Positions 1 to 64,000 of a stretch of 64,000 nt of DNA are shown piece after piece. The notes under the pieces were generated by a model that was not told the origin of the DNA, ran no database searches, and saw nothing but the letters and a program-made list of their open reading frames with translations. This DNA is from a virus. Numbering within the stretch: position 1 is the stretch's first letter; each line of letters begins with the position of its first letter. A program made the position numbers and the translations under genes. Where the stretch lies: IMG/VR virus record IMGVR_UViG_3300037010_000424, positions 1 through 64,000 of that record. One strand, 5' to 3'.

Positions 1-501
1 TTTAATAAAGCATTAAAAACATTTGGTTTATATAGACATCTAAGTTTTATGAAGTTTATACCAAAGGTTTATTTACGTGCATCCAGAGAACAACGTTTAG
101 CTATACTACAAGGGCTATTAGATACTGGTGGAACTATAACTTCACATGGTACAGTGTCATATAGCACAACTAGTGAACAGTTAGCAAAAGATGTACAGTA
201 TTTAGTTAGATCCTTAGGTGGCATAGCGTCCATAAAAAGTCGTTATACAAACTACACATATTTAAACGTTAAAAAACAAGGGAGAAAAAGTTACAATGTA
301 AATATCAGACATAAAGAACAAAGTATGTTATTTAGGTTACCAAGAAAAAAAATACTAACGAATGATAATAATCAATATGCTAAAACATTAAAGTTAAGGG
401 TAAGGTGTGTAAAGTTTGTTGGTAGAGAAGAAACTCAGTGCATTTCAATAAGTCATCCAGACCACCTATATGTAACTGATGATTTTATAGTTACACATAA
501 C
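1..501 (+). mobile_element. Intein, C-terminal half with LAGLIDADG-type endonuclease remnant
   Basis: The translation shows the intein block order seen in DOD inteins: 'KFIPKVYL' (block D), then 'LQGLLDTGG' (block E, second LAGLIDADG motif), then a splicing block ending 'VTDDFIVTHN' followed by Thr as the +1 residue. Terminal His-Asn and a Thr/Ser/Cys +1 residue are the hallmarks of C-terminal protein splicing, so splicing looks intact. The Asp expected at position 8 of LAGLIDADG is Gly here (LLDTGG instead of LLDTDG), which suggests a damaged homing endonuclease. Placement before Thr suggests insertion inside the helicase P-loop, between GK and T. The N-terminal half lies outside the window. 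Confidence 0.9.
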
Positions 502-1608
502 ACAGCAAGTTCACTATATTCCGCATACGTTCTTAAAGTTAGAGTGTCGCTTAGTATGTCCAAAGGATATATGCAGTCGTGGATTGACGACTTAGCTAAA
601 TTCTTTCATAATGATACTAGTCAATATCTGGTAATTGACAGTGGTGCAAAGTTTCGTAAAATTATAGATGATGCAAAAAATGATAAGTTGGATAATATAA
701 ACGTTATCATTTTTTCGTTAGATATTCTACGAGCTTATTTTAAAGAGTTCGAACTGACAGGTGAAAGTAGTTACGGGTGTTTACCTGAAAACTTATACCA
801 GTTGTTAGGTGTAGGCATGCGCATTTCAGATGAAGCACATGAGGATATACACTTTCAGTTTAGACACGACATCCACACCCACGTAAATAAGTCAGTGTAT
901 CTATCAGCTACAATTGAATCACTAGATGCATTTACAAACACTCTATATGCCATACTCTACCCTAAACCCACACGGCTACTAGGGTTAATTTGGGAAAAGT
1001 ATATTGTCGGTGTCTCATTAGGGTATTCTTTACGCGAGCCAAGAAGAGCACAATACACTGGTACTAAAGGGTATTCACATACTAAGTTTGAAAAATGGAT
1101 AATGAATAATCGTACAGTGAGAGAAAATTATTTTAGAATGATTCTTTTCTTTATGGAAAGAGGATTTGTTAGACATTATCAAACTGGGCATAAGTTGCTT
1201 GTTTATATGGCGACTATAAAAATGTGTGATAAATTTACTGAATATGTTAGGAAGAATATTACAAATAAAACTTTGCGTATATCATCCTTTACAGGAACTG
1301 ATGAAGCATTAGTTTTAACAGAAAACGATATATTGGTTTCAACCCCAATTAAGAGTGGAACTGGTAGAAACATTTTAGGTTTAGTGGCTGTTATTTCAAC
1401 TGTGGCTATTCAGTCTATACAAACCGTTACACAAATGTCTGGTAGAATTAGACAAATTGATAAGTTGTTTCCTGGTGTTGAACCAACTTTCTATGACCTA
1501 ATCTGCACGTCTATACCGAAACACATGGCGTACTATAAAACAAAACAAGAATTATTTAGGGGACAGTTCTTAAGTATGTCAACACATAACACTAATTTTG
1601 AAATTTAA
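1..1608 (+). CDS. SF2 DNA/RNA helicase containing an intein (5' end outside window)
   Basis: The reading frame is open from base 1 and ends at 1608, so the gene starts upstream. Bases 1-501 encode the C-terminal part of an intein and the host protein resumes at Thr (502-504). The extein carries SF2 helicase motifs in order: the T of a P-loop GKT at the splice junction, DEAH in 'RISDEAHED' (about 819-846), 'LSAT' (about 901-912) and 'QMSGRIRQ' (about 1435-1458). This is the layout of UvsW-like or other DEAH-box helicases, which unwind branched DNA or RNA. It is followed by a hairpin terminator. The helicase call is firm; the subfamily is not. Confidence 0.85.
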   Translation, partial: FNKALKTFGLYRHLSFMKFIPKVYLRASREQRLAILQGLLDTGGTITSHGTVSYSTTSEQLAKDVQYLVRSLGGIASIKSRYTNYTYLNVKKQGRKSYNVNIRHKEQSMLFRLPRKKILTNDNNQYAKTLKLRVRCVKFVGREETQCISISHPDHLYVTDDFIVTHNTASSLYSAYVLKVRVSLSMSKGYMQSWIDDLAKFFHNDTSQYLVIDSGAKFRKIIDDAKNDKLDNINVIIFSLDILRAYFKEFELTGESSYGCLPENLYQLLGVGMRISDEAHEDIHFQFRHDIHTHVNKSVYLSATIESLDAFTNTLYAILYPKPTRLLGLIWEKYIVGVSLGYSLREPRRAQYTGTKGYSHTKFEKWIMNNRTVRENYFRMILFFMERGFVRHYQTGHKLLVYMATIKMCDKFTEYVRKNITNKTLRISSFTGTDEALVLTENDILVSTPIKSGTGRNILGLVAVISTVAIQSIQTVTQMSGRIRQIDKLFPGVEPTFYDLICTSIPKHMAYYKTKQELFRGQFLSMSTHNTNFEI

Positions 1609-1618
1609 AGGTATAAGT

Positions 1619-1646
1619 GAGAGTATTTCCAGTTGGAAATACTCTC
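1619..1646 (+). terminator. Hairpin terminator after the helicase gene
   Basis: GAGAGTATTTCC, loop AGTT, then GGAAATACTCTC: a perfect 12 bp stem starting 10 bases after the helicase stop. A promoter-like motif begins four bases beyond it. Confidence 0.75.
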
Positions 1647-1649
1647 ATG

Positions 1650-1661
1650 TATATATTATCT
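1650..1661 (+). promoter_or_regulatory. Putative early promoter motif (TATATATTATCT)
   Basis: This is one of nine copies of the recurrent motif. It lies between the terminator at 1619-1646 and the ribosome binding site (GGAGG at 1666-1670) of the first gene of the paralogue array. The gap to the start codon is only 16 bases, so transcription must begin inside or immediately after the motif. Confidence 0.6.
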
Positions 1662-1677
1662 TTTTGGAGGAACTAAC

Positions 1678-2082
1678 ATGAATGGCGAAATCATTGAAAT
1701 AATATTGCCGTGTGTGATTCATACGACTAATAAACAGCAGACGAAAAGGGTACTTGAGGAATTATTACCTAGTGTGTTACTAAAATTATACACTGGAAAT
1801 ACATCTGACATCTCAGACTACATACTCACAAAAACAGTACGAGTTGTTAATAGTAATACGTATGAAATTGACAGTGACCATGATGCAGAACTCACAGGTG
1901 TTGTAAATTTTCTCGAAAGTGAACTTTTACCCTACGGGTTAGATAAAAATGTACATGATGTTTTAAGGACACACAAACCTATTAGAGCCGAGTTTTTAAA
2001 CAGTACAGGGGTGGTAGTGAAATGCCAGAGACGACGAGACGAAAACACAAGAGTGTTTCCTTTACTAATGACAACAGTGTAG
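1678..2082 (+). CDS. Small early protein, paralogue array member 1
   Basis: 134 residues, function unknown. The start at 1678 was chosen because GGAGG lies 7 bases upstream; an upstream in-frame start at 1633 would begin inside the terminator. The N-terminus 'GEIIEIILP' looks like a beta strand, followed by helical segments, and the family-type C-terminal strand is 'STGVVVKC'. The last 61 bases overlap the next gene, so the Arg-rich tail may be a by-product of that overlap. It heads a seven-gene run directly behind a promoter-like motif. Confidence 0.7.
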   Translation: MNGEIIEIILPCVIHTTNKQQTKRVLEELLPSVLLKLYTGNTSDISDYILTKTVRVVNSNTYEIDSDHDAELTGVVNFLESELLPYGLDKNVHDVLRTHKPIRAEFLNSTGVVVKCQRRRDENTRVFPLLMTTV

Positions 2083-2471
2083 ATGGTCCAAGGTTAGAGC
2101 AAGTAACTATTGTAACGGAACTATCCGCCGACTGTATAGAGGGAGAGCATAGGGATTTAATATTATCTATATTTACGGCTATTTTAGATCGTCTAAGGTA
2201 TAAACAACACATGAGTTTAGATGAACTAAACTATATGGCACAAACCGCTACATTCGATTTTGGGTATGACTACGTTATATATTTAGATGACCTAAAGACT
2301 TTTGAGTTTATTGAGGCGCATAGTTTACTGCTATATTACACAGCGGTTGTAGTAGTGGATTGTATTCATGTAGACCAAATGTTAATGGGGTATCGATTGT
2401 TTGGAAACAACGTTGAGTTTGTATTCGATCTCCCTCAAAACGGAAACGCTTATGTACATAACAGAGACTAA
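2022..2471 (+). CDS. Small early protein, paralogue array member 2
   Basis: 149 residues, function unknown. It starts inside the preceding gene, after a GGGGTGG stretch. A basic, low-complexity N-terminus of about 25 residues precedes the array fold: strand 'EQVTIVTEL', helices, then 'FGNNVEFVFDL' near the C-terminus. That strand matches the GGV-x-I-x-F ending of its neighbours. It overlaps the next gene by 20 bases, consistent with translational coupling. Confidence 0.65.
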   Translation: MPETTRRKHKSVSFTNDNSVDGPRLEQVTIVTELSADCIEGEHRDLILSIFTAILDRLRYKQHMSLDELNYMAQTATFDFGYDYVIYLDDLKTFEFIEAHSLLLYYTAVVVVDCIHVDQMLMGYRLFGNNVEFVFDLPQNGNAYVHNRD

Positions 2472-2826
2472 AATCCAATACCCAGAGATGTTTGAAATTA
2501 TTTTACCAATACCGATGAGTAGTTTTTCCACTAATCGGTTAATTGTGGATATAGCGATTTTTAAAGCATTTGTAAACGGTCTGAGCTTAGATGTGTTACA
2601 ATTTGATTTAATCTCTTACTGTTTATATAAATGTAATAGAGCGGTGAATAGCGTAGAGTACAGCCACAACTGCGCCATCGCAAGGTTTCAATATGAAGTT
2701 TATGAGTTGTATTTAACCGGAGATAATTGTGAAACCAATCTTCAAAACAAAACTCTGTGGTCAATTGAGGAGTGTTCAGGTGGGATACAGTTAAATTTAA
2801 TAAACGAGGTTTCCTATGACCATTGA
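2452..2826 (+). CDS. Small early protein, paralogue array member 3
   Basis: 124 residues from the ATG at 2452; an upstream TTG at 2401 is in frame but lies deep in the preceding gene. A start at 2488 is also possible and would place the strand 'MFEIILPIP' at the very N-terminus. The C-terminal region reads 'SIEECSGGIQLNLI', the same strand-turn-strand ending as the other array members. Function unknown. Confidence 0.65.
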   Translation: MYITETKIQYPEMFEIILPIPMSSFSTNRLIVDIAIFKAFVNGLSLDVLQFDLISYCLYKCNRAVNSVEYSHNCAIARFQYEVYELYLTGDNCETNLQNKTLWSIEECSGGIQLNLINEVSYDH

Positions 2827-3202
2827 TAGACGCTGGGACGATGTAGATGGAGTTATGGACTTCACATTACAGTACCCAATCGCTGTATACATTTTGCCAG
2901 TTGACTACACGCTATTTACAAATAGTGAACTCACTTCAACCGTATTCCTGTCGGTATATTACAACCATACACTGGATGTACTTCTTGAAGAACTTAAATT
3001 GGTATTTAACATAGATACAAATAAACATTCTGATAACAGGGTTTATAAAACAATTTGCTTCTTAGCGGAACGTTTATTTAATGTATTTAGAACTTGTTTA
3101 TGTAATGAGCTTGAGTTTATGAGGGAGTACGAAATGTCTAAAATAATAACACTTGAAAAATGTATGGGTGGGGTTACAATCGGCTTTACAATAGAGTGGT
3201 GA
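2816..3202 (+). CDS. Small early protein, paralogue array member 4
   Basis: 128 residues, overlapping the previous gene by 11 bases, with GAGG upstream. After about 20 residues comes the strand 'YPIAVYILPV', then helices. It ends 'ITLEKCMGGVTIGFTIEW', the clearest example of the array C-terminal signature L-E-x-C-x-G-G-V-x-I-x-F. No enzymatic motif was seen. Function unknown. Confidence 0.7.
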   Translation: MTIDRRWDDVDGVMDFTLQYPIAVYILPVDYTLFTNSELTSTVFLSVYYNHTLDVLLEELKLVFNIDTNKHSDNRVYKTICFLAERLFNVFRTCLCNELEFMREYEMSKIITLEKCMGGVTIGFTIEW

Positions 3203-3205
3203 TTT

Positions 3206-3715
3206 ATGAGTACATTACTGCACCAGATTTTAAAGCAAAAAGAAGAACTTGGGTTGGTTCATGATGAGTTTTTTTGCGACAATGAATCTAATTCTAGGTC
3301 AGTGGTTCGTAGCGAAATGAAACGAATTAAGAAAACTTTAGATGTGTTACTCAATATGTCTAGCGGTGTAGTGTTAACCATTCCAACAACAGTATGGTTT
3401 TTTACAAACGATAAGGTTAATCGAGAGATATTTTACGTCTTGTTTTACAATGACGATTTAGATACCCTTGACACTATAGTAAATGAAAAATTCTTTTCCG
3501 AATATAGCGTGGATGACCTTATGTCCTCTGGGTTAGTACAATCCTTATACCTATGTGCTAACGAAACGTATGATGTATTTGAGTTTTATTTAGGGCCACA
3601 CATTGGGTATTTACGTGAGAACAATTATGATACGGTGGTGCACACTGGCAAAGTGTATGGTGGGGTAAGAATATGGTTTACCACAATTGAAGAATATGAG
3701 AGGTGTTGTAAATGA
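3206..3715 (+). CDS. Small early protein, paralogue array member 5
   Basis: 169 residues, the longest member. About 50 polar, helical residues precede the array domain, which begins near 'SGVVLTIPTTVWFF' and ends 'VYGGVRIWFTTIEE'. The gene starts three bases after the previous stop and overlaps the next start codon by ATGA. Function unknown. Confidence 0.7.
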   Translation: MSTLLHQILKQKEELGLVHDEFFCDNESNSRSVVRSEMKRIKKTLDVLLNMSSGVVLTIPTTVWFFTNDKVNREIFYVLFYNDDLDTLDTIVNEKFFSEYSVDDLMSSGLVQSLYLCANETYDVFEFYLGPHIGYLRENNYDTVVHTGKVYGGVRIWFTTIEEYERCCK

Positions 3716-4128
3716 ATGATGTCGAAGTGGTTATACCATTAACAAGATATAACGTGTGTAAAGATTCAGTGGGGTTGTTAGAGTGGCTTGTCGCAGAGTA
3801 TATTCGTTCAGGTTTACATACTACTAAATTTGAAGAATTTAGCGATATGGATATGTTACATTTCCATTTGTATACATACGAAGAAATACACGATTTAGTT
3901 ATACAGCTTAGAGAAGAGGATGCTGCCGATGAAGCGGCTGCCGATGCTGTACAGGTGGCTGAAGCTATGGAAGTCCTTATGCTAATAGTGGGCGATTTGG
4001 ATGCGTTTTTAGCAACTAAGGTAGCCGCTACCTTAGCTGAACGAGTACAAGATGGGGCACTGGTGTTGGAGAATGTTTATTCAGTTTCTAATAACAGTGT
4101 GGTTTTACAGTTCGAAAGTTTGGTGTAG
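3712..4128 (+). CDS. Small early protein, paralogue array member 6
   Basis: 138 residues, joined to the previous gene by an ATGA overlap. It begins directly with the array strand 'NDVEVVIPL'. An acidic, Ala/Asp/Glu-rich segment in the middle (around residues 66-83) is not found in its neighbours. It ends 'LENVYSVSNNSVVLQFESLV'. Function unknown. Confidence 0.7.
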   Translation: MNDVEVVIPLTRYNVCKDSVGLLEWLVAEYIRSGLHTTKFEEFSDMDMLHFHLYTYEEIHDLVIQLREEDAADEAAADAVQVAEAMEVLMLIVGDLDAFLATKVAATLAERVQDGALVLENVYSVSNNSVVLQFESLV

Positions 4129-4132
4129 TGCC

Positions 4133-4573
4133 ATGAATAACACCGATGTAGAAGTGATAATCGATTTACCAAACGTACACGATTTGTTATTAGACTCTGA
4201 TACATTCGAAATGGTTTTAATAGAATACATTAGTTCCTTACAGGTGTGTGGTGAAATTTTCGAGCAGACTATAGACGACGTAAACCAAAATGCTATACGG
4301 ATTAACCGATTAAGTGATCTAACCGAATACCTAGTGTACAACCAAGATTACGAAGACACTGACAGTGAGGGAAATAGTGAGGAAATGGAACAGTTAGAAA
4401 CAGAGGTTCATAACTGTAACGATAACTTGCTACCTATATCCGGGATTATAGATGAGTTTTTTACTTCTGCGTCAGGTAGAAAACTTTTACTGGACATTGA
4501 AGAAAACGACTGGATGTTAGAAAATATTATACCGTACTCAGAAAACTCAGTTATGTTTATATTTATAACATAA
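4133..4573 (+). CDS. Small early protein, paralogue array member 7
   Basis: 146 residues from the ATG at 4133. The longer frame starting at 4052 would run through the preceding gene. The N-terminus 'NNTDVEVIIDLP' and the end 'MLENIIPYSENSVMFIFIT' align well with member 6, so these two look like the most recent duplicates. An acidic linker lies near residues 70-85. It is the last gene of the unit, before a palindromic terminator. Function unknown. Confidence 0.7.
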   Translation: MNNTDVEVIIDLPNVHDLLLDSDTFEMVLIEYISSLQVCGEIFEQTIDDVNQNAIRINRLSDLTEYLVYNQDYEDTDSEGNSEEMEQLETEVHNCNDNLLPISGIIDEFFTSASGRKLLLDIEENDWMLENIIPYSENSVMFIFIT

Positions 4574-4576
4574 AGC

Positions 4577-4610
4577 ACTGCCACCTGCCTATTAATAGGC
4601 AGGTGGCAGT
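4577..4610. terminator. Bidirectional terminator, perfect 34-base palindrome
   Basis: ACTGCCACCTGCCTATT followed by its exact reverse complement. It separates the converging plus-strand array from the minus-strand tail-type gene and could end transcription in both directions. Confidence 0.75.
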
Positions 4611-4617
4611 TACTACT

Positions 4618-5064
4618 TCAAAGTCCTAATTCTTTTGTTACATCGACTATGATATTATTTTTAGCCTTAGCTTTTTCGATAGCCACTTCTCGTGCCACTT
4701 CAATCAAATTATGTAGGTCATAAATATACATGTTTAATAACGACGATATAGATTCACCTGTTATTTCAGGAATTCCCCATTTCATTAATTTTTTTGACAC
4801 TAACCTAGAGATGGTATCTTTAAAGTAATTTGTGTTTTCAGAGAATGTAACCAGAGCAAAAGGTTTATTGTCGATTACCAATCCAAGTCTTTCACTAACC
4901 ATTTCTTTTATTAAAAGTTGGTTAGTGACAGTGTGAAAGTTATCGATACATAAAACGTCCCCAAGTAGATTGTCTGCTTGAAGACGCTTCGTGGCCCTAT
5001 CGCCACGAACATTTATAATACACCGAGTAGCTAACTCTGGTATCTCCAGTACATTAGGGTAGTA
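4618..5064 (-). CDS. -1 frame extension of the zinc-ribbon tail-type gene
   Basis: This frame (about 148 codons) has no convincing start of its own. The first ATG is at 4902, but the frame is open and protein-like upstream to the T7 run at 5064-5070. Read through a -1 slip from the upstream gene, the product continues 'NSFF' with 'YYPNVLEIPELATRC'. The C-terminus is helical and Lys/Glu-rich, and no known domain was recognised. It is either the second half of a frameshift fusion (about 715 residues in total) or the product of an indel in a homopolymer. Confidence 0.55.
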   Translation of the reverse strand, partial: YYPNVLEIPELATRCIINVRGDRATKRLQADNLLGDVLCIDNFHTVTNQLLIKEMVSERLGLVIDNKPFALVTFSENTNYFKDTISRLVSKKLMKWGIPEITGESISSLLNMYIYDLHNLIEVAREVAIEKAKAKNNIIVDVTKELGL

Positions 5065-6764
5065 AAAAAACTGTTCAGATTCACCGCTATTAGCTTATTA
5101 GCATCATCCTCATTTGTAGTTTGACCATGTTTGCATTCCGGGCATGGGAAGTTAGGCACACCTGCAAATGTCATAGTGTATTTTTCTTTCATGGTCTTAG
5201 CCAACTTAGTAACCGCTTGCAAAGATTCCGGATTTGCTGAGTACGCCTCATTCAGTTGAGTAAGTATAGCTTGTGGACTGTTAATGTATTTACGACCAGC
5301 AGTGGGGTTATTTACATCCTTAATTTCGATATACTTAATGTAAGGGGTGTACTTGCCCAACGAAATATCTGCCGCGTATTTTAACGCTCTATTTTTGCGG
5401 AAATTAGCATATGCACGCTCTGGCATATTTGCTTTTCTATTTTGGTCAATTGTAATCGCAATGTGTGTTTCAATACCAGCCACCCATTTGTTAGCTTCAG
5501 TTACATACTCTAACAAATTTGGAATTTTAAATTTAACAGTGTGTACAGTCTCAACACCATACGAGTTGTTTTCAAGGAATACCTGCTCACTATTAAACTC
5601 AACGGCAAATGTATCTTCACGACGTTTTTGATAAGCTTTAACCTCTTCTATCGTTACAGTTTTTTTGCTCCAATGCTCTATGTCTTCAGCCGTTAACATT
5701 TCCATACGGGTGTGTGTTAGTAAACTGAAATCCAAAAGTGAGTCTGGTAAGTACGTACCATCTGGCCCTTTGGCAGAAACTAGATTGTAATCACACTCTG
5801 GGTTAGAACAAGGGTGCCATACTGGGTACCCACGAGGGTATATTGCCGCTAGTAACCCTGCTTTAATCTGCACCAAATCCGTTATTAGAAGTAACTCTTT
5901 TAATCGGTTTCTGTCAAACAGCCGCTTGTTAATTTCATCAACGTTTGTACCAGTTACTTTGTCCACAAACATTTCGATTATAGATGTATTGATCGCAACG
6001 TCGTCACCAGTGTATGATGCCCCAGCAGTAGATTTACCAATGGTGTCATCGGACATAGCTAACATAGTGCAGAATGTACTAAGCTCAGTCGTAGTGAATG
6101 GACTTATAATAAGCCGTACCCCACTAGCAAAACAACATGTGCCTGCGCCAATTGACAAACCACTGGTCTGTAAAGCGTGATTTGTGGCAGCAACACCATC
6201 CATATTCTCGGGTGTATTTTTTGCACTTTGTGTCAGGTAGTTGACCCCTAACTTATTACCGGTATTAGTAGTTAAACGTTGTTTTGTATGCGGGTTATCT
6301 TTGAACCACGTGTGATAGTTAGTGCCTTCCGGAAACGAGTTTTCACTGAGTACAACGTATTCCTGCATCAATTGTGCAATTTTTTGATACTCTGGGTCTT
6401 CTCCATACTGCTTAGGGTTTAACGTTTTTATTTTTTCCATATCAGCTATAAATTGTTCAAATATATCGCTTATACTGGAAATTGTATTTTCCTCCATAGC
6501 TAACACGTGGGTAGTTTCAAATAAAACTTTATCACGTATGTTTTCAGTTGTATACGGATTAGTGATAGGTTCGTATGCCATTTTCGCAACTACCACTTCT
6601 TCTTCTGGTTCTTCTATTGCTTCTTCAGGTAATTCACCGTAGACTACTTCTTCTGGTGCATCGTGGTTCCACGCATCTTCCTCAAGTAAAGGTTGTTCAC
6701 CTTTTATTCTCACGGTTCGCCCACCTACCGTACTAGTTGGACCATTATATTCTTGTGTCATCTG
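5031..6764 (-). CDS. Zinc-ribbon tail or baseplate assembly protein (short form)
   Basis: 577 residues from the ATG at 6764, which has GGAG upstream; the frame also extends to 6797. The N-terminus is acidic. Two cysteine clusters are visible: 'HPCSNPEC' in the middle and 'CPEC' at residues 541-544, the latter followed by '...NLNSFF'. A Cys-x2-Cys ribbon followed by a terminal FF is a pattern I associate with T4 gp26/gp51-like baseplate hub assembly proteins; this is a weak resemblance. The zero-frame product ends ten residues after the T7 slippery run. It overlaps the upstream gene by 20 bases. Confidence 0.6.
   Translation of the reverse strand, partial: QMTQEYNGPTSTVGGRTVRIKGEQPLLEEDAWNHDAPEEVVYGELPEEAIEEPEEEVVVAKMAYEPITNPYTTENIRDKVLFETTHVLAMEENTISSISDIFEQFIADMEKIKTLNPKQYGEDPEYQKIAQLMQEYVVLSENSFPEGTNYHTWFKDNPHTKQRLTTNTGNKLGVNYLTQSAKNTPENMDGVAATNHALQTSGLSIGAGTCCFASGVRLIISPFTTTELSTFCTMLAMSDDTIGKSTAGASYTGDDVAINTSIIEMFVDKVTGTNVDEINKRLFDRNRLKELLLITDLVQIKAGLLAAIYPRGYPVWHPCSNPECDYNLVSAKGPDGTYLPDSLLDFSLLTHTRMEMLTAEDIEHWSKKTVTIEEVKAYQKRREDTFAVEFNSEQVFLENNSYGVETVHTVKFKIPNLLEYVTEANKWVAGIETHIAITIDQNRKANMPERAYANFRKNRALKYAADISLGKYTPYIKYIEIKDVNNPTAGRKYINSPQAILTQLNEAYSANPESLQAVTKLAKTMKEKYTMTFAGVPNFPCPECKHGQTTNEDDANKLIAVNLNSFFTTLMYWRYQS
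5064..5070 (-). other. Candidate -1 ribosomal frameshift site (T TTT TTT)
   Basis: On the minus strand the zero-frame codons are AGT TTT TTT ACT. The heptamer T_TTT_TTT fits the X_XXY_YYZ rule for simultaneous -1 slippage. A hairpin with an ACC(A)GAGT stem and an ACTC-GGT partner lies about 22 bases downstream and could stimulate slippage. The -1 frame is open for 148 codons and the zero frame stops after ten. Confidence 0.45.
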
Positions 6765-7395
6765 TATTCTCCATTGATTGGTTTTGTTTAATTTCAAGTT
6801 CTTTATAGTGTTTTTCGATTATAGCTTGTGCAACGTACATATTTGCTTGCATTGGAGCTAGTATCTTTAGGGTGTCATCAGATAAAGAATCTAACTCTGA
6901 CATAGCGGCATTGTAACGCAAGAAACTTTCAGCTGTAACCCTTCCATGGTCATTAATTACTTTGATGTTAATGAGCTTGTTACTAAAATACTGTATGTCA
7001 CTAAGGTAGGTTTTAAGGATAGATGGTGTTATTTCAGTGAGGGCTAATACCTCAGCTGGTAATGAGGCAAAATAGTGTGCACTTCTTGTAACATCCTGTA
7101 CAATAGAACTTTGTTTAGCGTAGTCACTCTTTAGTACATTCCAGTTGTCACTAGACTTAACCATTTTTTTAGCCTGCTTGTGACTAATTTCAGACGAACT
7201 ACGCTGTGTGATTTTAATAGTAACCTTTTCTAACCGCTCTCTTTTTAATGGGCTTAAGTTGTTAATCGCCATTACTGGATCCACTTCATCAAATTTATGA
7301 TTAATTGGCTTAGGTTGAGACGTGGTTACACTTGGTAATTTTGATACCTTGAATAATGTGGCTACATCTTCAATCGGCTTTTCTGTTTGTGGCAT
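6745..7395 (-). CDS. Uncharacterised protein upstream of the tail-type gene
   Basis: 216 residues from the ATG at 7395, placed 9 bases after GGAG; the ATG at 7401 would be only 3 bases away. The protein is hydrophilic and helical with a basic middle region ('SHKQAKKMVKSS'). No domain was recognised. It is co-transcribed with and overlaps the zinc-ribbon gene, so a role in tail or baseplate assembly is an inference from context only. Confidence 0.6.
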   Translation of the reverse strand: MPQTEKPIEDVATLFKVSKLPSVTTSQPKPINHKFDEVDPVMAINNLSPLKRERLEKVTIKITQRSSSEISHKQAKKMVKSSDNWNVLKSDYAKQSSIVQDVTRSAHYFASLPAEVLALTEITPSILKTYLSDIQYFSNKLINIKVINDHGRVTAESFLRYNAAMSELDSLSDDTLKILAPMQANMYVAQAIIEKHYKELEIKQNQSMENTDDTRI

Positions 7396-7529
7396 ACGCA
7401 TATTCTCCGTCGTGGATATTGTAGGTTTAGTGTTTCGTACATTGAATTTTAGTAAATCATTTTATTTTATTTATAAGTGTGCTTATATATACGATGTGAG
7501 TAATTCTTTTTTAATCTTAGGTGAAATTA

Positions 7530-8375
7530 ATGGACCCTGAAAACAATTTAATTCTTCCTCATTTTGAGGGAATGCACACGTTCTTATCAGAACAGGTACT
7601 CCAACATTTATATGAAGTTGAGCATATATTTAACGATGTGGATTACGACGGTCACATTGATGACATTACAATGTTAAGTAACACGTACCCACATGCAACT
7701 AGTTCTGAAAGAGCCAACATGACACTTTGTGTATACCGTGATAACATGGATTTAGTGTTAGCAAAACAAGGTGTGTTTTTAGCAAACCCATTTAGCGACA
7801 AACTCTCAGATATAATTGAGTTATTAAAAGGTTGTACACTTTTAGGAACGCGTCCATTAAACGAGTTATTGGCATTTGCTCATTTTGATAGCGATGTTGT
7901 AGTTGAGGAATACTTTGCTAGTATCATTTCTGAACTAACCAACTTGGAAGAACATGTAGCGTATGAGTTAATACAGCGTGTTTCAGAATCAACTATTGAA
8001 TACTTACACCAAAATATTCCACTACCTCATGTCGAAGTACACAGTGTAAATTTACATAGGGGTAGATTTTTAAAACATTTACCTGATGTCGAACACAGTT
8101 CTATTGTTGTAGAAATGATAAAATCGATTAATAATTTTGACTATAGCCCGTTTGTCTTTATTCAAGCGATACGTGACCAATTACTTGAATTAAATAAATA
8201 TGAAATGGCTGATGAAATATATTTACTGATGTTAGGTAGCCACACTGTTACCCCAGAGTTACAAAAGACAACTGTTGCAGTAATCGATACCGTAATGGAT
8301 TCGTTGAATGACAAAATGGAGTTAACTGGTATGGTAATTAATAAACTTAGAAAACTGGTTCAGGACGATGAATAA
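7530..8375 (+). CDS. Uncharacterised protein preceding the RNA polymerase subunit
   Basis: 281 residues from the ATG at 7530, preceded by a TAGGTG ribosome site; a GTG nine bases earlier is less likely. It is an acidic, mostly helical protein with no recognised motif. It overlaps the following polymerase subunit gene by 8 bases, so the two are probably translated together. Divergent transcription from the minus-strand gene at 7395 leaves an AT-rich 134-base promoter region, which contains CTTATATATACGAT, a possible degenerate form of the early motif. Confidence 0.65.
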   Translation: MDPENNLILPHFEGMHTFLSEQVLQHLYEVEHIFNDVDYDGHIDDITMLSNTYPHATSSERANMTLCVYRDNMDLVLAKQGVFLANPFSDKLSDIIELLKGCTLLGTRPLNELLAFAHFDSDVVVEEYFASIISELTNLEEHVAYELIQRVSESTIEYLHQNIPLPHVEVHSVNLHRGRFLKHLPDVEHSSIVVEMIKSINNFDYSPFVFIQAIRDQLLELNKYEMADEIYLLMLGSHTVTPELQKTTVAVIDTVMDSLNDKMELTGMVINKLRKLVQDDE

Positions 8376-9630
8376 ATTAGATTTTTTTATACACTCTATT
8401 GGTTCAGAACTATACTTGTATCGTGGGTGGATAGAAAGTGTGTTCTTTATACTAGTTGAAAACTCACCAAATAGTCATCTCCATGACCATGGTGTGCATT
8501 TAAAGGACAAGAAACTATACGGTTTAGTAAATGGTAAAGAAGTTCAAATTACAGACTTTGTATTTGGAGAACCTTTATATAAACCAACCGAACAACTGGT
8601 TATTAAGGCACACCAGTTTAAGTGTGTTAAACACGATACAGTTACTAGCTACGGAATAGCCATCATAAACGCATTTTATATTGAGTACCCATACAGTGGA
8701 AAGTGTGACTTTATAAATCCACCACCAGGTAAATCAATTAAAGCATCTCAGTTAAACGATGTGGCATTACACATGTTAGTCACAGATAAAGCAACAGTGG
8801 CTGAACATAAAAAATTTGAAAACGCTGTGTGTTCAACTACACCACTTGTGGAATGTTGTTTAGTTCCGGCAACAGAGAAGTCGTACGTTAATAATAAACA
8901 GATCGCTATTAGACGAGATGAATTAATAAAAGAGAACGAAGGGCAATTAAATGATGGAGCAGTAATCGCCAAAATACAAGCCGAGCTGGAAAAGTTAGAT
9001 GTCGAGTATTTAAAAGGAGATCCATCTGAATTTTATAATAGCACAAAAAAGGCTAGGGCTAGTAGGACACGCACACAGTTAATGTTTGGTGGAGAACAAG
9101 ATTATTTCGACGCCACTAGCACTAACTTAATATCAAACTCATTGCAGGAGGGTATGCAGTTAAAAGATATTCCAATGATGGCTAATAGTATACGGAATGC
9201 ATCTCGTAGACGAGCTGTTGCTACTGCTAACGGTGGAGCTAAAGTTAAAGAGACCACGCGAGTAATTGCTAACTATAGAATCCTATCGACTGACTGTAAA
9301 GCAAAACGCGGTATACGTAGAGAAATGAATAAGGATAACTATTCACTTTACATAGGTAGATATTTAGTGGGTAGCAATAAACCTTTAACGGAAGCCGAAT
9401 TACGAAGTTTAATCGGAAAGAAAATCCATTTGCGATCTAACCAATGGTGTGACTCACCAGGTAATACTGTGTGCCCAATCTGTACAGGCGACACTATCTA
9501 CGCCACCAAATTGGGTCTATCTGCTTTAGCTAATACATTAACTAGTACACTTATGTTGATTGATATGTCAGCAATGCATACGTCTGGTTTAAAAACAGCT
9601 AGATATGATTTTTCCACGAGAATATCATAG
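8368..9630 (+). CDS. Phage RNA polymerase beta-prime C-terminal subunit (phiKZ gp80/gp74-like)
   Basis: 420 residues. The C-terminal half follows the beta-prime order. 'NSIRNASRRRAVATANGG' and 'RVIANYRILSTDCKAKRGI' match the trigger-loop/bridge-helix neighbourhood (ARKG...TRRLVDVAQD...DCGT in cellular enzymes). 'LRSNQWCDSPGNTVCPIC' then matches the Cys cluster, followed by the helix that precedes the C-terminal catalytic-core segment. phiKZ-like phages split beta-prime in two and carry both a virion and a non-virion enzyme. Placement beside virion-type genes suggests the virion polymerase, but this is inferred. The N-terminal half of the subunit is not in this window. Confidence 0.7.
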   Translation: MNKLDFFIHSIGSELYLYRGWIESVFFILVENSPNSHLHDHGVHLKDKKLYGLVNGKEVQITDFVFGEPLYKPTEQLVIKAHQFKCVKHDTVTSYGIAIINAFYIEYPYSGKCDFINPPPGKSIKASQLNDVALHMLVTDKATVAEHKKFENAVCSTTPLVECCLVPATEKSYVNNKQIAIRRDELIKENEGQLNDGAVIAKIQAELEKLDVEYLKGDPSEFYNSTKKARASRTRTQLMFGGEQDYFDATSTNLISNSLQEGMQLKDIPMMANSIRNASRRRAVATANGGAKVKETTRVIANYRILSTDCKAKRGIRREMNKDNYSLYIGRYLVGSNKPLTEAELRSLIGKKIHLRSNQWCDSPGNTVCPICTGDTIYATKLGLSALANTLTSTLMLIDMSAMHTSGLKTARYDFSTRIS

Positions 9631-9704
9631 GCAAGAAATACGGATTACAATTAAATACAAATATCGAAATATCCACCAACCCCAACCATAGAGAGATAAA
9701 TAAC

Positions 9705-10403
9705 ATGGCACAACAACCACAAACCAATAAACAAATCCCAGTAGTCGATACAACTAAACCCAATGTACAACCGCCAGTGCTACCGGAGGTCACAGTGACT
9801 GCTGCCGAAACTGAAATTAAAGGTACGGAAGAAAAAATTGACGGTAAAGCCGCCGAAGGAACTTTACTGGACAATCCACTCGAACAATCAGCCGCCATTG
9901 ATAAACCGGAAGTAGCCACTGGCGATTCGGATACAGAAAACGCTCCTCTGGAAGAAGAATTAATCCTTTGCCCAGATGCACTCATCAATAAACAGTTAGT
10001 TCGTGGTCTGGAAGGTATCCGTGAACTATTTGAAACGAGTCAGATGTCTAATGTCGGCCCATTCCATGTGGATACCTATAACTCGTTGTCTCGCGCTTTA
10101 ACAGTGCTTTCATGGGAAGATACTAAAACAACACTGGACAACTTGTTTTTGTATATGGAAAAATACAGTGAGGGACATTGTCACCAAAATAACATTCTCC
10201 AAAATGTAACATTTTGTAAGTTGTCGAAAAGTGCACAACTCGAGTACACTAAACTTATAAGTTTATTCGTGTCATTACAGAACCCAAGTAGTCGTGGTGT
10301 AACAGCTAAAGCCATCAACTGGAACACAGTCCCAGCCGGGTTTACAGCAGCCCACGGCAATGATTACACTGACAAGTTTAAACGCTACTTCAACATTCAT
10401 TAA
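9705..10403 (+). CDS. Putative virion protein with Pro/Thr/Glu-rich N-terminus
   Basis: 232 residues. The first 85 residues are disordered-looking, rich in Thr, Pro, Glu and Val, with several AxE-type sites that a prohead protease could cut. The C-terminal 150 residues form a compact helical domain ('VRGLEGIRELFETS', 'LSRALTVLSWED'). Codon use is less AT-biased than in the surrounding accessory genes, as in other well-expressed phage virion genes here. No named family was recognised. Confidence 0.6.
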   Translation: MAQQPQTNKQIPVVDTTKPNVQPPVLPEVTVTAAETEIKGTEEKIDGKAAEGTLLDNPLEQSAAIDKPEVATGDSDTENAPLEEELILCPDALINKQLVRGLEGIRELFETSQMSNVGPFHVDTYNSLSRALTVLSWEDTKTTLDNLFLYMEKYSEGHCHQNNILQNVTFCKLSKSAQLEYTKLISLFVSLQNPSSRGVTAKAINWNTVPAGFTAAHGNDYTDKFKRYFNIH

Positions 10404-10451
10404 AAAATAATACACGCGCTTATAGTCTGTAAGAACTCATCGGTAAGATAA

Positions 10452-10464
10452 ACATACATTATCT
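10452..10464 (+). promoter_or_regulatory. Putative early promoter motif (ACATACATTATCT)
   Basis: A one-mismatch copy of the consensus ACATATATTATCT. It is the first element of the gene-poor stretch 10404-10782 and would drive the structured leader, the 23-residue ORF and possibly the DUF4326 gene. Confidence 0.55.
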
Positions 10465-10594
10465 TTGGGTAATACAAATCTCCACTTACTCTGGAGTTGT
10501 TAACTAGCGTTAAAGTTAACTGTAGATTCGTCTACATTCGCATTGTTGGTTAGTACAATAACTATTTTTTCATTTATTATAAAAGGTTAAAGTT
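10465..10594 (+). other. Structured leader RNA region
   Basis: This stretch contains several hairpins in a row: CTCCA-CTTACTC-TGGAG, TTAACT...AGTTAA, and TGTAGA-TTCG-TCTACA at 10521-10536 with a UUCG tetraloop. No long ORF is present. It fills part of the 379-base gap between 10403 and 10783 and could be a regulatory leader or a small RNA. No known riboswitch was recognised. Confidence 0.4.
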
Positions 10595-10666
10595 ATGAGA
10601 AAATCACACTTGTACACTGGGTGCGGTTATGGGTCTAGTAAAAGTCCCGTGGCTACAACGTGGTAA
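10595..10666 (+). CDS. Possible 23-residue peptide
   Basis: ATG at 10595 follows AAAAGG by 8 bases and reads 'MRKSHLYTGCGYGSSKSPV', ending at TAA 10664-10666. It is Gly/Ser-rich with no family match. It may be a real small protein or a chance ORF in a structured RNA. Confidence 0.3.
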   Translation: MRKSHLYTGCGYGSSKSPVATTW

Positions 10667-10721
10667 ATTCGAAACTACGGCTTCATACCAAGTCGCAGTC
10701 TCGGCGTAGCATCTAATGAAA

Positions 10722-10747
10722 CACCACAGCCTGAAACGGCTGTGGTG
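10722..10747 (+). terminator. Hairpin upstream of the DUF4326 gene
   Basis: CACCACAGCC, loop TGAAAC, GGCTGTGGTG: a perfect 10 bp GC-rich stem followed within 20 bases by a T-rich run (TTTATTTTTTG). It lies between the small ORF and the next gene, so it may terminate or attenuate transcription from 10452. Confidence 0.5.
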
Positions 10748-10782
10748 CGGAATATTACGTTTATTTTTTGTTGAGGTATAAA

Positions 10783-11346
10783 ATGCTACAACCTTTACTT
10801 GAGTTAAATGAGGACGTGATGGTGTGGAATTCCACTACCCGTCGTAAACTATTGAGTTTCTTTGATTACCCAATAGCCAAATCCTCAGACGGTTTTCCAC
10901 TAGTGGAAAATAAATATCATAGAGTTGTGTCTGCTGATGACACATTTACAATAATGCGACCTTCCGATTGGGGCAACCCGTATGCAGTGTGTGACTATGA
11001 AGAGTATAACAAAGACGACCAGCGTGAAATTGTCGTAGCTATGCATATACTAACCCTACTATGCAATGCACACGCCATCATTGTGTGTAGTAAAACTATG
11101 CGTGGTAAACGGCTACTATGCTGCTGCTATCCTAAACTTTGCCACGGTAATATACTAGTGTTACTTTCAAACAACCCTTTGTTCTTTGTACAGGGACTCA
11201 AAAGGTTATGCGATTACATAACTGCACAAAAGAACTCCGGAAACCCGGTGGTCAGTGACAATATGCACACTGCCATTTACGCAACGTATCTAGATGTTAA
11301 ACCGATACTCGCACCAAGATTAAAACTCATTTCTACTAAAGGTTAA
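10783..11346 (+). CDS. DUF4326-like protein
   Basis: 187 residues from the ATG at 10783 with TTGAGG upstream; an in-frame TTG at 10768 is less likely. The pattern 'DWGNPYAV' followed by a helical stretch, 'GKRLLCCCYPKLCHGN' and a hydrophobic strand is the core signature of DUF4326 domains, which occur in many phages and have no settled function. The Cys/His cluster may bind metal. It is followed by three small genes, two of them membrane proteins. Confidence 0.7.
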   Translation: MLQPLLELNEDVMVWNSTTRRKLLSFFDYPIAKSSDGFPLVENKYHRVVSADDTFTIMRPSDWGNPYAVCDYEEYNKDDQREIVVAMHILTLLCNAHAIIVCSKTMRGKRLLCCCYPKLCHGNILVLLSNNPLFFVQGLKRLCDYITAQKNSGNPVVSDNMHTAIYATYLDVKPILAPRLKLISTKG

Positions 11347-11349
11347 GCT

Positions 11350-11514
11350 ATGTCAGATTTTGTCAAGGGTACACCGTACAGAAACAAATCTTCTAACAAT
11401 GTTGTGTCTATTGTTAGTGTAAGTGCAACAACAGTCACATACACTGTTAAAGGTATGTCAGCCCCACAGCGGTTAGCCGTTAGTGTATTCAACAATTTAT
11501 TTGAAAAGGTTTAA
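11350..11514 (+). CDS. Small protein of 54 residues
   Basis: Starts three bases after the DUF4326 stop and ends three bases before the next start, which strongly supports a real operon gene. It begins 'MSDFVKGTPYRNKSS' and ends 'VFNNLFEKV', with Val/Ser/Thr-rich strands between, suggesting a small beta domain. Function unknown. Confidence 0.6.
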   Translation: MSDFVKGTPYRNKSSNNVVSIVSVSATTVTYTVKGMSAPQRLAVSVFNNLFEKV

Positions 11515-11517
11515 AAA

Positions 11518-12249
11518 ATGTACGAAACAATAGTTAGCTATATTAACAACACTCTATTCTCACCAACAGCTATAGCGTTCGATTTCCACCCTTGGATGGC
11601 GTGGTCGGCTATCGTGTTTATTGTCCTAACAGCATATCTTTGTAAAAAACTAGATATGGCTAGAGAAAAAACACGAACCGACAAACACAACGCAATTGTT
11701 ACTTCTTTAAAAGAAGATAATGCCGCGTTACTAACCGACCTATCTGCTGCACTCCTTGAGGTTGATACAATGGTGAAACAGGTGGATTTACTTAATAGAA
11801 ACCACCGTGTCGTTTCTGATGAACTAGCGTATTTGAAAACTAAACTAGCTCATGACACTGAGTACAAAAATAACGTTTATCGCGCAATCGTTAATTTTTA
11901 TCAAATCACACACTCCATGATATGGCGCGGAAGCTTAAGCAAAATCGTAACTGAATTATTAACAGCACAAAGTTTGAGTGGGACAAGTGTCGAAACACAA
12001 CGTTGTGTTGATAATTTGTATGAACTTAAAAACCGATATGTGGCGTTAGATTCCGAGCTACGAACAATATTGGTTGGAGTACCTGCGTATCTAGATGCGC
12101 TCACAAGCAGCTTAGTTACATCGGATGAAATGGTTGAAGTGGCAGTTGTTGTACCCGTGGGCGATGCAACAGCATTGCACCAATATACCATGAACCTTCG
12201 TAAGGTTTACGAAGGGACTAAACCGGCACCATTGTTAGAAGAGGCGTGA
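11518..12249 (+). CDS. Membrane-anchored coiled-coil protein
   Basis: 243 residues. One transmembrane helix near residues 26-42 ('MAWSAIVFIVLTAYLCKK') is followed by a long heptad-rich region (to about residue 110) and a helical C-terminal domain. The basic residues after the helix suggest the bulk is cytoplasmic. It is translationally coupled to the next gene (TGATG). It resembles the general form of phage membrane-associated accessory proteins; a spanin role is unlikely given its place in an early-type unit. Confidence 0.65.
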   Translation: MYETIVSYINNTLFSPTAIAFDFHPWMAWSAIVFIVLTAYLCKKLDMAREKTRTDKHNAIVTSLKEDNAALLTDLSAALLEVDTMVKQVDLLNRNHRVVSDELAYLKTKLAHDTEYKNNVYRAIVNFYQITHSMIWRGSLSKIVTELLTAQSLSGTSVETQRCVDNLYELKNRYVALDSELRTILVGVPAYLDALTSSLVTSDEMVEVAVVVPVGDATALHQYTMNLRKVYEGTKPAPLLEEA

Positions 12250-12509
12250 TGAACAGCGTTGTGTCTTTTATGGCTATTTTTATTTCAGTGCTATCTATCT
12301 GTATCAACGTAATAGTGTTAAGTCGGTTGCATCAAGTTCGTAAACAATTAGATAAACTACACACGGTGTATGTAGATGAATATGATAGTAGATTGTGTGC
12401 TATCGAAAAAGATTATTTCAGTTTAGATTTACGCACAAATAGTATCGCCACTAATGTAGAAAGTGTTATTGCAAGACTTAAGCACATAGTGGGTATTTTA
12501 AAGGGTTGA
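12249..12509 (+). CDS. Small membrane coiled-coil protein
   Basis: 86 residues from the ATG at 12249; the GTG at 12246 is an alternative. One N-terminal transmembrane helix ('FMAIFISVLSICINVIVL') is followed by a coiled-coil tail. The topology is the same as that of the preceding protein, so the pair may form a membrane complex. It is the last gene before a strong hairpin terminator. Confidence 0.65.
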   Translation: MNSVVSFMAIFISVLSICINVIVLSRLHQVRKQLDKLHTVYVDEYDSRLCAIEKDYFSLDLRTNSIATNVESVIARLKHIVGILKG

Positions 12510-12513
12510 CAAT

Positions 12514-12549
12514 GTGTCACCACCAAGACAACTGTCTTGGTGGTGACAC
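12514..12549 (+). terminator. Hairpin terminator
   Basis: GTGTCACCACCAAGA, loop CAACTG, TCTTGGTGGTGACAC: a perfect 15 bp stem five bases after the stop codon, with a T-rich tail further on. An early promoter motif follows at 12581. Confidence 0.75.
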
Positions 12550-12580
12550 ACGTTTAAACAATATTCATTTTTTATACATT

Positions 12581-12592
12581 TATATATCATCT
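12581..12592 (+). promoter_or_regulatory. Putative early promoter motif (TATATATCATCT)
   Basis: C-variant of the motif, shared with the copies at 17582 and 56278. All three are followed by a leader of 70-74 bases with a conserved hairpin. Confidence 0.6.
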
Positions 12593-12627
12593 GATTGATA
12601 GACGTAATTTAATTTAAATAAAAGTCG

Positions 12628-12644
12628 CTAATCCTTTTGATTAG
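12628..12644 (+). promoter_or_regulatory. Conserved leader hairpin upstream of the NUDIX gene
   Basis: CTAATC-CTTTT-GATTAG followed by CTAATTAA and then GGGGG before the start codon. The arrangement matches hairpins at 17625-17641 and 56322-56340, which suggests a shared post-transcriptional role. Confidence 0.45.
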
Positions 12645-12666
12645 CTAATTAACTAGGGGGTTTACC

Positions 12667-13302
12667 ATGTCAAAAACAAATGTAGCTGAATCACGAGTAA
12701 CCGTTGATGTAGCGTTTCTGATTGATTTATTTGACCACCACAATGTGGACTGGAAATCGTGGAAGGTTAAAACGCTGGATAACCTTGTTGACGATTTATC
12801 AAAATCTGAAAGAACAATTACCTATACCAACGGTGAAATTGCGTTGAACTCCCGGGTGGTTTCGTGTGAAATATATTTTGGTGGTAAACAATTAATCGAA
12901 ACACAATTAAAGTCGCCAACTGGAACACTTAACCGAAATATCCCATGTGGTGGAAAACTGGCGTTACGTGAAGATCCAAGAGGTGGTATGATACGAGAGC
13001 TAAAAGAGGAACTCGGATTAGACTTAGAACCTACATATCTAGGTGTGACTAAAGAAGAAAGACACCAGTCGTATTATCCTGGTCTCCTAGGGGTTGTAAC
13101 ACATTACCGTTTTGCTACACCTTTACACCCAAACCAGTATAAAGAATCGTACGTCCACACTGAAGGTGATATCACATTTACGTTTAACTGGGTAGATGCA
13201 AATGATTTACTAGTCGTTCATCATACACCGCAACGTGACAGGATACTTTCTCCACAACTGAGTAATGTGAAAGCTGTGCATGTTGCAGAATGGATGGGTT
13301 AG
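12667..13302 (+). CDS. NUDIX hydrolase
   Basis: 211 residues, with GGGGG nine bases upstream of the ATG. Residues 96-118 match the NUDIX box exactly: G96-x5-E102-x7-R110-E-L-x-E114-E115-x-G117-L. This box binds metal and cleaves nucleoside diphosphate linkages. 'YYPGLLGVVTHYRF' and 'FTFNWVDANDLL' fit the flanking NUDIX fold strands. An N-terminal extension of about 60 residues could confer substrate choice. The substrate cannot be told from sequence: ADP-ribose, dinucleotides or RNA caps are all possible. The promoter-like motif upstream suggests early expression. Confidence 0.9.
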   Translation: MSKTNVAESRVTVDVAFLIDLFDHHNVDWKSWKVKTLDNLVDDLSKSERTITYTNGEIALNSRVVSCEIYFGGKQLIETQLKSPTGTLNRNIPCGGKLALREDPRGGMIRELKEELGLDLEPTYLGVTKEERHQSYYPGLLGVVTHYRFATPLHPNQYKESYVHTEGDITFTFNWVDANDLLVVHHTPQRDRILSPQLSNVKAVHVAEWMG

Positions 13303-13306
13303 TCAG

Positions 13307-13465
13307 ATGGAGATTAAGAAGATAATCGGTAACGAAACACTTTTGGTTGCCAGAACTAATTTTATGATTGGTGGGTGTGAAAGTATGGATGACTCTCCGG
13401 CTGTAACAGTTATAGCATTTGATAAGTTGGTTGATAACAAAGTGTTAATATGGGTATCTGTTTGA
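13307..13465 (+). CDS. Small protein downstream of the NUDIX gene
   Basis: 52 residues from the ATG at 13307, four bases after the NUDIX stop. It is predominantly beta ('ETLLVARTNFMIGG', 'AVTVIAFDKL'). The frame can extend back to a TTG at 13280 inside the NUDIX gene. The ribosome site is weak (GGGTTA). Function unknown. Confidence 0.45.
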   Translation: MEIKKIIGNETLLVARTNFMIGGCESMDDSPAVTVIAFDKLVDNKVLIWVSV

Positions 13466-13511
13466 ACGTCCCAAATTTCAGTGAATAAATTGACAAACTG
13501 ATAGATGTGTA

Positions 13512-13551
13512 GTACAGTGTGGGAGTCGGTTAACCGACTCCCACACTGTAC
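13512..13551. terminator. Bidirectional terminator, perfect 40-base palindrome
   Basis: GTACAGTGTGGGAGTCGGTT followed by its exact reverse complement, with a run of 12 Ts at 13555-13566 on the plus strand. It separates the NUDIX unit from the converging DNA polymerase gene. Confidence 0.85.
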
Positions 13552-13576
13552 ACTGTTTTTTTTTTTACTTTTTAAT

Positions 13577-13941
13577 CTAGTGTAACTCTACCAGATTAGA
13601 ATCTACGTTTAAAACATCTTTTTCAAATTCCGCATAAAATACATCAAGTGACGGCATACCATAACACGACATACCTAGTGAAACTGGGTTAGCAACAACT
13701 GATGTTAAGTTAATACCTATTTCTCTTTGTTGATACTCTACCAAACCATCAATAGCACAGAGTACGAATACGTTTGTTCCTTTAGACACATTGCCAATTT
13801 CCCCACCTGATGGATAAGCGCCTGTTAAATCTATATCGGATGCAAATAACATAATGTTAGTTGCCATTTCTGGAAACTCTTTAATTACACACACTCCGAG
13901 TCCTTCTTCTAACTCTGCGGCTAAAGTAATGCCTTTTGTCC
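13577..13941 (-). CDS. Family B DNA polymerase, exon 2 (palm motif A)
   Basis: Encodes the continuation of the polymerase after the intron, about 120 residues: 'TKGITLAAELEEG...', then 'ASDIDLTGAYPSG', which is motif A (D-x-x-x-x-Y-P-S), holding a metal-binding Asp. It ends 'NVDSNLVELH' just before a palindromic terminator. Motifs B and C (K-x3-N-x2-YG and DTD) are not present here or elsewhere in the window. Joined to exon 1 at the inferred splice sites it gives a protein of about 578 residues. The exon start is inferred to within a few bases. Confidence 0.75.
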
Positions 13942-14689
13942 CATTAGCTCGTTACACTAATGCGGTGTGCTAAGACACCCGCCTACACTCTCGTGTAGGA
14001 GCAGATCATATCACCATCCTCTGAGATTAACCCAGGCGGGATGTGTACTATTTCTTCCTCATTTTATAACTAGAGGCTCTACACCCAGTTACGGGTTGAT
14101 CGTTGAACGTTCTCCATATCACATAGTGACTTAGGAGCTTCGCTGCTGATTGTCTCTACCTAATCATTTTCAAACATTCATGTTCTAGATATAAATATCT
14201 AGTCTCACTCTTTCGAGAACATTGTAGTTGATTAGTCTAACGAGTTATTCCAGCAATTAAGTACATTTTCATCTACCGATTCCTCGATAGGGGGACCTAA
14301 ATTATCTGTTAGATAATATTTAATAAAATGAACACCACTTAAACATTCCACTGGTTGACTAAACGCGTAATACACATTGTCAAATTCTACATTGTTCGGA
14401 TTGTTATCATGGTACATGGGCTTTATATAAACCCATTGAGATATAGGTACCGATATGTTATATTTACACACCGCAACCAAACTACCATACTCAAACTTAC
14501 CAACCTCAGGTAAATCTGCGTAACATTTACCGCCCACACTTATTACAGGTAAAGAAGCATCTTTGTAATACACTTTACCGTTAAAGAATTTTAACCCATG
14601 CACATTTTCATTTTTATTAAACATAACGAACACCATATAGTTGATAAACGTACTATAGCAATAAAATGTTCGTGTATAACATATACCTT
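13942..14689 (-). mobile_element. Group I self-splicing intron in the DNA polymerase gene
   Basis: On the minus strand the interruption carries group I core elements: Q-like GACAATCAGCAGC (14142-14154), R-like GTTCAACGATCAA (14096-14108) and S-like GATATGATCTG, with P7 pairing between 14097-14101 and 14004-14008 (GATCA/TGATC). P9 is the CCTACAC/GTGTAGG hairpin at 13982-13999. GTTTGA at 14170-14175 can act as the internal guide, pairing with exon-end TCAAAT with a U-G pair at the splice site. Splicing after that U and after the first G of GGG (13942) restores the polymerase frame. The 5' site is supported by the guide; the 3' site could be 13942 or 13948. Confidence 0.8.
14232..14624 (-). CDS. 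ORF inside the intron P1 loop, unknown function
   Basis: 130 residues from the ATG at 14624; an upstream in-frame ATG at 14636 is also possible. It is beta-rich with 'GLKFFNGKVYYKD' and 'VYIKPMYHDNNP'. It has no HNH, GIY-YIG or LAGLIDADG motif, so it does not look like a normal intron homing endonuclease. It sits between the 5' splice site and the guide sequence, so it would occupy a very long P1 loop. It could be a free-standing gene captured by the intron. The ribosome site is weak. Confidence 0.5.
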   Translation of the reverse strand: MFNKNENVHGLKFFNGKVYYKDASLPVISVGGKCYADLPEVGKFEYGSLVAVCKYNISVPISQWVYIKPMYHDNNPNNVEFDNVYYAFSQPVECLSGVHFIKYYLTDNLGPPIEESVDENVLNCWNNSLD

Positions 14690-16061
14690 ATTTGATCCAA
14701 CGTTCAGTAGTTGGGATTAATGCATCCAACTTACTAACCATGTTTTTAGCTGTACTACCTATTACTAAACCCTCTTCCATTTCCTCGATGTGTAAATCCG
14801 TCGCTAGACGTCTAGGGTTACTTTTAAACTTATCAAAACTAGATGTGTCAACTTGCGGTCTAATGGTTTCACACAAGTCTTTTGTTTTCTCATCTAGAAG
14901 CTCCATAAACACACCGTCACCGAATAAATATGCCATATACTCAGGTTTGTATTTACTCTGCATAATTTGATGCCACAGACGTCCAGATATCTTACTAGAG
15001 ATAGCTTTAAATTTCATCTTACCAATCTGTAAAAATTCATGTAAGATTGCATCTAAACCGTAGCCATTTCTCTGTTGTTCTCTAGCTCTAACCGTTCTAA
15101 ATGTTGACATAGCGCAGATACAGTAGAAGCTAGCTGGCGCGTATACAGTGTGCCATCTTTGAGATGGAACGGTCGCCATCCGTTCACCATTAGACTTAAC
15201 TTTAAATGGGGCTTCTTTATTCCATCTAAAGTGTTTGTAATTATCCGGTACAGACGGGTCACTAAATATTAATGCTGGGTCTATATCTTCTTCTTTTAAC
15301 GCCGCTAACATATGTTCAATATCACCCTCCATGTTCCAGAACGCTAAGAAGTCCGGTTGGAGTTTATGAACTGTTTTCATTAAAGCAATAACTACTTTAG
15401 TTTGGTTAGCATGTACAGTGATTCTAAGGTCGATGTTTCTATTTTTCAGTAAGTCTTTATGGTGGTACTCACACACCTCTCTTACTTTCTTCTTTATTAA
15501 GTCAGGTGGCCAATCCCACCATTTAGCACTGATTGCAATATGTACTACGTTCTTCATACTGACTATGCCAGATATGATTGGTTCTTTAGGGTCTTCCATA
15601 GACCACTCATAATCCATTACTGCAACAGTGCTTTTACTAAACATCTTACCGTATCGTTCGGCGTAGTCAGCTTTAAGTAAATCTTCCGAAGTAATGTCTG
15701 TGCCATATACGTACGGGCTACTATTAACGTCTCTTAACTGTGGTACACGGTCAGGTCTAAACCCATTTATCTTTTCAAATACACTTTTGGTTAAGTTACT
15801 TTGTGTACTATAAAACTTATCTAGTTTACGATCCTCTTCAAACTCACGTTTATCTTTGTGAACACGATACTGTTTCTTAGTAATCCAATATGGACGTTTG
15901 TAGTTTTCAATCGTGCGGAGTCTTCGTTTAGGTTCAGCCCCGGGTTTATGTATAATTTCCTTAATAATCAGTGCGTCATTATTCTTGTTATATCTATCTC
16001 TTACGAATGTAGAAAAAACATATTCGCGTTTAACATCGTCTTTCTTTTCTGGAGTGCTCAT
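14690..16061 (-). CDS. Family B DNA polymerase, exon 1 (3'-5' exonuclease domain)
   Basis: 457 residues from the ATG at 16061, then an intron; unspliced, the frame stops at 14688. Exonuclease motifs are visible: exo I 'AVMDYEW' (D150, E152), exo II 'FWNMEGDIEHM' (N243, D247) and exo III-like 'YGLD' (Y334, D337). The segment from 'GDGVFMELLDEKT' onward leads into the palm domain. Together with exon 2 this is the replicative polymerase or the exonuclease/palm part of a split one. It is transcribed toward the palindrome at 13512. Weak ribosome site. Confidence 0.8.
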
Positions 16062-16240
16062 GTTTATAACCACGCTAACGTTTTATTTTTGTGAGAAGTT
16101 AAAGTTTACATTGAAAAGGTATTAACTACACCTTCCCACTAGTCGTATTATATCGAATAACGATATATTAGAAATTCAGTGTAGAATGATATGTTTGAAA
16201 CGAGTTATAATGTATGGTAACATACCTATGTGGAGGAGTG

Positions 16241-17524
16241 ATGAGTAGGTTAAAATTAGAAGGTTTTGGTATTGAGGGCATTGACCACCAGTACAATTCT
16301 GAGTTAGGGGCAAGGTTAGAAGACTGTTTTACTGAGTTACGTAAGTCTCGTAATGTGACTTCTCGGACTTTAAAAGATTCACGACTATCCGCTATAGTGG
16401 CAGATTGTACAGATGGGATGAAAGTGACATTCGATGTTGATATGGAACAAGCCGATAACCTATATGTATTTATGCCAGATTTAAATCGAAACCATGTACT
16501 ACATGACAAGATTAGAACCATGGTGTATGAAGAACACGATGTTAAACCATTTTTAGAAAAGAAAGGGTTTTTATCTGGGGCTGTCAATTTAAAGCGAGGA
16601 ACAGTATCAGGCGACTACACCAAAGTTGAAGCTAACGTGTACATAGGGGTGGGTTTGTTGTCACAAGGCTCATGGTGTACAATTAAGGAGCTTGTAGCAG
16701 GGGTTCTACATGAAATAGGACACTTCTTTAGTTACTTAGAATTGTTAGGTCGATTCTTAAGAACAAACTATCTTTTAGATGAGTTTGTGTCTAAGATGTT
16801 AAAGGTGGAATCTAAAGAACAACGAACTGTTTTATTGACACAATTAGAAGAAAACACCAAGACAAAAATTGCTAAGAAAACCGATATTGCAGAAACTGCA
16901 AGAACAGCTGAAGCGTATAACGTTTTAGTGTTAACTCAAGCCGCTAAAGCTAGTGAATATGAACTTGGTGTGAATGTATACGATGTTCGTGCTTGGGAAC
17001 AGTTGGCTGACAATTATGCAGCTAGACATGGGTATGCAAAACATTTGGCTATTTTTTTAGATAAACTATTTAGAACTTATGGACACCAACAATATGATTC
17101 CCCAACATACAGAGTGTTTTGTGAGATAACAAAAGTGTTATGGTGGATGTTACCTCTATATGCTATTCCGACTATGGGGTTTGCATTAGGGTACGGTTTA
17201 TTAACAGGACTTATGTTAGGTAATCCGTGTGCTGAAGACTACGACCCACCAGATAAACGATTTATGAAACTTAAACAACAAACCGTTGATGCACTAAAAG
17301 ATAAGAAATTATCTAAGGCACAAAAGATAAAATACCTTGAGGATCACGAAACAATTGAATCACTAATTAACAATCTAAACAGTAAGTCTGAAACCGCATG
17401 GTATATGTGGTACACCATGTTTCCTTTTGGTAAGAAAGATGTTAAAGATGCTAAAAGTTTTCAGGAAACAGAAGGGTTACTTAACAATGACCTATTCGCT
17501 ACAGTCGCATTGATTTCAATTTGA
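16241..17524 (+). CDS. Zinc metallopeptidase with membrane segment
   Basis: 427 residues from the ATG at 16241, chosen for GGAGGAG just upstream. 'VLHEIGH' (HEIGH at residues 157-161) is an HExxH zinc site, and 'WEQLADNYAARHG' (E253, D257) supplies the expected third ligand region about 95 residues later, as in gluzincin peptidases. A hydrophobic pair near residues 299-328 should insert in the membrane. The C-terminal 90 residues are charged and helical. The target is unknown. It is a single-gene unit ending in a palindrome and may process phage or host envelope proteins. Confidence 0.8.
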   Translation: MSRLKLEGFGIEGIDHQYNSELGARLEDCFTELRKSRNVTSRTLKDSRLSAIVADCTDGMKVTFDVDMEQADNLYVFMPDLNRNHVLHDKIRTMVYEEHDVKPFLEKKGFLSGAVNLKRGTVSGDYTKVEANVYIGVGLLSQGSWCTIKELVAGVLHEIGHFFSYLELLGRFLRTNYLLDEFVSKMLKVESKEQRTVLLTQLEENTKTKIAKKTDIAETARTAEAYNVLVLTQAAKASEYELGVNVYDVRAWEQLADNYAARHGYAKHLAIFLDKLFRTYGHQQYDSPTYRVFCEITKVLWWMLPLYAIPTMGFALGYGLLTGLMLGNPCAEDYDPPDKRFMKLKQQTVDALKDKKLSKAQKIKYLEDHETIESLINNLNSKSETAWYMWYTMFPFGKKDVKDAKSFQETEGLLNNDLFATVALISI

Positions 17525-17530
17525 TACACC

Positions 17531-17562
17531 TACATATCCACGCATTAATGCGTGGATATGTA
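17531..17562 (+). terminator. Perfect 32-base palindromic terminator
   Basis: TACATATCCACGCATT followed by its exact reverse complement, seven bases after the metallopeptidase stop. The next promoter motif starts 20 bases beyond. Confidence 0.7.
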
Positions 17563-17581
17563 AATTCAAAAAATACTTACT

Positions 17582-17593
17582 TATATATCATCT
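17582..17593 (+). promoter_or_regulatory. Putative early promoter motif (TATATATCATCT)
   Basis: Identical to the copies at 12581 and 56278. It shares ATTGGAGTTAACA immediately downstream with the 56278 copy. Confidence 0.6.
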
Positions 17594-17609
17594 ATTGGAG
17601 TTAACAATA

Positions 17610-17645
17610 ATGTTTCTCTCTTTGCTATTAGGATTTAATAGTTAA
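17610..17645 (+). CDS. Possible leader peptide of 11 residues
   Basis: TTGGAG is followed nine bases later by ATG and reads MFLSLLLGFNS before TAA. The ORF spans the conserved hairpin at 17625-17641, so its translation could change folding and access to the downstream ribosome site. It may be a leader peptide or chance. Confidence 0.35.
   Translation: MFLSLLLGFNS
17625..17641 (+). promoter_or_regulatory. Conserved leader hairpin
   Basis: CTATTA-GGATT-TAATAG followed by TTAATTA and AGGG ahead of the start codon of the acidic protein. It is the same arrangement as at 12628 and 56322. Confidence 0.45.
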
Positions 17646-17665
17646 TTATAGTTAGGGTATTTACA

Positions 17666-18331
17666 ATGAAAAATCAAATCGCTTTACTGAAAACTTTAAT
17701 ACAAAACAACGACGCAGCCGCGTTGAATGTATTTAACACAGCAACAGCAGAAATGCTGTTATCTGGAGATAAGGGTGTTAAAACCCAGCTAATGGCTGGG
17801 TGGTGGTTACGCCTTCAGAAAGAAGTGGCAGGGATGAGCTCTTCTATTGATTTGTTCCAGGTTATTAAACTGGGATATAGTTTAAAAACAAAGTTAGACA
17901 GATTGTCTAATGAACAAGAAGACGTTATCGCTTTTGCGATAACGGATGCTGTAGCGGATGAAACGTGGCGCAAGGAGTCAGCCGTAGTATTCCTCGAATA
18001 CACTGCTGGAAGGATTCAGCTGGGGACACTTATAAAAACATTGGTGAACTCGGCACTTATACGCCTAGGTGACATTGAGGTGTTGAACCCGTTCATGGGT
18101 GACATTACCCACGTTTTAAAGTTAGCGTTGCCCCTTCTAGTGACGGCCGTAAAGGCCACAGACATACTTTTGGAGTGGAGCGATAAAGATGAAGAAATGG
18201 ATGAAGATGAAGATGAAGATGAAGAAATTGATGAAGATGAAGAAATGGCTTTTTCTCCAGCTAGACGAGATATAAAAACAACAAAAGTTATTAAACTAGG
18301 GTCAGTTGGAACTAAAGGGTCCTTTATATAA
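17666..18331 (+). CDS. Acidic-tail protein of unknown function
   Basis: 221 residues. It has a helical N-terminal domain of about 170 residues with a hydrophobic segment ('VLKLALPLLVTAVKA'). An almost pure Asp/Glu stretch follows around residues 173-193 ('DEEMDEDEDEDEEIDEDEE'), encoded by repeated GATGAA units that could expand or contract. The last 28 residues are basic and disordered. Acidic tracts often bind DNA-mimic targets or basic proteins. It has an early-type promoter and leader. Confidence 0.65.
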   Translation: MKNQIALLKTLIQNNDAAALNVFNTATAEMLLSGDKGVKTQLMAGWWLRLQKEVAGMSSSIDLFQVIKLGYSLKTKLDRLSNEQEDVIAFAITDAVADETWRKESAVVFLEYTAGRIQLGTLIKTLVNSALIRLGDIEVLNPFMGDITHVLKLALPLLVTAVKATDILLEWSDKDEEMDEDEDEDEEIDEDEEMAFSPARRDIKTTKVIKLGSVGTKGSFI

Positions 18332-18339
18332 CAACACGT

Positions 18340-18375
18340 GTGTGTAGCTGGTCCAACCTTGGACCAGCTACACAC
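18340..18375 (+). terminator. Strong rho-independent terminator
   Basis: GTGTGTAGCTGGTCCAA-CC-TTGGACCAGCTACACAC, a 17 bp perfect stem followed by nine Ts. Confidence 0.85.
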
Positions 18376-18427
18376 TTTTTTTTTGCATTTTATACTATGT
18401 CACTAAAATCAATGGGAGTAGAACCAA

Positions 18428-20626
18428 ATGTTTATGTTAAAGGATCGCCAGTTACCAGAGTCTGATGAGAACGTTCAACGAATAAAAGAATACCTATCAC
18501 GTGCAAATGTAAAGTGTAAAATCGACATACTCACTTACGTTATAGGTACGCGTATTAAAGTTACAGACGTATTAATCGGAGCTTCACGTGAAGAGATAAT
18601 TAAAGACTTCGATACGATACACAGTCCGACTATTTGTGCACTATTTGATAGACTTTCTAGTTATGGAATAATATTTCCACACCTTGTAGTTTTGAATAAT
18701 ATAAAGAATGTGTATGTTAGCAGATTACAGTTAAGCCGCCATGACTTATATAGAGTTTTTACTGATAACGGTACACATTGGTTGTCGTTTATTAAGTTAC
18801 CGAATGAAATGTCAGTGGGGCAACAAAGTAACACTATGTTAGCAGTTGGTGTTACAGTGTTGGAAATATTTGATTATGTATTAGCACAAAAAAACGAAAG
18901 TGGTAAATACAGATATGACCTTCTATCGAATGATACTTTTTGTAACTTGGTAGATGAAGCCATCGACCAGTTAAAACATGATGTGGCATTTAATTTATCA
19001 GTTGCAGACTGGAGACGGTTAGTACACAGCGTTAAGTCATATTTAGTTAGATTACAGATGGGCATAGAGTCGCCAGAGGAAACACAAATCACAGCTACGT
19101 TTGTGGCATATAGTTTGAAAACCGCCAATGGAGCGTATGATTCCACAAGTGTTAAAACTTACATTGAGGCCGCTGAAATTTTAGAACTAATGGATTCCGA
19201 ACCAGAACATGGTACGATTGGAAATGTTGGTTTAGAAGACATCGATGTGAAAGGTCAGGAAGAGGTGTTTTTTTACTCTGATGGTCCTGAGGACGCCATC
19301 GATAGAGAAAAACTCAAAAACTTATCCCGAGCAGTAGTGTGTTCGTTTAAGTCCTATACAGATGACCATAAACAAATGGTGGAGGCTTTTGAAAACGACC
19401 AATTTGTCGGGTACGAAAGTCTTGAAGAGTATGGTGAGAAAATTCAGAAGTTTTTTGAATTTATACAGCGGCACCAAAATGTTATTTTTGGTGCTGTTAT
19501 AGCATTAGTTTTAGCATTTGTTGGGTATCTTTTAAAAAAGAAATTCGATGAGCGCGGAACAGCCGCAGAGGAAAGTATTAAACAGTTCACCGCTATTATT
19601 CAGGAGATTGAGCAGAAGACGGGTGGGAGGGTCGATTTTGCTAAATATGGCGTTGTCCAAGAGTCTCTAAAAACAGCACATGCTTTTAGTACCGCCCATC
19701 GTTCAACCTTAGACGATGCGATACTACACATGACACATGGGTACGACTTAAATGGTCTAACTGCTACTATAAATGGCCATGTCGAAGCTATACGCGAATG
19801 TATGTCAGTGCAAGGTTCTATGATGACACTTATATCAGATGCGTATTCAGATTTACATGATTGGCGGATGGTGTCTGAGAAACTCAAAAGTATAAAGGCG
19901 TTATATATACAAAACGATTTTCATAAAATACCATACACGAGAAAACCATTATACGAGTTTATATCCACGAAGAATCAAGGGCATGCACCTTGGAACACCC
20001 CAGAAAATAAAGATTACAATATAGCCACCCCAGATATCAGTACGACCACTGATTCGATGGACTGCTTTTGGAATACGAAATTCACCAGTGGAGGCCGCCC
20101 AGCTAACACCGTACCCTCTACTCTACGTCCATATAGTAATTTAGGTCCAGATAAACCCGAGAACCGTGAAGCAATGGATCTAGGGTTTAATTTATTGAAA
20201 GTGTACGGTAAAAACGGGGTTAGTGGGTTGAACAAATTACTCTCTGGTTCAACAGCAGTTCAGAAACAATTTGAAACTCTAAATAAAAACCACATAGGTC
20301 ACAGTTTTTCTAATACAGATGACCCCTCAGCTCCACTGTGTTGGCCCATTGGTGCTAAGGGGTATGGCACTGAAAAACCTACTATATACAGTGGCCGGTA
20401 CCCTGGATTAAACGCACATCACGCCATGCACGGTGTTATGAAAGGAGGGCTATTTAGTAGCAGATTTAACGCAGTTTCACAGATTGCAAACTCTATAGTG
20501 GATTTACGGTCCGTGGTGAGTAGAATCAGCGCAATGTTAGCAGTGACTGAGAAATACAATGCGGAACGTGTATCTGAAAGTAAACAATTGCGGGCAGCTA
20601 TGAAAAAAGCTGGCGATTTAGATTAA
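18428..20626 (+). CDS. Large putative virion or membrane protein
   Basis: 732 residues; the start has GGGAG upstream. An N-terminal domain of about 250 residues is followed by an acidic linker with 'VGLEDIDV' (E270), a form also seen in capsid-associated proteins here. A transmembrane helix comes next at about residues 354-370 ('VIFGAVIALVLAFVGYLLKKK'), then a coiled-coil stretch and a Gly/Pro/Asn-rich C-terminus. The membrane helix is unusual for a head protein; it could act in DNA injection. No family was recognised. Confidence 0.6.
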   Translation: MFMLKDRQLPESDENVQRIKEYLSRANVKCKIDILTYVIGTRIKVTDVLIGASREEIIKDFDTIHSPTICALFDRLSSYGIIFPHLVVLNNIKNVYVSRLQLSRHDLYRVFTDNGTHWLSFIKLPNEMSVGQQSNTMLAVGVTVLEIFDYVLAQKNESGKYRYDLLSNDTFCNLVDEAIDQLKHDVAFNLSVADWRRLVHSVKSYLVRLQMGIESPEETQITATFVAYSLKTANGAYDSTSVKTYIEAAEILELMDSEPEHGTIGNVGLEDIDVKGQEEVFFYSDGPEDAIDREKLKNLSRAVVCSFKSYTDDHKQMVEAFENDQFVGYESLEEYGEKIQKFFEFIQRHQNVIFGAVIALVLAFVGYLLKKKFDERGTAAEESIKQFTAIIQEIEQKTGGRVDFAKYGVVQESLKTAHAFSTAHRSTLDDAILHMTHGYDLNGLTATINGHVEAIRECMSVQGSMMTLISDAYSDLHDWRMVSEKLKSIKALYIQNDFHKIPYTRKPLYEFISTKNQGHAPWNTPENKDYNIATPDISTTTDSMDCFWNTKFTSGGRPANTVPSTLRPYSNLGPDKPENREAMDLGFNLLKVYGKNGVSGLNKLLSGSTAVQKQFETLNKNHIGHSFSNTDDPSAPLCWPIGAKGYGTEKPTIYSGRYPGLNAHHAMHGVMKGGLFSSRFNAVSQIANSIVDLRSVVSRISAMLAVTEKYNAERVSESKQLRAAMKKAGDLD

Positions 20627-20638
20627 TGGGAAATTATA

Positions 20639-21013
20639 ATGATTTTTATAAACGATGAATGGGAATTGCACAATGTCATTGGTGATGTAGAGGGGTTTTC
20701 TTTAGAGAGTATTACCGATGATAACGCTCAGTTATTAACAGTGTTTGAAACAAAGAAATTATTCAATGAACAATACTTCACTGATATGAAAAGGGTAATT
20801 GAAGTTAGTAAACTTATAGGGTTGGAGGGGATGAATGTTTCGTTAGCTAGTATACTTGATGAAATAATTCCAGGTTTTATAAATGACGAGATGCCAATTT
20901 CTGCGTTTACTAAAGACCCAACGATTATACAAAAGCAATACGCTTTTAAGAAACTATCAAGTTATTGTAAACAAGCGTTAACCGAACCTAAATACAGAAC
21001 CGACCCAGCATAA
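20639..21013 (+). CDS. Small uncharacterised protein
   Basis: 124 residues, acidic N-terminal half and basic C-terminus ('FKKLSSYCKQALTEPKYRT'). It begins 12 bases after the preceding gene with a weak ribosome site (GGGAA). It is co-transcribed with the large membrane protein and ends at a palindromic terminator. Function unknown. Confidence 0.6.
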   Translation: MIFINDEWELHNVIGDVEGFSLESITDDNAQLLTVFETKKLFNEQYFTDMKRVIEVSKLIGLEGMNVSLASILDEIIPGFINDEMPISAFTKDPTIIQKQYAFKKLSSYCKQALTEPKYRTDPA

Positions 21014-21016
21014 AAG

Positions 21017-21054
21017 ACATCACCATGTCGAGGATATCCTCGACATGGTGATGT
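21017..21054. terminator. Bidirectional terminator, perfect 38-base palindrome
   Basis: ACATCACCATGTCGAGGAT followed by its exact reverse complement, then a T run. It lies between converging units ending at 21013 (+) and 21068 (-). Confidence 0.85.
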
Positions 21055-21067
21055 ACTTATTTTTTTG

Positions 21068-23971
21068 TTACTCGTCTGAATCGTAGAGTATAGAAATTGA
21101 ATCCACCACATCTAACGTGTTATCGCTTTGTACCAAAATTTTACTACCTATGGAAAAGGTTTGCGTCTTATCCAATATAGTTATCATAGTGGCACCGTTC
21201 GGTAAATATTTATCTATAGAATATGAAATGGCTTGGCTTGGCAAAACGGTTTTAACTAACTCCATTAACTGAGAAACACTTAACACCGATTTCTGTAATT
21301 CTGCACTAATAACTTGACGACATAGATTTGTGGTTTGTGTTTGTAGTGATGTGTTCTCAAGTCCATCACGATTCATATAAATGGTAATTTGTACATCTAA
21401 TAAACCCACCACGTTAGTAATTATTCCGTTACCTAAATTAACGTTTACGCTGAATGACTCACCAGATGGTTTGTACCAAAGTTTAGTTTGTTCGTTTAAT
21501 AATTTTGTTAATGGTTGAATATCGTTGTCTAAATACGATAAAAACATACTGGGTAACGTTTTCGCATACATGGTAGTCGTAATGCTAGATGCGTACTTAC
21601 ACTTTGCGTCTATCATGGTTACACCAATGTTGTATGAAACACCATTAGTATAATTCGATGTCGGTATAACTAATCCGTTCGAAAGTATATAATCCCCAGA
21701 CCGGTGTAAGTAAACCACATTACCTAAATCGTCTAGTATAGGATCACCAACGTGATGTAGTATCTGTAAATCCACATTACCTGATGCGTCAATAGTAAAG
21801 CTAGGTCCGTCTGGGCCACTAACATAAACTATATCCTCGTACACAGCAGGAACATCATCTGGGTACGTCAAATATTCTCCAGCTGTAAGGTTTTCATAAA
21901 CTGGACAATACAAATTAGGTAAATGTTTTCCAAAGTAAACACTTATAGTTTCATAAGTGGCACCAATAACACCTGTGGATCTGTTTAACCTAGGTGTGGT
22001 AAACATAGTGTCAAACGCAGTGTGTAGATTACTGTTATCGCCAGGTACCAAATAGAAAACATTAAACGTAGTTGTCATATCAAAGAACAAAGGTTCATTC
22101 GAACCCGATGCATTCTTAAAATTTAAAAACTTTAACTGGTTAGCTGTATTAATATCAAAGTTTGTTAATATATCAAATTCAAATGTAGCTTGATTAGAAT
22201 ACACAGCTGCTAAAGAATCTAAATACACTGTGGTGCCACTTCCTACATCGAAATACGATATCTGACATAACACCGTTTGTAAATTAGATGGAATTGCTGC
22301 TGTGAGCATTAACTTATAGGTATTTCCAGATAATGTAACGCTACTGGACATTGTGGCTATGTTATACACACGTTGTGTGTTTTGTAGTAATAGGTTTCTA
22401 CCAGTGACTTTAGGGTCATCTAAGTAATACGCCCTTCCAACAAATACGCGGTCGCTGTAATCCAAAATGTACGTGAAAGGGGTGTACATATATATGCCGC
22501 TATTAAGTTTGTCACATAACTGTTTACCTGATAAAGAATTTATTTCGTTAATTTCAGTTGGTGTTAGTAAACTAGCGTCACCGTTTGATATTGAAAATAG
22601 AGCACCCGGAAGAATACTCGTCCTTCCAGAAGAGTGTACAATAACCTCACCGCTTGTATCATTGAGCGTATAGTTACTAATCGTAACTTTAACTACGTTA
22701 TTGGTGGCTAATGGAGAGGCTGAAAAACCAGCCACTGTATTAGCGGGTAAGTTCTTACTAGCTAAATACATTCTACTTGATACGTTATTGAGTAACACCT
22801 CAGTTGAGTAACCGCGAGTTGATAATTCAGCGGTTATATCAGTCGGACGGATTGGGGCTTTCTTAGAGTTAATTCGGTATATAACACGTTGAGACACCTC
22901 GTCGAATGTAAGTGGGTTTATACCACCGGTCACAGAACCGGTACCCTGGATGACTATATCGTTAATTTTATTAAGTGCTGCTACAGCGTTGATATTTGCA
23001 TTATTTAAAGTGTCATAATTATCGAATGTGGCACTAAAGTTATTGTAGGTTACTTGAGATAGATCTGTTGAAATATCACCCAGTGTAGTGTAAATGTCAA
23101 CTCGTATAGATGTATCGACTGTGTTTAATGTTTGGTATATATCAGGTAATGTAACAGACAATGTATTGTCTGTAAGTGAAAGTAACATAGTTGGTTTTTC
23201 TACATCGTACACTTTGTCAGAGAATGTAGTTAACAGTTCAACCCAAGAGCTAGTTCCGTTACTCATAAAAACTCTAGCGTAACAGAAATGGTTAATAAAA
23301 CTAATCGATTGATAAAACGATGCAGTTTGACCCAAGGTGAATTTCTTGCTAAAACTAGACACTTGTATAACTGGTAATTCAAATTGTAAATATTTAGTGC
23401 CTTCGTAGGTTAAATAATTGTAAGCTATGACGTTGGCTAAATATGGCACTAGGGGGTTTGGAACACTTGTGTCGTAATAAACCTGTATTAACTCACCTGG
23501 TAAAATGTTAATGATTACAGCGTATCCAATCTGCATAGTTAAATCGTTAACAAAAATTTTAGTGTCTCTTGGAATGATAACTGTTTTTACAGCCGAACCA
23601 GCGACTAGCGGTATAGCGTCATTAAGTAATTGGTAAAATGGAATCATCCAATTTAAAGTGGATTTCCCACCAGTTGCAAAAATACCAATGTAGTCCGTAT
23701 CAGACATGTGGTGATACAAGTCATCCATAGATTGTGCTAAGTACGGATATTGTTTTCTTGAAAGAGCTTCACTTTTTGCGATCGATACAGCAGATGCACA
23801 CATCGCTGTTTCTAATAGGTAAACAAATGGGTTACTTGGGTCTACAATGTCCACACCCTTTAAAGCTAAAGCCAACCCATTGGTAGCGACCTGCATCATA
23901 CTACTTGGGTTCATATAGAACCTATCTAAGTTACTTACCAAATATTTGGTAAGTGTTGTTTCAGTTGTCAT
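21068..23971 (-). CDS. Large baseplate/virion structural protein
   Basis: 967 residues, Ser/Thr/Asn/Tyr-rich with many short beta strands, typical of phage tail structural proteins. The C-terminal part ('VNVNLGNGIITNVVGLLDVQ', then 'LSVSQLMELVKTVLPSQAIS') resembles the end of gp6/baseplate-J-like wedge proteins, where a helix-strand module follows a ferredoxin-like domain. The start has AAAGGT upstream. It is the second gene of a two-gene minus-strand unit with 23995-25263. Baseplate is the best guess; tail-fibre attachment is the alternative. Confidence 0.55.
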   Translation of the reverse strand: MTTETTLTKYLVSNLDRFYMNPSSMMQVATNGLALALKGVDIVDPSNPFVYLLETAMCASAVSIAKSEALSRKQYPYLAQSMDDLYHHMSDTDYIGIFATGGKSTLNWMIPFYQLLNDAIPLVAGSAVKTVIIPRDTKIFVNDLTMQIGYAVIINILPGELIQVYYDTSVPNPLVPYLANVIAYNYLTYEGTKYLQFELPVIQVSSFSKKFTLGQTASFYQSISFINHFCYARVFMSNGTSSWVELLTTFSDKVYDVEKPTMLLSLTDNTLSVTLPDIYQTLNTVDTSIRVDIYTTLGDISTDLSQVTYNNFSATFDNYDTLNNANINAVAALNKINDIVIQGTGSVTGGINPLTFDEVSQRVIYRINSKKAPIRPTDITAELSTRGYSTEVLLNNVSSRMYLASKNLPANTVAGFSASPLATNNVVKVTISNYTLNDTSGEVIVHSSGRTSILPGALFSISNGDASLLTPTEINEINSLSGKQLCDKLNSGIYMYTPFTYILDYSDRVFVGRAYYLDDPKVTGRNLLLQNTQRVYNIATMSSSVTLSGNTYKLMLTAAIPSNLQTVLCQISYFDVGSGTTVYLDSLAAVYSNQATFEFDILTNFDINTANQLKFLNFKNASGSNEPLFFDMTTTFNVFYLVPGDNSNLHTAFDTMFTTPRLNRSTGVIGATYETISVYFGKHLPNLYCPVYENLTAGEYLTYPDDVPAVYEDIVYVSGPDGPSFTIDASGNVDLQILHHVGDPILDDLGNVVYLHRSGDYILSNGLVIPTSNYTNGVSYNIGVTMIDAKCKYASSITTTMYAKTLPSMFLSYLDNDIQPLTKLLNEQTKLWYKPSGESFSVNVNLGNGIITNVVGLLDVQITIYMNRDGLENTSLQTQTTNLCRQVISAELQKSVLSVSQLMELVKTVLPSQAISYSIDKYLPNGATMITILDKTQTFSIGSKILVQSDNTLDVVDSISILYDSDE

Positions 23972-23994
23972 TTTACATACCTTTCAATAATTGG

Positions 23995-25263
23995 TTATCT
24001 ACCTTTTTTATCAGGGGGTAGTATTAGGTTTGGGGTTAGTATAGAAGACCCAACAGATGAGTTCTGTACCATGCTAGCCAACCCTTCGACACCGACTTTT
24101 CCACCAGTTGGTTGTGTTTTAGGTTGTGTTTGTGTACCGGTTTGTTGCGAAGACTTCTTTTTAAGTAGCTCATCTACTCCGGCTAATATACGCTTAATCT
24201 CTTTTATTTTAGTATCGTATATTTGTTTCTCAACCCACCACTCCAATTCAAGTGTATCTATGTTAATATAAGGGTACGCTTCAAAGTCAAATATTTGTTT
24301 AAGATTATATTGGACCTCAGATTTACTCTGATCTAATTTAACCATATTTGATTTACTACCAGCCATATCTACATTAAATAACTCTACAGTTTCATTAAAT
24401 TCGTATAATAGAATACTTCGGTTCTTTTCAGCACCAACGCAGTGTAGGTTTATTTGAACCTTATTGTTTTCACTATTATACACGTCTGTTCTATTGTATC
24501 CGAATTTTGAACCATCTGGATTAGTTGTTGGTATAAAGTACCCCGGTGCAGCAATGTTCTGTACAAAGGTTCTAGTCTTATCCATGATTAAACGGTAGTA
24601 CCTCGATGTATAATCCATCTCGTTACAAATCAAGAACACTGGAAACGGACACACCGTACCTTCAACTACTCTATTGCCCCACTCTATCCACGCCCCAAAC
24701 ATAGCGCAGATAAAGTCCCCGTCCATGTTGTCAAATGTAGCGGTGATATCGAATACACCATTAAACTCAGAGTATCCATCGTAAAAGGTAATCTGCTCAC
24801 CCCGTTTACCTTCGGCACTATTGTAGGTGTCCATCTGTGTGTCAGGCATAGAACTCAGCGATTCTAAAAAGTTACTAATCGGTAAAAACGCTTGTTTATC
24901 ATTTATAAGTTTAGATCTTTGTAGAATTTTAGAATCTTTTAACGCTGAGGCCGATAACGTCTTAATGTCAGGTTCACCAAATAGATTGGGTGATAACATA
25001 CATCGTATAGCGTTTGCCATAGAGTTCTCTCTGTCGTCCGCTAGAAAGTCCAATTCGCTTATAGCCTTAACATTATTGTATGTTAGGTTACACGCGGGTT
25101 TTGTAAAGAATACATACCCCTGATGGTCGGTGTTGTGTGGAATAGGAAGTAGACCTTTGTTAATGCTCAAACCATATAACATGGACATTGCAGAACTTCC
25201 AGAAGGTCCAAGTCCGTGTTCTAAATTACTTAGATTTAAAAAATCGTTAATACTTAACGCCAT
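23995..25263 (-). CDS. Putative virion structural protein
   Basis: 422 residues. The N-terminal 320 residues look like a compact mixed alpha/beta fold ('DITATFDNMDGDFICAMFGA', 'PFPVFLICNEMD'). The last 70 residues are disordered and rich in Gln, Thr, Pro and Gly. The pairing with the large baseplate-type protein downstream suggests a tail or baseplate part. No named family was recognised with confidence. Confidence 0.55.
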   Translation of the reverse strand: MALSINDFLNLSNLEHGLGPSGSSAMSMLYGLSINKGLLPIPHNTDHQGYVFFTKPACNLTYNNVKAISELDFLADDRENSMANAIRCMLSPNLFGEPDIKTLSASALKDSKILQRSKLINDKQAFLPISNFLESLSSMPDTQMDTYNSAEGKRGEQITFYDGYSEFNGVFDITATFDNMDGDFICAMFGAWIEWGNRVVEGTVCPFPVFLICNEMDYTSRYYRLIMDKTRTFVQNIAAPGYFIPTTNPDGSKFGYNRTDVYNSENNKVQINLHCVGAEKNRSILLYEFNETVELFNVDMAGSKSNMVKLDQSKSEVQYNLKQIFDFEAYPYINIDTLELEWWVEKQIYDTKIKEIKRILAGVDELLKKKSSQQTGTQTQPKTQPTGGKVGVEGLASMVQNSSVGSSILTPNLILPPDKKGR

Positions 25264-25294
25264 TGTTTACACCATTATTTGATAGGACACTTAT

Positions 25295-26497
25295 ATGAGT
25301 ACGAAGAACGATATAACCCACACGCCGCTAGAAATTGCAGCGTCGGTAGCCCACGCTGCTCACAATATCACGAGTAATTCACTTGCTGAGTATACACGAC
25401 CAGCCAGATTAGAACCAATTGCATTAATTGACAAAAGTTTGATGAACAGCTTAAGTGTGGAACACATTGTGGCTTTAGAGCAAACCATGGTGTCTGTGTT
25501 TAGCGGTATGTATTTGATGGCTATTGGAATGACTATGAAAGTCGGAGACATTGTCCCATTGACGATTCTAAGTCAATTCTCAACAAACCGTAGTTTGACA
25601 TTAGCTGCTGGTAATTCAGTTTACTGGGCGTTTGAAGGACTGATGGATAAGGCTGTTAGCGAGTTCACACACATGCCAACGTCAGAAGAATTAAGTCTGG
25701 TAATGGACACTAACATGAATAACGCATCCTATGGTTTAGAAGCCTGGGGTGATGTGTCAAACGTTTATGGTGTCGGTGTAGCCACTGACCCAAAAGCGAC
25801 AAGTGCGAAAGAAAGTGTAGACATAGATAAAACTATTCACAACATCATGGATGAGTCTAACTTAGTTGTAGGTAAAATCTTAAACGTACCTATTAGTTAC
25901 GGTGACCATACCACGACTATTCAAACAACGGTCACTCTACGCCCTAAATCTATCGCTAGCAGCGATTTAGTTACAATCTGTAGACATAACTCAAGAGACT
26001 TGTCTTGGGCTGCTAGATGGCACGCAATGCGTTCTGGTGAAATTTCATTTGTAAAAGACTGGTTATTAAACCAAGATGTAATTGAGGAATACCGTAGAGG
26101 TCTTCATTCAGATAAAACCGGTATATTAATGAACTTGAAATCTAGCCATACGAAAAATATTTGGGCGGCAATTATCAGCGGCAGAGCTTCACCAAACGCT
26201 ATCTCTGCAATGATGTTTATAGCCAAAGAAACAGCTATGGATATACAGCGTGCCACTGGGCATAAGTTACAGAATTTCCACGATAGAGAAAAAATATTTG
26301 AAGGAACCTCTTCCGCCTGGTTAATCGTGGTCGATTCTATTCGTGAGACGTTTACAATTTATACCCGTGGAATCGAGGACACAGTTGATAGCAGCTTTGT
26401 TCATATTAAGGGTAATGCAAAGAACCCTAAAGGCGTTGACATTAATCAAGTTATGGAAATGTTCAAACTTGGTAAAGTCAGCAATATGTTAAACTAA
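25295..26497 (+). CDS. Putative virion structural protein
   Basis: 400 residues, transcribed away from the baseplate pair. It is helical and Ala/Ser-rich at the N-terminus. 'ASYGLEAWGD' (E149) carries the GLE element that recurs in head proteins of this window and may be a prohead protease site. The C-terminus is basic. It is followed closely by two more genes, all ending at a weak hairpin at 28072. Confidence 0.55.
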   Translation: MSTKNDITHTPLEIAASVAHAAHNITSNSLAEYTRPARLEPIALIDKSLMNSLSVEHIVALEQTMVSVFSGMYLMAIGMTMKVGDIVPLTILSQFSTNRSLTLAAGNSVYWAFEGLMDKAVSEFTHMPTSEELSLVMDTNMNNASYGLEAWGDVSNVYGVGVATDPKATSAKESVDIDKTIHNIMDESNLVVGKILNVPISYGDHTTTIQTTVTLRPKSIASSDLVTICRHNSRDLSWAARWHAMRSGEISFVKDWLLNQDVIEEYRRGLHSDKTGILMNLKSSHTKNIWAAIISGRASPNAISAMMFIAKETAMDIQRATGHKLQNFHDREKIFEGTSSAWLIVVDSIRETFTIYTRGIEDTVDSSFVHIKGNAKNPKGVDINQVMEMFKLGKVSNMLN

Positions 26498-26515
26498 CTT
26501 AACGTTGAGGCGTTT

Positions 26516-27406
26516 ATGACTTATAGTTTTGAAGCGTTCTTCCACTCATTAACACCAATGATACTGCGTAGTGATTTAGAGCGTAATGTGGATTTGGATT
26601 TAGGTGAGTTAGAAAATAGAACCCTGCCTATGTTTGAGCGTGCACAAGGTGTTAATTTAACGAGTGTCGTTGAACAACGCATCCATAGTGCCATCATGGG
26701 TAGATCCAATAAAAAAACAGTTTATGATTTGTTATTTGAGACCATTCAAACGGTGGTTGATAACAGAGCCCTAATCCTAAAGATGGTATCAACTGAGTTT
26801 AATAAAGAAAACCCAAAAGAAGTAAGTGATTATTATAAGTTGAATATATTGAAATACTTAGAAGCGTTCCGTTTCTTATCGAGATATTCAATTGAGTATA
26901 TCACTGTCATGGTAATTGAAGCCATGACGGACCATGACTATTTAAAGTTGCCAGACGTTAAGTTTTCTACAAAGTTTATAACTGACAACGATAACATGGC
27001 GCAAATTGCTCAAGTTTGTAATCAGTTAAATCGACCACTACACGAGTTCCTTAACGAAATAAAATCGTTAAAAGGACATCAGTTCGTGGAATATGACTGG
27101 AAAGCAAATGCCGAAGCTACATCCAAAAGAGTAGATGTGTTTAAGTCAGGTTTAATTCCCATTAGTTGGAACCCACTTTATCATGCGCAACTTATGTTTG
27201 CCACATGGTCGTCTGAAAATGATACAAAGACTCAACATGAGTATGATCGTTTGCAGTATCTTTTGTTACAACTAAAAGACCAACAAGAAAACACAACTGA
27301 TAAAACTGTATTAGAACGATTGAAAAAACAAATCTTATATCGAAGTGACCAAGTTAATAAGTTGCAAGTTTCGATGGAGAAGATTGAGGAGCGGTATGGT
27401 GTATGA
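26516..27406 (+). CDS. Putative virion-associated protein with C-terminal coiled coil
   Basis: 296 residues. It is alpha-helical throughout; residues 235-292 form a clear heptad pattern ('YDRLQYLLLQLKDQQ...LERLKKQILYR'). The start lies 18 bases after the previous stop with TTGAGG upstream. It overlaps the next gene by ATGA. Function unknown; a virion assembly role follows from the neighbours. Confidence 0.55.
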   Translation: MTYSFEAFFHSLTPMILRSDLERNVDLDLGELENRTLPMFERAQGVNLTSVVEQRIHSAIMGRSNKKTVYDLLFETIQTVVDNRALILKMVSTEFNKENPKEVSDYYKLNILKYLEAFRFLSRYSIEYITVMVIEAMTDHDYLKLPDVKFSTKFITDNDNMAQIAQVCNQLNRPLHEFLNEIKSLKGHQFVEYDWKANAEATSKRVDVFKSGLIPISWNPLYHAQLMFATWSSENDTKTQHEYDRLQYLLLQLKDQQENTTDKTVLERLKKQILYRSDQVNKLQVSMEKIEERYGV

Positions 27407-28068
27407 TAGCTGTAACTGAACTTGCGTGTAAGCGTATACATGAGATTTACACACGGTCACTAAAGGTATGTAACAGTGACGGTAACACTACTAATCCAAA
27501 TTTTATGGATGTATTAGAGTTAAATAAACTGATGTCTACACATAGTGTGTTAATCCCCACATTGTCGGATAACCCAATGTACTGGAGGTTTTTACATAAC
27601 TGGCTAGATTATATGCGTACTGGGTATTGGTCTATGGTACCGCGTGTGTGGTATGAAACCATGTGCGACTCTATGAACGACCCTGGGCTTGATAAACATC
27701 AAATAGATGTCGAGTACAGCAAGTATTTAATTAAACGAAAAGAGACGTGTATAGCTTTAAATATAGACTCAGCTAGTAGCGCCGATAGTTTAGTGAAGTT
27801 GCATTGGATTCAGCGAAACGACGGGGTTGGTAGTTTTATATCGGTAGCTCATGTTTTAATGAGAGTCTTTCTGTATAACAACAAATTACATATATCGGGT
27901 TTACGTACCAATGCTAGTACACCAACTGACGATGTGGTAAAGAACTTAGACCGTAGTTTTAATTCGGCTGCCCAAAACGAATGGCCGGTTAAAGGTAATA
28001 CTAGTTTGGAACGTATGGTTCAGCAAACTGGCACTGAGGAAACTGTTGGTGAGTGGATGACGATGTAG
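27403..28068 (+). CDS. Uncharacterised protein of the virion block
   Basis: 221 residues, translationally coupled to the coiled-coil gene (ATGA). A Trp/Tyr-rich middle section ('MYWRFLHNWLDYMRTGYW') is followed by a basic helical segment and a Gly/Ser-rich C-terminus. No motif was recognised. Confidence 0.55.
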   Translation: MIAVTELACKRIHEIYTRSLKVCNSDGNTTNPNFMDVLELNKLMSTHSVLIPTLSDNPMYWRFLHNWLDYMRTGYWSMVPRVWYETMCDSMNDPGLDKHQIDVEYSKYLIKRKETCIALNIDSASSADSLVKLHWIQRNDGVGSFISVAHVLMRVFLYNNKLHISGLRTNASTPTDDVVKNLDRSFNSAAQNEWPVKGNTSLERMVQQTGTEETVGEWMTM

Positions 28069-28071
28069 ACA

Positions 28072-28092
28072 ATAAACCGATTGTCGGTTTAT
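28072..28092 (+). terminator. Hairpin after the virion block
   Basis: ATAAACCGA-TTG-TCGGTTTAT, a 9 bp stem four bases after the stop. The following T tract is poor, so termination may be partial. Confidence 0.45.
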
Positions 28093-28169
28093 GGATTTTG
28101 TAATTATATGTACATTAAAGTGCAAATTAATATTAATTTTTTAAACAATTGTTATAAGGTAAAAATATC

Positions 28170-29504
28170 ATGGCTGGATTTACATTGTTAGATGATGAAG
28201 AAGTAAGCGTAGAGCTTTCTAATGGCGATTTACTGGAAATTATTCCAGAAGAAAACCTGGACGATCACGCTCCCGATGAAGCGTTAGAGTCTGACGTTGA
28301 AGACGTTGGTGAAATTGCCGAAGGTCTTGAAGCGTGTCACGATATGTTGGCACAAGCCGCCGCTGCAAACGCAATGAACCCACAAGCTGCACAATTTGCA
28401 GGTTTAGCTATTCAATTAGCCGAGCGCAACATTCGCGGTAACTTTAGCAATGGTTTAGGCAAAGCTTTAGAAGGCAAAGGTAAATATGGTTTAGAAGACT
28501 TCGAAGACAAAGCTTCTGGTACAGCATATGCGTCATACGCCATGTTGGGCATTATGGACACACTCGGTAACGTCTGGGAAAAAATCGTTACCTTCTTAAA
28601 GAGCTGGTTTGATAAAATCGCAGCTTGGTTTAACAAATATTTATCGGGTGCAGCTTTTGCTAAGCGTAAAGCTCAGGCTGTAATTAATAAGGCTGAAAAC
28701 GTGAAAGGTAGTTTAAAATCTGAAGAAATGAATATTTCTCCGATGGAGTATATGAATTTGACAGTCGGAACAAAGTTCTCACCAGAAAAAGCTATCACCG
28801 ATACTTTAGCCGCATTAAAAGATGTTAAAATTGGCGAAATCTCAAAAACTGTGGAGAGTATGATTGCTGAAATTAAGATTATTAAAATTAAGGATTCTGG
28901 TTCCGCACTCAAACTAGACAAGAAGACTGAAAATACATTAGCAGGCTGGGCGTCGAAAGTTTCTGGAACTGGGTTTTCTGAGTTCAACGATTCAAGATAT
29001 AAATCGAGTCCAACTGAAAAACACTTTAAACTGGGTAACATTGGTGGTGGTTTAACTTTAATTATGACACTTTCAGGAAAAGAGGCCGACAATGTGGTCT
29101 GGTTTACTCGTGCCAGCATGAGCTCTACCAAAACGAAACCTGACAGTACAGGCGAAAAGAAAATTAAGGGGCTACAAGGTAGTGCGGTAATCTCTTTAGC
29201 AAAAACTGCATTATCCGCATGTGAAGATTTAATTTCGCAAAAAGATATGTACCGTGCCGGTAAAGGTAGTATTTCAAAATTAGACGGTGAATTAAAAAGT
29301 GTTATTGCAAGCCTAAAAGGTTCTGTAGGTGGCGGTAAAAATGGAGAGTATGTAGGCGTCATATCCGGGTTTGTGAATGGTTTGGTGTCAACCGTTACGG
29401 TACCTTACAACTACCATAAAACTTTACAGTCACAAACTTTAACCTCTGTAAACTCCGCATTGAATTATTGTTTGAAATCACTGAGCCATCATAAAGTATC
29501 CTAA
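28170..29504 (+). CDS. Internal head protein (phiKZ gp93/gp94/gp95-like)
   Basis: 444 residues with an acidic N-terminal propeptide of about 100 residues, Ala-rich helices, then 'KYGLEDFED' (E109) and a Lys-rich mature domain. phiKZ-like phages pack abundant internal head proteins made as precursors and cut by the prohead protease after Ala/Ser/Gly-x-Glu, and this layout fits. Codon use is less AT-biased than in neighbouring genes, as expected for a highly expressed late gene. It stands alone between hairpins, so it probably has its own late promoter. Confidence 0.65.
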   Translation: MAGFTLLDDEEVSVELSNGDLLEIIPEENLDDHAPDEALESDVEDVGEIAEGLEACHDMLAQAAAANAMNPQAAQFAGLAIQLAERNIRGNFSNGLGKALEGKGKYGLEDFEDKASGTAYASYAMLGIMDTLGNVWEKIVTFLKSWFDKIAAWFNKYLSGAAFAKRKAQAVINKAENVKGSLKSEEMNISPMEYMNLTVGTKFSPEKAITDTLAALKDVKIGEISKTVESMIAEIKIIKIKDSGSALKLDKKTENTLAGWASKVSGTGFSEFNDSRYKSSPTEKHFKLGNIGGGLTLIMTLSGKEADNVVWFTRASMSSTKTKPDSTGEKKIKGLQGSAVISLAKTALSACEDLISQKDMYRAGKGSISKLDGELKSVIASLKGSVGGGKNGEYVGVISGFVNGLVSTVTVPYNYHKTLQSQTLTSVNSALNYCLKSLSHHKVS

Positions 29505-29523
29505 AGCTTCGGTGTACTAATCT

Positions 29524-29557
29524 GGTAGGACCCACGGGAGTTCCCGTGGGTCCTACC
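29524..29557 (+). terminator. Strong hairpin terminator
   Basis: GGTAGGACCCACGGG with its exact complement around an AGTT loop, 20 bases after the internal head protein gene. Confidence 0.75.
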
Positions 29558-29622
29558 TCTATCACGTCATTTAATATTTTTATTAAAAATCATATAGACT
29601 CAACCATGACAGGTGTACACCA

Positions 29623-31140
29623 ATGACAAACGTAGCTGTTCCATTAAGAGAAAGTAGTAGCGCAATAATTCGTCCTATCGTCAAAACAGTGATAGAACAA
29701 ATTCTGTTTATTACAGAAGCTGAACATGTAAAGAATATAATTTACACACAGAGAAGTAACAAAAGCAAACAAAAGCAAACAAACGAACTTCACGAGCCAT
29801 TACGTTTAGAAACAAACGAGTTAATAAAAGTTGAATACAGCGTAACGCCCAATGTCACAGTGGCCGATAATGGTAGATACTTACGTGATTATTTACCCAT
29901 TTATACAAATAAAAAATTAGGTATAACTTTAACCCCTATGCACGCACACATGGTAATCGAGATGAATGTTACATATCGATCACAAAGTTATGACGAACTA
30001 CTTATCTGGTTAACAAACTACGCTAGAGCTACATTGCGTATCTCTGCTAGCGCCCACCACAACATTTTATATAACATAACTATACCAGACGCAGTTTACA
30101 ATTATTTATACGATGTATGGGGGTTAACTGAAACAGTTGCCCCATACGGTAATACATTTGGTGAGTTTTTAACAGAGGGGTTTGTTACAGGGTTATCCTT
30201 ACGTTCTAATAAAAGTGAAACTGCTGAAAAGTTAATACTAGCTGTTAAAAACACATCGTGTTTAGGAATGTATACACAACTACCACCAGATGTTCCTACA
30301 ACTCAAGGAGAACCGCCATTCTCTGAGATAACATTCACGTATACGCTTAATTTTGAACAACCCACTGCTATCCTACTACGTTTTCAAAAAATCATCCACA
30401 ATCGACTTGTAGACATTAAACATTTATATAAATATGCTGATAGAAATTTACACGATGATCCAATGAGAGGACAACAGACATTGTCTGGGGTTGTGTACGA
30501 TAAGATAAAAAATCAGCAAAATGTTGTAACCTTTCCTGAAAGAAGTGTTAATGAATCGGATGGGTGGCAGCCGGAGATTGTATACCCTGGGCATAAAATT
30601 TATTTACACGTTCCGATTAGATTAGATTTAGATGACCTACATAGTGTAATTACGTTTTCCGAAATAGTAAATATGGGGTTCCCAGATTGGATGTTACCTT
30701 TAGTGATGTCCGATATAGTCGCTCCAGTGACACCGTCGAAATGGTTTTATTTGTTCACTTTATATGAAGTGAATGAAACTGAAAACCTTGTACCGGTTTA
30801 TATAGATGTGGCGTCTGGGGAAATAAAATCTATGATTGCATTGGACCCAAGAAGTAGACACTATCTGTGTATCTATAAAAACTTTAAGTTAGGCACAGTG
30901 GATTTATCTGTCTTACGTAAAGACCCGGTATTATTAACACAAATTTTTAACCAATACATAGCCGGTACACAGTTTGTCACAATCGGAAACGGTAGCTATG
31001 TAGTGTCCGATAGCTTACTAAAACAAGTGAATAACGTTTTAGATTTATTACAACAGCCTGGGGCTAACCCAAGCTATAAGCCGTATAAAGTCCTACGTGA
31101 CGGTACGTTTACATCTACAGTTGTTAGAAACCAACATTAA
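29623..31140 (+). CDS. Putative virion structural protein
   Basis: 505 residues, beta-rich with many aromatic strands ('YRSQSYDELLIWLTNYARAT', 'KWFYLFTLYEV'). It is the first gene of a four-gene run closely spaced or overlapping to 34462. No signal peptide or catalytic motif is present. The run ends in a hub-like protein, so a tail or baseplate role is likely. Confidence 0.55.
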   Translation: MTNVAVPLRESSSAIIRPIVKTVIEQILFITEAEHVKNIIYTQRSNKSKQKQTNELHEPLRLETNELIKVEYSVTPNVTVADNGRYLRDYLPIYTNKKLGITLTPMHAHMVIEMNVTYRSQSYDELLIWLTNYARATLRISASAHHNILYNITIPDAVYNYLYDVWGLTETVAPYGNTFGEFLTEGFVTGLSLRSNKSETAEKLILAVKNTSCLGMYTQLPPDVPTTQGEPPFSEITFTYTLNFEQPTAILLRFQKIIHNRLVDIKHLYKYADRNLHDDPMRGQQTLSGVVYDKIKNQQNVVTFPERSVNESDGWQPEIVYPGHKIYLHVPIRLDLDDLHSVITFSEIVNMGFPDWMLPLVMSDIVAPVTPSKWFYLFTLYEVNETENLVPVYIDVASGEIKSMIALDPRSRHYLCIYKNFKLGTVDLSVLRKDPVLLTQIFNQYIAGTQFVTIGNGSYVVSDSLLKQVNNVLDLLQQPGANPSYKPYKVLRDGTFTSTVVRNQH

Positions 31141-31152
31141 GGGAGTTTTATT

Positions 31153-32451
31153 ATGCCTACATTTGACCACAGTGAAAATTATTACACGGAGGTACCGCAC
31201 CATGTGGAACCACTTGCCCCCACTGAATTTGATGAAATTATAAATATAAATATAGACAGCGCTAGCGTATATAAAACGTTGCAATACGATGGGTCCGTTT
31301 TATTAAGTTTAAATGGAAGCCCAAACAATGTAACGTACTACTCCAAGTTACTACAGGCAGACGATTTAGTTGTTAATACAAACGACGTACACGATAGGAC
31401 TATAAAACAGTATCGTCGTATTAACAACTTAGAGATACGTGTTACGCAGGGTTATAACATGGCGTTAGACGATGCATCTAACACATCTGCAATAACTGGC
31501 GCAGCTAACTTCTACCCGGTACTCACACCGCATTTTGGTGATGTGTTTGTAATGGACATTGATTCCACCGAGGGAACATACGGGGTTTTTCAAGTTACCG
31601 ATGTGCAAAGAAAGTCACCATATCACATGTCCTCTTGGGGGATAACATATTCGCAAATCAGATACTCTACAACGTTCCGGGATGAAGAGTCTGAACGTTT
31701 TGTAATTGACGAGTTAGACTTTGAAATTGATAATTTGGAACTGGGTAGAAACCCATTAGTCCCGGTAGTCACAAATATCAAATTACAAACTAAACAGCAA
31801 ATACGGTCTGAGTTAATACCGTTGTATTACAGAACATTTTATAACAAACCCATTGGAACATTTTTAGTGCCATTAATAGACAGTGGTATGGTGTATGACC
31901 CATACCTTGTAAACTTCTGGAACTCGACTGTAGGTTCGAATGAGTATTCCCCGTATGCAGTACCGCTGGAGTATCAAACTAACAATGGGTTTCATGAAAA
32001 AGAATATAACACTGTATTCGACGTGTACCTTAAGCAACAAAAAGGTTTGATACAGAATGCTGTAAAACACATGGATAAAATTTCAACTATGTATTTTTCA
32101 GCACAGCTCCTAAAGATAACAGCGTTAGCAACTGGGTTAGATTATATTCTACATCCACCAATGGGTACTGATTACACCGAGATGCCGATGTTTCACCAAG
32201 AAGCGACAGCACCTTTAATCCCACCAGCAGTTCCAGTAGTTCTACCAGAAACCTATATTTTTAGTAGAAACTTTTACGATAACGGTTTACCTGATACGCT
32301 TTTAGAGAAATTAATATTAAATGTGATATCGCGCAAATCGATCACTACGAAAGATGTAAATGTCGCATTAGAGATAGTTAAGACTGGCTCAAAGTTAGAA
32401 CAGTTTTATCACATACCCTTTATACTTTCCTTATTGCAGGTGTCACGATGA
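31153..32451 (+). CDS. Putative virion structural protein
   Basis: 432 residues. GGGAG lies upstream of the ATG. Beta-rich, with 'FGDVFVMDIDSTEGTYGVFQ' resembling a small barrel, and a Pro-rich segment near residue 355 ('PLIPPAVPVVLPETY'). It overlaps the next gene by ATGA. The tail/baseplate assignment is by context only. Confidence 0.55.
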   Translation: MPTFDHSENYYTEVPHHVEPLAPTEFDEIININIDSASVYKTLQYDGSVLLSLNGSPNNVTYYSKLLQADDLVVNTNDVHDRTIKQYRRINNLEIRVTQGYNMALDDASNTSAITGAANFYPVLTPHFGDVFVMDIDSTEGTYGVFQVTDVQRKSPYHMSSWGITYSQIRYSTTFRDEESERFVIDELDFEIDNLELGRNPLVPVVTNIKLQTKQQIRSELIPLYYRTFYNKPIGTFLVPLIDSGMVYDPYLVNFWNSTVGSNEYSPYAVPLEYQTNNGFHEKEYNTVFDVYLKQQKGLIQNAVKHMDKISTMYFSAQLLKITALATGLDYILHPPMGTDYTEMPMFHQEATAPLIPPAVPVVLPETYIFSRNFYDNGLPDTLLEKLILNVISRKSITTKDVNVALEIVKTGSKLEQFYHIPFILSLLQVSR

Positions 32452-33116
32452 GTGTAGATATAGGTAGTTCGGAAGCATTAGAAAAATACACGCAAATTAT
32501 ATTCGACCGCACTTATCGATGTATGTGCGATTTAGTGAGTGTGTCGATTATCCAAACATTACCGGAGATAGATATACCCCAAACGCCGTTTATTGAAACG
32601 GTGGGAGTACACGGTTTTAATATGGGTGTCACTAGAAGTGAAACCAATAATACTTATGAATTATTAGAAGTCGCTTATGGCAGGTCTAGGGACTTAGCTG
32701 GATATGAATTTTCACAACATAAAGGGGAGGGTAGTGTAGAATCCCATAATCTTACCATAGTGCAGATTGCTGAGATTGTAGCTGGGTATGGTAGGGTTGA
32801 CTTAACCTCGATTAGTGACGGGCGTGAAATCGCCTTTAATATAAGTAAATTTCTAGAAGTGGAAGAAAATCATTCACGAATAGACTTACATCATAAAAGA
32901 CCACCCGCTGAAGATTTACAAGGTCTAAAAAACCTATTAGCTTTAGTTGACGCCTTCTTAGAAAAAGCTCCAGTAAAAAACTTTAATAATCGTAGACCAG
33001 TACGTTTCGGGAACGCCTCTGCGTCAACTGTAAATAACAGTATGACAATACGCAGACAACAAGAGTACCGAGATGACCCCCGAACTCACAGCAACCCATT
33101 TAATTTTTCAAGATGA
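32448..33116 (+). CDS. Uncharacterised protein of the tail block
   Basis: 222 residues between two ATGA overlaps, so tightly co-translated. It has a mixed fold, then a basic, Asn/Arg-rich C-terminal tail ('FNNRRPVRFGNASAS'). No motif was recognised. Confidence 0.55.
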   Translation: MSVDIGSSEALEKYTQIIFDRTYRCMCDLVSVSIIQTLPEIDIPQTPFIETVGVHGFNMGVTRSETNNTYELLEVAYGRSRDLAGYEFSQHKGEGSVESHNLTIVQIAEIVAGYGRVDLTSISDGREIAFNISKFLEVEENHSRIDLHHKRPPAEDLQGLKNLLALVDAFLEKAPVKNFNNRRPVRFGNASASTVNNSMTIRRQQEYRDDPRTHSNPFNFSR

Positions 33117-34462
33117 TAATTGACGATAAGGTATTTCAAAGCCAGTTCCTTAAAGTGGGAACTAGTAAACAGAAGCCAGTTAACTTTACTTACAAAGCGG
33201 AGTTTGTAGACGGTGACAACAATGTAATACCCGTACACAATGTTTTACGGTTATCTATCGCTGCTAATTACGTTGAGCATTTTAGCGACATAATTTTCTA
33301 CACGATGGATATGTTTAAAAGTAACTACTTTAAGTTATTAAAGACTAATCGTAAAAGTTTAATGTTACGAGTTACTAAAACCGAATGCTCTTACACTGGT
33401 ATCATAAACCAAAACGCTACATCATCAAGCAGGTTATATGACGTAGAACTAACACACACTTCATCTGAGGCAGTGGAGACTAGACCTGGTAAATTAACAG
33501 GGACTGAATGGGATGACCTAGGTGCGTTTCATGAATTAACCGTTCAGGTTATTGAACGTGGATTAAATGAATTTAGAAATTGGGATTGTCCAGCTAGGGT
33601 TTATAAAAACTGTGACCTGACAACATTGATGCAAGGCTTTATGTCGATGCCAATTAAGTCATTAGACCCTAATATGAAAACGGGATATGGGTGCACCATA
33701 CATCCACCGGATAACAAAGTTAAGTTTTTTCAAAAGATTATCCCATCTGGTATTAGGGTTTATAAATTCCCAAGGTACATGCAGAATACAGTTGGGGTCT
33801 ATGGTAATGGGTTAGGATCTTATTTGACTAATTCGATGTGGCACGTATTCCCAACGCACAATGTAGACCGTTATAATACCGGTTCTAAAAAGATGACAAT
33901 TATTAACGTACCACGAAATGAAATGATGGGAAACAATAATAGTTATTTTTTAGATGCTAACGATGACGAGCTGTATGTTTATGCAACTGGAGACACATCA
34001 CATATTGATAACTCAGATAGAGCCATGAATAAAGTGGGTACTGGGTTTACTACTGTAAACTCCAATAATCTGCTAGATGGTTTTGTTAAGAATGACAAAG
34101 GTACACTGACTATTCCAAAAGGTCAAAATTTAATGAGTGTTAACTTTGACCCTCGAGATAGAGACGTTAACAACATTAAGACTAGTAAACCTATATCGGG
34201 GAATCGTTTTAATGAAGCCTCAAAAATAACTCGTTCTATGGTTAACACAATTGTAGTAACCTGGGAGTATTCCAATGTAGATTTATTATACCCCGGCATG
34301 CCTGTTAAATTCATTTATAAGAACGGCGCCACTGCATATATGTTACACGGCATATTAGCGGGTCATCATACGGAATCAATAACACCTATGCAATCTGTAA
34401 CCGACCATAGATATAAATCAACCACACAGTTAATCTTAACAGTTGAACGAGCTAAAAACTAA
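33113..34462 (+). CDS. Putative baseplate hub protein (gp27/gpD-like)
   Basis: 449 residues. The C-terminal third reads 'DLLYPGMPVKFIYKNGATA' then 'LHGILAGHHTESI' and a final strand, a pattern typical of the hub-forming barrels in phage late-control D/T4 gp27 proteins (G-x-P-V...G-x-L-x-G-x-x-H). The N-terminal half contains a first candidate barrel ('VLRLSIAANYVEHFSDIIFY'). It is the last gene of the tail block, ending before a promoter motif without an obvious terminator. Confidence 0.45.
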   Translation: MIIDDKVFQSQFLKVGTSKQKPVNFTYKAEFVDGDNNVIPVHNVLRLSIAANYVEHFSDIIFYTMDMFKSNYFKLLKTNRKSLMLRVTKTECSYTGIINQNATSSSRLYDVELTHTSSEAVETRPGKLTGTEWDDLGAFHELTVQVIERGLNEFRNWDCPARVYKNCDLTTLMQGFMSMPIKSLDPNMKTGYGCTIHPPDNKVKFFQKIIPSGIRVYKFPRYMQNTVGVYGNGLGSYLTNSMWHVFPTHNVDRYNTGSKKMTIINVPRNEMMGNNNSYFLDANDDELYVYATGDTSHIDNSDRAMNKVGTGFTTVNSNNLLDGFVKNDKGTLTIPKGQNLMSVNFDPRDRDVNNIKTSKPISGNRFNEASKITRSMVNTIVVTWEYSNVDLLYPGMPVKFIYKNGATAYMLHGILAGHHTESITPMQSVTDHRYKSTTQLILTVERAKN

Positions 34463-34478
34463 TTCGTTTGATTTGTAA

Positions 34479-34491
34479 ACATATATTATCT
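34479..34491 (+). promoter_or_regulatory. Putative early promoter motif (ACATATATTATCT)
   Basis: Exact consensus copy 17 bases after the tail block, 58 bases ahead of the GTG start at 34550. Confidence 0.65.
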
Positions 34492-34549
34492 TGGTGATGT
34501 AGTTACCTTAATTACATTCATTTAACTTAACTTTATATCGGAGAGTACC

Positions 34550-35491
34550 GTGGCTAAAAACACTATCACAAAAGACCAAGAAGCTTATATCATAGCCTTA
34601 ATTGAAAACGGAGGCTTTTTAACTGCGGACGATTTGCAATACAAAGACGTGCTACGCGCAGTTGGATTTGTCATAACTCGCGACAAAGACGACTTATATT
34701 TAACTGGAACGACATACAGTCAGTGTAGCATCTTAACTAAGTTCCGAACCGAGGCACTTTACAAAGCGATGCTAGCCAATGGACATGACGTCCCTATAGA
34801 TGTGGTGTCGGCACTTGAGAAACAACCACACAAACAGGTGTATCCAGTTTTGTTTCAACTAGGGGTGGTTTTTACAAACGACGCTTTATTAAAGCATTTT
34901 CTCCGAAACCCACTGTTTTTATGTGGTGAAGTTTCGGAAAACTCTATGTACGACTACGAAGACTGGTTACAAAGAACAACGTCTATTGCCACAACCTTTC
35001 AGTTCCAAGAAATACTGAAAGCTAACGATTTAAAGTTGTTAGAAACCGCGGTTGACAAAGTCCATACCCAGCTGAATGGTGTTATCAACTTTATAAAGTA
35101 TGAAAAACCAAAAGGGTATCTGAGATACAACCAACCAAAATTACGGTTGGGAAACTTATGTATTAAAGAAATCCTCGAATACGGTAAAGACTTCACTGAG
35201 GAGGCGGAGTGGGTGCTTAAGCAACATTTGAAATTAGAAAACTGTAAGTTTCCATACTTACTGTGTAGTAAGAAAAAACGTGAATTAAACGAACCAGATG
35301 AAGTCGTAGTTCTCCAAAAATACACTACTGCACATGAAGCACTAAGAGAGTGTCAAACGCACTCTGGGCGTCTGATAGTAGTCCTCAACTACAATCGAAA
35401 TAAACTTGGCTGGTTTGAGTTACATGAGCACATAACTGGCAAATATGTGTACGTGGGTTCAGAAGACCGTTTAACTACACATAAGGGGTGA
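34550..35491 (+). CDS. Uncharacterised early protein
   Basis: 313 residues starting at GTG, chosen for CGGAGAG seven bases upstream. It is helical, Lys/Leu-rich with a basic middle ('LLCSKKKRELNEPDEV'), and ends with a beta-rich segment. Repeated 'LENGGFLTADDL'-type segments could be small helical DNA-binding units, but this is weak. It is the first gene of a three- or four-gene early unit. Confidence 0.55.
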   Translation: MAKNTITKDQEAYIIALIENGGFLTADDLQYKDVLRAVGFVITRDKDDLYLTGTTYSQCSILTKFRTEALYKAMLANGHDVPIDVVSALEKQPHKQVYPVLFQLGVVFTNDALLKHFLRNPLFLCGEVSENSMYDYEDWLQRTTSIATTFQFQEILKANDLKLLETAVDKVHTQLNGVINFIKYEKPKGYLRYNQPKLRLGNLCIKEILEYGKDFTEEAEWVLKQHLKLENCKFPYLLCSKKKRELNEPDEVVVLQKYTTAHEALRECQTHSGRLIVVLNYNRNKLGWFELHEHITGKYVYVGSEDRLTTHKG

Positions 35492-35494
35492 TTT

Positions 35495-35962
35495 ATGTTA
35501 TCTACTGAAGAGAAAGCAAAACTGCTAGATGCATTATCGACACTAGTTAATGCAATTGGGCAAGTTTCTATTATTCGAATTGATATAAATTTAGGTAAGG
35601 TGCAGTTGTCTTCTGTTGGGAGTTTTAATCGACTATGTAATGCACTTCACGATTTAGTTGATAACGGGTATGTTTTTACACAGCTCAGTGCATACACGTT
35701 TGAACTTACACAGTTGTCAATCAAATCACCCCACTCCGACTTAACTGTGTTCGATCTAAATATCCCTATGGTCACCAAAAAAGCATTAATAACAACATTT
35801 GGAACGATTTATAAAGGGCGATATAGGGTGAATATGTCTGTACAAGACCTGATTAAATTAACACCGTTGCAAATCAGTTCGGCGCACAATGTCGGAAAGG
35901 TTGGCATTTACAAAATAATCAGAGCTTTAAATGATTACGGCCTAACACTAGCGGAGTATTAA
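35495..35962 (+). CDS. Protein with RNA polymerase alpha-CTD-like C-terminal domain
   Basis: 155 residues. Residues 115-155 read 'SVQDLIKLTPLQISSAHNVG' and continue 'KVGIYKIIRALNDYGLTLAEY'. This follows the alpha-CTD pattern: a helix ending in L-x-x-T, then N-x-G-K-x-x-x-x-x-I-x-x-A-L-x-x-Y-G-L-x-L, the helix-hairpin-helix that contacts DNA and activators. A less clear repeat ('SVGSFNRLCNALHDLV') lies around residues 40-54. The early-type location suggests interference with, or recruitment by, host transcription, but this is inference. Confidence 0.65.
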   Translation: MLSTEEKAKLLDALSTLVNAIGQVSIIRIDINLGKVQLSSVGSFNRLCNALHDLVDNGYVFTQLSAYTFELTQLSIKSPHSDLTVFDLNIPMVTKKALITTFGTIYKGRYRVNMSVQDLIKLTPLQISSAHNVGKVGIYKIIRALNDYGLTLAEY

Positions 35963-35990
35963 ACCAGATGTATACATTTTGGAGAACACC

Positions 35991-36038
35991 GTGAATAAAG
36001 AACAATTGATGTTAGCAGCACTCATTAGAGTACAGTGA
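35991..36038 (+). CDS. Short ORF of 15 residues, possible first part of a frameshifted gene
   Basis: GTG at 35991 has an excellent ribosome site (TTGGAG, 8 bases) but the frame stops after 'MNKEQLMLAALIRVQ'. The next ORF (36043) has a poor ribosome site. Skipping the T of TGA joins the two as RVQ-ETVTYQLL. Confidence 0.4.
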   Translation: MNKEQLMLAALIRVQ

Positions 36039-36042
36039 AACG

Positions 36043-36312
36043 GTGACCTACCAATTGCTTCCACAACCCCAGCTAGGTGAATCAATTGTGACAAGCACCC
36101 AATTAGTGGAATTGGAGAAACTATTACAGCGTGATGACTGGCATTATGGATATACCGATTCTCGTCTAGTCGGCCACATTGACCCCAGTGTATATGCGGC
36201 TATTAAAACGTTAGCCAAAGAAATCGGTGAGAGTGGTATCTCACTATGGCAAACTTATCACGACAAAGTGTATTGTTCACCACATTTCACTAAATCAAAA
36301 GTGGGATCGTAA
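36043..36312 (+). CDS. Uncharacterised small early protein
   Basis: 89 residues from the GTG at 36043, with no good ribosome site of its own. It contains 'HIDPSVYAAIKTLAKEIGESGISLW', read as two helices and possibly similar to the alpha-CTD-like neighbour. It may be translated by +1 frameshifting from 35991. It is followed by a strong terminator. Confidence 0.5.
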   Translation: MTYQLLPQPQLGESIVTSTQLVELEKLLQRDDWHYGYTDSRLVGHIDPSVYAAIKTLAKEIGESGISLWQTYHDKVYCSPHFTKSKVGS

Positions 36313-36320
36313 CAGTTACA

Positions 36321-36352
36321 GTGTACGAGATGGGAATTCCCGTCTCGTACAC
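36321..36352. terminator. Strong bidirectional terminator
   Basis: GTGTACGAGATGGGAA and its complement with a single G-T wobble, followed by a 12-base T run. It separates the plus-strand early unit from a converging minus-strand unit. Confidence 0.85.
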
Positions 36353-36370
36353 ATCTGTTTTTTTTTTTAA

Positions 36371-36700
36371 TTAATCAAGTTTAAACCAGTAGTCCAAATA
36401 ACTTTTATCTCCGTAGGTTGTAATGTGACTGAACTTAGGGTGGTTTACCATTGGCGATAAGTGATTCTTCTGACGGTATATACCGTCCCTAGTCTCCACT
36501 ACAATAAATCTTCCAGATATTACTTTTTCACCAAATGATACATAATCGCTATTAACTCGAGGATCGTAATCCTTTACACACACACAACGAAACCTACCTA
36601 GGTCGTCTTCTTTTAATTGTAGTTTACATAGCAGTTCTCTAGCCTCATCATCATACTCATAAAACTCAGTTTCGCCATTTGGAACAAGTTGATATTTCAT
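36371..36700 (-). CDS. Uncharacterised protein downstream of the helicase
   Basis: 109 residues, with GGGTG upstream. It has a beta-rich, compact look ('GRFRCVCVKDYDP', 'SGRFIVVETRDGIY'). It is transcribed in one unit with the DnaB-like helicase, 12 bases behind it, so a replication-associated role is possible. No family was recognised. Confidence 0.55.
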   Translation of the reverse strand: MKYQLVPNGETEFYEYDDEARELLCKLQLKEDDLGRFRCVCVKDYDPRVNSDYVSFGEKVISGRFIVVETRDGIYRQKNHLSPMVNHPKFSHITTYGDKSYLDYWFKLD

Positions 36701-36712
36701 AACACACCCATT

Positions 36713-38230
36713 TTAATCATCAAATAAATTTGCAGATGACATAGAGTTTGAATTAGGTAGTCTAAACAACGCTCTAGAAACTTCACCCACATCTGGTTTA
36801 ATACCACCCAATTCGAACTTGTAATAAAAATCTCTACGGTTCATAGGGATAAAGTCCCCCTCTCTTCGTTTGCCTCTTGAGACACACCAGTACGAACTAC
36901 CGTCAATGTGCTTACATACATTTGAAAGAATCTCCATATCAAGCTCACTGTAGATACTTTTAGAGTTTTCGTACCAACTACCCTCTGCGAATAACTTTGT
37001 GCAATTACTGGGGTTTTCTTTTGCTATAGCTCTAGCTTGAGAGTCTAACTGCGCACCAGTGGCTAAAGCAATACCTTTAGGGTAGCAGTATGCACGCATA
37101 ATGTCATATGTCAATGCTAATTTTATATCGTCTCTTGGAGCTGGTGTATGTTTAGCTATTTTTGTGGCGTAATCAAAGTTACACATGTGAATTTCATATC
37201 CGTCTGCAATAATCTTATCTAGTAAACTGATAAGGTTAAATACGCTAAATACGTTAGGGTTACATTTGATAAGAAAGACTTTGTAACCAGTGTCATCAAA
37301 ATACTCCCTTATGTATTCACTTGCTTCATCTTTTACAATTTTACCTAACGGCGTGTAGTTTCCAGTCTCTCTCCAATGTGCACGTTGGTATAAAACAGGT
37401 ACATCTTGTTCAGTGGTGGTTTCAACACTGACTCGAACAATGGCTGGAATTTTGGTTGGGTCAAATAACCAAGGTTTAGTAAATTTAGGGACATTTAAAG
37501 TTAAGTCTAATAGGTGTCCAGTCTTATATCCAAATGACACAGCCCCGATGTTATACGTCCAACCTCTAATTAACCCCCCGCCAATAGCATCGTTTAAACC
37601 TTGGTATCCAGTGTTTAACATACCCTTTTCATCGTTCATGGTAATACCACGATCTAATGCTTTAGCGATGTCTGCAATGTTACCAAAGTCAACAATAGTT
37701 TCAACTCCTGGAATTTCTTCTTGACTCATCCCAGTATTAAGGTCTGATAACTCTGCAATAACTTCATTTAGGAAAGGCTGCATTTCTAAGAATTCACCAC
37801 TAAAACTAATTTTAGCGTTCGCCTTCTGTAATGCTTTTCTTGCATTATCTTTTTTAGTAATGAATCGTAGCTCATTGATGATAGATGAAATACGCCCATC
37901 TAACTTGTCTGGATTAACCTCTACGCGAAGTACCTTTTCAATAACAGCCATGTATTCTGGATTATCTCTACAGTTAATTCGCATTCTACCGATGACATCT
38001 TCTACATCGTGTTTAGTGTCAATAGTGTAGAGCATCCATTCAGCTGAGTCCCTAAGGTTTTCTATAATGTTTTCATCACTACCAACCCCCATTGTAAACT
38101 TAGGGTCAATTTTAATCTTATCTAATATCCGTTTTACCTCATCTTTAATGTGATGTGAACCTCCCTCTTTATAACCACATAAGAACAAAAGGGTAATGAC
38201 TTTAATTAATCTTAAAACTTCGTTATCCAT
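36713..38230 (-). CDS. DnaB-like replicative helicase
   Basis: 505 residues. The N-terminal half is helical. 'TGYQGLNDAIGGGLIRGWTY' followed by 'GAVSFGYKTG' is the DnaB/RecA-type entrance with a P-loop of the YKT type instead of GKT; I recall such variants in other large phages. 'AIVRVSVETT' fits the Walker B/H1a region, and later helices fit the RecA core. It would load at replication forks as a hexamer and unwind DNA 5' to 3'. GAGG precedes the ATG. Confidence 0.65.
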   Translation of the reverse strand: MDNEVLRLIKVITLLFLCGYKEGGSHHIKDEVKRILDKIKIDPKFTMGVGSDENIIENLRDSAEWMLYTIDTKHDVEDVIGRMRINCRDNPEYMAVIEKVLRVEVNPDKLDGRISSIINELRFITKKDNARKALQKANAKISFSGEFLEMQPFLNEVIAELSDLNTGMSQEEIPGVETIVDFGNIADIAKALDRGITMNDEKGMLNTGYQGLNDAIGGGLIRGWTYNIGAVSFGYKTGHLLDLTLNVPKFTKPWLFDPTKIPAIVRVSVETTTEQDVPVLYQRAHWRETGNYTPLGKIVKDEASEYIREYFDDTGYKVFLIKCNPNVFSVFNLISLLDKIIADGYEIHMCNFDYATKIAKHTPAPRDDIKLALTYDIMRAYCYPKGIALATGAQLDSQARAIAKENPSNCTKLFAEGSWYENSKSIYSELDMEILSNVCKHIDGSSYWCVSRGKRREGDFIPMNRRDFYYKFELGGIKPDVGEVSRALFRLPNSNSMSSANLFDD

Positions 38231-38317
38231 AATACCGAACTACCTCTATATTTTTTGTTTGTTATATTTATGTAACAACCGCTAACCTATCTAACACGAC
38301 ACTAGGAGCTATAGGAT

Positions 38318-38791
38318 GTGAAAAAACTATTATATTTAAACGGCACACAACTCGCATTGCTTTCACAGCAGGGTGTTAACCTTAATACTCTAACAGTTGA
38401 TAAATTAAAAGACATTCTCGTAGATAGTGATTTTATTAGTATCTGCGAGGCGACTGCCACGATGTGTTCAAAATTCAGTTTTATTAATAGACTTGGACTA
38501 GAACTAGACCTAGATTGGTTACAGAGTATCTGCTCCAGCTTTTATCAAAAAAATACAGAACCAGATATACATGGTTTAACCACACCACCAGCAGGAACTA
38601 TCTTTGGTGCCAATTGTACAACCGACAACGTTCTGTTACTGTACCCTATGGAATCCGAATATATTAATGAGTATGATATGTGCAAGCATTCGCGATTAAA
38701 CGTCTTGTCTGCTTTAACGAAAATCATGATTTTTAAAGAACTTAAACAGTTAAACATATTTAAGTCTGCATTTATAGCAGAAGGAAAATAA
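38318..38791 (+). CDS. Small protein preceding the capsid gene
   Basis: 157 residues starting at GTG with AGGAG upstream. It is helical, Leu/Ser/Thr-rich, with a Pro/Gly turn in the middle ('GLTTPPAGTIFGANC'). It lies two bases before the major capsid gene and is surely co-transcribed with it; an assembly or scaffold-like role is possible but unproven. Confidence 0.55.
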   Translation: MKKLLYLNGTQLALLSQQGVNLNTLTVDKLKDILVDSDFISICEATATMCSKFSFINRLGLELDLDWLQSICSSFYQKNTEPDIHGLTTPPAGTIFGANCTTDNVLLLYPMESEYINEYDMCKHSRLNVLSALTKIMIFKELKQLNIFKSAFIAEGK

Positions 38792-38793
38792 CA

Positions 38794-41088
38794 ATGGCCT
38801 ACTTCGGACAGAAAACAGTAGATAGCGCATCTGTATTAGCAAGATCCGCTATCAAAAATATCGTGTTAACTAACACCGCTCTACTTAACAAAGAAGATAT
38901 ACACGGGTTTTGCGGATTGGAAGCACTTACCGACAGACGAAAAATGCCGGAGTTCCTTGGCAAAGTGAACGAGATGGTCGATGTGTTAAAACGCGATAAA
39001 GACGTCTCGGCATGGATTAGAAGTTTAGCCGTACCTGACCGTAACTCGGTGTACTTTGGTTCAAGCGCAGCCCAAGCTGTCGCAGGTATGGAATCGATTA
39101 GAGACAGTTGGCTCGATGACGCATTCCAAACATTAGCAGTTTCAGTAATGTCACAGATGGCACCACATGAAACAGTAAAACAATACAATGGTCTTTGTCC
39201 ACAAGCCGGCAACGAGCGCATTGCTCATAGCTTTCAAGGTTCACCATCATTGGCTAACTTGGACAACCCTGCTTGGGGCGAGAAATGGGGCTTAGAATCA
39301 TTTGACCCAATTCAACATTTAGATTTTATTGCATCTTCAGCAATGATTAATGCACAAACTTCTATTCCTGGTGGGTTTGAAGATGTTTGGTTTCCAGCCA
39401 TTTCATTACCACCCGGTCAAGCTGGTTATGATGTTCAGATCCAAGTTCCTAAAATTCTGATTACACGTTATCGCAACACTTCTTCTGGAGCACCGTTACT
39501 GTTGCAAAAAGTGAACTTGGTTGAAGCTTCGTATAACCCAGCAATTATGGCTTCGAACAGCATTGACATCGTCCCAATTGCCACCTCTGCCACGGAACCT
39601 TCACAGCTAACTCCGGAATCCAGAGTTCCAGCGTGGGACGTTGAGATCTTAGGTGAGAAAGTTAAAACTCGTCCAATCGTATTCAATGAAGAAGTTGGTT
39701 TAATCGAACTCGCTACCTTTAGAGGCATTGAGAACGGTGGTACAATGGATACAACCGACTCCCTATATACCAACATCGGTATCAAAACTATCTTCTTTGA
39801 ACTGACCGTAACAACTGGTAAAAACACAGCTACTCCAGTTGTTAAACGCGCCGTAATTAAAAACGATGTAACTAATGTCGTTGGTACACTACTGCAACAA
39901 AAGACGTTGGGTCGCCCACAAGGTTTACAAACCACCGCCGATGTACCGATGTACATTAGTAGCGATTTTATTCCTGTCTCAGGTGACACAAACGCTGACA
40001 TTATAAGCGCACTCCGTAACATTTTAGGTTTATCAGCGGGTGCGAAATTTACCGTACAAGGTTCCGTTCGTTTATCTTCTACTGCTGATTCTGAAATCGG
40101 TAGCATGAACGTTGACCAAGCGCAACCAAAAGTCGTTAGCGTATTCGGTCCGATTAAATCTGGACAAATCCCAGTAACGTATGACATTTCTGCATTAAAC
40201 ACAGCTTCCACTAGTGTAACCATCACTATGGATAGTTGGTATCCTTCAGCCAAACGTACTAACTCAAACTTACGTACCAACGGCACAATTATTGATGCAA
40301 GTAACGTTGTTAACTATCGTTTACCCATTAACGTGTTTCCACCATTTACTGCTCGTACAGCACTTAACACAACCGACCAAGTTACATTTGAAACATTAGC
40401 AAATGTTACCCAATTGTGGGTGTCTGGACAATGTGTTGAAAAACTGATACAAATGGAAGATTGGTTAACTGAAGTGTCTGGCACCCCAATGGGTGTTGGC
40501 GTAATGACTAATCAGTGCCCAATTATGGGTGGCGAATTTGTTATACCAACTATTCGTAATGATTTTGTCGATTTACAGGCGTTGGTGAAAAACTGGCAGT
40601 CTAAAGATACATTGGTTAATATTCGTTCTGCTATTCAAGGTAGCATTATGTATAACTCTTTGTCGTTGTACATGGACTCAGGTTATTCTTCTGCGATGCA
40701 AATGTTGTTATCTGATTTGGATGCGTATGAAACAATCGTCGTAACTGATCCTTTGATCGCACAATACTTTATGGAACCCGGTGACATCAGAACTTTCGGT
40801 GACAATCGCAAGTACATCATTACCAAATCTAACAACAAAGACATTCGTGGTAAAGTGTATTACTCGTTCCGTTTAGTTGGTTCAGGTGATTTAGTGCATC
40901 CGATGACATTTGGCTGTAGATTACAATCTCCAAACATCACGTATGAAGTGGTGCCAATGGCTCGTAACGGCGCAACATACCGCGAAATTCAATCTATGCC
41001 ACGTGTAGTACCTTACGCTAACTTACCAGTGTTAGGCGTTATGCACATTCGTGGTCTGGATACATTCGCTAGCTCACCTGCGCCATAG
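38794..41088 (+). CDS. Major capsid protein, phiKZ-like
   Basis: 764 residues, close to the phiKZ capsid protein (about 747). The N-terminal about 168 residues look like a propeptide ending at 'WGLESF' (E168), followed by 'SIPGGFEDVWFPAISLPPGQ' and long beta-rich domains typical of the HK97 fold with insertions. The family's prohead protease cuts after Glu near this position, so maturation there is expected. Codon use is the least AT-biased in the window, in keeping with very high expression. The call rests on recognition of the family, not on a search. Confidence 0.85.
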   Translation: MAYFGQKTVDSASVLARSAIKNIVLTNTALLNKEDIHGFCGLEALTDRRKMPEFLGKVNEMVDVLKRDKDVSAWIRSLAVPDRNSVYFGSSAAQAVAGMESIRDSWLDDAFQTLAVSVMSQMAPHETVKQYNGLCPQAGNERIAHSFQGSPSLANLDNPAWGEKWGLESFDPIQHLDFIASSAMINAQTSIPGGFEDVWFPAISLPPGQAGYDVQIQVPKILITRYRNTSSGAPLLLQKVNLVEASYNPAIMASNSIDIVPIATSATEPSQLTPESRVPAWDVEILGEKVKTRPIVFNEEVGLIELATFRGIENGGTMDTTDSLYTNIGIKTIFFELTVTTGKNTATPVVKRAVIKNDVTNVVGTLLQQKTLGRPQGLQTTADVPMYISSDFIPVSGDTNADIISALRNILGLSAGAKFTVQGSVRLSSTADSEIGSMNVDQAQPKVVSVFGPIKSGQIPVTYDISALNTASTSVTITMDSWYPSAKRTNSNLRTNGTIIDASNVVNYRLPINVFPPFTARTALNTTDQVTFETLANVTQLWVSGQCVEKLIQMEDWLTEVSGTPMGVGVMTNQCPIMGGEFVIPTIRNDFVDLQALVKNWQSKDTLVNIRSAIQGSIMYNSLSLYMDSGYSSAMQMLLSDLDAYETIVVTDPLIAQYFMEPGDIRTFGDNRKYIITKSNNKDIRGKVYYSFRLVGSGDLVHPMTFGCRLQSPNITYEVVPMARNGATYREIQSMPRVVPYANLPVLGVMHIRGLDTFASSPAP

Positions 41089-41115
41089 TTTTAACTGTTA
41101 GTAAGTAGATATATG

Positions 41116-41147
41116 CACCCACTCAGACAGTAGTGTCTGAGTGGGTG
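41116..41147 (+). terminator. Terminator after the capsid gene
   Basis: CACCCACTCAGACA-GTAG-TGTCTGAGTGGGTG, a perfect 14 bp stem followed by a T-rich tail. Confidence 0.8.
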
Positions 41148-41166
41148 TTATTCGTTTTTATCTTAA

Positions 41167-41179
41167 ACATATATTATCT
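41167..41179 (+). promoter_or_regulatory. Putative early promoter motif (ACATATATTATCT)
   Basis: Exact consensus copy 20 bases after the capsid terminator and 46 bases ahead of the ATG at 41226. Confidence 0.65.
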
Positions 41180-41225
41180 AAGTGAACTAATTACTAGTTT
41201 ACATTTAACTCAATAGGAGAAGCGT

Positions 41226-41792
41226 ATGAAATATGTATTTCAAAGATTTACAATGGCTATAGTGTTTACAATGGCGTCTTTTAGATTTTATAAAGATAGC
41301 ATTGTAAATGAACAACCGTCTGCACTATGTTTATACTGGGCGTTCATTGCAACAATTTATGTAAGAGAGTTGGATAAAATAAAACCCGCTAATAAAGTTT
41401 TTACTAAATCAATCTTGTCTAATGCAACACATGACGTTAATGTACATAGTGCAAAATTAGATACATTAACTGACGAACAGGTGTTGGTTTTGTGTAAAAT
41501 AATTAAGTACGAAATGGCACCCTTAATAAAAAGATACATACGTGGAAAAATTTCTATATTCAAACTATATAGAGTTTTTGATTACCATTTACTTGATACC
41601 GAAAGTGTTTACCACAATCGATTGTTGGACCTTGGGACTAGTGTGGATACGTTGAACTCCGTCCACGCATATTTATATTCGACAATGCGTTATATCGTGT
41701 TAAGTGGTTCTGTTGAATGGTTTCAGCGTATAACAACGCTGTATTCAGAAAACGTAATTAAATTTTCACAACCGTTTAATTTTATAGCTTAA
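41226..41792 (+). CDS. Uncharacterised early protein
   Basis: 188 residues with AGGAG upstream. The N-terminus is weakly hydrophobic ('FTMAIVFTMASF', 'LYWAFIATIYV'), so membrane association is possible; the rest is helical and basic. It is a single-gene unit between a promoter motif and a hairpin terminator, inserted between the capsid and RNA polymerase genes. Confidence 0.6.
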   Translation: MKYVFQRFTMAIVFTMASFRFYKDSIVNEQPSALCLYWAFIATIYVRELDKIKPANKVFTKSILSNATHDVNVHSAKLDTLTDEQVLVLCKIIKYEMAPLIKRYIRGKISIFKLYRVFDYHLLDTESVYHNRLLDLGTSVDTLNSVHAYLYSTMRYIVLSGSVEWFQRITTLYSENVIKFSQPFNFIA

Positions 41793-41827
41793 TACACCCA
41801 CCAGACTATTTCTGTCTGGTGGGTGTA
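41793..41827 (+). terminator. Hairpin terminator
   Basis: TACACCCACCAGAC-TATTTCT-GTCTGGTGGGTGTA overlapping the end of the preceding gene, followed by six Ts. Confidence 0.8.
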
Positions 41828-41850
41828 TTGTTTTTTCAGTAATTTAACAG

Positions 41851-41863
41851 ACATATATTATCT
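41851..41863 (+). promoter_or_regulatory. Putative early promoter motif (ACATATATTATCT)
   Basis: Exact consensus copy 23 bases after the terminator and 31 bases ahead of the ATG at 41895. Confidence 0.65.
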
Positions 41864-41894
41864 AAATGACACTAGTTAGACATTGGATATTAAA

Positions 41895-42965
41895 ATGGAA
41901 GTTGTAAAAAGTGTACTCTCAGAAAAGAAACTAATACTTAATAACGCTAGAGGATGTTCAGTAAGTTCTACATATGTTAACTTTTCAAGTTACTATTTAG
42001 CAGTGTGTTTCAGAGATGGAACTTACACTATTTTGTCACCTAATGCAAACGGGGTAAGTGCAGATTTATTAGTTATCGAGCATAACAAAACGAATCACGT
42101 AGATGGTATCTTAACGATAGATGGGGATGAAGACCCTATCTTAAACCACATACGTGACGGTCTATCAAAATCTAACGGGAAATATGTTACATGGGAAGAA
42201 AGAGTTAATATAGATTGTATTATAAAAGCACGTGGTGGTGTGTACATTTCAAACTTAGACGTCTATGTTGGGATAGCTACCCAAATGGAAAGTATACACT
42301 TCCACCCTTATAGTTATCAACACGCTTTAAATTCCATGTTAAATCATGGAGAGGACTTTGATACCGCATCACAGATAAGCATTCGATTGCAAATAATCGA
42401 CAACCAAAAACCAGGTGTAGATTACTACACTATATTAAATAGCAACATCGTTCATTTAAAGAGCGAAAGGAGTCTTATAAAGGGTAATGGATTTTATATA
42501 AGTGGAATGCCGGAATTGCAATCGGCGCAGGCAAACAAACTACGATGTGTACAAATCGTTAGTTTAGAAAAAGCTCTGTCTAAAGAATCGTTGTTTACAC
42601 TGTTTACGACCCTAGCTGAAGCTACAGTGGCTGTAAATGAAAACATAACCCGTACATCTCAAAACAAGTTAGATACCACACAACATGAAAAGGTTATACT
42701 TGAAATAAAAAGAGAGGTAGAAATATTGCAGCAAGAGAACCAATTGTTAAACACTAAACGGGTCCAGAAAGAAACTGAACTTAAAGACTACAAGGTTGAG
42801 CAGGAGAAATTACAACAAGATATAAAATTTAACTATGATCTACGGTTACAACAACTGAAGGAGGAAGCTACAGTTAAAAGTAGTGAAGCAAAATCAACGA
42901 TGGAGTATTATAAACTAGCAGGGGCTATATTGGGGTTCGGGTTAATAGTGGCGAAGCTTATATAA
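41895..42965 (+). CDS. Tail-anchored coiled-coil protein
   Basis: 356 residues from the ATG at 41895; a TTG at 41883 is in frame. An N-terminal globular domain is followed by a coiled coil over about residues 255-335 ('EVEILQQENQLLNTKRVQKE'). A single hydrophobic helix forms the C-terminus ('LAGAILGFGLIVAKLI'). This tail-anchor layout would hold the protein at the inner membrane facing the cytoplasm. The role is unknown. Confidence 0.65.
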   Translation: MEVVKSVLSEKKLILNNARGCSVSSTYVNFSSYYLAVCFRDGTYTILSPNANGVSADLLVIEHNKTNHVDGILTIDGDEDPILNHIRDGLSKSNGKYVTWEERVNIDCIIKARGGVYISNLDVYVGIATQMESIHFHPYSYQHALNSMLNHGEDFDTASQISIRLQIIDNQKPGVDYYTILNSNIVHLKSERSLIKGNGFYISGMPELQSAQANKLRCVQIVSLEKALSKESLFTLFTTLAEATVAVNENITRTSQNKLDTTQHEKVILEIKREVEILQQENQLLNTKRVQKETELKDYKVEQEKLQQDIKFNYDLRLQQLKEEATVKSSEAKSTMEYYKLAGAILGFGLIVAKLI

Positions 42966-43023
42966 ATTTTAAAGGACGTTAACCATGATGTGTTTGTCTA
43001 AATTACATTTATAGAGGGGCTAT

Positions 43024-44622
43024 ATGGATTCGAAGATGTTAAAGTATTGTAATGAAAGAGTTGCACAGTTAAATACGGATATTATTACCTGTGTGGCTAC
43101 TACTCAGTTAAACAAAGTGGAGGTGTATGTTGACTGGGTGTGGAAGTGTGCAGCCAAGGGTTTTCCTGAGGGGTTAAAGTATAAGGGTGGTAGACGGTGC
43201 ACTCCGCGTGAAACGTTTGCTGAGTTAACTAAAACCGGTACACCTAGCCGTATTTACGATATGGCTAGATCTGATGTATACTTGATGCGGTATGACTTCG
43301 AATACAAGGGTGTAAAACTAAAACCTAAACATATATTTTTACCCTTTATAAACGAAGGTGGACTAATGTTTATCCGTGACACGCAGTATAGCGTGACACC
43401 AGTTATCAGTGGGAGAGTATTTAACATAGAACAAAGTAACATTTACTTGCCGTCCACCCGATTACGTATGGGGTTTTGGCAAATAAACATTTCATGTTTA
43501 GTAAATGACATGGAAATTAACCCATACGCAGTAGGCAGTTATCTCTTTTCAATTTATCCGGAAACAGATAGATCCCCATTAAAACCACTATTAATACACT
43601 ATTTGTTAGCTAAGTATGGGTTGGCTAAAGTTTTAAAGTTTTACAAACTGAATGCAAAAGTCGGTGGACCAGAATTAGATGAACTGGATAAATCAAAATG
43701 GTTCGTCTTCAAAAGTAAATTAATACATACTGCTGCGTTATATGAGGGTAGGGCACCAGAAACAAGAATTGCTGTGTCTTGTGAAACGTATTACACGTTG
43801 GCAAGTAACATTGTCGCTAGCATATTTTACATAATGGACAACGCTGCTGAGGCAACAGCAGAGTTAGATGAGTTAAACAACCCTAATCTATGGCTTCGGT
43901 TATTAGACTTTTTCATATACAAGGAGCAGTGCGGCGAAACAAAACTGAAAGAACGAATGACAAAACATTTGGAGTCAATGGAATCTACCATTGACTCCAT
44001 TACAATTGATACGTTTAGACGAGCCGGAGTGGACTCTAACACAATCTTTGAACTGTTCCGACACCTTACCCTTAACTTTCAAGATATGTGCGTACATTAC
44101 GACTATGGAACGATGTATGACTTGCAGTTGTGTACAGTGGAACCAGTGACATTTGGTGTAAGAAAAGACATTTTTAACACGATGTACATCTTACAGAAAA
44201 CGCCGGATATATATCTAGAAGAGGCTAAGATAACTAGTATAATTTCTAAAAATATAAAACGTGACAGGATTTTAGATTGGAAAGGACATGGGGAACTGGA
44301 ACCAGTAAGCGTGGCATCGTCTTGCATGGTATTTGGTCCATCGGCTGATTTAATCACACACAGAAAAGCAACAGGGGTCTCTGGTGATGGAATGGTAGAC
44401 TTGAATGATAGAGGTCTATTAATGCACCAGAGTTTATTAGAAATCGCATCAGTGCACGCGTGTACAGGTAAGGATTTTACGGGGAGATCTATAGCCAACC
44501 CGTATCAGAAGTTTTCAAATGGCTATGTTACACAACCGTCACCAGATACTAAAGGTCAATTAGATAGACTTGGTGCACAATTAAAACGAGGAAAACATTT
44601 CAATGAGGTTAATATATGCTAG
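43024..44622 (+). CDS. Phage RNA polymerase beta N-terminal subunit (phiKZ gp123-like)
   Basis: 532 residues. 'HIFLPFINEGGLMFIRDTQY' followed by 'SVTPVISGR' matches the beta segment where 'G-x-F-I-x-x-G-x-E-R-V' leads into the first lobe. 'ITHRKATGVSGDGMVDLNDR' and the following 'VHACTGKDFTGRSIANP' match the fork/rifampicin-pocket order of beta (THKRRLSALGPGG ... VH-x-S-x-YG-R). In phiKZ the non-virion polymerase beta N-terminal piece, gp123, lies just downstream of the capsid gene gp120, as here. The catalytic C-terminal beta piece must be elsewhere. Confidence rests on motif order and position. Confidence 0.7.
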   Translation: MDSKMLKYCNERVAQLNTDIITCVATTQLNKVEVYVDWVWKCAAKGFPEGLKYKGGRRCTPRETFAELTKTGTPSRIYDMARSDVYLMRYDFEYKGVKLKPKHIFLPFINEGGLMFIRDTQYSVTPVISGRVFNIEQSNIYLPSTRLRMGFWQINISCLVNDMEINPYAVGSYLFSIYPETDRSPLKPLLIHYLLAKYGLAKVLKFYKLNAKVGGPELDELDKSKWFVFKSKLIHTAALYEGRAPETRIAVSCETYYTLASNIVASIFYIMDNAAEATAELDELNNPNLWLRLLDFFIYKEQCGETKLKERMTKHLESMESTIDSITIDTFRRAGVDSNTIFELFRHLTLNFQDMCVHYDYGTMYDLQLCTVEPVTFGVRKDIFNTMYILQKTPDIYLEEAKITSIISKNIKRDRILDWKGHGELEPVSVASSCMVFGPSADLITHRKATGVSGDGMVDLNDRGLLMHQSLLEIASVHACTGKDFTGRSIANPYQKFSNGYVTQPSPDTKGQLDRLGAQLKRGKHFNEVNIC

Positions 44623-46130
44623 ATAGATTTCGTACGGGGAATAACTCAGGTGGCAGTACACAATCCACAACGTTGTTAGCTGACACAATAGCACACTTTG
44701 CAGACAAGTATAAGCTAAATGAACAGGAGTATCGTGACTTCATTACAGTTATTGAAACGCAGTTTGTAGAAGTGTGGGAAGATTTAAGTCCATCGGTGGG
44801 GGCAAACACCGATAGTTTCATGGATGCGTTAGTTTTAAGTATGTTAGGTACAGCGATTCCGGAGTTTACAAATCCAAGTAGTCAGTGGTATTCCCCAGAG
44901 ATTGTAAAGTCTGCCACTATGGTTAACTCGTTAGATAAAGCTAGAGCCCAACAGCGGCAACCACAAAGAAGTAGCAAGCATTTGTCTAACGTAGGTGTAG
45001 CTCGTAATGTCCAACAAAGTCACAGTCGTGGTGGCGGAGCATATTCTACGCACGGTAGTCGTAGAGGGGAAAATAGAAAATCGAGTAACTTAACCCAGGA
45101 TGAAGATATGTTCGACAAAAAACATTACCACGGCACCGTTGGACTACCGCACACATCGGTTCCATTAAAGCAAACTCCCGGTGGAACAAAACCTGTACCG
45201 AATGTTATTGTTAGACGTGTAGCTGTTCCGGTAGTATCTGACAGAAGTGAAGAGTTTGAAAAGAATGACAACTCTAACATAGACCAACTAACACACGAAC
45301 CCAGTGTCGTAAGTTACCAATTAGATACAGCTAACGATTTACTAAATTCTGATACACCATGTTTATATAAGTGGTGGGTAGAAGAACACATGGTATATGG
45401 TAAAAACACAGCTACTCCAGAGTCCGATGAACGCATAACCAGCATTTTTAATTCGTTTGCTGAGATTGACAATTATGATACGTTGATCGATCTAATAAGG
45501 GAGTTAGGAGCATTGGGTAAGTCTGAAGTCATAATGTGGCTTTCTAACAGAATCACTGATGAAATATTACAGTTCATCCAACGCAATTACGAATGTAGTG
45601 AAAATTTGGTATGCACACATTACCTACGAAAACCAGAAGAATCGTTAGCCGAGTTAGGCACGTTCGGTATTAAGGACATCGTAGTTAGTCAAATATTATT
45701 TATTTTTCGTAAACTATTTAAAGATTGGGCATTCCTAGTTTTACGTCCAGTTGACACAGTCGTATCTGAACTAGCTGAACTCAATGCGGAGTCTGGCATT
45801 GGATCAGCAAAGAAACATTCAGTTACAACCACTGTAATTTTACGGTACCCTAAATCGATACTCACTATTCCGATAATAGCTTTATATTACAAACATGGAG
45901 TTGCAGAATTGGAGATTAATGATAAATCGCTGTACGTACTAAATGCCAACCCTGTGGTTAAGACTGATGCGATTGACGCATTAATCCAGAACGTGTTTAG
46001 TAAAATAGACCATCCGTATGACCACGAGTTATTAATAATGGATAAAACATTAACACTTTACAGAACATTTAAGTTGCGGGATGAACCGCCAACAGAAGTG
46101 TTTTATGAAATAGAACGTTTGACGTTATAA
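44616..46130 (+). CDS. Uncharacterised protein following the polymerase subunit
   Basis: 504 residues, overlapping the polymerase gene by 7 bases. It has a helical N-terminal domain, then a basic, disordered segment near residues 105-170 rich in Gln, Ser, Arg and Gly ('SRGGGAYSTHGSRRGE'), then a globular C-terminal half. The basic linker suggests nucleic-acid contact. No family was recognised. Confidence 0.55.
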   Translation: MLDRFRTGNNSGGSTQSTTLLADTIAHFADKYKLNEQEYRDFITVIETQFVEVWEDLSPSVGANTDSFMDALVLSMLGTAIPEFTNPSSQWYSPEIVKSATMVNSLDKARAQQRQPQRSSKHLSNVGVARNVQQSHSRGGGAYSTHGSRRGENRKSSNLTQDEDMFDKKHYHGTVGLPHTSVPLKQTPGGTKPVPNVIVRRVAVPVVSDRSEEFEKNDNSNIDQLTHEPSVVSYQLDTANDLLNSDTPCLYKWWVEEHMVYGKNTATPESDERITSIFNSFAEIDNYDTLIDLIRELGALGKSEVIMWLSNRITDEILQFIQRNYECSENLVCTHYLRKPEESLAELGTFGIKDIVVSQILFIFRKLFKDWAFLVLRPVDTVVSELAELNAESGIGSAKKHSVTTTVILRYPKSILTIPIIALYYKHGVAELEINDKSLYVLNANPVVKTDAIDALIQNVFSKIDHPYDHELLIMDKTLTLYRTFKLRDEPPTEVFYEIERLTL

Positions 46131-46131
46131 A

Positions 46132-46169
46132 TATGAGACCCATACTCACTAGTGAGTATGGGTCTCATA
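46132..46169. terminator. Bidirectional terminator, perfect 38-base palindrome
   Basis: TATGAGACCCATACTCACT and its exact reverse complement. It starts two bases after the stop at 46130 and faces the converging minus-strand unit. Confidence 0.8.
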
Positions 46170-46180
46170 ATTAACAACAC

Positions 46181-46453
46181 TTATTTTTTTTTGTTACTAC
46201 CAGATAACTTTTCTATCATCTGGTTAATCTTTTTCTCATCCTTACGTTTACCCCACCATATAGTAAACCGTCTATACCCATTGTATAACTGAGCTACACC
46301 CAAAAACATACCCACCACATACTTAAGTACATCCGAGACTTCCCCAAATTGGTAATTGTCCGTTATCGTTTCATGCACTATGTGCACATAATCCAAACCA
46401 GATTTTACTTGGTCTAAACTATCTGGCGGTAATGAAAGCTTATTTAGATCCAT
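46181..46453 (-). CDS. Small membrane protein, possibly holin-like
   Basis: 90 residues with GGGGTG upstream. One hydrophobic segment ('VLKYVVGMFLGVAQLY', about residues 42-57) is flanked by a Trp/Arg-rich stretch and a strongly basic C-terminus ending KKK. The size and layout fit small phage holins, but a single helix is not diagnostic. It is the last gene of a minus-strand unit after the RuvC-like gene. Confidence 0.5.
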   Translation of the reverse strand: MDLNKLSLPPDSLDQVKSGLDYVHIVHETITDNYQFGEVSDVLKYVVGMFLGVAQLYNGYRRFTIWWGKRKDEKKINQMIEKLSGSNKKK

Positions 46454-46464
46454 ACAACACCCCG

Positions 46465-47004
46465 TTATGAAATGCTATTAAGCACCCCGCATAAATATAA
46501 CCCCACAGCAACTGCGTCTATGCTATCGGGGTCTAATGTGTGTGTATTCCCGATAACGTTTTTTATATTCCTTTCTAAAATCGCTGTCCTGACTAAAGAT
46601 TTATCTCCAGACCCCCCACTCACACCTAAGTTTTTTTTAACTAATGCCGCAGGTACACGCTCGAACAACAACGCTTCATCGTATTGAAACACAGTATTCT
46701 CTAACGTTGTCAAAACGGTAACTAAACCCTCAAATGCCGCAGGGCGTTTAGGGTTCCAGAATGGAATCTCAGACCCAACTAAAGTCGGATTAAATAGATT
46801 TAGAATTTCCTTAAATTTTATAGTTAAAGCGTTTAATCTAGCATACCTTTCACCATGTGTATCGACTATATATCCCGACTCCTTTATTAAAGCGTCAGTG
46901 AATATAGTTTCAACAAACAGTATAACTATTTCACCGAGTTCATCGAGTTCTAATATAGCAACTCCACATTTGTGTAATCCGGGGTCTATAGATAATATTT
47001 TCAT
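46465..47004 (-). CDS. RuvC-like Holliday junction resolvase
   Basis: 179 residues. 'MKILSIDPGLHKCGVAIL' is the RuvC first motif with catalytic D7. 'LVGSEIPFW' holds the second acidic residue (E79). 'LDPDSIDAVAVGLY' holds the C-terminal Asp pair (D160, D163). These make up the RNase H-fold resolvase site that cuts four-way junctions, needed for recombination-linked replication and for debranching DNA before packaging. The unit also holds virion genes, so late expression is likely. Confidence 0.8.
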   Translation of the reverse strand: MKILSIDPGLHKCGVAILELDELGEIVILFVETIFTDALIKESGYIVDTHGERYARLNALTIKFKEILNLFNPTLVGSEIPFWNPKRPAAFEGLVTVLTTLENTVFQYDEALLFERVPAALVKKNLGVSGGSGDKSLVRTAILERNIKNVIGNTHTLDPDSIDAVAVGLYLCGVLNSIS

Positions 47005-47008
47005 TGTG

Positions 47009-47848
47009 TTAAATTGACATCAATAAGGGTTGTGCAATTCCGATGTTAATACCTTCGGTTATGCTTGGATTAGGGTTAGCGTTAGCTGGATAAACGATTG
47101 AAATAAAGTTAGCTACTTGTGCACATTGTACTTCAGTGTATGTAGCTTGAACACCATTCACTAGCAACTGGGATTCTATATCAAAACCGTGTACTAGAGC
47201 TAACTCTGATATTGTTGCTGCATTAGCTGTACCGTACAGAAGTATACATGCGTCAATAATTCCGTTTAAATCAGCTTCACTTAGATGTATACTGGTGTCT
47301 ATGGTGGTAGCAATGTGATTGCCTGACACTAGGTTTAAAGAAATATTTGACGAATCAATCATATTGGGGTTTTGTGTAGCAAGTGTTGGAACGTACACCT
47401 GCTGATTAACAACTTCGCCACCTTCCAATTTAAAAGTGCTATACCCAATGTGCATAGGTGGAAAATCTATTACCTTTAAATAGTACGCTATATATGGGTT
47501 TCCGCGTATAACCATTGGTACACGTATTCTATACTTCGCCATTTCAACTAAAGTTAAGTCGTTGTTAGCTGGCACAACTATCCATGGTAACTGGTTTTTT
47601 AAGGCTGAATCTGTACAGCTGTGCATTAAACCGCATACAAAATTGTCACCAGTTATAACAGCGTGACCACCGTTTCCTACAGCGAGATATTTTATTTCCG
47701 GATAACCCTCTGTCGGTGGTGCCGCATAATTTATACCAAATTTGTCATTTAGTGTGGTGCCTGCTTCTGGTGTAAACGGGAGTTTATATTTACTTGCTAA
47801 TGTAGCGTATTGGTCGTAGATTGTTGTTACAGCGTTCGACTTTGACAT
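47009..47848 (-). CDS. Putative virion structural (baseplate-type) protein
   Basis: 279 residues, with AGGAAC upstream. It is beta-rich and Asn/Pro/Gly-rich, with 'YPEIKYLAVGNGGHAVITGD', a pattern I recall from conserved virion proteins of large phages. It is encoded 11 bases after the 710-residue virion protein. A baseplate or tail role is probable. Confidence 0.55.
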   Translation of the reverse strand: MSKSNAVTTIYDQYATLASKYKLPFTPEAGTTLNDKFGINYAAPPTEGYPEIKYLAVGNGGHAVITGDNFVCGLMHSCTDSALKNQLPWIVVPANNDLTLVEMAKYRIRVPMVIRGNPYIAYYLKVIDFPPMHIGYSTFKLEGGEVVNQQVYVPTLATQNPNMIDSSNISLNLVSGNHIATTIDTSIHLSEADLNGIIDACILLYGTANAATISELALVHGFDIESQLLVNGVQATYTEVQCAQVANFISIVYPANANPNPSITEGINIGIAQPLLMSI

Positions 47849-47859
47849 ATCGCGGGTTC

Positions 47860-49992
47860 CTATTCGGATTGAGTTGTAATTTGTGGACTGTTACCACCAA
47901 TGTAAGATTGGTGGTGTCCCTTAAACTTGGAATTTAGTGAAACAAAACTTTCTATATTGGTAACGTATTGTGCACCGGTAGCTTTTACTGTATAAACGAT
48001 ACCGCTATCTAATATGTTAGAAGAATCTTCAACATGTGTAAACCGTGGCATCACATCGACGGATACGTCTATAGCCGTAGAGTTATTTATATCGACATAC
48101 GATACTCGACAGTCAGGTAAGTTTGCTAGTAGAGGGGTGTTATAGTTAGTGGCTTCACCAGCTACAAATGTCACTGTGTAACTACATAGTTGACTAAGTA
48201 TATCTAACATATTTGAATATGGTGATTGTAGCGTAGCTGTTTCAATTTCAATTGCCATAAACTTATTTGAGACCTGTACAAGTAATTCCTTATATGTAAA
48301 ATCGGTCCATGTACTTGTATTTAATTTAATGCGATTTAAAAAATCGGCATAAGTGGTCTCGACACAAAATGTGCATTTAACATCATTATAAAAAGCCCAG
48401 ATTAAAGATAATGCTTGGGACCTAGCTATGTAATCAGACTCTTGTGCCACCACAATTAAATGCAGGAATTTGTTAGCCACAACTTTATCCATGTGACTAG
48501 AAAATTCAGATAACGAATATTGCTTTTTAGCAACAATTTGATACTTGTTTATTGTGGAGTATACATCAAAGTCCCTGCCATATTGAAACTTATTCTCTAA
48601 TAAGCCACGAATCCTAGATTCCGGAAAGTTAGGTTTAACCATGATATCCTTTACCCAAAACTCAGGGATGTTAACATTATCGTTTTTTGATAACATTGCA
48701 TTTGCATACAGGTATAATACAGCAGCGTCTTTTGCAGTAAGTAGCATGTTGGTTATTCCAACGTCAACTAAATCCACAGAAATCTTAAACTTAATATAAT
48801 CAATACTAGTTAAATAAAACCAATTATTGACATGCTCTAGAGTTTTATTAACTAAATCCAATGCAACGTTGTTTGCAACATTTCCTTCAATTACCCCAGT
48901 TAATATATCGTTTGATACAGAGCCATTAGAGCCCGTAATTAAAGCCTGGGTATCCAACTCTATTACTTTTTTATTATCGACGCCTGTAGAGGCTAATAGG
49001 TTGATAAAATCACTTGGTGTTAGCTGAGTTACATTTCCATATTCTAATATGGTTTCACCGTATGGAAATTTATAAACCCCAACATCTCCGAGTAGAGCAT
49101 TTAATTTACCTTGTTCCAAATGTTTATGTGCTGTGGTAAAGTTTTTTCTTACAGTGAATGCAGATAGGTCTAAGTTAAATGGTTTAGCAAACCCTTCATT
49201 TAAAAAATCTAAAGCCTTAGTGGTTCCAGAATTAGCAATAATGTATTCGAGGTTTCTATATAGAAACAGGGCTTGTCCATACGGGATAATTCCTTTATGT
49301 TTAGATAAGTCAAAATACCCACTAAGGTAGTTCCAAACGTGCCACTCGTTTACATACGGGGTTTTACAATTCTCTAATCTAATGTTAACTATCTCCATTG
49401 GTAGTGACACAAATAAAATTCCAATTAGAGCGGCAGGGTACAGTTGGTCGGTTAGACTATAATTGACGTTATCGAATCTATACACGAAACGGTTTATGTA
49501 CTCTTGTACTTTTGGCATAACATTTGTTTCATTATAGTTTAATAGAGAACTGTTATAATGTAGGATTTGGTAATCGTCTGCTTCTATGGAAACCTCAACA
49601 GGTATGGGATCGATTATCCCACGTATTAAAATTTCATTGTCTGGGTATTTTAATAGTAAATTCTTAAATGTGTCACCAAGTGTACGTAACTCTGATAAAG
49701 TTTCAGGGTTAGTAAGTAACGACTGCACTGTGAACGGGATTATTTCATCGGTGTCCAATGAGTATACCACCATGTCAGTAGGGTCACTGTTATACACTTG
49801 TTGTCCAACGTAAGCTATACCTGCTAAGTTTAAGTAATATTTCCACCCTGTACGTTGTACTGTTACAACTTCGTTGTTTAGTTCTAAAATGGTGTTTAAT
49901 GCTTTAGCGGTGTAATTAGATTTTACAATAAAACTATCCACCAATCGAATAATACCCGACATATAGTTAAAGTATTCAGTTGATACTAACAT
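47860..49992 (-). CDS. Large virion structural protein
   Basis: 710 residues, helix/strand mixed, rich in Tyr, Asn and Leu, with no catalytic motif. The position beside the portal-like gene, and in front of another virion gene, fits the group of large tail and baseplate proteins that follow the portal in phiKZ. It is transcribed divergently from the portal gene with only 36 bases between the start codons. Start chosen for AGAAGAG upstream. Confidence 0.55.
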   Translation of the reverse strand: MLVSTEYFNYMSGIIRLVDSFIVKSNYTAKALNTILELNNEVVTVQRTGWKYYLNLAGIAYVGQQVYNSDPTDMVVYSLDTDEIIPFTVQSLLTNPETLSELRTLGDTFKNLLLKYPDNEILIRGIIDPIPVEVSIEADDYQILHYNSSLLNYNETNVMPKVQEYINRFVYRFDNVNYSLTDQLYPAALIGILFVSLPMEIVNIRLENCKTPYVNEWHVWNYLSGYFDLSKHKGIIPYGQALFLYRNLEYIIANSGTTKALDFLNEGFAKPFNLDLSAFTVRKNFTTAHKHLEQGKLNALLGDVGVYKFPYGETILEYGNVTQLTPSDFINLLASTGVDNKKVIELDTQALITGSNGSVSNDILTGVIEGNVANNVALDLVNKTLEHVNNWFYLTSIDYIKFKISVDLVDVGITNMLLTAKDAAVLYLYANAMLSKNDNVNIPEFWVKDIMVKPNFPESRIRGLLENKFQYGRDFDVYSTINKYQIVAKKQYSLSEFSSHMDKVVANKFLHLIVVAQESDYIARSQALSLIWAFYNDVKCTFCVETTYADFLNRIKLNTSTWTDFTYKELLVQVSNKFMAIEIETATLQSPYSNMLDILSQLCSYTVTFVAGEATNYNTPLLANLPDCRVSYVDINNSTAIDVSVDVMPRFTHVEDSSNILDSGIVYTVKATGAQYVTNIESFVSLNSKFKGHHQSYIGGNSPQITTQSE

Positions 49993-50028
49993 GGCTAACT
50001 CTTCTTAATTAAGTAAAGGAAAAAATAT

Positions 50029-52785
50029 ATGAAACCAACAACTGCGCTAGATAACACTGCTGCTACAAAAGATTCTTTAAATCGATTAAACAGAGTGGCG
50101 AAGCTTCCGATTACAGATATGGTAACTCCAACATTACGACAAAAAAGTAGTAATGTGAATATGGTTCTCCCACATTTACGTAGTATGGTTGAACAACATG
50201 CTGAGCAAAATGCAGATTCAGAAAACATCTTCCACCTGTTACCAGATTTAGAAATTGCTAAGCAAACATTAATCGACAACATTTTATCTCCAACTGATTT
50301 ACAGGAGGGTAACCTTAGTATCGGTTTACATAAAGAAGCCCCTGCTGAAATGAATGAAATGATTAGAGTGCATTTTAGTTCTGATGGAGGATACAACTAC
50401 AACAAGAAACAACCAGTTTTTATTGAACAGTCTTTAGTGACCATCGGAAGTGTCGCACTACTTCCAGTCCCACCTAGTGCAGTACGTAAAGTGATACACG
50501 ATAACACGTACGGGTTAGAAAGTGTAGATGGAACGTTCAAATTTAATAAAGGCGTTTACAACTGTATACCACTAGGTACACTGGCTAACATTAAACCGAA
50601 TCAAACAGCAGCACAAGCGTTATATTCTACGACATCAGAAAAGATTAAGTCTTATTCATTAGAAGGTGCCTTAGATGACACCGCTACAGCTCTTATAAAA
50701 GGCGTGGGTGCAGAAGAAGTAGTAAATAATACAACTGCTACCGAACTACTTAAAAGCTATAAAGGAATTAAAGATGAAATAACCAAAGCAAATGCAGACC
50801 AAACCTTAGTTGAACTCACGGATAATCCAGCGTACATTTTCCACGGCATGATTTCTAAATCCGTTAAAGACTATAACATTAAGACAAAGTTAGCTTTGGG
50901 CTGGGGTATGGAATCGGTAAATGATAAAAATAATCCACTAGCAGAATACCGCGATAGAAGTGTCAGTATGTTACCGTATCTGGAACTACTGTTTAATAAA
51001 GATAAAATTGACACATTAGACCCAATCGTAATACACTGGCCATCAGAATCAGTTATCCCTATATTAAACCCAACAACAAGAGAACACATTGCGTATTATT
51101 TAGTTGCGGATTTAGACGGGCAACCTTTACGGTGTGGTAATTATCAGAATCGTTACCGTCAATTAAGTGACAAATTGGATAATACTGTCCACGACCAGGC
51201 TATGACAGTTAACTATACGTTTGGTGTATCGTATCCGGGCTCAAACACAGTCGCTATGAACGAAAGAAGTAATTCAGCAATTCTACTTTCAGCTTATCAA
51301 GAACGCTTTGAGCGTGAGTTAAAAGAAGTTATTGCGAATGGTGACCTAGGTGTGGAAGTAGACATCGCTAAAGTTCCAGACATTTATAGAATGATGTTTA
51401 CTCGACAATTGGAAAAGCAAGCCACACGTGTAATTTACGTTCCGGCTGACAGATTGTCATATATGGCGTACAACTATTCGCCTGAAGGAATTGGTGTTTC
51501 TCTAGTTGAAAAAACTAAGTTGTATTCGTCATTTAGAGCAGTTTTAATATTTGCGCAGTTAATGGCAGCAGTTAAATCTTCAATTAACCGAAGTCACTTA
51601 ACTATCACTTTGGACGATAAAGAAATTGATCCACGCGGTACGGTCGAGATGGTTAGAAACGAAATGGCTAACCTACAGGCAGACGGGTTTCCTGTGTATA
51701 AGTTTCAATCACAAGATATTATCGACAGCATACTCAAAGCAGGTATGCAAACCACAGTCAATGGTGCGCAGTACCCAAATACCAGTGTTGAATTAGTTGA
51801 GAGTAAACGTGACGTGTCTGCTCCCGCCACAGACCTCCAAGATATGCTTAAAGAAATGCAATATCAGGGTTGGGGGTTATCGTTAGACTTATTAGAAAAA
51901 GCTAATCAGATTGACTTCATGGGGCAAATTGACAATATCAATCTGCTACAGTCAAAACGGATGTTGGGTAAACAAGCTATAACCTGTGAGCGTGGTGCTA
52001 ACTTCATTAAAACATATTTACGTTGTGGTGGTAAATTTTATAATGAGTTAAATGCTATTCGTGAATCCAACAAGTGTAATCTCACTATGGAAGAAATAAT
52101 CGACAGCCTTACGTTAATTTTACCTAAAGCAGATTATGCTCAGCATAAAGCACAAGCTACAGCGTTTACAGATTACACTACGTTTATAACTGACGTAATG
52201 GATGCAGTAGTTTCTGATTCTGAATTAGGTAGCCTTTTAAAAGGTGAGAATGTTTCAGGCGATATAGCTGGAGTCAAGACTATCTTGATAAATGAACTAA
52301 GAAGAAGATATTTAAAATCAAGAAACATATTACCAGAGTTGTTTGAATTAGTAAGTGATCCAGAGAAAACACTAAAAGGTATTCTTGAAGAGCATGTTAA
52401 AACTAATGTCTCTATAGTTGGTGATTTGGCAAATATGGTAGCAAAGGAAGAAAAGAAAGCAGATGATAAAATACAATTGGCGGCAGACAAACTAAACCCC
52501 CCGCCACCAGAAGATGACGCAAGTGACGATGGTGTTATAGATGGTGACGCTGGTGATGAAGGTGGTTCTTCTGACGGCGATGTTAATGACATGGCTGGAG
52601 ACGATGCGGAACTGGATGTAGATGGCGCAGGTGACGATATGTCAGTAGATGAAACGGATTCTGCGGATGACACAGATACACCAGATACCGCTTCTTCTGA
52701 AGAAGATAATCCAGATGATGAAACTGAAGAGGGTGATGAAGACAAGGTAGTTAAAGACGATGACGATGATACAAAAGACAAATAA
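50029..52785 (+). CDS. Portal protein, phiKZ gp129-like, with acidic tail
   Basis: 918 residues. 'VIYVPADRLSYMAYNYSPEG' and the following 'SLVEKTKLYSSFRAVLIFAQ' follow the portal pattern, where a strand and a conserved Pro/Asp lead to the long helix of the clip/stem. 'NTYGLESVDG' (E164) repeats the GLE element. The last about 90 residues are nearly all Asp, Glu, Ser, Gly and Thr, which is unusual for a portal and may be trimmed or contact packaged DNA or basic head proteins. The assignment is from pattern and synteny with the capsid gene. Confidence 0.6.
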   Translation: MKPTTALDNTAATKDSLNRLNRVAKLPITDMVTPTLRQKSSNVNMVLPHLRSMVEQHAEQNADSENIFHLLPDLEIAKQTLIDNILSPTDLQEGNLSIGLHKEAPAEMNEMIRVHFSSDGGYNYNKKQPVFIEQSLVTIGSVALLPVPPSAVRKVIHDNTYGLESVDGTFKFNKGVYNCIPLGTLANIKPNQTAAQALYSTTSEKIKSYSLEGALDDTATALIKGVGAEEVVNNTTATELLKSYKGIKDEITKANADQTLVELTDNPAYIFHGMISKSVKDYNIKTKLALGWGMESVNDKNNPLAEYRDRSVSMLPYLELLFNKDKIDTLDPIVIHWPSESVIPILNPTTREHIAYYLVADLDGQPLRCGNYQNRYRQLSDKLDNTVHDQAMTVNYTFGVSYPGSNTVAMNERSNSAILLSAYQERFERELKEVIANGDLGVEVDIAKVPDIYRMMFTRQLEKQATRVIYVPADRLSYMAYNYSPEGIGVSLVEKTKLYSSFRAVLIFAQLMAAVKSSINRSHLTITLDDKEIDPRGTVEMVRNEMANLQADGFPVYKFQSQDIIDSILKAGMQTTVNGAQYPNTSVELVESKRDVSAPATDLQDMLKEMQYQGWGLSLDLLEKANQIDFMGQIDNINLLQSKRMLGKQAITCERGANFIKTYLRCGGKFYNELNAIRESNKCNLTMEEIIDSLTLILPKADYAQHKAQATAFTDYTTFITDVMDAVVSDSELGSLLKGENVSGDIAGVKTILINELRRRYLKSRNILPELFELVSDPEKTLKGILEEHVKTNVSIVGDLANMVAKEEKKADDKIQLAADKLNPPPPEDDASDDGVIDGDAGDEGGSSDGDVNDMAGDDAELDVDGAGDDMSVDETDSADDTDTPDTASSEEDNPDDETEEGDEDKVVKDDDDDTKDK

Positions 52786-52801
52786 CCGAATACAAACTTA
52801 A

Positions 52802-52814
52802 ACATATATTATCT
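52802..52814 (+). promoter_or_regulatory. Putative early promoter motif (ACATATATTATCT)
   Basis: Exact consensus copy 16 bases after the portal stop, with no terminator between. It is followed at once by a strong hairpin. Confidence 0.65.
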
Positions 52815-52848
52815 GATAGAACCATGTAAGAAATTACATGGTTCTATC
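52815..52848 (+). promoter_or_regulatory. 5' leader hairpin with GAAA tetraloop
   Basis: GATAGAACCATGTAA-GAAA-TTACATGGTTCTATC: a perfect 15 bp stem with a GNRA loop directly adjoining the promoter motif. It would sit at the very 5' end of the transcript, where such hairpins protect mRNA from decay. Confidence 0.6.
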
Positions 52849-52872
52849 ATTTACTGTTACATTGGAGATAAC

Positions 52873-53298
52873 GTGGAAGAAAACGAATTTAAGTTTAAAA
52901 AGCTAGTTGTTGGTTCAGCTATAACCACCCAGCTAAATTTAAAAACAAAACCAAGAACCGGCATTGACGAAGTGCCAATTGTAATAAACCAATGTATGCC
53001 AGTAGGTGCTTTACCAATCGCATACCCCATACGGATGTTTGCCACTGAAGAAGATGTCTGTGGGATACTTACTGGTGATGTAGGTAACTGTATTGTCATT
53101 TGGTCAACTGGCACTGTAAAGTGTGTTGCACGGCGTAATCACACAGACGTCACAATTCAGCCTCGCTATATTTGGACTGCACAGCTAGATAGAGAAAGTG
53201 TTGTTAAACTTGAAAACTATTTGCATCAAGTCGAAAGGATTATGACAGAGTGTTTACAAGAATTAACATCTACAGAAACAATCACTTACTCAGTTTAA
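52873..53298 (+). CDS. Uncharacterised early protein
   Basis: 141 residues starting at GTG with TTGGAG upstream. A strand-rich N-terminal domain ('NCIVIWSTGTVKCVARRNHT') is followed by a C-terminal helix. It is the first gene of the unit with the exported transglycosylase. No family was recognised. Confidence 0.55.
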   Translation: MEENEFKFKKLVVGSAITTQLNLKTKPRTGIDEVPIVINQCMPVGALPIAYPIRMFATEEDVCGILTGDVGNCIVIWSTGTVKCVARRNHTDVTIQPRYIWTAQLDRESVVKLENYLHQVERIMTECLQELTSTETITYSV

Positions 53299-53326
53299 TT
53301 ACACTAGCCCTATAATAGGAATCATA

Positions 53327-53926
53327 ATGAAAACAACACTATTAATTTTATTAACCCTTTTATCAACCTGTGTAGCGGAATTTAGTTACGGTAAATCTAT
53401 TAAGTCCCCCGTAACAGAAACATACAAAACGGTTATTGCAAATAAGCAATATGATAACGACTTTAAGAAACATGGTAACCCGAATCACTATGCAAATGCC
53501 AAATTGTTAAAGTCGGTTTGTGGAGTCGAATCAAAATTCGATCTGAAAGCAAAGTCTAAAAAAGGTGCTAGTGGCATCTGCCAAATCATGCCTAAAACTT
53601 GGAAGTATATCGCAGGTAAAAATAAAACAATACCGGTGAAAGACACAAGTGTGCCAAGTCAATCAATTGAAGTGGCATCGTTGATAATAGATGATGCTGC
53701 GATAACATGGAACAAACTGCCAAAAGGAAAAAACAAAACGTCTATGGTTTTAGCATCATATAACGCTGGTCCAACTAATATTAAGAAAGCGTCTAAACGA
53801 TGCAATAGTACGAACTTTGCAGTTCTACAAAAATGTTTAGCAAAAGTGACATCTAAGTCACATGCAAAAGAAACCATCAACTATGTAGTCTCTGTACAAG
53901 AGCTATATAAAAAACTACCGATGTAA
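53327..53926 (+). CDS. Exported lytic transglycosylase (SLT domain)
   Basis: 199 residues. A signal peptide covers residues 1-22 ('LLILLTLLSTCVA'). The SLT signature follows: catalytic E68 in 'VCGVESKFD', 'GASGICQIMP' (80-89), 'ASYNAGP' (143-149) and 'ETINYVVSV'. Such enzymes cut the peptidoglycan glycan strand, leaving 1,6-anhydro ends. Secretion through Sec and the early-type promoter differ from the usual virion or late lysis enzymes. Possible roles are superinfection exclusion, envelope remodelling or slow lysis; none is shown by the sequence. Confidence 0.85.
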   Translation: MKTTLLILLTLLSTCVAEFSYGKSIKSPVTETYKTVIANKQYDNDFKKHGNPNHYANAKLLKSVCGVESKFDLKAKSKKGASGICQIMPKTWKYIAGKNKTIPVKDTSVPSQSIEVASLIIDDAAITWNKLPKGKNKTSMVLASYNAGPTNIKKASKRCNSTNFAVLQKCLAKVTSKSHAKETINYVVSVQELYKKLPM

Positions 53927-53939
53927 ATAGGAGAAAGAT

Positions 53940-54365
53940 ATGAAAAAGCCAAGTCGTAATGGGATGGATAATTTAATTGGTAGAATAGTACGTTATAAAG
54001 ATATAGCTAATCGCCATCAGCTATCTGAACCAATGTGGGTGCTAGCTTGGTACATCGATAACTGTGTGAAACTGATTCTGGTTGATAAAAATAATGACAC
54101 CTATGAAAAAGATTTATCGGCATGTATATTCGAGTCATTGCTTTTACCTAAAAAACCAGATGATAACACTGTGCATCATGCAGGTCTAAACTCTTTGATT
54201 GGTAAAAGGGTTTCCCATCCAAGTCCATCGGGTCCAACCGTAGAGTCCACAGTGTTTGATTGGAGTTCACACCCTGATATTGGTCCGTCTTTAATTCTAT
54301 ATAATGAACATGGGTTTTTAAAGTATCCGGTCAGTGTATGTGACTGTAAAATCGTAGACGAATAA
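53940..54365 (+). CDS. Uncharacterised early protein, possible tandem barrel
   Basis: 141 residues with AGGAG upstream. Two similar halves are visible: 'NLIGRIVRYKD' and 'SLIGKRVSHPS', each followed by strands, suggesting a duplicated small beta domain (KOW/SH3-like). It is last in the transglycosylase unit and ends at a palindromic terminator. Confidence 0.55.
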   Translation: MKKPSRNGMDNLIGRIVRYKDIANRHQLSEPMWVLAWYIDNCVKLILVDKNNDTYEKDLSACIFESLLLPKKPDDNTVHHAGLNSLIGKRVSHPSPSGPTVESTVFDWSSHPDIGPSLILYNEHGFLKYPVSVCDCKIVDE

Positions 54366-54370
54366 AACCT

Positions 54371-54402
54371 TGTGATAGGGAGCATTAATGCTCCCTATCA
54401 CA
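54371..54402. terminator. Bidirectional terminator, perfect 32-base palindrome
   Basis: TGTGATAGGGAGCATT and its exact reverse complement, followed by a T run. It lies between the early unit and the converging fibre genes. Confidence 0.85.
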
Positions 54403-54421
54403 TACGTCTTTTTTTTACAGT

Positions 54422-54895
54422 TTAGATTATTGGGATTGGTAAGTCGGCTAATGCAGAAGTAATGTCCGGGTATGATAACTCCTTCTCTTTAATTTTATAA
54501 GCACGTATATTACAATCGATTACCCACTTATTTACAACTATAGCTTCATCTTGATATTCGTTACTAAACATCGCTAATGTACTAACTTCATTAACATCTT
54601 TAAATTTAAAATGGTCGTTTGTAACCGTTTTGGTAACGAACGTTTCAATTTCCATTGCTAACGTTAAATGTAAACGATTGTTTTCCGATGTAAAAGGTTT
54701 ACCATCGGTACCAACTTCTAACGTCCTACCTGCACTCAATTCATTTCGTATAGTTAAATATTCGTCAGTTGTGATTGCGACTGAGTCTTCAGGAAACGAT
54801 TTGTGAATTTTAGAACTGTAGAACCCGAATGTGGTTTTAGAAAAGAATAACTCCTCCCCAATATCACCCAATAATTTATCTTTTACTACACTCAT
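54422..54895 (-). CDS. Tail-fibre assembly chaperone-like protein
   Basis: 157 residues from the ATG at 54895, which overlaps the fibre stop by ATGA and has GGGGAG upstream; the frame also extends to 54961. 'TTDEYLTIRNELSAGRTLEV' followed by 'GTDGKPF' is the common fibre-chaperone (Tfa/gp38-type) pattern, in which a Thr-x-Glu/Tyr helix leads to a Gly-rich turn and G-x-P. Chaperones of this type trimerise the fibre encoded just upstream. Confidence 0.6.
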   Translation of the reverse strand: MSVVKDKLLGDIGEELFFSKTTFGFYSSKIHKSFPEDSVAITTDEYLTIRNELSAGRTLEVGTDGKPFTSENNRLHLTLAMEIETFVTKTVTNDHFKFKDVNEVSTLAMFSNEYQDEAIVVNKWVIDCNIRAYKIKEKELSYPDITSALADLPIPII

Positions 54896-56211
54896 ACCAC
54901 TCTCCCCATTGCAAACAGCCAGCCTGCCAAACTCTGTGTACCCGTGGTTGCAATATAGCATCCTGAATTAGGGTATGGAAAATTAAACTGATCGACACCA
55001 ATTTGTGAATCTGCGTTACTGACAACTCCAGCGTTACACCACAGTACCGGTGGTGAAACAAATGCTAAATTAAACCACACGGTAACCTGGCCGTCCAAAT
55101 ACGAGATGTTTGGGGTTATAAGCCACTGTATACACCACCCACCATACAGGTATTTAACTCCACCATTTGGTAAATCGGCAGCGTCAAAAGCATAATGGAT
55201 TTCACTTCTGATAGTATTGTCCCGATTGACTAAATCGTTATATAGGCTGGTATCCCTATCAAATAGAATATTATACAAACTTGTGGCTCTGCTGTAATTG
55301 GCATTATAGTTATCGGTTATGTTTGTGTTAAGTGTGGTTACGGCTGTATCGATTCTTGTGTTAAGTGTGGCTACAGCATTGTTTATCTTACTAAATAACG
55401 TATCATAATTGGTGGAGATGAGAGTGTTAATTGGAGCTATAAGTCTGTTAAATGCAGCTGTTGCATTTTGTACAATACTTAAAGAAGTCCATGCTCTAGG
55501 TGTAGTGTCAGTGCCGGCTTCTGCCACAGCTTGATTAGGTACACTAGATTTTAACACATACCCACTTAAATCCGGTGGTGTGTAGTCAAGGGTTAAAGAA
55601 TCCAATTTACCTTGAATAAACCCTAAGTCTCCAGCAACAGAATCGATTCTATCTATTAGGTCGTTAAATATAACCGTTGGGGAAAGTGTAGTTCGAGAAA
55701 CTGTACCGAGTAATCTACTCAATAAAAAGATAGTTCTTCCGTTATTAAAGATATCTGGACGAACCGTGTCTGCACTTACAACATAATCACCCTGTACTAA
55801 TTTCCACGAATTAAAGTCTAATCTATCAAAACTACCTAAGTCAATAATTTGCTGTAAAAGGATAGCGTCATTTTCACACCCTACAGCCTGATAATTAATT
55901 GTAGCACTAGTCCATAGACTAACATCTTTTAAAAGGATGTAGCTATATACAATCGCCCCAATGACATCAATTTGTTTACTGTATGGTGGGGACCACTCAA
56001 AGTCTATATTCGGAACCAATTGGACCGTTACATTGTCAGACAACCGTACAGCGGTTACAGTGAATCCGTTTTGATAAAATGCACCTTGTTTTGGAAAAAT
56101 AGCACATTGTGTTATTGGAAACACAACTTCATTTTTAATATTATTCCCTATTAACGTACCACTAGGGTCATAGACCACAGTAATCGCATTGGGTATTGGT
56201 GGTGTAGGCAT
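54892..56211 (-). CDS. Tail fibre protein 1
   Basis: 439 residues. The N-terminal about 130 residues share a docking-domain layout with the fibres at 58205 and 62638 ('GAFYQNGF', 'IDFEWSPPY', 'INYQAVG'). Then 'DLSGYVLKSSVPNQAVAEAG' with 'PRAW', heptad repeats with Leu/Ile/Asn ('INNAVATLNTRIDTAV'), and a Trp-rich C-terminal tip domain. GGAG precedes the start. Confidence 0.75.
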   Translation of the reverse strand: MPTPPIPNAITVVYDPSGTLIGNNIKNEVVFPITQCAIFPKQGAFYQNGFTVTAVRLSDNVTVQLVPNIDFEWSPPYSKQIDVIGAIVYSYILLKDVSLWTSATINYQAVGCENDAILLQQIIDLGSFDRLDFNSWKLVQGDYVVSADTVRPDIFNNGRTIFLLSRLLGTVSRTTLSPTVIFNDLIDRIDSVAGDLGFIQGKLDSLTLDYTPPDLSGYVLKSSVPNQAVAEAGTDTTPRAWTSLSIVQNATAAFNRLIAPINTLISTNYDTLFSKINNAVATLNTRIDTAVTTLNTNITDNYNANYSRATSLYNILFDRDTSLYNDLVNRDNTIRSEIHYAFDAADLPNGGVKYLYGGWCIQWLITPNISYLDGQVTVWFNLAFVSPPVLWCNAGVVSNADSQIGVDQFNFPYPNSGCYIATTGTQSLAGWLFAMGRVV

Positions 56212-56277
56212 CTAAGGCTCCTAGGGTTAAGTTATGTAACACATGATAACCTTGTAATAACTCAATTTCTTTTCATT

Positions 56278-56289
56278 TATATATCATCT
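56278..56289 (+). promoter_or_regulatory. Putative early promoter motif (TATATATCATCT)
   Basis: C-variant, identical to the copies at 12581 and 17582. It shares ATTGGAGTTAACA downstream with the 17582 copy. Confidence 0.6.
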
Positions 56290-56321
56290 ATTGGAGTTAA
56301 CACATTAGTTTAATTTATCTT

Positions 56322-56340
56322 GCTATTAGATTGTAATAGC
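56322..56340 (+). promoter_or_regulatory. Conserved leader hairpin
   Basis: GCTATTA-GATTG-TAATAGC followed by TAATTA and GGGG, ahead of the metallopeptidase start. It is the third copy of the leader fold. Confidence 0.45.
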
Positions 56341-56359
56341 TAATTACTTGGGGAATGAA

Positions 56360-56893
56360 ATGAACTACGTTAAGTTATTAAAAGAGTCGTTTGTTGCTGT
56401 GTTAAATACATACAAGTGGGTGATGGATATTCAAGTGAATAGATTTACGACTTTTAAACCATTCACTGACTGGAATGGAATTCCAGTTATAAAGAGCACA
56501 CACCTGATGCGATTACGATTAGGTGATTACCATTCGCCTATGAACAACGCCTGTGCATCAGCAGGTGAAAACATCATAGTTATCCCAGACCATTGGGATG
56601 AATTACCAGAAGAGTTTAAACTCTTCATGTTATACCACGAGGAAGGACATATTCGAGGTAAACACTTCTTGACTACACCAACTGAAAACGCTGGTAAGGC
56701 GCGTTCAAAGTTTATTAAATGTGGGTTAGTTATGCCAGAGGAATTAGAAGCTGACAAATTCGCTTTTGATAACTTAGGATTAGACATTAGTGTATCAGCA
56801 TTACAAGTTTGTAAAACTCTAGTAGCAAATGATGCACGTGGTAGAATCCATAGTGAAATCGATATGCGTATTGAAAAACTACGTAGTTACTAA
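56360..56893 (+). CDS. Zinc metallopeptidase, small
   Basis: 177 residues from the ATG at 56360 with GGGGAA upstream; a TTG at 56348 is in frame. 'YHEEGH' (HEEGH at 93-97) is an HExxH zinc site and 'PEELEADKFA' (E128-D132) provides the ExxAD element expected 30-40 residues later, as in ImmA/IrrE-like and M48-like peptidases. It has no signal peptide or membrane helix, so it would act in the cytoplasm. It is a single-gene early-type cassette inserted in the tail-fibre locus. Confidence 0.8.
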   Translation: MNYVKLLKESFVAVLNTYKWVMDIQVNRFTTFKPFTDWNGIPVIKSTHLMRLRLGDYHSPMNNACASAGENIIVIPDHWDELPEEFKLFMLYHEEGHIRGKHFLTTPTENAGKARSKFIKCGLVMPEELEADKFAFDNLGLDISVSALQVCKTLVANDARGRIHSEIDMRIEKLRSY

Positions 56894-56904
56894 AACGTTA
56901 AGTT

Positions 56905-56936
56905 ATCTAATTCCCCCGAATTCGGGGGAATTAGAT
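56905..56936. terminator. Bidirectional terminator, perfect 32-base palindrome
   Basis: ATCTAATTCCCCCGAA and its exact reverse complement, followed by a T-rich stretch on the plus strand. Confidence 0.8.
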
Positions 56937-56958
56937 TTCTCTTCCAATCGTTTTTTTT

Positions 56959-57168
56959 TTATTCAATCACCAGTTTACCATTTGGACATTCGATTTTAAA
57001 TTCTTCAATCTTTATTACCAGTGTTCGTTTCTCAACTACGTTCATTGTATCTGTTGCTTCTTTAGGTGGAATCGTCAATCCACGAGAACAGTCAATTGTT
57101 TCACACCCGCTCAAGTTAAATATCATGTTCAGAATTAGACACGGTAGATACAGATTTGTTAATCTCAT
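56959..57168 (-). CDS. Small lipoprotein
   Basis: 69 residues from the ATG at 57168. It has a typical lipoprotein signal: 'MRLTNLYLPCLILNMIFNLSGC', with lipobox LSGC at residues 19-22. The mature peptide would be 48 residues with Cys26 and Cys near the C-terminus. It could be an outer-membrane spanin part or a superinfection-exclusion lipoprotein. No partner inner-membrane spanin is adjacent, so the first is unproven. Confidence 0.65.
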   Translation of the reverse strand: MRLTNLYLPCLILNMIFNLSGCETIDCSRGLTIPPKEATDTMNVVEKRTLVIKIEEFKIECPNGKLVIE

Positions 57169-57189
57169 CGAGTTCACCTTTGACATTAA

Positions 57190-57774
57190 TTAAAGTTTTG
57201 GAAATTTATACAAATGAAAGTTTACATTTGTGTCTGGAAATAAAACATGGCTATTTGATGAAACCAGTTTTATCAATTTACTAAAGCCACACTTTGTAAA
57301 GTTTGGCGTGTCGAATAACACAAGTGTCACATCTGTTTTAAGGTCAGCTGAAATACACCTGAGGAAATCTACATCAATCGCTAATAAGCACGATACCCAG
57401 CAGCCAATCCCGCTGGAGTATGCGATTACAGTTGCAAAGTCATCTTGTCGCATTTCTTTCAGTACACTGTATAAATTTGTTTCTTTTACAGAACTGTAAA
57501 TGTTATACGCATCTAAATACGTATAAATATCACTGTCTGAAATATCTAATTTTCTAAGTGTTGAGTAGTTGTGTTTGGTTAACAACTGAAGTTTTTCGAC
57601 GTGTGGGTGTATTTGGTCTAGATGTATAGATATGACAATTGTTTTATCAACGGCATATACTTTAACTGAACACTCCGTTCGTTCTAGTGCTTCATTGCAT
57701 TCACACTGAACAACCGATGCGTATGTATATAATGCCGTTAAATCATTTACGGAGTCTAACATACGCCAACCCAT
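57190..57774 (-). CDS. Possible alpha/beta-hydrolase (class 3 lipase-like)
   Basis: 194 residues; the ATG at 57774 or 57762 could be the start. 'ATVIAYSSGIGCWVSCLLAI' with 'VTLVLFDTPNFTKCGFSKLI' follows the lipase-3 layout: a strand and nucleophile Ser in S-x-G, then V-x-x-x-x-F-x-x-P. The canonical G-x-S-x-G is altered to Y-S-S-G-I-G, so activity is uncertain. It lies between a fibre chaperone and a lipoprotein, in keeping with a cell-surface role. Confidence 0.4.
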   Translation of the reverse strand: MGWRMLDSVNDLTALYTYASVVQCECNEALERTECSVKVYAVDKTIVISIHLDQIHPHVEKLQLLTKHNYSTLRKLDISDSDIYTYLDAYNIYSSVKETNLYSVLKEMRQDDFATVIAYSSGIGCWVSCLLAIDVDFLRCISADLKTDVTLVLFDTPNFTKCGFSKLIKLVSSNSHVLFPDTNVNFHLYKFPKL

Positions 57775-57780
57775 TATAAT

Positions 57781-58203
57781 TTATAAAAACATATCGTCAG
57801 ACATAACTGTGTCTAAATTAAGAACTGTGTGTAAAAACTCTTGAACGTTTGGGTCTGAATACGATATGGCACCATTACACTCCCAGGTTAAACGAAATAT
57901 ATTAGATCGTGGTAAAGTGTCAATGTAAGTAAAGATATCGTCCAGGAAACGATATTTGTCTAAGTTTAAACAAAACTGTAATTTTGGAACTGATAACGCG
58001 TTACGTTTCTCATCACTCGATAACTCGGGTGGAGTAACTACTATTGGGCTACCATCTTTATCAGCTGAAATAATTTTCCCTAAACTTTGCTGCATCAATA
58101 AAAACGCATGATGCTCTAACTCTACTTCAACTAAATCATCTGGTAATTCAGCGTACTGAATGTCGTTTGGAAAAAACCCGTTGAGGCTTGCACTATATCT
58201 CAT
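57781..58203 (-). CDS. Tail-fibre assembly chaperone (Tfa/gp38-like)
   Basis: 140 residues. The start 'MRYSASLNGFFPNDIQYAEL', then 'PDDLVEVELEHHAFLL' and 'GKIISADKDGSPIVVTPPEL', followed by a C-terminal helical part ending 'LDTVMSDDMFL', fits the Tfa pattern of gp38-like fibre chaperones. It is encoded two bases after the fibre gene at 58205, its likely client. Confidence 0.75.
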   Translation of the reverse strand: MRYSASLNGFFPNDIQYAELPDDLVEVELEHHAFLLMQQSLGKIISADKDGSPIVVTPPELSSDEKRNALSVPKLQFCLNLDKYRFLDDIFTYIDTLPRSNIFRLTWECNGAISYSDPNVQEFLHTVLNLDTVMSDDMFL

Positions 58204-58204
58204 G

Positions 58205-59620
58205 TTAGTTTCCTATTGCTACCCAATATCCATTAAGTGGATTTGGTGATACTGCGTTAAATAAAACTGATGTTGCTACATTAAAACCTGCCAATGTAAC
58301 TTCGCCCGTAGTTACATCAACGAAACATATCGCACCACCACCGCCAATATGCGTAGCCACTATAGATTCCACAGCTTGTGGGAACATAATTGGAAATGTA
58401 ATATGTAGTTTTCCATTGGACCCAGTTATAAAATTACCACGTTGCGTTATAGTCCCTTCTGGTGTGCGAGAATATCCAGTACCACTTTTAAAACTATCGC
58501 TATAATGAAGTGCCCCACTTCCAGAAATCGCATGGTATTTCACTCCGTCGCTTAATAAAGTGATATTGTCCCCCGGTAGTAAAGGTATTCCACTTAATAC
58601 ATTTGCACCAATAACAATGGGGTCTCCATAGATGGTGACCGGGCCAACACCCTCGTTGACGTACTCAGTTCTTTTTCCTGACATTGCTACTACGTCTGGG
58701 ACTCGTATTGAAATTGCGTTAATTTGTTGACACAACACTGTGCCGCCAGCAATAAAACTCTCTAACGAGACATCAGTCGTAACTACGTTGATACTAGATG
58801 ACAATACCCCATTTTTAAGAATAGCGTCATATACTCTTTTTGAGCTCCAAGCTCTTGGTAAAATAGACAGCCCAGCTTCAGCTTCTGACTGGGTTGGCAT
58901 ATCAGATTTTAGTAAATATGGAGACAGATCTATCGGTGTGGCCGCTTGTAGTAGCATAGCCTTAAGTGAATCTATCTGTGCTTGTAATCCAGAAATAGTC
59001 GTTACCATCCCATTAAACTCCTGCTTAATGTATTCTAACCATTCAGCTGGTGTATCTAGGTTTTTACTGATTAACTCTAATTCTCTGGAGAGTATGTACA
59101 CGTTAGAAGTTTGACTAAGTAAATCATCAATGTTTAATTTATTAAACGCCTCGGCATCACCAACCAAACTAGCCCACACCGTTAAATCGTTTTGGTCAAA
59201 CACACCAAGTCTACCAATCTCCGCCATTAGCACTTGGTCAACAATAGCACCAACCGCATGGTAAGATAAGTGTATAGACATCCATTTACTTTTGTCTATT
59301 AAGATGATGTAGCTATATGCGTCGAGTCCTAATAGTTGTTTAATGATATTAAACTGTGGAGAATAGATATAGTCTACACCTAGTTCCAACGTAATTAAAG
59401 TTGGTGTGGGAGAGACATCTGTTTTAAGGGTACCTTTAACCATAAGTCCGCCACTATAGAACGGACCGTTTTTTGAAAACACTACAGGTGATAAAGTCGT
59501 AGTAGATATTTCGTTAGGGAAGTAGTTACCTGCTCGTAAACCCGTTGGGTCAAATAACACTCCTGGGTCAGAGCCCATTCCATCCTCGTCAAAATCACCA
59601 TTGAATAATTGTGTGCTCAT
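58205..59620 (-). CDS. Tail fibre protein 2
   Basis: 471 residues from the ATG at 59620, with AAAGGAT upstream. It shares the N-terminal docking layout ('YFPNEIS', 'GPFYSGGL', 'VDYIYSPQF', 'LSYHAVG') and the linker 'DLSPYLLKSDMPTQSEAEAG' with 'PRAW' with fibre 1. The C-terminal tip is Gly/Ser/Thr-rich, with 'GAICFVDVTTGEVTLAGF', and is unrelated to the tip of fibre 1. This is the usual pattern of receptor-binding variation on a constant base. Confidence 0.75.
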   Translation of the reverse strand: MSTQLFNGDFDEDGMGSDPGVLFDPTGLRAGNYFPNEISTTTLSPVVFSKNGPFYSGGLMVKGTLKTDVSPTPTLITLELGVDYIYSPQFNIIKQLLGLDAYSYIILIDKSKWMSIHLSYHAVGAIVDQVLMAEIGRLGVFDQNDLTVWASLVGDAEAFNKLNIDDLLSQTSNVYILSRELELISKNLDTPAEWLEYIKQEFNGMVTTISGLQAQIDSLKAMLLQAATPIDLSPYLLKSDMPTQSEAEAGLSILPRAWSSKRVYDAILKNGVLSSSINVVTTDVSLESFIAGGTVLCQQINAISIRVPDVVAMSGKRTEYVNEGVGPVTIYGDPIVIGANVLSGIPLLPGDNITLLSDGVKYHAISGSGALHYSDSFKSGTGYSRTPEGTITQRGNFITGSNGKLHITFPIMFPQAVESIVATHIGGGGAICFVDVTTGEVTLAGFNVATSVLFNAVSPNPLNGYWVAIGN

Positions 59621-59660
59621 TTTACATCCTTTAGTTATTAAGGTGGTCGTGTTTAAAGAA

Positions 59661-59694
59661 TGTGGCAGCCAGTGGATATCCACTGGCTGCCACA
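59661..59694 (-). terminator. Perfect 34-base palindromic terminator
   Basis: TGTGGCAGCCAGTGGAT and its exact reverse complement, between the fibre 2 start and the end of the preceding minus-strand gene. Confidence 0.75.
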
Positions 59695-59719
59695 CCATAT
59701 ACGGTACTAATGTAAAACT

Positions 59720-60388
59720 TTAAACTGATCGACGATCTGCTTCCAACGCCACATTTGAAATGTTGAAAACCGGATTGACTACAGCTGTATCATTTCCACC
59801 AGTACATCCATAGTCTACGCCGCCAGACATAATCCAGTAGTGGTCAGTTGAATTCCATGTCGCCGTATGGAAAATTAATGCGTAAGATGTACCAGTGAAA
59901 CGGATACTATCGAATGAAACAGATTTATCATATTCAAATACAATTGTGTCCCAACCAGTACCCAGGGTACTATCTGTGCCCCAACCAACAGCTTCGTTGA
60001 CAGTGAATGGAACTGTAGCCACAACTGCGCCACCTAACAGTAGATCTATAGATGGGGTTGTAATTGAATAGTCAATACCGTTAGAACTACCGACGAGTCT
60101 ACCATTAGCAATCCCAATGGCAGACTGCCACTTCGAAGCACTAACTGTAGAAATTGCATCTTGTGCTTCAGAGATAGCGATTTCAAGTATACCTGAGTTT
60201 GCAGTTAGCGTTTCTACAGCTGACACTAGACTGTCGGTCACAGGAATTGTTGTGAATAAAGCAGTTACAGCATTTAATACAGGGTTTGTTGAGGTGTTTG
60301 CCACTTTAGATACCACGGCGCCAGCGCCAGAGAGACCTACTGCTAACGCATCAGCGCGAGATTTAATTTGAGGATTTGTAGAAGACAT
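59720..60388 (-). CDS. Small fibre-like protein A
   Basis: 222 residues. The N-terminal 'MSSTNPQIKSRADAL' is identical to that of the gene at 60759. A Ser/Val-rich helical segment and a C-terminal beta/Gly-rich domain ('GWGTDSTLGTGWDTI') follow, suggesting a carbohydrate-binding tip. The ribosome site is weaker than that of its twin. It probably forms a short side-fibre or fibre adaptor. Confidence 0.6.
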   Translation of the reverse strand: MSSTNPQIKSRADALAVGLSGAGAVVSKVANTSTNPVLNAVTALFTTIPVTDSLVSAVETLTANSGILEIAISEAQDAISTVSASKWQSAIGIANGRLVGSSNGIDYSITTPSIDLLLGGAVVATVPFTVNEAVGWGTDSTLGTGWDTIVFEYDKSVSFDSIRFTGTSYALIFHTATWNSTDHYWIMSGGVDYGCTGGNDTAVVNPVFNISNVALEADRRSV

Positions 60389-60393
60389 TTTTT
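60344..60393. repeat. Direct repeat copy 1 (50 bases)
   Basis: Identical to 60715-60764. It covers the start codon and first 15 codons of the gene at 60388. Confidence 0.85.
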
Positions 60394-60441
60394 ATTTACC
60401 AAATGTAATGTAAAAATTGGTTTCAAAAAGCATACTGTCGA

Positions 60442-60466
60442 GGTGTGCAGGGTTACCCAACACACC
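60442..60466 (-). terminator. Hairpin between fibre-like genes
   Basis: GGTGTG-CA-GGGT-T-ACCC-AA-CACACC with a T run further downstream on the minus strand. The stem has an internal loop, so termination may be partial. Confidence 0.45.
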
Positions 60467-60510
60467 CCTAGGTACATTTCTTGCGTGAGGTTTGACCGTT
60501 ACACTAACAA

Positions 60511-60759
60511 TTACATTGTAGCGATTGCGTCTTGCACTTCAGATACAGCTTGAGACAAAACGCCGTCAGTGGCAACTAAGTTTTCGATAGCTGAAACCAA
60601 ACCATCAGTCACTGTAACTTCTGTAAAGGTACTATGCATGAAGCTTGAAATACCACCAACTGAACGACCAGCAACCGATGTTACAGCGGCACTATGTGCA
60701 TCCATATCTGTGATTAACGCATCAGCGCGAGATTTAATTTGAGGATTTGTAGAAGACAT
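60511..60759 (-). CDS. Small fibre-like protein B (duplicate start of A)
   Basis: 82 residues from the ATG at 60759 with AAGGAT upstream. It begins with the same 15 residues as protein A and then a similar helical segment ('VTVTDGLVSAIENLV' versus 'IPVTDSLVSAVETLT'), but lacks the beta-rich C-terminal domain. It could be a truncated duplicate or an N-terminal adaptor. Confidence 0.6.
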   Translation of the reverse strand: MSSTNPQIKSRADALITDMDAHSAAVTSVAGRSVGGISSFMHSTFTEVTVTDGLVSAIENLVATDGVLSQAVSEVQDAIATM

Positions 60760-60764
60760 TTTTT
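60715..60764. repeat. Direct repeat copy 2 (50 bases)
   Basis: Identical to 60344-60393. Homologous recombination between the two would delete gene B and reposition gene A. Confidence 0.85.
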
Positions 60765-60801
60765 TATCCTTTTGAATAAAAGTATTTAAAATAAGTTTAT
60801 A

Positions 60802-60823
60802 GGTGGCACTAAAGTGTGCCACC
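60802..60823 (-). terminator. Hairpin terminator
   Basis: GGTGGCAC-TAAAGT-GTGCCACC, an 8 bp GC-rich stem between the Ala-rich fibre gene and gene B. Confidence 0.6.
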
Positions 60824-60841
60824 GTTTAAATCCGAGTGATA

Positions 60842-62101
60842 TTAGATACCGGCCAATGCGTCTTGTAATGCGCTTACTTGTGTAACAAGTGTCAAGATGA
60901 TAGTGTTTTGTGCTTCCAATGCAGCCATCATACTGTCAGCAGTTTCTAATGTTGCATAGTTAGCTGTACCGAAGTCAACAATAGCTTTGTTAGATGGGAA
61001 TACGGTTTCTGATGCAATGTTAGTGCCGTCGATAACTGTAGCGCGGTCAGCAATGTTAACGGGAACATATGACAGCGGAGTGTTCAGACCAGCCCAATTT
61101 GCATCAGCTTGACCAGGCGCGTCATTTGTAGCGAACATGATATCGCCGACTGTGTACAACACACCGCCAACTGTAACTTCTTCACCAACAAACCAGAAAT
61201 CTGATTTTGCAACTGAACCACCAGCACCTGAACCACCAATGCCAGAAGTGTCAGTTGGGTAGTTAGTGCCTTCAGATACAGGAAGGAACACGCCACGGTT
61301 GTCTAACAAACCGGCTGATTTGGCATCTGCGTACGCTTGAGCAGCAGCAATAGCTGAAGCAACACCAGAATCAGTGTAAGTGGCAGAAGCAGCTAATACA
61401 GAAGTAGCGGAAGTAGCAACTGCATCGGTAGCAAATGCTTGAGCAGCAGCTTGAGCAGCGAGTGCATTAGCAGCAGAAGTGCTGTTAGCAGAAGTTAAAG
61501 TCAGAGCATCTTTTGCGTCAGCATATGTTTGTGCAGCAGTTTGTGCAGCAGAAGCCGCGCCATCAGCATATGTGTTTGCAGAACTAATAGCATTAGCTAC
61601 GGCAGAAGTTGTGTTGTTGTTAGCAGCAGTTAATGTAGCGGCATCACCAGCAGCCAACTGTGTGTCAGCATAAGCTTTTGCAACGACTACACCAGCGGCG
61701 ACAGCGGCGTCAGCATATGTGTGTAATTCGGTTGTAGCATTTTGTACAGTCAAGTTTGTATACGCCTTAGCGTCTAACAACACTTGTGCGCCACCATCAC
61801 CAACCAATGTGGTTAACACTGCAATTTTGCCATCAGTGTAACTGTTAGCAGAACCTAAAGTGGTGGTATCGTTTGCATCTGAATGCGAGTTAGCAGAAGC
61901 TAAAGCGGCAGCGATTGCAGCAGCTTGTGGAGTAGAAACAATCTTCACTGCATCAGCAGTGTTATCAACGTTAGGCAAACCAACAGTTTGTTTGACAATG
62001 TGTGTTGGATGTTTACCACCCACCGTTGTAACCAAAGCAGCTTGTGCTGCTAATGTAGCTAAAATTGCTGTTGCACGGTTTTGTGAATCTACGTTTGACA
62101 T
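60842..62101 (-). CDS. Alanine-rich repeat tail fibre
   Basis: 419 residues with AGAGG upstream. A start of the type 'SNVDSQNRATAIL' leads to 'VGLPNVDNTADAV', a common fibre element. About ten irregular repeats of the type (A/T)YAD-x-x-x-A follow over residues 90-270, rich in Ala, Thr and Ser, and probably form a trimeric coiled shaft. A Gly-rich region follows, then a C-terminal fibre module ('NTPLSYVPVNIADRA') shared with the gene at 62200. Codon use is less AT-biased, with many GCA codons. Confidence 0.75.
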   Translation of the reverse strand: MSNVDSQNRATAILATLAAQAALVTTVGGKHPTHIVKQTVGLPNVDNTADAVKIVSTPQAAAIAAALASANSHSDANDTTTLGSANSYTDGKIAVLTTLVGDGGAQVLLDAKAYTNLTVQNATTELHTYADAAVAAGVVVAKAYADTQLAAGDAATLTAANNNTTSAVANAISSANTYADGAASAAQTAAQTYADAKDALTLTSANSTSAANALAAQAAAQAFATDAVATSATSVLAASATYTDSGVASAIAAAQAYADAKSAGLLDNRGVFLPVSEGTNYPTDTSGIGGSGAGGSVAKSDFWFVGEEVTVGGVLYTVGDIMFATNDAPGQADANWAGLNTPLSYVPVNIADRATVIDGTNIASETVFPSNKAIVDFGTANYATLETADSMMAALEAQNTIILTLVTQVSALQDALAGI

Positions 62102-62199
62102 GGTTATACCTCTAAGATGTAATTACAAGTGTAGGTTATCTTTAACCCACATAATAGACAAATTCATAAATATAGTTTTTGTATAGGTTACATCTATAT

Positions 62200-62625
62200 T
62201 TACACTGGTGGACTGCCAGTTATTGCATTTTGGATAATTAATACCTCCTCTGCTAATATTTTAAAATCCGAACTTTGTTGCTCTAATATATCAAGTATTG
62301 TATCAACGACCACACTAGATGCGTAATGCGTGTCTACAAATGACACAACCGCTTCTTCTGTGGGGTACTGTGTATTAGATGGTGCCGTTAATGTAGAGAT
62401 CGCAACTATTTTATTTGCTACATTTTCTGGAGTGTATGATAATGGGTTATTTTGATCGCCCCAGTTTATACCATTCTGTGATAATTCGAAAGAATCTACT
62501 TTAGCTTGTAAGATTGACATCTGTGCCATCATACCCGTTAATAAAGTAACTAATTCTACACTTACACCGCCAGCCCCACACTTGGCTATAATCTCATCAA
62601 GTTTATCATTTAACTGTGGATTCAT
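62200..62625 (-). CDS. Small fibre-related protein
   Basis: 141 residues. The N-terminus is helical; the middle 'NNPLSYTPENVANKIVAI' and 'YPTEEAVVSFVD' match the C-terminal module of the Ala-rich fibre upstream. It could be a fibre tip or an exchangeable partner. Confidence 0.6.
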   Translation of the reverse strand: MNPQLNDKLDEIIAKCGAGGVSVELVTLLTGMMAQMSILQAKVDSFELSQNGINWGDQNNPLSYTPENVANKIVAISTLTAPSNTQYPTEEAVVSFVDTHYASSVVVDTILDILEQQSSDFKILAEEVLIIQNAITGSPPV

Positions 62626-62637
62626 TTAAACACCCGT

Positions 62638-63612
62638 TTAGTTGCCGATAGCAAAATAACTAATTCTTCTGTCACCAGTATAGTTATCTAAAGTCAAACT
62701 TATTTTGACTCTATCATTCTGCGGAGCTGATGTTACCACTTGGTCATTAGTCGGCGCTACAAGTGGATCGGCTGGAGATACCCAACATTGGGCCAATGTG
62801 CAAGCGTTAGGGAATGGGTCCCCCGCAAATCTAATTTCACTAGGTCTAATGTTAGATGCAAATACATGGAAACCAAATTTCACAGTAAACGACCCCAGCG
62901 TAAGTGTGTAATGTGGCAGTCCAACTGGTTTAATTAATTTATTCCTGTCTCTGGTTAATGCGATGTAAGTATTAACAAACGCATTGTTACTTTTGTTCAT
63001 TGAAGTAGCCATCTCCAATATAGGGACTAGTGTCGAATTAGCCCACACCCCAACAAAGCCATCAATTTCATTAACACTGATATTATCTTGTTTGTGTCTA
63101 ACTGCGGATGCTAACTGCATAATGGTTTCACAAATCAACGGGTATTGTGCCACAGCGTTTGTGTTTAAAGAATGTGGTGTCGGCGGAAAGCTAGTTGGGG
63201 CAGAAGTCCAGTCAACTGAAAGGTATGTGGTGGCTAATTCCATAAACCCGTCAGCTATAGCATTAGCTTTATTAGCTACATACTCCCCGCCGATAGTGTG
63301 ATAGTTAATTAGGTATCTACCCACTGGGTTTCTACCTAACATCGTAATACTTCCATACACAGGTAACCCTATAGCGTTATCACTAGAAGCCTGTTCCCAG
63401 TAGTGACTTAAATAATAGTCAACGTTTTCTTTTAATGTGATTCCGTCAGAGTTAACAATTGACAACCCTGCTGAATAAAACGGTGCTGCTTCTGGAACAA
63501 ATAAAAAAGCGTTAGTTGGACCAATGTTAGAAATATTGTGTTGTTCATTAGGAACAAAGTTGTCTGGTAAAGTACCAGTCCCATCAAATGGGTAAAGTAT
63601 TGGATTAGACAT
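62638..63612 (-). CDS. Tail fibre protein 3
   Basis: 324 residues. The N-terminus ('FVPNEQH', 'APFYSAGL', 'VDYYLSHYW', 'INYHTIGG') repeats the docking layout of fibres 1 and 2. It then diverges into a beta-rich C-terminus ending 'ISYFAIGN', comparable with 'GYWVAIGN' at the end of fibre 2. It is the first gene of the minus-strand fibre run, transcribed divergently from 63663. Confidence 0.7.
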   Translation of the reverse strand: MSNPILYPFDGTGTLPDNFVPNEQHNISNIGPTNAFLFVPEAAPFYSAGLSIVNSDGITLKENVDYYLSHYWEQASSDNAIGLPVYGSITMLGRNPVGRYLINYHTIGGEYVANKANAIADGFMELATTYLSVDWTSAPTSFPPTPHSLNTNAVAQYPLICETIMQLASAVRHKQDNISVNEIDGFVGVWANSTLVPILEMATSMNKSNNAFVNTYIALTRDRNKLIKPVGLPHYTLTLGSFTVKFGFHVFASNIRPSEIRFAGDPFPNACTLAQCWVSPADPLVAPTNDQVVTSAPQNDRVKISLTLDNYTGDRRISYFAIGN

Positions 63613-63662
63613 AATGGTTTACTTTTATTGTAGTAAAAAGATAACTCGTGAGGAATTAGGTT

Positions 63663-64000
63663 ATGTTGAGAGCAATTAGTGTAGTACAACGAGTAAAATA
63701 CGACTGGGTAGAACTCCCAGTCACCACACTATTATCCAATTTAGATTGGACATGTAGAACACTTGTAACCGTACTTAACGAAGAGACAGGTGTTGAAACA
63801 CAGCACAATTTAAGTATGTTACCGAATGTACAGAGTTTAGCAGCATACTCGCCGGTGGCTACAATTGAGAATATATTTTCCACATACACTGGTGGTTTAC
63901 CACCAGAAATTCTACCAAAGATAGACGTAGCTAACAAGAAATGTTTATCATATTACACACTTTGGGACTATCAACTAAATGCCACTAGAGTTAATACATC
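63663..64000 (+). CDS. Uncharacterised protein, 3' end outside window
   Basis: ATG at 63663 has GAGG upstream and the frame stays open to the window end (112 codons so far). It starts 'MLRAISVVQRVKYDWVELPV', with mixed strands and helices and no recognised motif. Divergent from the fibre run, so it starts a new plus-strand unit. Confidence 0.6.
   Translation, partial: MLRAISVVQRVKYDWVELPVTTLLSNLDWTCRTLVTVLNEETGVETQHNLSMLPNVQSLAAYSPVATIENIFSTYTGGLPPEILPKIDVANKKCLSYYTLWDYQLNATRVNT

Follow-up and report, generated by a model that had tools for sequence, protein, structure and literature searches.

Seven small, tandemly arranged genes behind the core helicase of a phiKZ-like jumbo phage and their possible relatives in the same slot of other jumbo phages

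The window analysed here comprises positions 1 to 64000 of a 70,462-base virus contig. Seven small ORFs, g1 to g7, are located on its + strand between positions 1678 and 4573 and form a tightly packed operon, in which neighbouring ORFs overlap by 61, 20, 11 or 4 bp or else are separated by 3-4 bp. The overlapping or abutting arrangement announced in the original prediction is thus present, and the order of the genes is the same in a sister genome (IMGVR_UViG_3300035661_000011, 154,505 bases), which can be aligned colinearly with almost all of the contig. The first gene, g1 (1678..2082, 134 aa), is overlapped over 61 bp by g2 (2022..2471, 149 aa), followed by g3 (2452..2826, 124 aa), the start of which was set at the ATG at 2452, aligned with a GTG of the sister, and by g4 (2816..3202, 128 aa). 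Next come g5 (3206..3715, 169 aa), in which an N-terminal extension of ~45 residues precedes a g4-like domain, g6 (3712..4128, 138 aa) and g7 (4133..4573, 146 aa). The proteins range from 124 to 169 aa and are mostly acidic (pI 4.05-5.8), with net charges of -19 for g6 and -29 for g7, and no catalytic residue pattern was found among their invariant positions.

The array is placed directly 3' of the core SF2 helicase gene (49..1608, + strand), which is cut by the contig start and whose residues ~1-151 form the last part of an intein inserted in the P-loop. This helicase corresponds to phiKZ gp75 and RAY gp250, which we take to be equivalent on the basis of their annotation and our own matching. 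The SF2 helicase is a core gene of nucleus-forming phages. The product of RAY gp250, itself a core gene, has been localised to the phage nucleus (PMC10299810). On the other side, the array is flanked by two genes on the - strand, a relative of phiKZ gp76.4 (4618..4902, 1.7e-8) and a phrog_4585 gene related to phiKZ gp77 (5031..6797, 1.6e-9). The major capsid protein of the phage is of the phiKZ type (PF25620, 2.9e-96), a trait of the Chimalliviridae. A second such trait, a core SF2 helicase whose order relative to the RNA polymerase genes is conserved, is present as well, and a gp80 relative was detected (3.4e-57). The contig is a fragment, and a chimallin candidate was found in the sister genome (19239-21197, matching phiKZ gp54 at 8e-4). 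The host phage of the array is a phiKZ-like jumbo phage, probably a nucleus-forming one.

A hairpin (1617..1648, + strand, z -7.4), which probably marks the end of the helicase transcript, lies directly 5' of the putative early-promoter motif ATATATTATC (1651..1660, + strand). The latter is located 17 bp 5' of g1, and a GGAGG ribosome-binding site of g1 was read from the sequence at 1666..1670 (+ strand). At the distal end, a palindrome with a 15-bp stem (4577..4610, z -7.2) separates the array from the convergent genes; its tail is T-richer on the - strand. The two boundaries that had been proposed for the array, a promoter motif and a closing palindrome, were therefore both found. The motif occurs six times on the + strand of this contig (0.2 expected per strand) and 16 times on the + strand of the sister (0.5 expected), and on the - strand of neither. 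Nearly all of these sites are located 5' of genes, and their consensus, over 22 sites, is AAACATATATTATCTNNNTG.

The motif is kept 5' of the array in three phages, namely this one, the sister and a third phage, L017 (IMGVR_UViG_3300045806_000063, with a helicase 51% identical), in which hairpin, motif, GGAGG and g1 follow each other in the same order as here. In the sister it is also found 5' of the chimallin-like gene and of a tubulin-like gene, which we presume to be PhuZ from our own reading of its GGTGS motif. It resembles the annotated phage promoters of EL (AAACCTAMATTATY), two sites of which are annotated as phage promoters, AAACCTAAATTATT and AAACCTACATTATC. Fewer σ70 promoters were found in the sequence than in shuffles. 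According to a review (PMC7598289), motifs predicted by computation 5' of operons presumed to be early proved to be early promoters in all RNA polymerase-encoding jumbo phages with transcript data, and the array motif agrees with the definition given there, an AT-rich motif of ~10 nt upstream of presumed early operons. The virion RNA polymerase probably recognises the motif and, since such motifs were confirmed as early in the profiled jumbo phages that encode RNA polymerases (PMC7598289), the array is likely to be transcribed early.

All seven array genes are found in the sister, with 58-83% identity (69% for g1, 72-73% for g2). Their dN/dS values range from 0.07 to 0.26, compared to a median of 0.094 for the other genes, and their identities to the sister rank from 6 to 36 of 67. 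As judged from these alignments, the array genes are under purifying selection and evolve only moderately faster than other genes. The description of the array as a fast-diverging set was not supported by this comparison, as the orthologues are 1:1 and in order. The L017 locus contains five genes, the first of which is the g1 orthologue (28% identity, 3e-14) and the third g5-like (2e-7). Its fifth gene showed a loose alignment to g6/g7 only.

Searches beyond these phages returned no other close relative. A tblastn search with all seven proteins yielded no hit at E 10 among 50,697 phage records; scans of viral contigs with g5, g6/g7 and g4 returned the sister only, the scan with an L017 query returned its own contig only, and no relatives of the array genes were found in the scan of genome contigs. 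Neither were further copies of the array families found elsewhere in this contig or in the sister. The profile of g3-g5 gave a weak match (0.005) to an early gene at 41226, with only the middle region aligned. The array proteins showed no match above chance in Pfam, PHROGs or PADLOC, and the statement that no family is recognised was borne out in these three collections.

The seven proteins had been considered as diverged paralogues. Whole-length similarity was detected by phmmer (search space of the seven proteins) between g4 and g5 (about 1e-9), g3 and g4 (4e-6) and g6 and g7 (1e-5), whereas g1 and g2 showed no significant similarity. Profiles of orthologue pairs were then compared by hhalign with those of 24 control families of the same phages (264 control comparisons, with a maximum score of 20.8). 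Scores above this maximum were obtained for g5 and the third L017 gene (53), g6-g7 (37) and g4-g5 (36), whereas g3-g4 (17.0) and all comparisons involving g1 or g2 remained within the control range. No sequence similarity was found by hhalign, relative to the controls, between the g3-g5 and the g6-g7 groups.

The same prediction had attributed a common N-terminal strand and a common C-terminal ending to all seven proteins. The C-terminal motif is present in seven of seven, whereas the N-terminal motif is present in six, g2 being the exception, and in the five-gene array of L017 each was found in one of five proteins. Both motifs together occur in 6/7 array proteins compared to 0/30 other small genes of the phage, in a post-hoc test, the regular expressions having been composed after the array was seen. 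At least five of the array genes are, by their sequences, duplicated relatives (g3-g4-g5 and g6-g7), and we infer that g1 and g2 also belong to the family. The original observation is correct in outline but goes too far for g1 and g2. By eye, the g1 and g2 sequences would suit the same element order as that modelled for g4 and g6.

AlphaFold models were obtained for g4 (pLDDT 82.7, pTM 0.74, from a seven-row alignment) and for g6 (pLDDT 74.6, pTM 0.69, from a five-row alignment), the two alignments having no sequence in common. The g4 model consists of E22-27, H31-34, H37-48, H53-63, H71-94, H96-104, E109-116 and E119-125, and the g6 model of E4-9, H13-40, H56-66, H75-100, H103-113, E117-125 and E129-136. 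Judged by element order and lengths, both share the order β-α-α-α-α-β-β, with most element lengths in agreement. In the models, the N-terminal motif corresponds to β1 and the C-terminal motif to the β2-β3 hairpin. No match beyond chance was found in the PDB with the g4 and g6 alignments, no chain reached Z >= 5 among the matches listed in the structure searches with g4 and g6, and Foldseek of g4 against the PDB gave nothing below E 2. T7 Ocr ranked first among the PDB chains for g6 (Z 4.3 over 76 residues). An identity of g6 as an Ocr-type DNA mimic was rejected: Ocr is an all-helical, strongly acidic dimer, and g6 is acidic (pI 4.15) but has a three-stranded sheet in the model.

Against viral models, the best Foldseek E-values were 0.015 for g4 and 0.0012 for g6, with TM-scores mostly of 0.3-0.5, which are individually weak. 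At least 14 targets are common to the g4 and g6 lists (best 50 matches each). Among the matches listed, phiKZ-like phages, as grouped here, account for 17 of the 25 named rows for g4 and 23 of 31 for g6, and this enrichment may partly mirror the number of small proteins in these phages. The targets were placed in their genomes by protein length and accession order. Several of them fall in the slot that the array occupies, directly 3' of the core helicase, with E-values of 0.02-0.6 and TM-scores of about 0.31-0.45. In EL, Q2Z139 and Q2Z138 were identified as ORF042 and ORF043, which both belong to the slot, and Q2Z163 as ORF018; the Aeromonas phage D3 targets A0A514TVL5 and TVL4 are the slot genes D3_0068 and 0069. 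RisingSun A0A223LHC0 agrees in length with gp46, Joad A0A223LJC4 with RisingSun gp47, and Aphrodite1 A0A2I7QI51 with gp86. A rough post-hoc estimate of the chance of such a concentration in the slot is 4e-4 for EL and 3e-5 for D3.

The slot of Pseudomonas phage EL (AJ697969) follows the helicase ORF040 and resembles the array in that it contains three small overlapping or abutting genes, ORF041-ORF043 (141, 126 and 159 aa), two of which are among the structural matches of the g4 and g6 models. It differs by its gene number, by the absence of significant sequence similarity to the array and by the lack of an annotated promoter 5' of ORF041-043. Similarly, the slot holds genes of similar sizes, some of them matched by the g4 or g6 models, in RisingSun (gp46-gp49, the first three being PHROGs 33564, 38307 and 34825), Aphrodite1 (gp84-gp87) and D3 (D3_0068-0069, 180 and 168 aa), but the genes number only two to four and their sequences cannot be aligned with the array proteins. 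Four slot genes are found in BUCTxx100, three in ZPAH34 and three each in the phages L032, L033, L036 and L037.

Among EL, RisingSun and L032-036, the proteins encoded in the slot are orthologues position by position (for example, EL043-L32c 4e-24, EL042-L36b 2e-17). The best phmmer value between a slot protein and the array was 0.011, for g7 and the fourth slot gene of BUCTxx100, and HMM-HMM comparison by hhalign of the array families with the EL/RisingSun slot families did not exceed the controls. Other phages have other genes at this place: the slot holds small hydrophobic proteins in phiKZ and PhiPA3, probably membrane proteins in phiKZ, and other genes in Moabite. In the Vibrio phages BONAISHI and pir03 it is occupied by a ClpP-like pair, which shares the slot but is annotated as protease subunits. 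The possibility that the array encodes ClpP was rejected, as its proteins have no Pfam match above chance. The models also match PhiPA3 gp041 and gp044 and 201phi2-1 gp74, gp78 and gp80. These belong to clusters of several small, close-set proteins (PhiPA3 gp038-gp045 and 201phi2-1 gp74-gp80), which are located at another locus, between the PhuZ and DNA polymerase genes.

Common descent of the array and the slot genes of EL, RisingSun, Aphrodite1, D3 and others is supported, although not proven, and would rest on structure and position, because profile comparison fails to join them. The array had been put forward as a candidate undescribed set, which holds as far as recognised families are concerned, but structural similarity suggests that the same-position genes of EL and other jumbo phages are its relatives. 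The probable link to same-slot arrays is an addition to the earlier reading. Given the conservation in the sister and L017 and the weak Foldseek matches in the helicase slot, the array seems to be an old family, conserved in position, that has expanded locally, rather than an isolated hypervariable array.

We give an even chance to the explanation that the array, as an early operon, occupies a fixed accessory slot behind the helicase, has grown by tandem duplication and whose copies are kept for separate jobs as small binding proteins. One small β-α4-β2 domain would multiply in tandem, its copies would diverge, and each diverged copy would then be retained for a job of its own. The proteins would be made in the first minutes by the injected virion RNA polymerase and may be small acidic non-enzymatic binding modules, their common scaffold holding in each protein a different partner, from the host or the phage, while the cell is taken over or the nucleus is assembled. 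A role as binding modules is suggested by the early-type control, the acidity, the presence of one scaffold in many copies and the stable 1:1 retention. The explanation is weakened by Foldseek matches that are weak singly and come with no profile link to the slot families, as well as by the unannotated promoter in EL and the other genes in the slots of BONAISHI, pir03 and phiKZ. Slightly short of an even chance, in our estimate, is the wider proposal that small early proteins of phiKZ-like jumbo phages form a family with an undescribed β-α4-β2 fold. Its tandem arrays would lie at two constant positions, one following the core helicase and the other in the interval between PhuZ and DNA polymerase, with fold and position kept, sequence similarity lost and local duplication giving seven copies here.

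The original prediction had the array counter variable host defences; in such a reading, each protein would inhibit a different anti-phage system and the set would have diversified in an arms race. Small, acidic proteins of no recognised family, encoded by tandem duplicates behind an early-type promoter, are in line with such a role, as are the strong shifts in gene number (7, 7 and 5) and sequence at larger distance and the top rank of T7 Ocr for g6, though only at Z 4.3. We nevertheless consider it rather unlikely, as no gain, loss or positive selection was observed between the two close relatives and the only defence-family match was a chance-level Csn2 in PADLOC. An arms race is possible, but is not what the purifying selection between relatives would suggest. 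The DNA of phages of this kind is believed to be shielded (PMC12908238), which lowers the need for protection against DNA-targeting systems, but not against RNA-targeting or abortive ones.

That two phages strictly retain the genes 1:1 and in order might also be expected of subunits of one hetero-oligomeric phage machine, for instance at the infection vesicle, the nuclear shell or the phage RNA polymerase, with one position per paralogue. Stoichiometric co-translation would fit the overlapping genes, and the array adjoins RNA polymerase and helicase genes. The copy number, however, varies (7, 5, and 3-4 in other slots) and several phages have no array at the site, which makes a single machine unlikely. 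We regard as similarly unlikely that two small unrelated duplications (g3-g5 and g6-g7) and two unrelated genes lie side by side, the likeness in fold and slot being a coincidence of simple α/β proteins. The absence of sequence similarity of g1 and g2 to the rest, the low TM-scores and the failure of profiles to join the families of different phages would fit such a coincidence. It is opposed by the identical seven-element order of two independent models, by the post-hoc co-occurrence of the terminal motifs and by the improbable concentration of matches in the EL and D3 slots, also estimated post hoc. Virion structural proteins, brought to mind by the nearby phiKZ gp79/gp80 head proteins, are very improbable in view of the early-type promoter and of structural PHROG and Pfam families giving no match beyond chance.

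If the array is indeed a duplicated family kept in a fixed slot, its significance extends beyond this phage. In nucleus-forming phages, the majority of early genes lack a known function and detectable relatives between genera, and a constant fold and position would let such orphan genes be grouped. This grouping would shortlist related proteins in the laboratory phages EL, PhiPA3 and 201phi2-1, and it would mean that a lineage can enlarge such a gene set by duplication without hypervariability.

An early-promoter gene of the window (41226-41792, 188 aa) gave a weak and partial match to the profile of the array paralogues g3, g4 and g5 (0.005). In the sister phage, a small gene located between the PhuZ and DNA polymerase genes (sister coordinates 10329-10733) codes for a protein whose termini resemble those of the array proteins (VVLP and NNNLLVHTVSY). 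The adjacent small genes at window 59720-62101, which have similar N-termini (MSSTNPQIKSRADAL, MSNVDSQNRATAIL), are a further tandem duplicate set and are probably tail-related.

The P-loop of the SF2 helicase is interrupted by an intein bearing a LAGLIDADG domain (window 49-501; L004 1773-4403), inserted at GMGK/C...HN/T, and the helicase of the more distant relative IMGVR_UViG_3300045806_000063 is devoid of this intein. A Nudix-like motif (GGKLALREDPRGGMIRELKEELGL) was found in the protein encoded at window 12667-13302.

Three proteins (window 54892-56211, 58205-59698 and 62638-63612) have a common N-terminal region, near PNE and PFYSGGL, and are probably tail-fibre or baseplate paralogues. 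Two small genes adjoining fibre genes (window 54422-54961 and 57781-58203) showed mutual likeness by profile comparison, with a probability of 65. Window 56351-57987 is 93-94% identical to the sister phage, compared to 75-86% over most of the genome, which suggests a recent exchange.
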